From IMG/VR virus record IMGVR_UViG_3300006916_000139, positions 1 through 36,090 of that record: a DNA stretch of 36,090 bases, one strand, 5' to 3'. This DNA is from a virus. Each line of letters opens with the position of its first letter. The first letter of the stretch is position 1. Position numbers and translations under genes: made by a program. This document shows, piece by piece, positions 1-36,090 of this stretch. The notes under the pieces are model-generated. The model was not told the DNA's origin. It saw nothing but the letters and a program-made list of their open reading frames with translations, and did no database searches.

Positions 1-285
1 TCTTTAGAATCTGACTTTGCTGCAAGATATCAAGCAGAACGTGCAGAAGAAATAGCAAAAGCAGAAGCAGCATCTTATGATGCTCGTGGTCCTTTAGATG
101 CTATTACAAAAGCAATTGCTGAACTATCAGAAAGAATTGATAGCATTGGTACACCGGCAGAAGTAGGAGAAACACTACAAAAATCTGCTGAACCACAACA
201 TGAAGTTCCATCAACTTCCGACCTAGCACAAATGTCTTGGGACGAAGTACATCAACTCGCAGGACGAGTCTTTGAGGGAGAGTGA
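1..285 (+). CDS. C-terminal end of a capsid scaffold / prohead-protease-scaffold protein (partial)
   Basis: The frame is open from the first base of the window and stops at TGA 283-285, giving the last 94 residues of a protein whose start lies outside. The visible part is rich in Ala, Glu and Lys and looks helical (for example AERAEEIAKAEAASYD). It is followed by a polar linker and a short end with the motif MSWDEVHQLAGRVFEGE. Helical, charged C-termini directly upstream of a major capsid gene are typical of scaffold proteins or of the scaffold part of prohead proteases in HK97-type viruses. No catalytic residues can be seen because the N-terminus is missing. The role is inferred mainly from position and composition; another head protein is possible. 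Confidence 0.55.
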   Translation, partial: SLESDFAARYQAERAEEIAKAEAASYDARGPLDAITKAIAELSERIDSIGTPAEVGETLQKSAEPQHEVPSTSDLAQMSWDEVHQLAGRVFEGE

Positions 286-290
286 ATAAA

Positions 291-1469
291 ATGGCAAGAA
301 ATTACGTAAGAACAATAACTGATATGGAAAGATACTACTATGGTGCAGGTAACGCAATGGGTTACTCATACTCCGGTAGCGAATTACTGAAAAGCGACAG
401 CCCAATGTTGTCTACAACTGCTGGTACATACCAAGCAATTTATGGACGCAAAGTATGGTCTCAATTGAACCAAGAGTTCAACGCTTTCTCAATACTACCA
501 AAGAAACCTTGGGATAGGTCAGGATGGCGTGTTATAACTGGCAAGCCTTCAGATGCTACTACTGGTTCTTCACTTGGTGGAGTTGCAGAAAACTCAACAT
601 TACCAGACACACAAAGGCCAACATTCCAGCACATAGCAGCAAAACCAAAGACAATCGCTCATACATTCGATATGTCTGAAACTGCTATCTTCCTTGCTGA
701 CAAGGATGACGGAATGGGAGATATACGCTCAGTTCTTAAAGAAGAAATGGGTAAACATCACGCAGAGTCTGTTAACAAAATGTTGTTAGACGATGTAGAT
801 AATCCAGCAGGTAACAATTTTGAGTCACTTGACAGAATTACAGCAGCACATAATGATGACGCTGATTCAAAAACTGGATTAGATGCAGACCATGATGCTC
901 TTACAGCATCCAGTGACTTAGATATATACAGTATTGGTAGAGAAGCAAATAGACTTTGGGCTAATGCTGAAATGAGTAACAATATTGTTAGCGATACAGC
1001 AACTGACAGAGTTCTATCACTAGATGTCTTGGATGATTTATTCCAAAGACTTTGGGTACGTGGTGGAAATCCAAAAGTTATACTAACTGGATATGACACA
1101 TTGATGAGATTACAACAACTATTACAATCTCAACAAAGATTCATGGAAGAGAAGAGAGTTACACCTACTTACAATGGAGTAAAGGGTGTACCGGGAATTG
1201 AAGCCGGATTCATCGTAGCAACATACAACGGTGTCCCAATCATTCCATCTAAAGACGTTACAAAGGATACAATTTCCAGAATGTATTTACTAGATACCGA
1301 TTATCTACACTTCAGTACAGCAATACCAACACAATACTTTGAGTCTGGTATAGAGACAGGAGACCCATTCGCAATAAACAGACTAGGACAGGAAGGACTT
1401 TACCGAACAATGGGTGAAATCTGGACTACCTTCTTCGGAGCACAAGGACAGGTGAGAGACCTTAAGTAA
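291..1469 (+). CDS. Major capsid protein, HK97-fold type
   Basis: The product has 392 residues, in the usual size range of HK97-fold capsid proteins. The N-terminal part (about 1-120) carries aromatic and Gly-rich stretches. A central alpha/beta domain (about 150-310) includes VWSQLNQEFNAFSILPKKPW-type and LDVLDDLFQRLW motifs. The C-terminal end has MYLLDTDYLHFSTAIPTQYF and then GEIWTTFFGAQGQ, which resemble the closing strands of this fold. It lies just after the scaffold/protease-like gene and ahead of small head genes, the classical order. ATG 291 is preferred over GTG 282 because GAGTGA at 280-285 lies five bases before it, matching neighbouring genes. Codons ending in C (AAC, TTC, ATC) are more frequent here than downstream, as expected for the most abundant virion protein. 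Confidence 0.85.
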   Translation: MARNYVRTITDMERYYYGAGNAMGYSYSGSELLKSDSPMLSTTAGTYQAIYGRKVWSQLNQEFNAFSILPKKPWDRSGWRVITGKPSDATTGSSLGGVAENSTLPDTQRPTFQHIAAKPKTIAHTFDMSETAIFLADKDDGMGDIRSVLKEEMGKHHAESVNKMLLDDVDNPAGNNFESLDRITAAHNDDADSKTGLDADHDALTASSDLDIYSIGREANRLWANAEMSNNIVSDTATDRVLSLDVLDDLFQRLWVRGGNPKVILTGYDTLMRLQQLLQSQQRFMEEKRVTPTYNGVKGVPGIEAGFIVATYNGVPIIPSKDVTKDTISRMYLLDTDYLHFSTAIPTQYFESGIETGDPFAINRLGQEGLYRTMGEIWTTFFGAQGQVRDLK

Positions 1470-1501
1470 GGTTTATTGAGGAATTAATGGAGGAATAAAA
1501 T

Positions 1502-1909
1502 ATGAGTAATACAATAACATATACAACAAGCAACAGTGCAGTATTCACCGAGAGTTTCTCTCTCGATTTATACGCAGGTACACCAGTAGATGACACAGCA
1601 TGGTTAGACGGAGGAGCAACAGCAGGTAATTATCCGGGTAACATTGATGTGTTTAACGCAAAAAACGCTAACACAACAAATGCTACAGCAGGAGCAAAAC
1701 TTGTATGTGGTCAATTTACAACAGCATTAGCAAATGATGAAACAGTTACCCTATCAGGTGGTGCAACTAAAATCTTAGCAGTGATTGTTGGTGACAACAG
1801 TACAGCAGCAGCAGGTGTAACATTGAAGAACATCACAAGTGGTGTTGCTCAATTTACCGTTACATCAACATCAGATGCTTTAGTAACTTGCTGGATGATA
1901 GTGGCATAA
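1502..1909 (+). CDS. Small beta-rich virion protein, candidate capsid decoration protein
   Basis: A 135-residue protein rich in Thr, Ala, Ser, Val and Gly with alternating polar and hydrophobic residues, indicating beta structure. There is no signal peptide or membrane segment. The start is supported by GGAGG at 1489-1493, eight bases before the ATG. It follows the capsid gene with a gap of about 30 bases, the place where many tailed viruses encode a head decoration or stabilising protein. The sequence has no motif that I recognise with certainty, so the decoration role rests on size, composition and position. It could equally be another minor head protein. Confidence 0.6.
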   Translation: MSNTITYTTSNSAVFTESFSLDLYAGTPVDDTAWLDGGATAGNYPGNIDVFNAKNANTTNATAGAKLVCGQFTTALANDETVTLSGGATKILAVIVGDNSTAAAGVTLKNITSGVAQFTVTSTSDALVTCWMIVA

Positions 1910-1920
1910 GGTGATTCTTC

Positions 1921-2298
1921 ATGCCACAGGTAACATACATAGGAAAATACCACAGCAGTCCTCCACCGAGAGGATTGACGCACACAGTGTATCGTGGCGA
2001 ATCTTACGAAGTTAGCCAAGAGTGGGTTGACGAGTTTGGTGGTAAACTAAGTAAAAACTATGTAATTTCAGGTGCAGAAGCAAAGACCGTTGATAAATTA
2101 AATGATGGAATACCTGACTCCGGTTGGAGAGTGGGAGACATCAAGAAATGGTTGAAAGCAGAAGAAGTTTCTTTTGGTGCAGGATACAGGACAAAAGGTG
2201 CATTATTGGGTTTAGTTGAGGAACATCTAAATCCAGCACCACCTGTGGTCGTAGTAGAAGAAACCACTGAAGTGGTAGAAGAACAAACAATGGAGTGA
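1921..2298 (+). CDS. Head-region protein with C-terminal HeH/LEM-like domain
   Basis: A 125-residue protein with two parts. Residues 1-50 contain YIGKY and VYRGESYEVSQEWVDEF, a small beta-type head found in many phage structural proteins. Residues about 64-103 (from IPDSGWRVGDIKKWLKAEEV to LLGLVEEHL) match the helix-extended loop-helix pattern of HeH/LEM folds: a helix beginning at GDIKKWL, an aromatic Gly loop, then KGALLGLVEE. Such domains often bind DNA or other proteins. The last 20 residues are acidic. The start ATG follows GGTGA with a six-base spacer. Whether the domain touches packaged DNA or the capsid is inference. It may be a head-closure or neck-related protein. Confidence 0.6.
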   Translation: MPQVTYIGKYHSSPPPRGLTHTVYRGESYEVSQEWVDEFGGKLSKNYVISGAEAKTVDKLNDGIPDSGWRVGDIKKWLKAEEVSFGAGYRTKGALLGLVEEHLNPAPPVVVVEETTEVVEEQTME

Positions 2299-2304
2299 TG
2301 AATT

Positions 2305-2841
2305 ATGGCAGCAGGAAATACAATGGACACGAGAACACACGTAATGGGTGATATGCTCATGGTAACAGGAACATTCACTGATGGAGGAATAGACGTAGAT
2401 TATACAAATATGTTAACTTCAGTCTTTGCAGCAGGTGGACACGTAACTAGTCTATACAACACAGGTGTATTATTGAACATGGGTGGCAACGCAGCAGTAG
2501 GTCTAGCCACAGCATTGACAGTAGATACAGTTGATGCTAGGTTACATTTTAATATTGGAGAAACAATTTACAACAGTGCAGGAGCACGAGTAGGTGTTAT
2601 TACCGCAATAGGTAGTGCTACTAGTGTCACTTGTAGCGGTGGTTTGATAACAGGTTTGAGTAATAACGATGCATTATACAAGTTAGGACCAGACCAAAGT
2701 GCAGTAACACTAAACGATGGCTCACTAGCAGTAAGTATTGATGAGACAAACAATTTAGTGGTTTTTGGTAACGGTAATCTTGGAGCAACAAGTACCGCAC
2801 ACACACAAGATGGTCGTTGGTGGATTCTAGGACAACGCTAA
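2305..2841 (+). CDS. Beta-rich virion structural protein
   Basis: A 178-residue protein, Gly-, Ala-, Thr- and Asn-rich with regular hydrophobic alternation, suggesting an all-beta fold. The middle segment (about residues 93-135, including GETIYNSAGARVGVITAIGS) resembles a small beta-barrel module seen in several phage virion proteins, where a 'G-x-x-I-Y-N-x-x-G' turn precedes a strand. It starts seven bases after the preceding stop, behind GAGTGATG, and has no membrane segment. It sits among the small head genes, so a role in decoration or head completion is plausible. No specific family is recognised. Confidence 0.55.
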   Translation: MAAGNTMDTRTHVMGDMLMVTGTFTDGGIDVDYTNMLTSVFAAGGHVTSLYNTGVLLNMGGNAAVGLATALTVDTVDARLHFNIGETIYNSAGARVGVITAIGSATSVTCSGGLITGLSNNDALYKLGPDQSAVTLNDGSLAVSIDETNNLVVFGNGNLGATSTAHTQDGRWWILGQR

Positions 2842-2854
2842 GGCGGTGTTTTAG

Positions 2855-3067
2855 ATGGCAGTTAGTCCTAAAATACAAGTAATTGGACCTTTCTCACCAG
2901 CGGATTTTTCGCCAAATAATCTTGGTGCATACAACACGGCAGGTAGCGTTAGTAAAGCAATGACTGATGCAGCAGCATCTACACCGGGTACTACCTTAGT
3001 AGCAGCAGAACCAATTACTGTTTTAGGTAACGTCTATCTAATATTGACATTAACAGGCAGTGCATGA
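2855..3067 (+). CDS. Small hypothetical head-module protein
   Basis: A 70-residue protein that is short but well supported. It is preceded by GGCGGTG about five bases before the ATG, it fits exactly between two genes, and its composition (Ala, Thr, Pro, Gly, Val) matches its structural neighbours. The C-terminal half (TTLVAAEPITVLGNVYLILT) is hydrophobic and beta-like rather than a clear membrane helix. No family is recognised. A minor capsid or decoration component is the simplest guess. Confidence 0.5.
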   Translation: MAVSPKIQVIGPFSPADFSPNNLGAYNTAGSVSKAMTDAAASTPGTTLVAAEPITVLGNVYLILTLTGSA

Positions 3068-3082
3068 GAGTGAGGGATATGG

Positions 3083-3382
3083 ATGGGTTTCGATGTTAGA
3101 ACATTAGAAATCGATGATATATCCAGAGCACAGAAACAAAACGTCAGAGTTGATACCGCTTATGATAGCGGTTCAGTTTTTGATGAGACTAATCCATTAA
3201 AGGGAGTCACAAGAAATCAGCGAGCCAGAACAGAAAATGTTGGCGACGTTTTGAACATAGGTGCAGGGACTAGGTGTACAAACTGCGGTATGCTTCATTT
3301 TATGTGGAGAGCAGATTGTGGGGCTTGTGGCAAACCTATGGAATATAATAAAGGTCATAGAGATGATAGGAACAGGATGTGA
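3083..3382 (+). CDS. Zinc-ribbon protein of the head module
   Basis: A 99-residue protein with a Cys4 zinc ribbon near the C-terminus: C65 and C68 (CTNC), ten residues, then C79 and C82 (CGAC). The N-terminal 60 residues are charged and probably flexible, and the last residues are basic (HRDDRNRM). Zinc ribbons of this spacing bind DNA or proteins or simply stabilise small folds. The ATG at 3083 is used because the ATG at 3079 is out of frame and soon stops. GTGAGGG precedes it. A zinc ribbon between capsid and connector genes is not part of the standard phage plan. It may be a virion protein or a small regulator of late functions. Confidence 0.6.
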   Translation: MGFDVRTLEIDDISRAQKQNVRVDTAYDSGSVFDETNPLKGVTRNQRARTENVGDVLNIGAGTRCTNCGMLHFMWRADCGACGKPMEYNKGHRDDRNRM

Positions 3383-3386
3383 GATT

Positions 3387-3716
3387 ATGGATGCATTTGA
3401 TAAGGCTTGGAGACTCTTAAAAGAGAAGAAAGAAAAACCAATTATCACTTGGATGCACCCGCACACCACTGGTGATTCAGAACATCCTTACGGATGGGTA
3501 GATAGTCACGGACCATATACTGACATTCACGAACATCCCAATTATCCTGACGGTTTTCAACAATATGTCTCCGGTCATGAAGAAAAAGGTACATATCCAT
3601 TCAAGAATCATGAAATTGTAGATGGTAAAGTGGTCGAAAAAGACCTAAGTGGTCCAGTACCCGGACTACCGGGTATGACTTTCGATGCTAAGGGTAATTT
3701 AGTTGGTGGGCAATAA
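3387..3716 (+). CDS. His-rich small protein with two HxH motifs, unknown function
   Basis: A 109-residue protein with a short basic amphipathic helix at the N-terminus (FDKAWRLLKEKKEK) and then a His-, Pro-, Tyr- and Asp-rich segment. It has eight His in about 50 residues, including H24-x-H26 and H48-x-H50. The C-terminus is Gly/Pro-rich (GPVPGLPGMTFD). I chose ATG 3387, four bases after the preceding stop and behind GTGA. The frame is open back to 3261, but that stretch overlaps the zinc-ribbon gene and its extra residues look unlike a real N-terminus. The His spacing suggests metal binding. No family is recognised. The next gene begins inside its stop codon. Confidence 0.55.
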   Translation: MDAFDKAWRLLKEKKEKPIITWMHPHTTGDSEHPYGWVDSHGPYTDIHEHPNYPDGFQQYVSGHEEKGTYPFKNHEIVDGKVVEKDLSGPVPGLPGMTFDAKGNLVGGQ

Positions 3717-5281
3717 TGCCTCAAATATTTAGTCCGGGTGAAGGTGAAACAAGACCTCTTGACCCTGATGCTATAGTATACACTACTGCTCAAAAAGTAG
3801 CAGATTTGCTTGATATAGGACCACAAGAAGCGGTGTTGATGTCTGCTAATGCAGAAGCAAATGCAGTTTTCATTACAGGTTCTGATTACAGAGCCATAGG
3901 TTTTGGTGTAGGAGATACAATACTTATCTACAGTGATGCTGACCCTATGGGTTTAGAACGTGCAATTACTGCTATAACTACATCAACAGGTGGTGTAAAA
4001 CTAGCATTTTCATCTGCAATAAATCCCGGTTTGTATGAAACGACAGATAACGGTTATGTACAGAATCAAGCATCTTTTTCCGATGGTAGAACAAGAGGTC
4101 TTACTAAAACAAAAGTGGAGACTATCATAAAACGTATGCAGGATAAGATAGATAATGAAACTCATAATGCTTGGAGACCGTATCTTGTCAGTGCAGAATA
4201 TATTAATTTTGATACATACAAACCTTACAGGCGTAGATACTATACAGATTACGTAGGAACGACTCCTCTGCTTTTCAGAAATGTTCAACAAATATTGAGG
4301 CTTGAACTGTGGCAAGGAGATGACTATAGAGAAATTGGTGCAGCAGAAGCACGTATACATATTCCTGACAGTGTACAAGCACTTTCTGGTTCTATTGTTA
4401 TGTCTCCGGGTAATGGTAGTGCTGCTACTTTAACAATAGGTACTGGTACTAATCAATGGAGAAGTGCTTTTGATAAAATTACTACTGCACAAAATCTTGC
4501 AGACTTAATTAACAAAGAAAATAGAGTGAGTAAAGCCGCTATCGATTTTAGTCCTGCCTTTACACTTGAAGGTAATACTGCTAATGTTGCACTTCATAAC
4601 GAATTTTATGCTTCAGCCAATTCTGATTATGGTACAGGTATAGTCAAAGTTACTAGTATGAGAGGTACAAAAGGTGGAGAAACTTGTAGTATAGTAACTA
4701 CTAATTCTAACATAAGTATTAATCAAACTACACAGGCTGATGCTACATTCAGTAGTCTTGATAGTACAACCATTACAGTAGATAGCACTGCTGGTTTTGT
4801 TGATGCTGGAGTTGTTGTTGATGCTAGTGGCGATGTTTTCAGTTATACAGGAAAGACATCAACAACTTTTACAGGCTGTACGATTGTAGTTGGTAGTGCT
4901 TTATCCGACATTGGTGGTGCTCTTACTCAACATTCTTTAGTTGTAGATTTACAAGGTGGTAGTTCCAGTGGAGACCAAGGTAGGTTGAGAGATTGGTGGT
5001 TCGACCATGAAATGGGTATTATTTACTTCAATAATTCATACCCATTTTTCGAGTGGAATGCAATCAAAACTTCTTATATTTATGGTGAAAGATATCTTGA
5101 ACAGGCTATTGAAGATGCTTGTACAAAATTAGTTGCTATTGATTTATTGATGAGTGATGATAGGAGTATACTCATACCCGAAGGTTCGCAGAACGTTGAT
5201 TTAGCATCTAAAATACAACTATATAGAGCAGATGTAGATAGAACTATGGCTCGATATAAAGAGGTGGTTCTCTTTGGTTGA
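3716..5281 (+). CDS. Head-tail connector-like (neck) protein
   Basis: A 521-residue protein whose outer parts look like a head-tail adaptor. The N-terminus has TTAQKVADLLDIG, the middle has VGTTPLLFRNVQQILRLELW, and the C-terminal helices (ERYLEQAIEDACTKLVAIDL through YRADVDRTMARYKEVV) resemble gp6/gp15-type connector helices. Between them are two insertions. Residues about 218-340 hold a module with QNLADLINKEN. Residues about 350-390 hold a strand-turn motif with VFSYTGKTSTTFTGCT, which recurs in many virion proteins. These make it larger than usual for the family. It begins within the stop of the previous gene (TAATG). Position between head genes and the tail-completion gene agrees with a neck role. 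Confidence 0.6.
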   Translation: MPQIFSPGEGETRPLDPDAIVYTTAQKVADLLDIGPQEAVLMSANAEANAVFITGSDYRAIGFGVGDTILIYSDADPMGLERAITAITTSTGGVKLAFSSAINPGLYETTDNGYVQNQASFSDGRTRGLTKTKVETIIKRMQDKIDNETHNAWRPYLVSAEYINFDTYKPYRRRYYTDYVGTTPLLFRNVQQILRLELWQGDDYREIGAAEARIHIPDSVQALSGSIVMSPGNGSAATLTIGTGTNQWRSAFDKITTAQNLADLINKENRVSKAAIDFSPAFTLEGNTANVALHNEFYASANSDYGTGIVKVTSMRGTKGGETCSIVTTNSNISINQTTQADATFSSLDSTTITVDSTAGFVDAGVVVDASGDVFSYTGKTSTTFTGCTIVVGSALSDIGGALTQHSLVVDLQGGSSSGDQGRLRDWWFDHEMGIIYFNNSYPFFEWNAIKTSYIYGERYLEQAIEDACTKLVAIDLLMSDDRSILIPEGSQNVDLASKIQLYRADVDRTMARYKEVVLFG

Positions 5282-5606
5282 GCGAGAAACTTTGCTCGGT
5301 AAAGAGAGTAGAGAGGAATTTGAACGTGCTCTTATTGCAGATTTCACTAAAGATAAAAAATTGCAAAAAGAACTAAATGAAGGTTTCACACAGTATCCTC
5401 CTAGTCTTAGAGAAATGAAAGTTTCACAAGAAAAATACAATGATATACTAAGTGAAGAAGAAATCGAACAAGTGGTTGATAAAAGAATGTTAACTGAATC
5501 ACCCTTACTAAAAGAATACAAATTAAAACAATCCGGTAAAAATATTATACCTGATATATATGAATACCATGTAGAAGTTAACAAAGTGATAAAGGTGAGA
5601 AAGTAA
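5274..5606 (+). CDS. Small charged neck-region protein (TTG start)
   Basis: A 110-residue, highly charged and mainly helical protein rich in Lys and Glu, with no cysteine. It overlaps the end of the connector-like gene by eight bases. The start is TTG 5274, chosen because GAGGTGG at 5261-5267 lies six bases upstream and no ATG occurs before residue 49. The sequence includes RALIADFTKDKKLQKELNEG and SEEEIEQVVDKRM, both likely helices. Its place between a connector-like gene and a tail-completion-like gene suggests a head-tail joining or assembly factor. No family is recognised with confidence. Confidence 0.55.
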   Translation: MVERETLLGKESREEFERALIADFTKDKKLQKELNEGFTQYPPSLREMKVSQEKYNDILSEEEIEQVVDKRMLTESPLLKEYKLKQSGKNIIPDIYEYHVEVNKVIKVRK

Positions 5607-6055
5607 TGGTTGCAACATTCAAAGAAGGTCTCGATGTTGTAATTGATACGTTCAAGGATAACTGGAATAGGGCTAATACTGATAATATCAAACCTGTAAT
5701 TATAGATATTGCAGAAACTTCTCCAGAAAGAGGTAAGCGTATAAATTTACAAAACAGTGATTATGTCTTAGTATTTGAGACTGCACATAACGAAGAAATA
5801 CCTGATATTCTTTATGATTTTGTAACCACTAGAATAAATATTACAGTTGACATTAGAACTTCAAAAAGCAGAAAAAGACTTCAGCAAATGGAGAATGAAA
5901 TTAGGAGGTGTACCCATCTAAATCGCAAAGGAGATGGGGTTAACTTCGATAGGTTAGTATATAAAACCCGTACAGACCTGTCTGACCGGAGCAAGATGTT
6001 GTTCCGAATGACCTTTCAAATCGAGGTCGTAGTCTTTGCAGAACAAATACCATGA
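5606..6055 (+). CDS. Tail completion / tail terminator-like protein
   Basis: A 149-residue protein, the usual size for tail terminator or head-tail joining proteins. It has the expected alternation of an N-terminal helix (VATFKEGLDVVIDTFKDNWN), a strand with the nucleotide-independent motif DYVLVFETA, then DFVTTRINITVDIRTSKSRK followed by a helix (RLQQMENEIRRC). It ends in a strand pair (MLFRMTFQIEVVVFAEQ). This 'strand - T.s..r...me.eirr' pattern is common in tail completion proteins of tailed viruses. It starts within the previous stop (TAATG) behind GGTGA and directly precedes the tail tube gene, as in siphovirus and archaeal caudovirus gene order. Confidence 0.6.
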   Translation: MVATFKEGLDVVIDTFKDNWNRANTDNIKPVIIDIAETSPERGKRINLQNSDYVLVFETAHNEEIPDILYDFVTTRINITVDIRTSKSRKRLQQMENEIRRCTHLNRKGDGVNFDRLVYKTRTDLSDRSKMLFRMTFQIEVVVFAEQIP

Positions 6056-6066
6056 GGTGAAAAATT

Positions 6067-8064
6067 ATGCCATCAACAGTCTATAAAGGTGATTTATCAG
6101 AAATTTCTTTCGGTCACGAAAGTGGTATGAAATTAACTCATGGTTATAGTGGTTCAAGTGATACACTTTTCAAATTCACTGCGAAAGCAAGTGGAACTTG
6201 GGCTTCAGATGAAACGAGTATAATAGAATTTAGTGGTGGTCTTGAAAATACACCTTGTTATGCTGGTATTTTAGAATATCCTATAGGTATGTTAGTAGGT
6301 GCAAAACTTTGTTTTAACAGTTTGACTTCAACTGCTACAAATAGACTTCATTCAGATGATGATGCATCGAATGGTTCTATCTTCACAATAGTAAAACACG
6401 CTGTTGTTGGTAGTAAAACACAACTGACCATTCATCCTAGATTAAAAACTAATCACACTAATGATTGTCCATCCGACACTGATGAAATTATAGAAATTTT
6501 ACCTTACACTGTACCAAGTATGGATGTAGCAATGACATATGCTGCAAATGCAAATGCTTCTGCCGAAAGAGTGTTAACTGACCAGTTTGTTGGAATAATG
6601 AATGTAATAGCATTACCTGAAACTAAAGTTGATTTGAAAAGATATCATGTAGTTGGTCTTGGAAGAGATGTTGCTGTACAAGTTCCGGGTAGATTCACCA
6701 ATGTAGGGGGGTCTTTTGAACACAATTTACATAATTCTCGATGGTTGTACTACGCATTAGGTAATGAAGTGGTAGATATTAGTGGTGAAACTGGCGGTAC
6801 TGCTTTTACCTTAAATGGTGCTGTTGAAGCGGGTGCTAGTAGAATATCATATACTGCTAGTGGAAGTGCTGCACCTGCTATTGGTACTGCTATAGGTGCA
6901 GGGGATTATGTAGTCATTGTGGCAAATTCTGATGGTAGTGAGGATATTGACATTAATAGTTATAGAGAAGAAACTACAAATGGTATATTCCCAATTGTAG
7001 GTGCATCTAATATAATCACAAAGGCTCGACCTGATGAAGTAAGAAGAATTGTATCAATTAGTGGCACAAATTCAGGCACTATTTGGCTAGATGGCCCGTT
7101 AAATTTTTCACATGCTACAGGTAGCACTCTTCAATTTATAAAATATCTTGCTGACAATTCTACTAGTTCTCCTCATAGAGAATCTAGCGGTAATCTACAA
7201 AATCCAGTTTCAAAATTAATATTTTCTAAATCTCATCTTCCTTCTTTTTCATTAGAAACTAGCATAAGAAGAAGAGATATAGATAGTTCAGAAGTGATTG
7301 AGGCAACAGATGGAGGTGCAACAGATTCTAAACAACTTACTCGTGTATTTCGTGGTTGTAAAGTAAAAGACTTTGTTCTTACTGCCGATAATGATGCTGC
7401 TCTTAGGATGACAGTTAACTTCGATGCTGCTCTTTGTTACACTGATACTGGTAGATTAGAAGGTAGTAATGCAGGAGATAGATATGATATTCATCGTTTA
7501 TTTGAAGAAACTGCTGAAACTGATATTAAAAGAAAGAAATCCGGTATCGAAAAAGGTACTCGAAAACCATTCATGTTTTACAACGGTACAATAAAAGTAG
7601 CCGGACAAACATTAGGTCAAGTCATATCTTTTACCTTAAATGCAAAAACTGGAGTAGAACAACATTATGTAATTAATGGTTCAAATATAGTAGATGCTGC
7701 AACAGACCAAGTTCCGTTTGCTGGTTCAAGAAATCCTTCGCTTTCAATTGAAGGTAAAACTGAATACGAACTTGATATGGAAATTGTTGTAGACGACCCT
7801 GTATTTTATCACAATATGAGGAGAGCAGTACATAACTTTGATGAAACCACTACTAACACTACTGATGCAGACATGATACAATTATCTTTCCTTAAACAAG
7901 GTACTGGTGCTACAAGGGAAAGTATAGACATAGTTACTGACGATTACTATATTGTAGAAGCACCACTTCCAATACCTGAAGATAAAGGTGCTATCAGAGC
8001 CACATTAAAAATCATGCCTAAAAACATTAGAGTTTTAGCAACTGACACGGTACTACATTCTTAG
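6067..8064 (+). CDS. Major tail tube protein, enlarged by an inserted domain
   Basis: A 665-residue protein. The section around residues 193-240 (YHVVGLGRDVAVQVPGRFTN, then a Trp/Tyr-rich strand ending in YYALG) and the C-terminal part (about 370-665, with SFSLETSIRRRDI, IKVAGQTLGQVISFTLNAKT and LDMEIVVDDPVFYHNMRRAV) have the repeated strand pattern of tail tube proteins that polymerise into the tail lumen. Residues about 238-365 look like an inserted beta domain probably displayed on the outside. The total length is about two to three times that of common tube proteins. GGTGA lies six bases before the ATG. Position between the tail-completion gene and the tail chaperones supports the call. 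Confidence 0.7.
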   Translation: MPSTVYKGDLSEISFGHESGMKLTHGYSGSSDTLFKFTAKASGTWASDETSIIEFSGGLENTPCYAGILEYPIGMLVGAKLCFNSLTSTATNRLHSDDDASNGSIFTIVKHAVVGSKTQLTIHPRLKTNHTNDCPSDTDEIIEILPYTVPSMDVAMTYAANANASAERVLTDQFVGIMNVIALPETKVDLKRYHVVGLGRDVAVQVPGRFTNVGGSFEHNLHNSRWLYYALGNEVVDISGETGGTAFTLNGAVEAGASRISYTASGSAAPAIGTAIGAGDYVVIVANSDGSEDIDINSYREETTNGIFPIVGASNIITKARPDEVRRIVSISGTNSGTIWLDGPLNFSHATGSTLQFIKYLADNSTSSPHRESSGNLQNPVSKLIFSKSHLPSFSLETSIRRRDIDSSEVIEATDGGATDSKQLTRVFRGCKVKDFVLTADNDAALRMTVNFDAALCYTDTGRLEGSNAGDRYDIHRLFEETAETDIKRKKSGIEKGTRKPFMFYNGTIKVAGQTLGQVISFTLNAKTGVEQHYVINGSNIVDAATDQVPFAGSRNPSLSIEGKTEYELDMEIVVDDPVFYHNMRRAVHNFDETTTNTTDADMIQLSFLKQGTGATRESIDIVTDDYYIVEAPLPIPEDKGAIRATLKIMPKNIRVLATDTVLHS

Positions 8065-8072
8065 GTGATAAT

Positions 8073-8621
8073 ATGTTAATGGCTATACAAAAAGTAAGAT
8101 ATTATCGAAAACACGGCAAACGTGCTTACATAAATTGGATTCACAAAAATGACTATTCAACTGTCGATTTGACTAAAAATAAATTTAATTTCTTAATGTC
8201 ACAACCTAGTAGAAAATCAATTGATAGAGAATTATTTCTTATGTTGACTGCACCTGCTTGGGTCACAGCGGCAGAAGATGTTCTTTCAGAAGAAGTAGAA
8301 GAAGTAGAGGTGGAAGAAGAAGTCATAGATTCACCTTTTTCTGTAGATATCGATTATAATTCTATGACAATACGTGAACTACAAGATGTGTGTAGAGAAC
8401 GTGGACTAACAATTCGAGGTACAAAAGCCCAAGTCGTTCTTAGACTAAAGAGAGATGATGAAGGTATTACCGAAGAAACACAACCACATGATGAAACCGA
8501 AGCCCCCTCGGAAGAGGCTGTTGAGGAATCATCGGATGCCCCCGCTGATGAAGCGGCTGTAAACGAGGAAGTGAACAATAATGATAGTGGACAAGAACCA
8601 AATATTGACGAAGAAGAATAA
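8073..8621 (+). CDS. SAP-domain protein of the tail module
   Basis: A 182-residue protein with four parts. There is a basic N-terminal domain (1-65, KVRYYRKHGKRAYINWIHKN) and an acidic Glu/Val linker (66-90). A SAP domain follows at about residues 97-127 (MTIRELQDVCRERGLTIRGT, then KAQVVLRLK). A very acidic tail runs from 128 to 182. SAP domains bind AT-rich DNA in cellular proteins and also occur in phage virion proteins. ATG 8073 has GGTGA four bases upstream, so it is preferred to ATG 8079. Its 3' end overlaps the first tail chaperone gene by 41 bases. A role in tail assembly, or as a linker between tail and genome, is inference. Confidence 0.65.
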   Translation: MLMAIQKVRYYRKHGKRAYINWIHKNDYSTVDLTKNKFNFLMSQPSRKSIDRELFLMLTAPAWVTAAEDVLSEEVEEVEVEEEVIDSPFSVDIDYNSMTIRELQDVCRERGLTIRGTKAQVVLRLKRDDEGITEETQPHDETEAPSEEAVEESSDAPADEAAVNEEVNNNDSGQEPNIDEEE

Positions 8622-8943
8622 TGAAAAACACGAAATAAAAGTAGACCCTAATAACCCAGATGCCGTAATGGAGGTTTGGATAAGAGAAACTACTTTTTTA
8701 GATATACAGCGAGCAGCACAAGAAATGTTCGATATGACGGGTGGTGAAGTCACTTTAAATTTAGAATCATATTGGAGATATGCTTTTGCAAACTGGATAG
8801 TAGAAACTAATCCTTCTCTCACTCCTCAAGAAATGACACAACTAACATCATATGTTGGTGAACAAATAGCATCAGTTTTACCTAAGCCTGAAGAATTAGC
8901 AGAGGCAATGCAAGGGGGGTTTACCAAAGCGAACAACGAATGA
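8581..8943 (+). CDS. Tail assembly chaperone, first frame (lambda gpG-like position)
   Basis: A 120-residue mainly helical protein (KVDPNNPDAVMEVWIRETTF, then LDIQRAAQEMFDMTG and YWRYAFANWIVETNPSLTPQ), consistent with the chaperone that coats the tape measure before tail polymerisation. It sits just before the tape-measure-like gene and overlaps the next ORF, the standard arrangement of the lambda G / G-T pair. The start ATG 8581 lies inside the SAP gene and is preceded by GAGGAAGTGA. A run of six G in frame at 8914-8919, 21 bases before the stop, probably allows a -1 shift into the following ORF. The likely fused product would be about 211 residues. Confidence 0.6.
   Translation: MIVDKNQILTKKNNEKHEIKVDPNNPDAVMEVWIRETTFLDIQRAAQEMFDMTGGEVTLNLESYWRYAFANWIVETNPSLTPQEMTQLTSYVGEQIASVLPKPEELAEAMQGGFTKANNE
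8914..8919 (+). other. Probable -1 programmed ribosomal frameshift site (G6) in the tail chaperone pair
   Basis: In the first frame the codons are CAA GGG GGG TTT. A glycyl-tRNA on the second GGG can slip back one base and still pair with GGG. The -1 frame is closed by TGA at 8889-8891 and open from there through the next ORF, so a shift must occur in the 50 bases between 8892 and the stop at 8941-8943, where the G run lies. The downstream ORF lacks a GGTGA ribosome site, unlike nearly all others here. The A before the run prevents a perfect two-tRNA slip. Confidence 0.55.
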
Positions 8944-9215
8944 TTCAGAAGTTTCTAAAGAAAAAAATTATAGAAACATCTGATGATTTACGTTTACAAA
9001 CTGAGTTGTTCGCATATAGAGTAGCCAAACATTATAACATATCATTAATGGAAGTGAATCAAATGGATATTAAAACATTTCAACAATCTTTATCTTGGGC
9101 TTTAGCGGTTGACGAAGAACAAGAAAAAGAAAGTGAAAGAACAAGAGTATCTTCACAAAATAACAATGAAACTATTAGCCTCGACTACGCCTTCTTGAAC
9201 GAGGAGGAGTTCTAA
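8940..9215 (+). CDS. Tail assembly chaperone, second frame (lambda gpT-like position)
   Basis: A 91-residue ORF overlapping the first chaperone by four bases (ATGA). It is helical and charged (KKKIIETSDDLRLQTELFAY, VAKHYNISLMEVNQMDIKTF) and ends in a short acidic stretch. In tailed viruses the second chaperone ORF is usually made only as a frameshift extension of the first. Here it lies in the -1 frame relative to that gene, with no stop between the G6 run and its ATG. No Shine-Dalgarno sequence precedes the ATG, so independent initiation looks weak, although stop-start coupling at ATGA cannot be excluded. The next gene starts inside its stop codon behind GAGGAGGAG. Confidence 0.6.
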   Translation: MIQKFLKKKIIETSDDLRLQTELFAYRVAKHYNISLMEVNQMDIKTFQQSLSWALAVDEEQEKESERTRVSSQNNNETISLDYAFLNEEEF

Positions 9216-9856
9216 TGTCGTCATTAGTTTCTATGATGAGTGCATTAGGTGGGGTTGCACGTACATCTACAACAATAATGAAAACTATCTCACAAATAGG
9301 TAGTGGTGTACAAAATATTGGACAGTTTTTTGCAGATGCATTTAACAAAGCAGGTAAAGCAATACATGACGTTTACAAACAACTTTCTGCTTGGTATGAT
9401 GAATACATCAAACCTAAATTTGATTGGTTATCAGACAAAGCAAGTTCGATAGTAAATATATTTGTTGATATGGGTGAGTTAGTTTCTTCCACTTGGAGTA
9501 GCATTATAGAAAAAATAACTAATCTCTACAACACTAAAATAAAACCTATATTTGATTTTAATCTATTTAGTAGTATGCAAGGTTATTTCAATTCTTTCAA
9601 AACAAATGTCGAAAGTGGTCTTCAAGAAATAGAAGATAAGATAAAAAATTCTTTAATTTACAAAGCAGGTGTTGGAGTCAAAGGTATTGGTGAGGATGCA
9701 GTGGATGCTGTTGGAGATGCTGGTGGTGAAATAAAACAAACACTAGGTATAGATTTGAAGATTAGTGGTTTGGCTGGCGATTTAGCAGATTCTATTGGTG
9801 ATGCTGTTGAAAAAGAAGTAAAGAGGGCTTTAGGTAAGTTTACGTTCCGTAGGTGA
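9215..9856 (+). CDS. Short tape-measure-like tail protein
   Basis: A 213-residue protein, largely amphipathic helix, located where the tape measure gene is expected, directly after the chaperone pair. It carries a tape-measure-style repeat: YDEYIKPKFDW at residues 61-71 and YNTKIKPIFDF at 105-115, with the KP pairs 44 residues apart and Trp-containing helices between. Both ends are Gly/Ala-rich, as in many tape measures (MSALGGVARTSTTIMK; KGIGEDAVDAVGDAGG). Typical siphovirus tape measures have 600 to over 2,000 residues. If this is the only one, the usual relation of about 1.5 angstrom per residue predicts a tail of roughly 30 nm. It might instead be a minor tail protein, with the ruler encoded elsewhere. 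Confidence 0.5.
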   Translation: MSSLVSMMSALGGVARTSTTIMKTISQIGSGVQNIGQFFADAFNKAGKAIHDVYKQLSAWYDEYIKPKFDWLSDKASSIVNIFVDMGELVSSTWSSIIEKITNLYNTKIKPIFDFNLFSSMQGYFNSFKTNVESGLQEIEDKIKNSLIYKAGVGVKGIGEDAVDAVGDAGGEIKQTLGIDLKISGLAGDLADSIGDAVEKEVKRALGKFTFRR

Positions 9857-9861
9857 TATAA

Positions 9862-11103
9862 ATGGTTGCAGCAGGTACTCCTATTCGTCTAATCCATGAA
9901 AATGGAGATTTTACTGAATTAGATGCTACCAGCATAACTCTTGAAACCATCAGAAAAGCAGGAAGTAGTTCCATACCTTTTGGTGGTGGAGGTAGATATA
10001 ATCTTGATTTGAATTTGCAAAATGCTGAGATTATGATAGATGGAATTTTTGTAGATGATAATATTGGAACAGTAGGTATAGGTGCTAGTGCAAAAATAAA
10101 TTGCGTTTTCAGTCACAGTCATAGTAATAGAGGTTTTGAAATAGCAAATGTGTGGATTGGCTCTACCAATTTAAATAATTTATTAGGCAGTGTAGTTAGT
10201 AGTTTTGATAGTGATGAAATAATAGCATCGAACAGGTGTCTCATCACGTTAAAAGATGCTTCCGGCAATCCAAAATATATACCTCTTGTCAGAGTGGCTG
10301 ACAATACTAGTGGTACTTTTGCAACAGTTGCAACTACCGATGATGATACTAATATAACAAATTTAGGCACTAAAAAATTTATTAAGATAATTACTAATGT
10401 GAGTGGTGGTAATAGTACAAGAGCAGCATCTTTAGCAACTGCGATAAAAACTTTGATTGATGCTGAATATTCTTCTTCTTTTAGCACTTCACTACTCGAT
10501 GAAACACGGTTTGGTGCAACTATAACAAATGGAATAGTAAAAATTACTCAAGCCACGGTTGGAAAAACTGGTAACAACAACACTCCTACTTTTACTACAA
10601 GAACAGGTACTACCTCGTCTACAAGAAAACCTCAAATGACATTATTTAGAGGTGGTATTGACGCTGAAAAAAAATCAGCAGGTGATAAAGTACAGGACTT
10701 GTACGGTATTGTAAACAACTCAAGAAGAACTGGTGGTTTGAGAGGAAATAAAGATTTCTTTTTAAGACCTACATTTAGCAGGAATAGAGAAAATGATGGT
10801 TTTATAAGACCGACAGATAATAGTGGAGATTACATAGTAGGTATACAGATACCATTTAATTCAATGGTAAATGTAGGCAATGAAACTTATGTTGCAAGAA
10901 ATTTTCACATGCCTACTGGTCGCAATAAATCACCGGAAGATAAAGGTGCTACAGCGGCTATGGCCGTTGGTACAGAATTTTCAGAAACAGATAAATCAAC
11001 AGGTATACAAGGTTTTGTTAAAAAACTTTCAATAGATTATGATGCTGGTGAAACTGTATATAGATTTAAAATGGTATTTTTACCAGTCGATTGGATGTTT
11101 TAA
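9862..11103 (+). CDS. Distal-tail-like protein with inserted domain
   Basis: A 413-residue protein. The N-terminal part (residues 1-70: IRLIHENGDFTELDATSITL, GGGGRYNLDLNLQNAEIMID, then GIFVDD) and the C-terminal end (VKKLSIDYDAGETVYRFKMV) look like the beta-sandwich halves of a distal tail or tail-tube-cap protein. Residues about 131-270 form an insertion including SLATAIKTLIDAEY and a Thr-rich strand region ending in TLFRGGID. This insertion is similar in pattern to the one in the connector-like protein. GGTGA lies five bases before the ATG. Its position after the tape-measure-like gene and before the giant tail protein supports a tail-tip assembly role. The exact family is not certain. Confidence 0.5.
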   Translation: MVAAGTPIRLIHENGDFTELDATSITLETIRKAGSSSIPFGGGGRYNLDLNLQNAEIMIDGIFVDDNIGTVGIGASAKINCVFSHSHSNRGFEIANVWIGSTNLNNLLGSVVSSFDSDEIIASNRCLITLKDASGNPKYIPLVRVADNTSGTFATVATTDDDTNITNLGTKKFIKIITNVSGGNSTRAASLATAIKTLIDAEYSSSFSTSLLDETRFGATITNGIVKITQATVGKTGNNNTPTFTTRTGTTSSTRKPQMTLFRGGIDAEKKSAGDKVQDLYGIVNNSRRTGGLRGNKDFFLRPTFSRNRENDGFIRPTDNSGDYIVGIQIPFNSMVNVGNETYVARNFHMPTGRNKSPEDKGATAAMAVGTEFSETDKSTGIQGFVKKLSIDYDAGETVYRFKMVFLPVDWMF

Positions 11104-11104
11104 G

Positions 11105-14100
11105 ATGCCTGTTATTTCTACTACTAATCATGCTTTCTTTTTTGATGGTGTAACTGATAGTATAATAATACCACAAGGTAATTCTAGTACAGATAATACT
11201 AGCAGAGGTTTATTTAATTCTAATCCTAATTCCGGTTCAGATAACATATTAAGTTTAACAGATGAAATTACTATAGAGGCTTGGGTTGTACCTGATTGTG
11301 GTGGAGTAATAGTAGAAAAAGAAAATTGTTTTAGTTTATCTTTAGGAAATGTAGACACACCCGGTCCTGCTGTTTTCAATCTAAATTTACTTGATACTGA
11401 AAAAAATGAAATAGAAACAATTCAATTAACTACTGCTTATTTGACTAGTAATGGGTATGACGGCACTATATTCCCACCTTCTACATTTACAGGTATACAC
11501 GACTCATACAATAGATTCAATAGCAGTTATGACGATGCCACAACATTGAATATTAATCATAGACCATTGATGCATGTTATTGCTACTTTCAACTCAAAGA
11601 AAGTTCAACTTTACATAAATGGTATATTAATGGCAGAACAAACTTTGTATAACGATAAATTTATTTTGTTAAAAAATAATAATCCTATATTTGTTGGTGG
11701 GAAAGGAGGGAAGTTTAGAGGGATAATGGAAGCAATACACCTTTGTACTTCTTTCACAAACGATATGGTGCAAGGTGAAGTACCTACTGTTAAAGATGAC
11801 ACGTTGTTATTATTTAGGTTTGAAGAACCAATTGCACCCATAGAATCTGTATATCCACTTAATCTTAGTGCATCGGCAGATTCTACAACAATATATCTTT
11901 CTACTACTAATGCAGCATCTTTGGCTACCGAACTTACAGGTTCGTCACAAACTTCAGGTACTATAGATTTCACAATATCTCCTTATAGTAGTGGTAATTA
12001 CACAATTACACAAAGCACGAAAACTGCTACTACTTCTCATTCAGTGCCACACGTTCCTTACAATTTATTGCTAAATCCCAATGGTATAAATTTAGATACT
12101 TTGAAGCCTAGTCAAAAACCTCCTGAAAGAGTCAGATTAGAAAGTATAAATATTGATACTGGAGCATTGACGATATCTAGTATTCATCTTGATTTTGCTA
12201 CTAACTCGAATGGAAAAAGAGGTCTTTTACATGCATATAGCGAATTGGATAAACCTAAATTTATTGTTTTAGGTGCTGATTTATTAATTGATAGTGGTAC
12301 TAGTCGACCTTATCAACCTCCTCACTTTTCTTCACAAGCCATAGATAGAACGGGGCAGATGGTGATAGATGAAAGTGATTTAGAAAATCACGGATTTGTA
12401 TTTTCTTCTAACATGGCAACTACTGTAAATGATACAGATAATCCTTTTGCTGCATTGTGGCCTACTACTTTAGATGAAGGGTATCAAATAGGACATAGCG
12501 GTAGACATATAAAAAATCACGTTAAAGGTCATACTTTTTTACGAATGTTACCAAGAGCAGAAAGAGAAATAATCGATTTAAAAGGTGGAGGTCAAGTTGA
12601 TTTAGTAGATGTGGTTTATGATAATACAAGAGAAGGTATTAAAGACCAAATTCCAGTAAATAGTGAAGTCGATGTTTATAGAGATGCAGGTACTTACGAT
12701 ATAAAAAATGTTATCAATTCTTCTACAGTTACTGCTGTTTACAATGATTTCCAAGATGTTACTGTATCAGATGGTAAAGAGAAGTTAATTGCTTTAGGTG
12801 GTACAACATTTGATTACAGACCTTTCATGTTAAAGGGTCAAGTACCTACATATGGTACTACACCTGATGCTAATACAAGAAAACATCATCTTCGCCCTAG
12901 TAAAGAAAGTAGAGTTGCCTTATTGCATATACCTTTGTTGAGAAGTACATACAATCATGCACCTTTTATTGAAGTCCATTATAATGCTATAGATTTAACA
13001 GGAGCATCAATGAACAGTTATGATGGTAGCACAAGAGTAAATACTGCTCAACCTTTACTAATGGTGGAAAAGACTGTACCTGCTTCTAATACTGCTTTTG
13101 TTAATGGCGATACTACAGCCTATCTATATGATATCATTGTTAGCCAAATAAGTTCTTTAGGTAGTTTAACACTTTATTCACCCGGAGGTTATGTTGAATT
13201 TGACAGTTTAGAAAGTGACAATGTCTTTGCTGTTAACGAGTTAGTTGGAGATAATAGTGAAGGATATGATGCTGATGATGATTTAGATGAAAGTTATACA
13301 CCTGCAAACTTTACTCCTTACGCACAAGGTTTGGTAGGTAATTCGCCGCCTAAAATTGTTTTAGAATCATCTAGTCAAAATGAATCTCATCCTTCTATTT
13401 TTAATAAAGTCTACTTTCCTAAAATTGAAACTAGCAAAAATTTGACAACATCTAGTAATATAACTAGAATAGAGCCTGAAGTAAATGTTGGAAGTCCTTC
13501 AGATGGTCAGTTTGATACAGGGGTATCAGGAGTATCTTCATCTATACACGAATTCTTTGATGTTATTGACAATATTATGGATGTAGACAATCCATCTGTA
13601 GCAGATATGGCATTAATTATACAACCTTGTGATAGGACTAGAACTAATCAATTAGCACATATCAAACATGCTTTAGATGATTCAAATGATGTTAACCAAA
13701 TGAGTTTGTTATATTTACTTAACAGGGCAGTGATAAGAGGTATAAAAGAAACTAATGATGAAGATGGTTCTTTTACCATCATAGAATGTGAAGGTATATT
13801 TACTCCTTTTGTATCACAATCTATAGACTTCAAAGGAAAAGGTAGTCCTGATTCTCATATTGTCAAAGAAATCGAACCTAATGCTCCTGTTGTCACAGTC
13901 ACTTTAGGTGGTCCGGGTCAAGGTGCAGTAGATACTAAACCTACTTACGATGAAAGTAAACTTAGTAGATTGCCATTTTCTTCAAGAAGGTCATATTCAG
14001 TAAGAGCAGATTACCTAAACACAACTAGTGGAGGTAGTATTACTGTTTCACCATTAAATAATCATTCTAATGATATGAAGAGTTGGGGTACATATGGATT

Positions 14101-17100
14101 TCCAAAAGTTGGTTACGTATATTTTGAAGATGGGAGTAAAGCACGTTATCAAAGTAAATCCGGTAACACTTTCACTTTTCAATCCGGTGCAGCAGACATA
14201 GGTTCTGGTTATTATGTAGCACACGATGGTACAGAATTTACTTTTATTAAACGTCTATTACGTTATATTGGTTATATTTCAAATTCAGATTCAACAATAC
14301 TTCAAATTAATAGAACACTATATAGTGAACCGGATTTTGGTGATGAGAGTTTAATTGATAATGGGTCAACTGTAAATGACCGTATGTTTCAAAAAATGAA
14401 TGGTGTTAATCATGATTACCAACTAGGTACTCAATTCGCTAGTACAAGAGCATTGGCAGAAATTCCGTTTTTCGATAATCAATTTTTTGGTAAACATGTA
14501 GGGCCAAATAATTCTTTCAAAATACATTTAGATGCTACTATGACTGCACATAGTTACAATCCTAGTCCGGTAGGAAAAAGGCCGATTGATTTACCTCCTG
14601 CTGATAGAGAAGTAGAATCTGCATATAGTTTTGGTGATAACAACCCATTTACATCTACTGTAATAGAAAGTTTATCTGGAAATAATTTAGTTGTTAAAGA
14701 TATTAATATATTTCCAACACCTGAAGTTGCTGTCAGTTATCAACAAATAACAAATGATACCACCAGTAGATATAGAAAGGTGTTTTTACCAAGTGGTGAT
14801 TGGGCTTTTTATTCAGCGATAACTGAAAACACTAAAACTCTTACACTAGTTTATCCGTCTGCTAATTTTAGACAAAACGCTATTGCTGGAACACCTGTAA
14901 CAGTTGGAGGGCCAAACACAAATGATGGTGCTATAGTACTAGCATCTGATAGTTTTACACCATCTTCGGAATATGAAGATAGAAGTAATACATATTATGA
15001 TTCTGCGAGCGTTAAGACACAAGGTGGTAATGTTGATTACGGTATGAGACAATATGTTAGTGCTGTAGAGTTTAAAGAAGGTCCAGAAACCAATCCACAC
15101 GCAGAAAAGATACAAACGAAAAGAGCATCTGCTGTTATTGGTAGTGTTAACGTAATTGGCACTACTGCTACAAGAGGAAGTATATTAGAAATTACATTGA
15201 GTGATGAAGACATGGAATTATTTCCAGACATAGGCATTGATAATTTATCAGATTTAGTTACAGGAACAGGAGAAACTTTTTACGAAGTTCAATGTGTTCA
15301 TCCATCAAGTAAAAAACTTTTAAAATTTCATTACTATGGCACATTAAATAAATATAACAATTTTGACATTACTGTAGGCAATAGTGGTTTTACTGTACAA
15401 GGTGATAATACTAGTATTATATTATATTATTATGAAGGTTTTACTACTGCACAGGCTTTGGCTGGTAACAATACTTATCCAGATTTTTCTGTGTTGGCAG
15501 GAGAAAAAATGACTCTTGTAGGAAAAAGAAGAAGAGTATTTTATGATAATTTTGTATCTACAAAAAGTTCTATTACAAAGAATATAGCATCTAATGTACA
15601 TGAAAAAATGGGTATATTTAACGAATTGGTTGCTAATGTTAAAATTGATACTAACATAGCAATAACTGCTTATTCTACTACCAATAAAACAGTAACTGTA
15701 AATCCAGTAGATGATGTAGGTTTATTTGATTTATCCGGTTTAAATGTAAGAAAAGGGGATGTTCTTTTTGCTTACAAAACATCATCAACTGAAGAAAGAT
15801 ATGCCACAATCGGTACAGTAGACAGTATTGCTGTTCATAGTGATAGTAGTGTAGTCATTACATTATCAGATAGTGATTTGAAAGCAATTGCTAATGTAAC
15901 TGATTACAAATTAGGTGTGGGTTGTGATGACTTTGATGATGTAGACGCTATATTAAATAAAACATGGGTTAATCCTTATGCTTCGGGCGGTCTAAGAAAT
16001 GGCGATACAATTTGGGGTAACATGTCGTATAACAACCCTCATGCAACTGAAGGTTTATTTTTCAAAAGTAGAGGTGTGTTAAATGAGGCACAAGTTTGGA
16101 CTGGTTTTAACAACGGTGAAGGTAATTTAAATTCAAATCCAAGAGATAGTATACCTTTAGAAAATTTCCTAATTGGTAACACTTGTTTAGAAACTGCAAG
16201 AAATTTTGCTCAACATGTAAATAAAACAATAGAAGAAAACTACAAATCACTAGGGTTAACAGCAGCAGAAGCACCTACTGTTGCTTATGTAGACCCTTAT
16301 CTGTCCAATGAAGGTCATGCAAGAGTGTTGTTATATGATGTAGCCCATGATAGAGAGTTTATTGCATTCCAAGATTTACATATGCAAGTGCAAAGTGAAT
16401 TACAAACAACACATATTGGTTGGAACAGATATGTAGTCAAAGATACTGATACAACTCGAACTGACTTACATTCCTATCTTGCTTCTTATAATGGTTCTTC
16501 ACCAAGTGCTTGGACAACACAAATTGATGTGACTAATGGTTATCCTTCACAAAATCGTTTTATCCGCTCTACACAACAATCTAAATTTATTGAAAGTGCT
16601 TATGCTCATGATTTACCAAATAAACAGGCTTACAATTTAACTAGTAATTACATATCTTCTACAAACACTACGCCAAAATACAATAGGTATTCAAGACTTT
16701 ATGGTAAAGGTCATGGTCATTTTGTACACACTGAATATTCATTACAAGGTGCTTCTTCAGGTTATACTTTTTCAAATAGTCTTCCTCCACAAACTACATC
16801 ACATGTCTCAATTTCCAAGATAGCAGACGACTATCATAAGTTATCTAGGAGAAAAGGTAACGATTTTATTAGTCAATTAATTAAAATAAGAAATGCAACC
16901 ACTGCTTGTTCTTTCCGTGACCCTTCGACATTTTTCGATACTCCTGATGGTACTCGTGTTATACCTGCATTTTTATCATTGAAAGGTATAAGAAGTGAAA
17001 CATTATCATTAGATAATCATGAAGAATCTAGGTTGCAACATTTACCACAATGGAAAGATATGGGTTTTGTGAGAAGATTATCCATAGATGCAGGTTCTAT

Positions 17101-20100
17101 AGGATTGAAAACCAGAAATAGTTTAGAGGCTGCCGAAGAGATAGTTCGTACAATTAATCAATATGCAGCATTGAATGCTAGGCTAAGTGACGGCAGTTCT
17201 GCTCATGACCCTTCTCCGTTTTGGGATACCAAACAAAGTTTTTCATCTGCCCAAAAAGGTACACATATGGGTTATTTGAGAGCACACATTGGTAGAGCCG
17301 TTACTGATAGAAACGGTGTTAATGGTTGGACTGTAGTTATACACAGTACAGTGCCGGGAGCAAGTGGTAGAAATTTCTGTGTTTGGTTAGATAATAGTCA
17401 AGGTCAAACTGAATATCAACCTGAATTTATTATTGGTCATGGTGGTAGGTGGCGTAACTTTTGGGCTTTACCTGAAGATATACAGGGTGAAAACATGCAT
17501 CCTGCACCTATGCCTCTTAACAAACATGGAAGACCGTTTGCTCCTATTACAACGTTACAACAATATTTAGAAGATGAGAATGAAGAAAATGTCATTGCTG
17601 TTACTGACTATGGAACAGATGAAGAACATACAATACAAAGTGTATCGGATGTGATTAGCGGTCAAATGCATAATACTTCAATACCTAAGTCTTTTGAATC
17701 TGAAGGTTCACCTTCTACTTTAATTCAAGGTTTGAGAACTGGTAAATCTGCTATCGCTAGAGTAAATTTTGGTGGTTTAGTAGCAACTGGAGTACCCGGT
17801 TTTACAGATGTTGCAGGAAAATGGGGATATGGTACATTCTCTACTGAAGATAAAGCAAGGTATGGAAACAATGTAGCAAGTAGTTATTCTTCACATGTAT
17901 CTAATGCTGAAAAAATTAAATTAGCGAAAGGAGAATCTAAAAGAGATTTATATGGTTTTAGATTTGAAGACCATTTGGGTAATAATTATGGTGTAAGATT
18001 TATTTATAGAGAAAGGGAAAATACTCGTGGTGGTAGAGAATCTTTTGTTAAAAAAACTGAGGATTTACCTTCAACAATTAGTCAAGAAATATGTGTATTC
18101 TTCAACGATAAGGATGTGAGCCAAGGTGGGTTTACTATTGGTAAAAACATGAGTGGTAGCGGTGATGCTACGGGTATGTTAGATACAGGAGATGCTACTA
18201 ATCCTGTTATTGAAACTTGGACAGGTAATCTATGGAATGCAGTCAATGCCCCTGAAGCAACTGTGCGTGTTAATGTAACTGAAAACACTAGCGAAAGTAA
18301 ATTACAAATCGTAGGATTAGAACCCTTTGATGCTAGTTTTACAACAGATGGTAAATTAAATTATCTTGGCTTCCCTAAAAATGGTGGTCTTTTACAAATA
18401 TCTGATATAGATGGTACTGGTAATGCAAATGTTGGTAAAGTCTTTCATTATACACATCAAGATGGTAGTTATTTTTATGGTATAACGCCAAGTGTTGCTG
18501 ACTGGAACATTACCAACGACCCTTATATTATTAGCCCTGTTTTAAATCGTACTACATTAGTTACTGATGAGTTGATGGCTGCTGTTACTGCTGCTGCAAT
18601 CAATGCTACAAGTCCGACAACTTTTGATTGTACTCATATGTATACTACAGACGGTAAGACTTTTGGAGAATGGGGTGTAAAACCTGATTCAATAGTTATT
18701 ACACCATTCAGCAATGATGGTAAATATCTATCTGAAAGTTTTTCTGCTTCAGTACACCCAGATTTAGGTATTCAAGCAGCACACTTAGAATTCGGAGAAC
18801 AAAAAAGCATCAGTATTGATTTAAATGTTGATGACGATAACCTCGAAGGTGTGATAAGTATAGCAACACCAAATCATATTGTTACAGATGCTAAGTTAGA
18901 TTTAGGTAAGAAAGTTGATTGTGGTTACATACCACGCACTTTACTTCAAATAGTTACAAAAAGTAAAGGTAGACATACAAACACACCAACTCCTGTATTT
19001 GTAAATTCAACTAATAATCCTGTAGATACAACAGCGTGGAAAAACAATCTTAATGGTGTTACTTTCACTAGAAGTTCTGGAGACCATATATTACCAAAAA
19101 TAGATAGCCCTCAATTTAGATTCGATTCAAATAGCAGTTGGGGTTCTCAAAGGTTAGATGGTGTGACTAATGCTGAACTATGGAATTTCTTGATACCATC
19201 AGATTCTTCTACAGCAAGCGGTATGAAAGCATTTGGTGAAAAGAAAAGAGCATATTTTGTTGATGATAGTGCTCCTTTCCTTGTTTGCTCTATGATTGTA
19301 CAAAGTCAACAAGGTGCTGATTCTGAAAAGAAATTAATCTTTAACACAAATACTGGAATAAATTTACCTTCTTCTGCACCGGGAAATAGTCAGATACTTA
19401 CTTTGTTTGGTGATGAAAGGGCTAGAGAATTTGCAGGTCTTAGGACTTTAGGTAGTGTATTTTCCGAACCAATTACATTCTTTAAAGGTGGTAAAAGTAG
19501 TCCTGACCATAGTGTTCCAGTATTCTTTGGTGGTGGATTTACAGGTGTTACACTAGATGTTAACGATGGTACTACAAATGATTATTCATCTTTCTATACC
19601 CATCCTTATGCTAGTGGTCCAACTGGTACTGCTGGTATTCAGAATGCAAATGAAATATCGACTAGTTTTGCTATGTTAGATTGTAATGCAATGTTTGCCT
19701 TCTTTCCCGGTACTCCATTGTGTAACCAACATCGTGGTAGTTTGATGCCACCTTTCTTCAATCAAGATAACATGTTAACACCTGACTTAGATAGAGGTGG
19801 TACTTCTTACACTAGAGGTGTAGTAAAAGCGAAGCCTATACCCTTAGTGATGCGTTTCGCTCATCCAACTGCTAGATATGAAGACCATCGTGATGGTACA
19901 GATAATAAGACTACATACATGATATTCGGTCCGGGTCAAGCATTCCCATTTACAGGTGTACATGATTCTACAGGTACAGAAAACGTTAACGAACCTTTTT
20001 CCGGTAGAATAATTACAAGTGGGAATACTTGGTCTCGTGTACCTAGATTTACTGGAAATAAACAAGCATTCCCTAATCATATCACAAATACCGATGGTGA

Positions 20101-23100
20101 TTATTTACCTGAAGATATAACATACTATAATGCTAATACAGCATATCATTGGAAAGCCATAGTAAACTGGGAGACACCTGCTGGTCATCCTCGTCGAACT
20201 ATGTATCAAAGACCTGCTCATGGTAGACATTATGGTCAAATTTACACAATAACAGATGGAAGTAGTACTGGTAGTCAAGTGAATGGTGTAATGCCATTAA
20301 GACACACTCCGGCAGTTGGTTTCGGTATTACAATGGGTGCTGATACAGTATTCCATATGGATGGGGGTTTACATGCTGGTGGCTCTTGGTTAGATAATCA
20401 ACTTACATTTAATCCTGTCCATCCAAAGAAAAATACAAGAATTGTAGGTGGTAATTCTTCAACTACTTGGACTAGAGATAATCAAATTCATCCTACAGCA
20501 TTTAGAGTTGCAGGACCACTCACTGGTAGAATTTTAGACTATAGTGGTTCAGAAACAGTATCATCGTCTGATAGTAAATTAGAATATATTGTTGTTGATG
20601 CTACAAGATGTCAGAATGGTGAAGAATTAGCCACTGTTTTAGGTGCGGCAATTAACGCATTTCCGGGTGCTGGAGCACTTAAATCACTCGGAGGTACACA
20701 TATGCCTTCAATGGGTAATGCTATGCGTCAAGATAGATATGGGTGGGTTGATACTGGTGCTATTGGAACGTATGATACTACTAATAAATTTGTAGAAAGT
20801 GCAACTACCACTAACAGAGATTTGTTAGAAAATTTACCTGCATCCGGTTGGTTGAAATCTGCAATCGATACAGTTGATAATGCTAATAGTAATACACAAA
20901 GTGCTTGTTATCACGCTAAAGAAATTTTAGTTGTTGATGCTGCTGCTGGTACATTCAAGGCAAGGTTTAGATTAGCACAGCATAAAAAAGCGGCTGCTAA
21001 TGGTGCATTTGATGTTAATACAAGTCCTGATGGTAATTTGTTTGTTTGGTCTAAAGCGGGTACTATACGTTTTAACAATGAAGATGATTCAACTCGTGAC
21101 CACATGACACAAGTTCACTTTTCAGGTATTGTAGACGCTGTTGATAGAACAAAACCAATTGGTGCTGTTGGATGGGCTGGTGAAAGATATTCTTACCTTA
21201 ACAGTTTGAAAGTTGGAACAGAAGGTTATGGTGCTGGTTTAGGAGCACATCATTCGATGTTATCTTTTGCTCCATACGGCACTGCCAGTACAATGATTAC
21301 AACATTAAGTCAATTACCTCACACTTATCCTTTATTTGATACTCCTGAAAGTGTACCTCCTATCGATGGAGTTGTTGCTGATTTAGATAACTATTTAGAT
21401 AGTTTCTATTCTGGTGGTTTTAAGATTGCAGGTGCATCAACTAGAAGTTATAGTTTAATTCAAACTGATAGTGCTACTACTCATCATAACTATTCTAATA
21501 CCCCAATCAACTTTAACAAAACGAATGGTCAAACATCTTCTAGTGAAATATTACCTGACACTCTTTCACAACCTGTTGGCTTATATGGTAGTGCATTCTT
21601 AGTAGTAAGTTATGAATCTGAAAGTGCGTTAATTGCCAAATATGATAGAGATGGTATTACTGCTACTGGTGATTGGTTGCAAATACATGGTGTATCGTCA
21701 GATGCTATAACATATGCAGGTACTACTCTTTGGGATGAAAGATTTCACGGTCAAGACAGATTCATTGCACCAGCCAATGCAGGACCAAACGTAGAAGCGT
21801 TAATTGTACATGATATGGTAGTACCTAAATCTACAGCATTTGAATCAGATGTTACTTGGGTCGATACTCTATTCCCTACTGGTGCTACTAAACACATGCA
21901 TGGTTCTGTATCTAGTGATTTAGAATTAGAAAATGCAACTCCTGATAGGGCTAAAACTGGCGATTTAATATATGATTTAGATTATTCAGCAGGTTCTTAT
22001 AATTTAGAGCCTGAAACTGCTGGACCTGTTGAAAGTATAACAGTGAGTGCTACAGGTAGTGGGTATAGCACCGGCTTTGCTGCTACTACTGGTGGTAATG
22101 GTTCAGGTTGTAGAGTTAATGTAGTTAGTGTAAGTACAGGTGCTCTCAATAGTGTAACTCTTGCTAGTGCTGGTACTGGATATGAGGTTGGTGATGTTCT
22201 CACAGTTGCTGGAGGTTCAGGCGGTACAGTTACAGTCGGTAGAATAAATAATTTAGTTGAAAGAAATGTAGCATCACACCATCATACTACTAGTTATCAG
22301 GCAAATAAATCTGCTACCTATTGGATGGGCGATGTAAATGCATATCAAATCTATGAAAATTCTGCTATCAAGAATTTTAACACGGAAAATGTAGTATGGA
22401 AGAGAATGGATGGTGGTAACTTATCATTACCTGCAATTAATGCTCGTGGTTTAGGTGCTGTGCCTTTTATGACTAGAGTTGCAAGTAACACAGCATACAC
22501 TACGGGCGAGAAGATATTTGGTAATGTTAGATTTAGTTTTGAAACTACAAATAGTGCAATGTTGCCAATTTTACAGGCTCAAGAATTAAGTCATCCACAA
22601 CTTGCTGCTAGATATCCTTTGAAAGTAGAAAATGTTTTACAAATACCAAATGAAGAAATACAGTTTGATAGCATAAATGTATTAGATGATTCAGGTCAAG
22701 TTCATAAAATCGAAGGTGGTAGTCCTTTCGGTACTATAATTAGAGGTTACAGATTAATTGAAGATAGAACTACTAAAGGAACAGCACCTAGTTTGGCTAA
22801 TAGTGGTAAACCATCTAATCTCAAAATAACATTACCCAATCCTGATTCTATACCCGGTAATATAGTTGTCAGAAGTGGTTTTGACCCTATACAAGCGTAT
22901 CAAAATGAAACTTTTGGTTCTGGTGGTATGTTACATGCAGACTTAGGTGTATCAGCCCCTTCCTCTGATAACAAACTAGAACGCTTCTTTGATAACACAG
23001 TTAAAGGTCCAAGACAAGCACCAAATTATGAAAATCATAACTGGGAACACATTGACCCTCTAACTTACAAAAGTACATTAGACGGTTGGAAGAATGAATC

Positions 23101-26100
23101 TTTGCAAACTTCATATGAATTACACGATAAGACACTTTTCTTCCATGTAACTAAAATGGGTCATTCTCATACACATCGATATCCTACAGTGTATACTCAT
23201 ACTTCCGGTATAGAAACTGATACAGTATCCGTATCTAGTTGGAATGCAACAACTAACGCTTTAGTCATAGATGCTACACTGAATACTAACGTATTTAATG
23301 CAGGTTTTGGTACTAAAGAGGTAAAAGATAGTAGAAAGTTCTTAAGAGTGTATAATCCAACTACTGATGAAGGTGTTGTTTGTTCTTACACTTCACAAGG
23401 TAGCACAACACTTACCGTAGTAGGTGATGTAGACTTTGCTACGTTTATGGCTGGACAGACTGTAACTGACCTCAAAGTAGTTCCTTCTTACTATGTACCT
23501 GCTGGTAGTGCTAGATTCTTTGCTGCTCGTAGAATGCGTGACCATGCTGAAGTAAGCGGTAGTTCTCCTGATATGGCACATACTCAGTATACTGGTAATG
23601 AAACGGTAGCCTATAACAGATATAGTAAACCAGTACTCACGCCAATGCCTTATCCTAGAATGGGGCATCACTTTGTTACTCCAACAATGCCTATGCTGCC
23701 CGGTCACTGGTCACATCCAGCGTATCAAAGTCTTTACAAGAAACATCGTGCTCAACAAAGATTGCAGAAAAAATTCTTAGATAGTGCAACAATACAAGAT
23801 GTTTACGACACTGAAGAAAAGAAAACTAACACTACGTTAGTTGAAGATTTTATTAATCCCTTAGAATCAGAAATAAACTTTAGTGGAATAAATGCTGCCC
23901 CTAGTGGTCCTAGTGACATTCATGGAGGTGCATTCACTCTAATGTTTGAAACTGCTATCAAATACGATGGTTACGGTGTTTTAGCCTCTACAGGGTTAGG
24001 CGGAGATATCAATAAAGTAGGTGGACACACTGTTGTTTTAGAGGCAGCAGCATACTATACGTTAGGATATCATTTTCCTGACCCTGCTGAAGTAGGTGCA
24101 TATCAAATTATTATACAACCTAATCTACATGTCAACCAAATACGTGGTTACAGTGCTAACACACAATCTGTTGGTAAAGGTATGACATATCAACAAGTCA
24201 ATACAGTAGTCGGTATTGCTGACCATAGTTCACAAACAGGGGCTATAAGTTTGATTTTAGAAAAAGCCACTGATGCAGATGTAAGGGGTTGTGAAATTTT
24301 TATTAACGAAACAATGTTAGATGTAAGCCCGGATTATGGTAGTCAATTTACAAATATACCTCCTTTATTACTTTACAATCCATTTGGTGTTAACTTAAAT
24401 GAAACTCCTTCATTTACTAGACAAGGATTTCCTTATTCACCTATGTTTTCTGACGCTACACCTGCATATACTTTGAATATTCCATGGTGGACTATACTTT
24501 TTGATAATATAGATTATAATTCTAGTAATTATATTACAGATTTAGATGATTATAGTAATTATATAGGTATATCTCAATATGCACCTCATAATTATTATCA
24601 ATTTAGTAAAAGTACTTATGGGAGTATAGGAAATCAATTAACAATACAAGGATATCCTTCAATATATCCAAATATATATTCTCGTACTTTACAAAATATA
24701 TCTTTAATACCTCAATGTACTGTAATATCTTTTTCACAAGGTGATGGTACTATAACAGTAGATGATGCAAGCGTTTTACCTAGAACACCTCTTTTCGGTC
24801 AAAAATTAATATATCAGGCTGAAAATGGTGCTACATATATCAGAGAATATATTCGACGTTCTGGTGATGCTCGTGATGAAATTAATTTACCTAATACAAT
24901 ACATCTTAATGTTAATAATGATGCGTTTTGGGATAATTTATTTGCCGGTGCTGTTATTTCATTAACTACAACAGGCTCTCTTAACGACCCGTATACTCAT
25001 TTAATAGATAAGAAAAAGAATGTTTTTGCTCACTTTTTGCCGGATTTGATTAATGGTAGTCAGGATACTACATCTCTACATCTACCCGATGCTTTCCTTT
25101 GTAAATCACATCCAAACTTAGGTAGACCTTACACATATTTTTCTGATGATGATTCTAGGGCTTGGAATGGTAATGCTGTAGATGCTGCTATGTATAATTC
25201 TCTACCTGAACATTTTGAAACATTCCATTATTTCGCTGCATCCTATTCTATGAGTTATGGACCATTTTACATGGATATTAAGTCTCCCAACACTACTAAA
25301 GATGGGTCTGTAACGTATAATAGCGATAATACCGATGTTGGTGATGATGGTGGCAATATCACTTATCATAGATTATGGCCGTGTGGTAGTCGTGGAGGTC
25401 CACAAGCAAGTAGTTTAGATGAATACATGATTGCTGTTTTATCATGGCACTATCCCGGCGAACATGGTAGTTTAGATTTCAATATTAGCGATAAAGGGTA
25501 TGATAGTAGCAGTAGTGGTAGTTATACTGACAGTTCAACAAAAGGTCTTAGATTAGGTTGGGAGGGAGGTACAGGTGCTAGAAGTAGTACTGAAAGACGA
25601 AGTTACGGTTATAGAATAGCGTTAAGACAGGCTTTAAACAAACCTAGATGGGGAATTCATAGTCTTAGATACTTTTCAGAGATTGCATCTGGGTCATCTG
25701 CAAGTGGTAATGCAGTGTTAACAACTGATTATCACTCCGGTCCACTTGTACAAGAATTCAAGTATGGTGTAATGAATGATGCACCTACTTGGATTTACGG
25801 TGGTGGAGGCTCAGATACCTCTAATGTGGGTGCTTTAGGGCAAACCTATGTAGGTGTAATGGAAACTGCTACTAACTTTACAGGTATGTTAGGAATAGAT
25901 AAACCTGAGAATCTTGTTCGCTATAGTGATGGTCGCAGAATGACAAGACCATACGGTGCTCCTGTGCGTACTATACGCAATCCTGCTGGTACTCGTAGGG
26001 ATTGGTGGGGTGATGGCGAAGGAAAGGGCATAGAACGCCTCTCTAAAGCCTCTGAGTACTATCTGATAGATTGGTGGGCAAACGAGCGTGGAGAGGACGT

Positions 26101-27658
26101 TAGACGTGCTCCTGTGCGTGGATTTGGTATTAGACCAGCGTGGGATTGTGGTGATGCCTACGAATATGATAGAACTAACAACAGAAGTCCGTATGATAGA
26201 GTTTGGAACAATGGTAAACCTATCTTTAACATGAAGGGTATAGTTAACCTTAGTACTGGTGCGGTTAGTATTAGTTCAGGTTACACTATTCCAAGATTTG
26301 GCGGTACTGATAATGATGCTAATCTAAACGGTAATGACAATGATTTAGTTGATGTATTTGCACCTACACATGCTATGAGGATTGGTGATATGGGTAATGG
26401 TAGAGGGGTAAGGTATCCTACTCACTTCAATGAAGACATTCTTACAGCACTTTCAGCACCTGTAGAAAAGACTGGTATGGTACTAAGTACACATACAGCA
26501 GAACCTCTATTCGGTAAAGGGTTGTTACGCCCCCGTAACGCTGTACTGCAAGCCGATGAACTACCTAGAGGAATCAGTGATACGCTAGATATTTCAGACG
26601 ATGGATTGCTAAAACCGGAGGCTACAGTAAGTCCAAGGACAGAAAAAATTGTAGGAACATCCGTTCATGTGGATGCAATATCAAGAAGTAGCCCTAGAAT
26701 CGGTGTAGATGGCGATATTTTAAGTGGTGTTGAAACGAATCATATTGTTATTAATACAGAGGCTCACAGTCTACATACAGACAGGAATATTGGTCAAAGA
26801 ATCGTGCTTGAAGGGGCTTTACAGCCCGATATTGGGAATGGTAACACTTTATCCTTAACTGATTTAAATTTAACAACTATATCTTTTGCACGTCAAAGTC
26901 GTGGTGCTCCTATAAATTCTGCATTAAGATTCACTCATACACAACCATTTAGACCGTATGGTGGCGTTTATATTATGGAAAGTAAAGTACATGCAGGATT
27001 GTTTGATGATACAGGATGGGGTAGAAATAATTTAGCAGGTGTAGAAAAAACTACTAACCCATATCAAAATAGTACTTTAAAATTAAATACAAAACGTAAT
27101 AACCAAAATGATAAAAGTGTTAAATTTATGTTAAAAAGTATAAAACTATTAGATAATAAACATATACAATTATTTAGATTAAATAATGATTTACATAGTA
27201 GTTCTCCACAATATGCATTAAATTATTTATATTCTACAAGTGCTGGAAAATATGGTTTATTTAATTACGAAGTACCTACTACAAGTGCAAATACACCTTA
27301 TGCAACTGGTATAGTACCAAATACTAATGGTCCATATCATCCGGTATTTTTGTTTGATAGTACAGGTTCTAATTTTGAAATACCCGATTGTTTTGGTCCT
27401 AAATTATTAGGTTCTAGTGTAAGTGGTTTTGATAACACTTCTTTAAGTGAAGCGGTAACAAGACTTGTTATTAGTGAAAATACTTTACAACACCATCGTT
27501 CAGATGCTGCTAGAAGGAGGCAAGAATTAGATACTGATGATGCTGTGACTGGTTTAGATTTCACAGTAAAACCTAGATTTAGTCAGTCTTTACACCCTAA
27601 AGGACATAAAGGAGATGTAACTTTTGGTACAAGTGACCACAGTGGAGATGGTGCTTAA
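11105..27658 (+). CDS. Giant tail-tip / adhesin protein of about 5,517 residues with N-terminal LamG lectin domain
   Basis: A single uninterrupted frame of 5,517 codons (near 600 kDa). Residues about 8-240 form a LamG/concanavalin-A-like lectin domain. A module at about 3640-3715 has paired Gly-Tyr turns (GSGYSTG, GTGYEVGD). The rest is rich in Asn, Ser, Thr, Tyr, Gly and Trp, looks beta-rich, and has few cysteines, no signal peptide and no membrane segment. ATG 11105, one base after the previous stop, is chosen over the upstream in-frame ATG 11039, which lies inside the distal-tail gene. No GGTGA precedes either, so coupled translation is likely. The flanking distal-tail and hub-like genes imply a tail-tip or host-binding role. 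Base composition changes sharply near the 3' end. Most of the protein is unlike anything I recognise. Confidence 0.7.
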   Translation: MPVISTTNHAFFFDGVTDSIIIPQGNSSTDNTSRGLFNSNPNSGSDNILSLTDEITIEAWVVPDCGGVIVEKENCFSLSLGNVDTPGPAVFNLNLLDTEKNEIETIQLTTAYLTSNGYDGTIFPPSTFTGIHDSYNRFNSSYDDATTLNINHRPLMHVIATFNSKKVQLYINGILMAEQTLYNDKFILLKNNNPIFVGGKGGKFRGIMEAIHLCTSFTNDMVQGEVPTVKDDTLLLFRFEEPIAPIESVYPLNLSASADSTTIYLSTTNAASLATELTGSSQTSGTIDFTISPYSSGNYTITQSTKTATTSHSVPHVPYNLLLNPNGINLDTLKPSQKPPERVRLESINIDTGALTISSIHLDFATNSNGKRGLLHAYSELDKPKFIVLGADLLIDSGTSRPYQPPHFSSQAIDRTGQMVIDESDLENHGFVFSSNMATTVNDTDNPFAALWPTTLDEGYQIGHSGRHIKNHVKGHTFLRMLPRAEREIIDLKGGGQVDLVDVVYDNTREGIKDQIPVNSEVDVYRDAGTYDIKNVINSSTVTAVYNDFQDVTVSDGKEKLIALGGTTFDYRPFMLKGQVPTYGTTPDANTRKHHLRPSKESRVALLHIPLLRSTYNHAPFIEVHYNAIDLTGASMNSYDGSTRVNTAQPLLMVEKTVPASNTAFVNGDTTAYLYDIIVSQISSLGSLTLYSPGGYVEFDSLESDNVFAVNELVGDNSEGYDADDDLDESYTPANFTPYAQGLVGNSPPKIVLESSSQNESHPSIFNKVYFPKIETSKNLTTSSNITRIEPEVNVGSPSDGQFDTGVSGVSSSIHEFFDVIDNIMDVDNPSVADMALIIQPCDRTRTNQLAHIKHALDDSNDVNQMSLLYLLNRAVIRGIKETNDEDGSFTIIECEGIFTPFVSQSIDFKGKGSPDSHIVKEIEPNAPVVTVTLGGPGQGAVDTKPTYDESKLSRLPFSSRRSYSVRADYLNTTSGGSITVSPLNNHSNDMKSWGTYGFPKVGYVYFEDGSKARYQSKSGNTFTFQSGAADIGSGYYVAHDGTEFTFIKRLLRYIGYISNSDSTILQINRTLYSEPDFGDESLIDNGSTVNDRMFQKMNGVNHDYQLGTQFASTRALAEIPFFDNQFFGKHVGPNNSFKIHLDATMTAHSYNPSPVGKRPIDLPPADREVESAYSFGDNNPFTSTVIESLSGNNLVVKDINIFPTPEVAVSYQQITNDTTSRYRKVFLPSGDWAFYSAITENTKTLTLVYPSANFRQNAIAGTPVTVGGPNTNDGAIVLASDSFTPSSEYEDRSNTYYDSASVKTQGGNVDYGMRQYVSAVEFKEGPETNPHAEKIQTKRASAVIGSVNVIGTTATRGSILEITLSDEDMELFPDIGIDNLSDLVTGTGETFYEVQCVHPSSKKLLKFHYYGTLNKYNNFDITVGNSGFTVQGDNTSIILYYYEGFTTAQALAGNNTYPDFSVLAGEKMTLVGKRRRVFYDNFVSTKSSITKNIASNVHEKMGIFNELVANVKIDTNIAITAYSTTNKTVTVNPVDDVGLFDLSGLNVRKGDVLFAYKTSSTEERYATIGTVDSIAVHSDSSVVITLSDSDLKAIANVTDYKLGVGCDDFDDVDAILNKTWVNPYASGGLRNGDTIWGNMSYNNPHATEGLFFKSRGVLNEAQVWTGFNNGEGNLNSNPRDSIPLENFLIGNTCLETARNFAQHVNKTIEENYKSLGLTAAEAPTVAYVDPYLSNEGHARVLLYDVAHDREFIAFQDLHMQVQSELQTTHIGWNRYVVKDTDTTRTDLHSYLASYNGSSPSAWTTQIDVTNGYPSQNRFIRSTQQSKFIESAYAHDLPNKQAYNLTSNYISSTNTTPKYNRYSRLYGKGHGHFVHTEYSLQGASSGYTFSNSLPPQTTSHVSISKIADDYHKLSRRKGNDFISQLIKIRNATTACSFRDPSTFFDTPDGTRVIPAFLSLKGIRSETLSLDNHEESRLQHLPQWKDMGFVRRLSIDAGSIGLKTRNSLEAAEEIVRTINQYAALNARLSDGSSAHDPSPFWDTKQSFSSAQKGTHMGYLRAHIGRAVTDRNGVNGWTVVIHSTVPGASGRNFCVWLDNSQGQTEYQPEFIIGHGGRWRNFWALPEDIQGENMHPAPMPLNKHGRPFAPITTLQQYLEDENEENVIAVTDYGTDEEHTIQSVSDVISGQMHNTSIPKSFESEGSPSTLIQGLRTGKSAIARVNFGGLVATGVPGFTDVAGKWGYGTFSTEDKARYGNNVASSYSSHVSNAEKIKLAKGESKRDLYGFRFEDHLGNNYGVRFIYRERENTRGGRESFVKKTEDLPSTISQEICVFFNDKDVSQGGFTIGKNMSGSGDATGMLDTGDATNPVIETWTGNLWNAVNAPEATVRVNVTENTSESKLQIVGLEPFDASFTTDGKLNYLGFPKNGGLLQISDIDGTGNANVGKVFHYTHQDGSYFYGITPSVADWNITNDPYIISPVLNRTTLVTDELMAAVTAAAINATSPTTFDCTHMYTTDGKTFGEWGVKPDSIVITPFSNDGKYLSESFSASVHPDLGIQAAHLEFGEQKSISIDLNVDDDNLEGVISIATPNHIVTDAKLDLGKKVDCGYIPRTLLQIVTKSKGRHTNTPTPVFVNSTNNPVDTTAWKNNLNGVTFTRSSGDHILPKIDSPQFRFDSNSSWGSQRLDGVTNAELWNFLIPSDSSTASGMKAFGEKKRAYFVDDSAPFLVCSMIVQSQQGADSEKKLIFNTNTGINLPSSAPGNSQILTLFGDERAREFAGLRTLGSVFSEPITFFKGGKSSPDHSVPVFFGGGFTGVTLDVNDGTTNDYSSFYTHPYASGPTGTAGIQNANEISTSFAMLDCNAMFAFFPGTPLCNQHRGSLMPPFFNQDNMLTPDLDRGGTSYTRGVVKAKPIPLVMRFAHPTARYEDHRDGTDNKTTYMIFGPGQAFPFTGVHDSTGTENVNEPFSGRIITSGNTWSRVPRFTGNKQAFPNHITNTDGDYLPEDITYYNANTAYHWKAIVNWETPAGHPRRTMYQRPAHGRHYGQIYTITDGSSTGSQVNGVMPLRHTPAVGFGITMGADTVFHMDGGLHAGGSWLDNQLTFNPVHPKKNTRIVGGNSSTTWTRDNQIHPTAFRVAGPLTGRILDYSGSETVSSSDSKLEYIVVDATRCQNGEELATVLGAAINAFPGAGALKSLGGTHMPSMGNAMRQDRYGWVDTGAIGTYDTTNKFVESATTTNRDLLENLPASGWLKSAIDTVDNANSNTQSACYHAKEILVVDAAAGTFKARFRLAQHKKAAANGAFDVNTSPDGNLFVWSKAGTIRFNNEDDSTRDHMTQVHFSGIVDAVDRTKPIGAVGWAGERYSYLNSLKVGTEGYGAGLGAHHSMLSFAPYGTASTMITTLSQLPHTYPLFDTPESVPPIDGVVADLDNYLDSFYSGGFKIAGASTRSYSLIQTDSATTHHNYSNTPINFNKTNGQTSSSEILPDTLSQPVGLYGSAFLVVSYESESALIAKYDRDGITATGDWLQIHGVSSDAITYAGTTLWDERFHGQDRFIAPANAGPNVEALIVHDMVVPKSTAFESDVTWVDTLFPTGATKHMHGSVSSDLELENATPDRAKTGDLIYDLDYSAGSYNLEPETAGPVESITVSATGSGYSTGFAATTGGNGSGCRVNVVSVSTGALNSVTLASAGTGYEVGDVLTVAGGSGGTVTVGRINNLVERNVASHHHTTSYQANKSATYWMGDVNAYQIYENSAIKNFNTENVVWKRMDGGNLSLPAINARGLGAVPFMTRVASNTAYTTGEKIFGNVRFSFETTNSAMLPILQAQELSHPQLAARYPLKVENVLQIPNEEIQFDSINVLDDSGQVHKIEGGSPFGTIIRGYRLIEDRTTKGTAPSLANSGKPSNLKITLPNPDSIPGNIVVRSGFDPIQAYQNETFGSGGMLHADLGVSAPSSDNKLERFFDNTVKGPRQAPNYENHNWEHIDPLTYKSTLDGWKNESLQTSYELHDKTLFFHVTKMGHSHTHRYPTVYTHTSGIETDTVSVSSWNATTNALVIDATLNTNVFNAGFGTKEVKDSRKFLRVYNPTTDEGVVCSYTSQGSTTLTVVGDVDFATFMAGQTVTDLKVVPSYYVPAGSARFFAARRMRDHAEVSGSSPDMAHTQYTGNETVAYNRYSKPVLTPMPYPRMGHHFVTPTMPMLPGHWSHPAYQSLYKKHRAQQRLQKKFLDSATIQDVYDTEEKKTNTTLVEDFINPLESEINFSGINAAPSGPSDIHGGAFTLMFETAIKYDGYGVLASTGLGGDINKVGGHTVVLEAAAYYTLGYHFPDPAEVGAYQIIIQPNLHVNQIRGYSANTQSVGKGMTYQQVNTVVGIADHSSQTGAISLILEKATDADVRGCEIFINETMLDVSPDYGSQFTNIPPLLLYNPFGVNLNETPSFTRQGFPYSPMFSDATPAYTLNIPWWTILFDNIDYNSSNYITDLDDYSNYIGISQYAPHNYYQFSKSTYGSIGNQLTIQGYPSIYPNIYSRTLQNISLIPQCTVISFSQGDGTITVDDASVLPRTPLFGQKLIYQAENGATYIREYIRRSGDARDEINLPNTIHLNVNNDAFWDNLFAGAVISLTTTGSLNDPYTHLIDKKKNVFAHFLPDLINGSQDTTSLHLPDAFLCKSHPNLGRPYTYFSDDDSRAWNGNAVDAAMYNSLPEHFETFHYFAASYSMSYGPFYMDIKSPNTTKDGSVTYNSDNTDVGDDGGNITYHRLWPCGSRGGPQASSLDEYMIAVLSWHYPGEHGSLDFNISDKGYDSSSSGSYTDSSTKGLRLGWEGGTGARSSTERRSYGYRIALRQALNKPRWGIHSLRYFSEIASGSSASGNAVLTTDYHSGPLVQEFKYGVMNDAPTWIYGGGGSDTSNVGALGQTYVGVMETATNFTGMLGIDKPENLVRYSDGRRMTRPYGAPVRTIRNPAGTRRDWWGDGEGKGIERLSKASEYYLIDWWANERGEDVRRAPVRGFGIRPAWDCGDAYEYDRTNNRSPYDRVWNNGKPIFNMKGIVNLSTGAVSISSGYTIPRFGGTDNDANLNGNDNDLVDVFAPTHAMRIGDMGNGRGVRYPTHFNEDILTALSAPVEKTGMVLSTHTAEPLFGKGLLRPRNAVLQADELPRGISDTLDISDDGLLKPEATVSPRTEKIVGTSVHVDAISRSSPRIGVDGDILSGVETNHIVINTEAHSLHTDRNIGQRIVLEGALQPDIGNGNTLSLTDLNLTTISFARQSRGAPINSALRFTHTQPFRPYGGVYIMESKVHAGLFDDTGWGRNNLAGVEKTTNPYQNSTLKLNTKRNNQNDKSVKFMLKSIKLLDNKHIQLFRLNNDLHSSSPQYALNYLYSTSAGKYGLFNYEVPTTSANTPYATGIVPNTNGPYHPVFLFDSTGSNFEIPDCFGPKLLGSSVSGFDNTSLSEAVTRLVISENTLQHHRSDAARRRQELDTDDAVTGLDFTVKPRFSQSLHPKGHKGDVTFGTSDHSGDGA
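11126..11835 (+). other. LamG / concanavalin-A-like lectin domain in the giant protein
   Basis: Residues about 8-240 of the giant protein show the hallmarks of the LamG_3 jelly roll in order: HAFFFDGVTDSIIIP at the start, ITIEAWV at about 54, HVIATFNSKKVQLYINGILM at about 157, and FVGGKGGKFRGIMEAIHL at about 196. The closing strand is LLLFRFEE. Such domains bind glycans, so a role in attaching to host surface sugars is likely by family but not shown here. Confidence 0.75.
24440..24770 (+). other. AT-rich, Tyr/Asn/Ser-rich insert-like block within the giant gene
   Basis: The coding DNA here uses almost only A/T-ending codons with many TAT, AAT and ATA. The protein (about residues 4445-4555) is dense in Tyr, Asn, Ser and Ile, for example YNSSNYITDLDDYSNYIGIS. 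Flanking DNA is less AT-rich and uses mixed codons. The frame is kept throughout. This pattern suggests a separately acquired or fast-changing segment, possibly exposed on the virion. Confidence 0.45.
25900..26820 (+). other. GC-richer, CGN-arginine block within the giant gene
   Basis: Arginine is often coded by CGT or CGC here, whereas AGA dominates in most of the gene. I count nine CGN and five AGR codons in the first roughly 80 codons. The protein (about residues 4932-5240) is Arg-, Trp-, Gly- and Asp-rich, with RRDWWGDGEGKGIERLSKAS and YYLIDWWANERGED. It may be a conserved module of different origin from its surroundings. Confidence 0.45.
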
Positions 27659-29187
27659 TGGGTTCAAAAAGTGGCCGTATAGAATCTACTAAGGGTAGAT
27701 GGGAAGAAGAATGTGATACTCTAATGGCAGATGTAAGAAAGCCTGTTTTTGTTGATAATGCTGTACATTTTGCTAAAGTTGATGTTCACAGTTTAGATGG
27801 TAAACATAAGGTTACAATAGAATCTGAAAATAAAAATGAGTACAAACTTGCTACTGAGAAAACCTATCAATACGTAGAATCTGGTGATTCTTTGTTAATA
27901 ACGCATTTTGAAACACCCGGCCATTCCTTAAAAAGCGATATTTGGACACCGGAGGGTAGAAATGTTACAACTAAAATTGTATTTTCTTCTTTAAATCCTC
28001 AAAAAAGATTGACTACTAGTACACAGAGTAGTACTTCTAATGGTCTGTTATTAGAACTTCGCAATATGAGGAAAAGAACATTAACAGATTTAGGGTTTAG
28101 CCCTACTCCGATTTATCATGATGCTTTCATTAGACAGGGAATAAGAGATGGGGTGATTGACCCTCTGACGTTAAATCCACCTTTATCTTTACATTTTGGT
28201 AGAACGGTAGATATAGGTTTTAGAACTACAGATTTAGTATTAAAAATGACATCTCAAATGGAAGATTCTGCTACATCTGTGGGTATTGGTGAAACTATGA
28301 ATTTGACTAGTGCTGGTACAAATAGAAGAAAACACAGTAATGTATTTCTTGCTCATGATTTCAATTCTATGAATGCTATAACTGCTCTAAATTTAATTTC
28401 AAAATACGATAATAGGTCATTAAATATGAATAAATACGGTAATTTACAATATATTCCAGCATCTCATCAAAAAGTACCTTCTTTGTTGTTAGAAGAGAAA
28501 AGGCGTGGTACAGAGAATACAAATCCTCTGAATGATAGAGAGAATAGAGTAACTATACAAGGTGTTCCTTCTACTTTGAATGATGATGTAATAATTACTA
28601 TGGAAGATGCTGAAAGTCAACAAAGTAAGTTTAATGTGAATGTTAGAGAACAAATTGCTCCTACAATCGATGTTACTGTAAAAACATCAGAAGCCGCTAG
28701 AAAAGTAGCACGAAAGGTGTTACAGACAAATAAACTTGCGAAGGGTGCTATTGATAGTAGAGGACATCCCGATGCTTGGAAGTATAGACCCGGTGATTTG
28801 GTTTCTTACAAGGGTGAAATTTTATCTATTATCGATGCAAAACACGATACACGAAAAAATCTGAGTGATTTTAAGTTTGTTTCTTCAACAAGTGGTTTGA
28901 GTGGTGTATTACATATGTTATCTCAAAATTCAGCATTGAATGTGGCAACTCGTATGCCTGAAAAAACTACTCAAATAAGAGATTACAATTTTTCATTCTT
29001 CAATTCTTTAGAAGTAAAAGTAATACCATCCATACTTGTGCGGTCAGTAGCAGAGGAGAAAATTTTGTTAGGTCAACACGCCGGAAGGAGAAGTATTGGA
29101 GGTGCTGCTACAATAAGTGGTAGTACTACTGTTTCTAGTATTGGATTAAACAAAGGAGTCTATATTGATATAGAAGGTGATTATTAA
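27658..29187 (+). CDS. Baseplate / tail hub-like protein
   Basis: A 509-residue protein. Residues about 260-400 resemble the gp27/gpD-type hub: a 'NKYGNLQYIP' turn, ENRVTIQGVPSTLNDDVIIT at about 293, the acidic MEDAESQ, the helix SEAARKVARKVLQTNKLAKG at about 341, and WKYRPGDLVSYKGEILSIID at about 373. The N-terminal 250 residues and the Ser/Gly-rich end are not recognised. In tailed viruses the hub caps the tail tube and carries the spike or fibres. The gene starts inside the stop of the giant gene (TAATG), so translation is probably coupled and the two products are likely partners at the tail tip. The call rests on motif pattern only. Confidence 0.55.
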   Translation: MGSKSGRIESTKGRWEEECDTLMADVRKPVFVDNAVHFAKVDVHSLDGKHKVTIESENKNEYKLATEKTYQYVESGDSLLITHFETPGHSLKSDIWTPEGRNVTTKIVFSSLNPQKRLTTSTQSSTSNGLLLELRNMRKRTLTDLGFSPTPIYHDAFIRQGIRDGVIDPLTLNPPLSLHFGRTVDIGFRTTDLVLKMTSQMEDSATSVGIGETMNLTSAGTNRRKHSNVFLAHDFNSMNAITALNLISKYDNRSLNMNKYGNLQYIPASHQKVPSLLLEEKRRGTENTNPLNDRENRVTIQGVPSTLNDDVIITMEDAESQQSKFNVNVREQIAPTIDVTVKTSEAARKVARKVLQTNKLAKGAIDSRGHPDAWKYRPGDLVSYKGEILSIIDAKHDTRKNLSDFKFVSSTSGLSGVLHMLSQNSALNVATRMPEKTTQIRDYNFSFFNSLEVKVIPSILVRSVAEEKILLGQHAGRRSIGGAATISGSTTVSSIGLNKGVYIDIEGDY

Positions 29188-29531
29188 TGCCCGTAAACGA
29201 CCACTTGAAGCGACTTATGGTAGAAACAATTGCCGATAATATAAATGAATTAACATTGGGTTTTGATGGTACACCTTCTACAAGTAGCGATGGTAGTGCA
29301 GGAAGACCTGCGTTAACCCTGTCTCCAACTGTTAAAGTGATAGATAACTCTACATTATTGGTAGAAGCAGATATTCCTACAACATATGCTTTCGATGAAA
29401 GTTTGAAGGAAGTTTATATTCAAATGCGTACTAGTACTGGATTTACACCAGTATCAAGACATGTTTTTAGACCAATATTGAAAACAGACACAAATGAAAT
29501 GAAAATACAATTACTAATCGAGGTGAAATAA
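29187..29531 (+). CDS. Small baseplate or fibre-adaptor protein (putative)
   Basis: A 114-residue protein between the hub-like gene and the first fibre gene. The N-terminal helix (VNDHLKRLMVETIADNINEL) is followed by a Ser/Gly-rich loop and a predicted beta region (STLLVEADIPTTYAFDESLK; VYIQMRTSTGFTPVSRHVFR), ending with a strand (MKIQLLIEV). It starts inside the previous stop codon (TAATG) behind GGTGA with a six-base spacer. Similar small proteins between hub and fibre genes often attach fibres to the baseplate. That role is inferred from location; no family is recognised for certain. Confidence 0.5.
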   Translation: MPVNDHLKRLMVETIADNINELTLGFDGTPSTSSDGSAGRPALTLSPTVKVIDNSTLLVEADIPTTYAFDESLKEVYIQMRTSTGFTPVSRHVFRPILKTDTNEMKIQLLIEVK

Positions 29532-29532
29532 T

Positions 29533-32157
29533 ATGGCAGACCCAATTTCTGGACACACAACAACATTGACTGATGGCGGATTTATACTATCCCCATCTTT
29601 AACTAATTTGATAGCAGCAACACATGGCAATGGGATATTGTCTTTGGAAGATACGGCTACTACAGCAAGCACTCGTAATACACCAGCGTCTTTACCCGGT
29701 GCTGTAACACATGATGGTAATTACACTATAACAATAAAAGGTGGTCATGCTGTAATAGATGGTCTGATTTGTGATTTTGCCGATGGTTACACCAACAACG
29801 CTCCAACAGCAATGACCTTACAATTAACTGCCGCTAATACTAGTGGAAGTAATTCTGCTTTAGGTTCAGGAGAGCAATGTCTGTTTGTTGTATACGTCAC
29901 ATCTGATACTGGTAGTGGTAACACTAACAAGGGTATTAGAGTAGAAAAAGGTACTAACACTACGACTTTCCCTAGTACACCAAGTGCATTTTTGACAGAC
30001 CCTGATAGTAGTTTAGATGTCAAACAATCTACTGTATTGGCTGTAGTAAGAGCGACATATCAAGCATCTAATGGTGGAGATTTAAATGTCGATATACAAG
30101 AAGTCTTCGATGTTAGAACTTTTTTGAAACCATCTCCAATATACTTTACACCAATGGTGAAGAGTGCTGTTGGTGCAGCAATTAACGATACTACTAGAAT
30201 AAACGAGTTTCAAGATTTAGATGCTATGCATGGTGCAGGTAATGAGAACGGGCAGTTAGAGGACTCGACGTTAGGTGCTATGTGGATGAGTAAAGATGTA
30301 CACGGTAACGATGCATTGTACTTTTCTGGAAAGTTAGGAGGTTCAAGAAGAACTTTCAAATTAGGTCCAGATAATTTATATCAAGCCTCAACTAGTTCTA
30401 ATATCACATTTGAATATGACGATTACAATTATTTCCTAATTACTCCGGGTGCTGGTATAACATTGAATCCTGATGTTTCAGATGCTGCGTTTCCTCCCGG
30501 TCATACTGTGATAGTCACCAATTTAGCGGCTAATACACATAGTATTGCTTTTGATAGTACAGGAATAAACATATCAATTGGTCCTCAATCTTGGGGTATT
30601 TTCAGTTATACTGGTAGTGCGTGGGTTAAGGTTTTAGATGCGAGTCTTTCTACATCTACGTCTGCTGGTAATGCTAATGAAGTTCAACTTGGTACTGCTT
30701 CAGCAGCCTTTGCTGCTTCTAGTTCTTTAACATTCAATGCATCTAGTAACCCTAAATTATTGACTTTAGGGGGTAATGCTAGTATTAGTGGTTTAGTGTA
30801 TAATCCAACAGGATTACAATTTACGAAAGTTAATGATAATCCCGGTAATGCATTTACATTATGGGTGGATGAAGATGATAGTGATAAATTAAAATTTGGT
30901 ACTAGTGAAGTATCTGTAGGAGCAGGAACATCAACGTTTCTAGGTTTATCAGACACCCCTAGTAGTTTTACTAATGGGCATTTTTTGAAAACATCCGGTA
31001 GTGCTGTAACATCTGCTGCTCTTGCTAATTCTGATTTACCTACCGCTTTGACATCTGTAGTAAGTATAGGTAGAACTAACGATGTATTGACTGTAAGTAA
31101 AGATTTGACTGTAACAGGTAATTTTATTGTCAACGGTGAAACTACTACAATAAATAGTAATACACTTACTGTAGATGATAAATTTATTCAATTAGGTAAT
31201 ATAGCAAGTGGTACTATAACAGGTAATTTTTCTAATGCGTCTGCTGTTGTCACTAACATTACAGATACCAGTTCTCTAGTAGTTGGTATGGCTATAACTA
31301 ATGGTGATGGTAGTGCAGGTGGTTTTACTGGAATAGCCGGAGGTACTACAATAGCAAGTGTGGATAGTACCACACAAATAACTTTGAGTCAAGCAGTTAG
31401 TGGTAGTAGTAATGGAAGAATTGTGAATTTTGGTGCTTCTAGCGATTTAACATCTGATGGTGGTGGTATAAAATTAGCAGGTACTTCAACAAATAAAGAA
31501 ATAACTTGGAGTAACGCTAATGATGCTTGGACATTTAATCAAAATATCTATCCTAGTACTGATAGTACTTACAATTTAGGTTCTTCAGCAATAAGATTTG
31601 CTAATGGGTATTTAGACGCTATTGATGCGACTAGTGTAGTTGCTGGTACTATTACAGGTTCGGGTGATTTGAATGTAAAGAAAAATAACGGAGATAGTGG
31701 CCTATTGTTCGTTGATAAATCCGCTGATAAGGTTGGAATAAACACAGGTACAGACCCTGCAATTGATTTGGAAGTTGGTGGTGCTGGATTTTCCAGTGTG
31801 ATAACTGGTGGTACTGGTGGGTCAAACGCAGATTCAAATCAAATTGATATAACACTTTTAGATTCTACAAAAACTGCTAAATTTAAGGCTTTGAGATTAT
31901 TTATGGCAATTTCTGGTACTGTAAGTGGTACAGCAGTAACAGAATTATCTACTGCACATGTGATTACTAATGGTAGTAGTGCTGGTGTAATAGGTACTCC
32001 TTATGGAGTCACTTTGAGTGCAGGTACTGCTGTTATTGGCACTTATGCAATTGGTTTCAATAGTGGTAGTCTATTGTTAAAACTCACAGCAAATAGTGGA
32101 GCACACGGCAACCCAATAACAGCAAAAATTACAATTCAAGGTATGGACTTAAGTTGA
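29533..32157 (+). CDS. Tail fibre protein 1
   Basis: An 874-residue protein rich in Ser, Thr, Gly, Ala and Asn. The first 230 residues look like a baseplate-attachment head (GNYTITIKGGHAVIDGLICD). The shaft holds standard fibre motifs: NEVQLGTASAAFAASSSLTF near 380, DLTVTGNFIVNGETTTINSN followed by TLTVDDKFIQLGN near 525-555, STDSTYNLGSSAIRFANGYL near 675, and one VGINTGTDPAIDLEVGG element near 735. The last 100 residues form a compact beta-like end that may be the tip. GGTGA lies six bases before the ATG. Fibres of this type trimerise and contact the host. It appears to be a paralogue in style of the two next genes. Confidence 0.7.
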   Translation: MADPISGHTTTLTDGGFILSPSLTNLIAATHGNGILSLEDTATTASTRNTPASLPGAVTHDGNYTITIKGGHAVIDGLICDFADGYTNNAPTAMTLQLTAANTSGSNSALGSGEQCLFVVYVTSDTGSGNTNKGIRVEKGTNTTTFPSTPSAFLTDPDSSLDVKQSTVLAVVRATYQASNGGDLNVDIQEVFDVRTFLKPSPIYFTPMVKSAVGAAINDTTRINEFQDLDAMHGAGNENGQLEDSTLGAMWMSKDVHGNDALYFSGKLGGSRRTFKLGPDNLYQASTSSNITFEYDDYNYFLITPGAGITLNPDVSDAAFPPGHTVIVTNLAANTHSIAFDSTGINISIGPQSWGIFSYTGSAWVKVLDASLSTSTSAGNANEVQLGTASAAFAASSSLTFNASSNPKLLTLGGNASISGLVYNPTGLQFTKVNDNPGNAFTLWVDEDDSDKLKFGTSEVSVGAGTSTFLGLSDTPSSFTNGHFLKTSGSAVTSAALANSDLPTALTSVVSIGRTNDVLTVSKDLTVTGNFIVNGETTTINSNTLTVDDKFIQLGNIASGTITGNFSNASAVVTNITDTSSLVVGMAITNGDGSAGGFTGIAGGTTIASVDSTTQITLSQAVSGSSNGRIVNFGASSDLTSDGGGIKLAGTSTNKEITWSNANDAWTFNQNIYPSTDSTYNLGSSAIRFANGYLDAIDATSVVAGTITGSGDLNVKKNNGDSGLLFVDKSADKVGINTGTDPAIDLEVGGAGFSSVITGGTGGSNADSNQIDITLLDSTKTAKFKALRLFMAISGTVSGTAVTELSTAHVITNGSSAGVIGTPYGVTLSAGTAVIGTYAIGFNSGSLLLKLTANSGAHGNPITAKITIQGMDLS

Positions 32158-32166
32158 GGTGATTAA

Positions 32167-33813
32167 ATGACGGAAGTAGATTTTAAGGTCAAAAAGGGTT
32201 TTGTGTCCGAAAATGGGGATTTAACTTTACAGAATGGTAATATCGAATTAGCGAATGGTCATGCTGATATAGATAACATCAGGATTGATGGTAATACTAT
32301 ATCAAGTCAAGATACTAATGGTGCTATTGCTCTAATACCTAATGGTGACGGTTTAGTGAAAATTAATACTGGTAATTCAGAGTTTTATCTTCCAACAAGT
32401 GATTCTCCTACTGCTGGACATGTAATTACTTTCCCTAGTAGCGGTAAACAAACAATATGGTCAGCCCCTACTGCTGGTGGTGTAGCAGCAGATGATATTA
32501 CAACTGGTGATGCAGCCATAAACATCGTAACAACGTCTGGAAATATTACATTAGACGCTCAAGCGACAGATGCTGATATTATCTTTAAAGTGGATGATGG
32601 TGATACTCCTGTCACTGCTTTGACATTAGATGGTTCTGATGCTGGTAGAGGTATTTTTGCAGGTAATGTTACTGTAACTGGTAATGAAGTTGCATTTGGT
32701 AATGGTGCAACTATTGTAAACACTAATGCTAATTTATTAACAATTACTGAAGCAACTACAGCCTTTAGTGCAGATGTCACTGTTGGTGGAGATTTGACAG
32801 TCACAGGTAATGATATCAAATCATCCGGCGGCACTACTGCGATTACTCTGAGTGGGGCAAACGTTGAACTTGCTGGAAATTTGACTGTAACGGGAAAAAC
32901 AATTACTACTGAAGTGGAAACTGTATCGACATCTAATGGTGTTCTGTTTGAAGGTAGTGCTGCAAACAACAATGAGATATTATTGAAAGCAGGTACAGTT
33001 AGTGCAGATAGAACTATTACTTTACCTGATGAAACTGGTACTGTACTAACTACTGCATCTACAGCATCTGCACTTACATCTGTAGGTACATTAACTGCTT
33101 TAACAGTAGACAATATAAGTATCAATGGTACTACAATCGGACACACTGATGATACTGATTTAATTACACTTGCAAATACATCAGTTGCATTTGCCAGCGA
33201 TGTTGATGTTAATGTTGCTAAAGCAGGTGGTTTACAAATAGGAGGAACTGCGGTTACAGCAACAGCAACAGAACTCAATGTTTTGGATAATGTGACGGCT
33301 GGAACTGTTACTGCTAGTTTAGCACTAGTTGTTGATAGCAGTAAAGATATTGCTACATTAAATCAACTAGATTCAGCAACGCTAAAGGCAGGTGCTGGTG
33401 TTGCTGTAGCGACTGGTGGAGACCATATATTAATTGGAGATGATGATAAAACTAGTATTTTTTCCAAAACTTCTGCTGCTACTAGTTTTAACACTAGTGG
33501 AACGATATTTACATTAGCAAGTGGTACAAATAAAGGTGTTAAACTTTTAATTCATTTTAAACAAGTTGCTAGTCCTTATCACGTTCATATGGAAGAAATG
33601 TTAGTTACATGGGGTGGCTCTGCAAGTAGTAATACAAGTGCAGGGGCTGATGCAGATGTACATGTAGTGCAATACGGTCTAATTCGTACTGCTACATCAG
33701 GTGCAGGTTCTGGTGTAATAACTGTGACTCGTAGTAGTGCTAACATAAATGTAGTCTGGACTGCTGGAACTGCCGAAAGTTGGGTTTATAAAATACATGC
33801 TGTCAAAATATGA
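32167..33813 (+). CDS. Tail fibre protein 2
   Basis: A 548-residue fibre protein, low in complexity and rich in Thr, Ala, Val, Asn and Asp. Familiar shaft elements are NVTVTGNEVAFGNGA, DVTVGGDLTVTGNDI, ELAGNLTVTGKTI, VSADRTITLPDETGTVLTT and ATATELNVLDNVTAGTV. The final 110 residues (from SIFSKTSAATSFNTSGTIFT) depart from the repeat style and include a His/Trp-containing segment (PYHVHMEEMLVTWGG), probably the distal knob. GGTGA with a four-base spacer precedes the ATG. The gene follows fibre 1 after nine bases and leads directly into fibre 3. Receptor contact is likely by family but the target is unknown. Confidence 0.7.
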   Translation: MTEVDFKVKKGFVSENGDLTLQNGNIELANGHADIDNIRIDGNTISSQDTNGAIALIPNGDGLVKINTGNSEFYLPTSDSPTAGHVITFPSSGKQTIWSAPTAGGVAADDITTGDAAINIVTTSGNITLDAQATDADIIFKVDDGDTPVTALTLDGSDAGRGIFAGNVTVTGNEVAFGNGATIVNTNANLLTITEATTAFSADVTVGGDLTVTGNDIKSSGGTTAITLSGANVELAGNLTVTGKTITTEVETVSTSNGVLFEGSAANNNEILLKAGTVSADRTITLPDETGTVLTTASTASALTSVGTLTALTVDNISINGTTIGHTDDTDLITLANTSVAFASDVDVNVAKAGGLQIGGTAVTATATELNVLDNVTAGTVTASLALVVDSSKDIATLNQLDSATLKAGAGVAVATGGDHILIGDDDKTSIFSKTSAATSFNTSGTIFTLASGTNKGVKLLIHFKQVASPYHVHMEEMLVTWGGSASSNTSAGADADVHVVQYGLIRTATSGAGSGVITVTRSSANINVVWTAGTAESWVYKIHAVKI

Positions 33814-33822
33814 GGTGGAAAA

Positions 33823-36090
33823 ATGGTAACATATACACCTTTTAAGGCATTACACGGTGCAAAAATCGAAGATGATGGTAATGCTGAAATCAATGTAGAG
33901 AGATATAGCGGTGCTAATATCCGTATACAATCACAAGCATCTGCTGGTAGAATTGAGACAACAAATGCACATGAATTATGGTTAGGTGCAAATGGTAGCG
34001 GTAGAATAGAAATTCAATCCGGTGGATTAGTGAGTATACCCGGTAATTTGACAGTTAGTGGTACATTTAATGCAACACTTGCTACTGCTGCTCAAACTAA
34101 CATAACATCTCTTGGTTCTTTATCATCATTAGATGTTAATGGTGATGCTACTGTATCAGGTAATCTATCATTAGATGGTTCTAATAAAGAATTAAGATTT
34201 TATGAAGGTGCTAACTATGTAGGGTTTGAAGCCCCTGCTTTATCTGCTGACCAAATATGGGTATTACCTGCTTCTGATGGTAGTGCAAACCAAGCCTTAA
34301 CTACGGATGGTAGCGGTAATTTTCAGTGGTCTAGTGCAAGCAGTATTGCAGGAGCAGGTAGCAATTTATCTCTTGCCAACGGTACTAACAATCGCATTGT
34401 AACTGCGGTAGATGGTAGTAATCTAAACGGTGAAGCAAATTTAACTTTTGATGGTTCTACATTAACCGTTGCAGGTAATATGTTAGTTAACAATCATGGC
34501 TCATTAAAGGCAAACGGAAGTGGGTCTTTACTGCTTGGAAATACAAATTCTGGTGTTATTAAAGTTCATGGAGATACAGGTTCATCTATTGTAGAAGGTT
34601 ATGGTAATCACCTAATTCTACAAACGGTGCGTGATAGTGACGATATAATATTTAGAGTCAATGCAGGTGGAACAGATAGTGATTCTACTGTTGTTGAAGC
34701 GATGAGAATACATGGGCCGGATGCTAATATTGGAATAGGCACTACGAGTCCTTCTACTGAACTTCATCTATCGGGTGCTTCCCATCCTTCAATAAGAGTT
34801 ACAGGGACAGATAATGCGGGTGCTGACCCTGCAATCGAGTTATTAGGAACTGCTGATGACTTTACCGAAGGTGGGCAACTTTGGTATGATAATGGTACAG
34901 GAGTTCTTCATCTTGCATCAATTTACAACAACGATGCCGCAGATATACAATTCCATACAAAGGTAGCCGCAGACAGAAGCACTTCAAATGTAAGAATGAC
35001 AATAGCGGGTGATGGTAATGTAGGAATAGGCACTACAAGCCCCGAATACAAATTAGATGTCACAGGCTCTCTTAGAATACTTCCAACTATTTCTTCTCAT
35101 GCGGGTACTGCTATCAGGATAGGGCCACAGGACAATGATATTGATGTCACTTTGCTGAGAGTTGATGGCAATGGTGGTGGTGCTGGTACTGGAAACTCCG
35201 GTGAATCGGATGATTCTAATTATGGTTTCTCGTTGAAATACATGGGAAGTGGAACGGGAGTAAATAACCGATATGCCCTTTGGATGGATAACTCAGACGC
35301 AACAGCATTAGAGGCCATGACTGTCCTACAAGATGGTAAGGTCGGAATAGGTACTGCAAGTCCCGACTATACATTAGACGTAGCGGGTAATATCGGTGTA
35401 GACCAGTTCATCTATCATAATGGAGATACAGACACATATCTTAACTTACAAACCGATGATGCGAGAATGGTTGTAGGGAATGATATTGCTTGGTGGTATG
35501 ATGAGGGTGCGGCTTCTAAACTACATTTATCGTGGAACGGTGAAGCAGATGTTGAGATAGGAAATGCGGGCGGTACTCCCGATTTCTTCTTTGGTGGTTC
35601 ACAAGGTTCTTACAATGGTAAAATGGGAATAGGTACTACAAGTCCTGATTCACAGTTAGATATATCATCTGCTAGTACGGCTACATTAAGACTTTCAAAT
35701 AGTGATACTTCGTTAACAGAAGGACAGATAACAGGTGAAATTATCTTTTATCAAGATGATGATAGTGGTAGTGCAGATGGTATAACAGGCCGTATAGGTA
35801 TGCGTTCATCAAAAAGAAGTGACGGTACTTATTATGGTAATGCAGGAGACATGGGTTTCTTTGTTGCAGGTTCGGGTAATTATTCAACTGCTAGTCAAAA
35901 TGCCGACTTAGAGGCTATGAGTATTAGAGCAGGTGGTAATGTTGGAATAGGCACTACAACTCCTGACTATGAATTAGATGTAGCGGGAGACATCGGTATA
36001 AACTCATATATTCGTCATAATGGAGATGCAGATACTTACATTAAATTTGACACAGATGGAATTAGATTAGTAGCAGGAAATGATTTGGCA
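33823..36090 (+). CDS. Tail fibre protein 3 with GIGTTSP repeats (3' end outside window)
   Basis: The frame from ATG 33823 stays open to the window end (756 codons, no stop), so the C-terminus is missing. GAGGTGG at 33812-33818 lies four bases before the ATG. The N-terminal part (PFKALHGAKIEDDGNAEINV) resembles that of fibre 2. It is followed by IPGNLTVSGTFNA, GFEAPALSADQIWVLPASDG and ALTTDGSGNFQWSS, all standard fibre elements. From residue about 300 come five GIGTTSP-like repeats about 95-107 residues apart. Between them are two copies of a Y-H-N-G-D-(T/A)-D-T-Y shaft motif near 530 and 730. From about 34700 the DNA uses more GC-rich codons (GCG, GGC, CCC) than upstream. Confidence 0.7.
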   Translation, partial: MVTYTPFKALHGAKIEDDGNAEINVERYSGANIRIQSQASAGRIETTNAHELWLGANGSGRIEIQSGGLVSIPGNLTVSGTFNATLATAAQTNITSLGSLSSLDVNGDATVSGNLSLDGSNKELRFYEGANYVGFEAPALSADQIWVLPASDGSANQALTTDGSGNFQWSSASSIAGAGSNLSLANGTNNRIVTAVDGSNLNGEANLTFDGSTLTVAGNMLVNNHGSLKANGSGSLLLGNTNSGVIKVHGDTGSSIVEGYGNHLILQTVRDSDDIIFRVNAGGTDSDSTVVEAMRIHGPDANIGIGTTSPSTELHLSGASHPSIRVTGTDNAGADPAIELLGTADDFTEGGQLWYDNGTGVLHLASIYNNDAADIQFHTKVAADRSTSNVRMTIAGDGNVGIGTTSPEYKLDVTGSLRILPTISSHAGTAIRIGPQDNDIDVTLLRVDGNGGGAGTGNSGESDDSNYGFSLKYMGSGTGVNNRYALWMDNSDATALEAMTVLQDGKVGIGTASPDYTLDVAGNIGVDQFIYHNGDTDTYLNLQTDDARMVVGNDIAWWYDEGAASKLHLSWNGEADVEIGNAGGTPDFFFGGSQGSYNGKMGIGTTSPDSQLDISSASTATLRLSNSDTSLTEGQITGEIIFYQDDDSGSADGITGRIGMRSSKRSDGTYYGNAGDMGFFVAGSGNYSTASQNADLEAMSIRAGGNVGIGTTTPDYELDVAGDIGINSYIRHNGDADTYIKFDTDGIRLVAGNDLA
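34722..35995 (+). repeat. Five coding GIGTTSP-xx-LDVxG repeats in tail fibre 3
   Basis: Related units begin near 34731, 35022, 35342, 35627 and 35942. Each encodes a version of GIGTTSP, a few residues, and then LDV or LDI with Ala/Thr-Gly. The third and fifth are followed by a conserved shaft segment (IYHNGDTDTYLN and IRHNGDADTYIK) and are also similar at DNA level. The spacing alternates between about 285-290 and 315-320 bases. Confidence 0.65.

Follow-up and report, generated by a model that had tools for sequence, protein, structure and literature searches.

A 5,517-residue protein in the tail module of a probable magrovirus as a candidate beta-rich scaffold of the tail tip

The window, i.e., the whole 36,090-nucleotide stretch of metagenomic virus DNA analyzed here, carries a capsid gene and a tail module in which a single gene of 5,517 codons (the giant) stands between a gene in distal-tail position and a hub-like gene. 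Genes were assigned as follows by comparison with the Druskaviridae haloviruses HCTV-5, HVTV-1 and HCTV-1, by PHROG matches and by position.

282-1469, + strand: HK97-fold major capsid protein (MCP); 32-34% identity over 99% to the annotated MCPs of HCTV-5, HVTV-1 and HCTV-1
3716-5281, + strand: head-tail connector-like protein; HCTV-5 gp124 profile match, E 1.8e-7
5606-6055, + strand: tail-terminator-like protein (by synteny); HCTV-5 gp126 profile match, E 2.4e-7
6067-8064, + strand: tail tube protein; HCTV-5 gp127 tail tube profile match, E 1.8e-8
8581-8943, + strand: tail assembly chaperone candidate; weak but syntenic HCTV-5 gp128 profile match, E 6e-4
9215-9856, + strand: tape-measure candidate, 213 aa; weak but syntenic HCTV-5 gp130 match, E 5e-4; least conserved of the set
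9862-11103, + strand: distal-tail-position protein, 413 aa; by position, without a profile match
11105-27658, + strand: giant, putative tail-tip gene, 5,517 aa; one frame conserved across many contigs, dN/dS 0.137
27658-29187, + strand: hub-like protein, 509 aa; weak HCTV-5 gp132 match, best of 25, E 7e-4 to 2e-3
29187-29531, + strand: small tail-module protein, 114 aa; by operon position; 70% identity over 66 aa to G003
29533-32157, + strand: fibre or virion structural protein; PHROG 6002 virion structural protein, E 5e-26
32167-33813, + strand: fibre-like protein, 548 aa; by position and low conservation
33823-36090, + strand: tail fibre running off the window; PHROG 9942/18345 tail fibre; homologue in contig G002 of 2,211 aa

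Against HCTV-5 profiles, the tail tube was identified at E 2e-8 and two connector/terminator proteins at E 2e-7. The chaperone, tape measure and hub matched weakly but in syntenic positions, and synteny with the haloviruses was seen on both flanks of the giant. The genes of the tail module appear to be arranged as in one operon because their ends abut or share a base; the ATG of the hub-like gene, for instance, shares one base with the stop codon of the giant. A reading made earlier from the letters and open frames (the sequence-only reading) had placed the giant between distal-tail-like and hub-like genes. Its place in the tail module was borne out, while the name 'distal-tail' reflects position and the name 'hub' a weak profile match; PDB profile searches with these two genes returned nothing significant.

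At the tape-measure position, four relatives carry ORFs of 234-334 aa. As a general rule, tape measures set about 0.15 nm of tail per residue, so the candidates of 213-334 aa predict a tail of 30-50 nm. The 213-aa candidate of the window is itself very short, and would mean an unusually short tail of the siphovirus type. Two ORFs at the chaperone position overlap by ATGA (8940-8943), where the haloviruses have an annotated joined two-piece product.

The giant reads from the ATG at 11105 to the stop at 27658 in one unbroken frame, and the computed protein has a mass of 603,369 Da and a pI of 5.4, in agreement with the uninterrupted 5,517-codon frame of about 600 kDa, starting at 11105, that had been described from the sequence. 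The mechanical open frame is longer (11039-27658, 5,539 codons), but the start at 11105 was preferred because the residue encoded there is the first residue of full-length homologues and because only one base separates this ATG from the stop codon of the gene before it. When the same DNA was shuffled 200 times, the longest stop-free run averaged 100 codons and never exceeded 173. GC content in each full 500-codon block was 0.14-0.21 at codon position 3 against 0.40-0.49 at positions 1 and 2. Since the shuffles top out so low and the codon-position bias is uniform over the gene, a chance origin of the frame was excluded. Comparison with the nearest relative, which is 97% identical, gave a dN/dS of 0.137 overall and below 0.3 in each block. 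The giant gene is real and under purifying selection over its whole length.

The window is very probably a piece of a magrovirus, i.e., a tailed dsDNA virus that infects Marine Group II (Poseidoniales) archaea, a context that the sequence-only reading did not recognize. This assignment is made because the MCP resembles those of Druskaviridae and because a near-identical sister contig, G002 (MCP 96%, tube 90% and hub-like protein 96% identical), carries a thermosome gene, above one NCBIfam cut-off, together with relatives of family B polymerase (PolB), the RFC-type clamp loader and the XPF-type nuclease. The archaeal replisome and group II chaperonin that mark magroviruses were found on G002 and not in the window itself. 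G002 also encodes relatives of terminase, portal and HK97-type prohead protease, and its replication genes lie on the strand opposite to the morphogenesis block. Related contigs reach 96-116 kb, which fits the magrovirus genome of 90-110 kb with two opposed gene blocks, and the genes and layout of G002 match published magrovirus genomes (PMC12999244, PMC10768690).

A search for homologous long ORFs in related contigs had been proposed from the sequence. In IMG/VR, many independent contigs hold a full-length homologue of the giant as a single ORF (5,387-6,359 aa, 48-97% identity). Five contigs were recovered when the first 1,000 residues served as the query; four held full-length single ORFs of 5,522-5,659 aa with identities of 97, 56, 57 and 50%, and the fifth stops inside the gene. 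Profile scans with three separate regions gave 292, 201 and 260 confirmed loci, and in the third-region scan complete ORFs of 5,387-5,613 aa were present at 25 of 79 loci, nearly all of the others being open merely through the end of the stretch or contig. The length of the gene was nearly constant among complete ORFs, and the longest complete homologous ORF read had 6,359 aa. Because related contigs carry homologous long ORFs, close homologues are not all encoded as separate shorter genes.

The giant was present in 39 of the 50 contigs of at least 30 kb that bear this MCP; the remaining 11 stop too early, about 2-8 kb past the MCP gene, as the place of the giant is about 9.6 kb downstream. 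Among contigs selected by PolB, its C-terminal profile was matched in 23 of 28. The five non-matching contigs comprise G002 and G055, which hold the N-terminal part of the giant beside the contig end, G068 and G070, which end short of its site, and G061, a more divergent virus whose contig ends in the gene at the tape-measure position. Across the sampled clade, no MCP- or PolB-chosen contig that reaches the site was found to lack the gene. The frame was broken in only two contigs, 3300030110_002888 (L196/L134), with a small deletion and frameshift near residue 3,830, and 3300037847_003599 (L341), where the gene is split over three frames; each break may be a sequence error or a genuine variant. 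Outside these contigs, a tblastn search of 50,697 phage records with the first 3,000 aa as query gave no match, and a scan of GTDB genomes with a conserved region of the giant gave no relative. Since the gene is unbroken and occurs in every close relative readable through the site, it looks, from these genomes, like a core part of the infection machine of magroviruses.

Three parts of the protein could be delimited.

11105-11839, + strand: N-terminal LamG/ConA-like domain, about aa 1-245; Pfam Laminin_G_3 at aa 146-208, AlphaFold2 and Foldseek; domain end judged from the model
22013-22225, + strand: Gly-Tyr module, about aa 3637-3707, a lineage-specific insert; PHROG 26741/438/460
24707-24976, + strand: small beta-barrel, about aa 4535-4624; the C-terminal model is confident mainly here, pLDDT about 54-87

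The Laminin_G_3 match (E 2e-7; 31.5 bits against a gathering score of 27.6), together with the jelly-roll fold match, places the N-terminal domain among LamG domains, and Pfam detected it in 28 of 36 homologues. AlphaFold2 modelled aa 1-1175, with the 36 homologues, as mostly beta (pLDDT 67.7, pTM 0.66). Amongst the best 50 Foldseek matches of this model in the PDB, LamG/ConA-like folds or multidomain proteins containing one dominated; against viral models, a 52% identical entry and many LamG proteins, one of HVTV-1, were retrieved. As judged from the model, these matches reflect a common lectin fold only. The 52% identical entry, A0A1B1IU10 (a viral protein in BFVD/UniProt), was compared as a library piece and aligned over the whole modelled N-terminal part; by its sequence it is a deposited member of the giant family, carried without name or function in the tables. 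The model of aa 4340-5517 was poor (pLDDT 40.8) with a non-significant Foldseek list, and its small beta-barrel resembled a tail-tip chain of phage Chi, though not significantly.

The Gly-Tyr module occurs in about 3 of 65 aligned rows. We regard it as an insert and not part of the core, because it is absent from nearly all homologues and repeats like it recur in the giant protein of cyanophage S-ShM2. The LamG domain and the one Gly-Tyr module named by the sequence-only reading are thus both real, and the rest of the chain proved as unassignable as it had stated: Pfam and PHROGs gave no other convincing matches, PDB profile searches with three 26-row alignments gave nothing significant, and profile self-comparison gave no internal repeats. 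The fold comparison it had proposed yielded the LamG fold for aa 1-1175 and a poor model for aa 4340-5517. The predicted beta-rich nature of the giant refers to the modelled N-terminal 1,175 of 5,517 aa. Some domains may have a non-structural role, since most of the chain matches nothing known.

Identity to two distant relatives was 51 and 45% for the giant and 55 and 46% for the tail tube. In the same two relatives the distal-tail-position protein reached 32 and 30%, the hub-like protein 37 and 34%, the tape-measure candidate 24%, and the fibre genes 27-37% over part of their length. By amino acid identity, then, the giant ranks with the tail tube in conservation and above all the other genes compared here. 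Because of this ranking, a core scaffold fits better than a host-range adhesin. The proposal of a 'new type of adhesin' accordingly lost ground, as conservation over the whole chain is the opposite of what a fast-changing receptor binder would show, and the LamG domain alone hints at binding. The giant could still serve mainly as an adhesin for the receptor, i.e., as a long spike or fibre with host range set by its LamG domain and surface loops. Such a role would suit the lectin fold at the N-terminus, the S/T/G/N-rich composition and the less conserved blocks around aa 1350-1600 and 2650-2750, but the conservation of the giant exceeds that of the hub, distal-tail and fibre genes, and several separate fibre-like genes follow downstream. 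We consider this role unlikely.

HCTV-5 and HVTV-1 have capsid, tube and connector genes related to those of the window and in the same order. Their tip region (gp131-gp137) consists of several ordinary-sized genes (about 150-525 aa), one of them a separate LamG gene, and holds no counterpart of the giant chain; in profile comparison, no halovirus tail-tip protein matched any part of the giant above a probability of 2%. The suggestion that the giant 'replaces several separate baseplate genes' therefore found no halovirus profile match in its favor, and genes for a hub-like protein and fibres are still present downstream of the giant; such a replacement is possible. The halovirus tip genes and the HK97-type prohead protease encoded by the virus would also accommodate a polyprotein, translated as one chain and cut into several ordinary tail-tip proteins. 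We judge this quite improbable, given that no part of the giant matches a halovirus tip protein and that an unsystematic look at the chain showed neither an internal protease nor a repeated site.

A tape-measure or ejection protein resembling that of Thermus phage P23-45, and giving a very long tail, was also considered. Giant tape measures are known in siphoviruses; that of P23-45 has 5,002 residues, is encoded in the tail operon of a siphovirus and bears an RNA polymerase at its N-terminus (PMC10770324). Additionally, a very long-tailed particle has been tentatively tied to magroviruses (PMC7318539). The giant is similar in length to the P23-45 protein, but by description the two are set apart, as the modelled part of the giant is beta-rich and a separate tape-measure candidate accompanies it. 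It does not combine the long, mostly helical chain and the slot after the chaperone that mark tape measures: that slot is taken by the syntenic 213-aa candidate (9215-9856), the N-terminal part, as modelled, consists mostly of beta structure and includes a lectin domain, unlike a long helical tape measure, and the giant contains only nine Gly/Pro-free stretches of at least 30 residues. Its gene length is, moreover, nearly constant. This explanation is highly improbable.

Hardly more can be said for an enzyme packaged in the virion and injected into the cell, such as a giant RNA polymerase. N4-like phages have giant virion polymerases (PMC12633501), but the giant matched no polymerase family in Pfam or PHROGs, lacks the DxDGD motif, and sits among tail genes with a lectin domain. 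That the frame is an artefact joining several genes has a negligible chance: the sequence is that of a contig from a metagenome, and several relatives have contigs that break off within the gene, but many independently assembled contigs repeat this one frame, which shows codon periodicity and purifying selection all along, and these single-ORF homologues and the dN/dS of 0.14 argue against an assembly fusion. Tape measure, polymerase and assembly artefact were all set aside as unlikely.

Altogether, we favor, with a probability of about 0.6, that the giant is a beta-rich structural scaffold of the magrovirus tail tip with an N-terminal lectin, present in several copies, rather than mainly a variable adhesin. 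The tail-tip scaffold is supported by the single conserved frame, purifying selection, tail synteny, the LamG domain, the tube-like conservation and the beta-rich N-terminus, and also by known systems, because HVTV-1 has a LamG protein in its tail region and S-ShM2 a virion structural protein of similar size beside baseplate genes. Several giant chains (a trimer or hexamer of 1.8-3.6 MDa) would surround a short non-contractile tail at its distal end, and would hold the hub and the fast-evolving fibres encoded downstream. Displayed LamG domains could bind host-surface glycans or other virion proteins, while host-range specificity would probably reside mainly in the downstream fibres. Copy number and virion position are predictions made here from genes alone. 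More tentatively, and with odds well below even, one chain of about 600 kDa in few copies might build most of a megadalton tip on an unusually short tube (about 30-50 nm), an arrangement unlike any characterized tailed virus.

The sequence-only reading had set the size of the giant against the 500-1,500 residues usual for hub or spike genes at this place. S-ShM2, a cultured Synechococcus myovirus, encodes the 6,198-codon 'virion structural protein' SShM2_093 adjoining the baseplate wedge gene gp7, and because of this protein and the 5,002-residue tape measure of P23-45, size alone is not new. SShM2_093 and the giant have in common a Gly-Tyr module and a LamG-type fold, but SShM2_093 belongs to a contractile-tailed bacterial virus and shows no similarity to the giant along the rest of the chain; the giant falls outside the S-ShM2-type cyanophage giants, matching them in the Gly-Tyr module only. 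No description of the gene was found in the magrovirus literature covered, which was incomplete and did not include key papers. The family is apparently a lineage-wide tail-tip protein that is deposited as sequence and undescribed.

The giant gene takes up about 15% of the genome, ranks above hub and fibres in conservation and has a mostly unassignable fold, and the protein is probably central to the entry of magroviruses into archaeal cells. Marine Group II archaea rank with the most abundant cells in surface oceans, and to our knowledge their viruses are known from metagenomes only. The giant family is a clear target for metaproteomics and structure work. A magrovirus survey listed Laminin_G_3 as an auxiliary metabolic gene in four groups (PMC10160649). 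That entry may be the LamG domain at 11105-11839 of the giant, and LamG calls counted as auxiliary metabolic genes in magroviruses may belong to a tail gene.

A few minor observations were made along the window and its relatives. The tail fibre at 33823-36090 is about 40% identical to its G002 homologue; since neighboring genes are 85-100% identical, this fibre is a candidate for setting host range. A 182-aa ORF (8073-8621), which lies between the genes for tube and chaperone, contains a SAP-like motif (IRELQDVCRERGLTIRGTKAQVVLRLK), recognized by eye. G061 (L463, L464) represents a more divergent magrovirus with a distant MCP and a thermosome-like gene, and it carries an ORF (L464:2828-3679) that by eye resembles HMG-CoA lyase, a gene described for Aoguangviridae.
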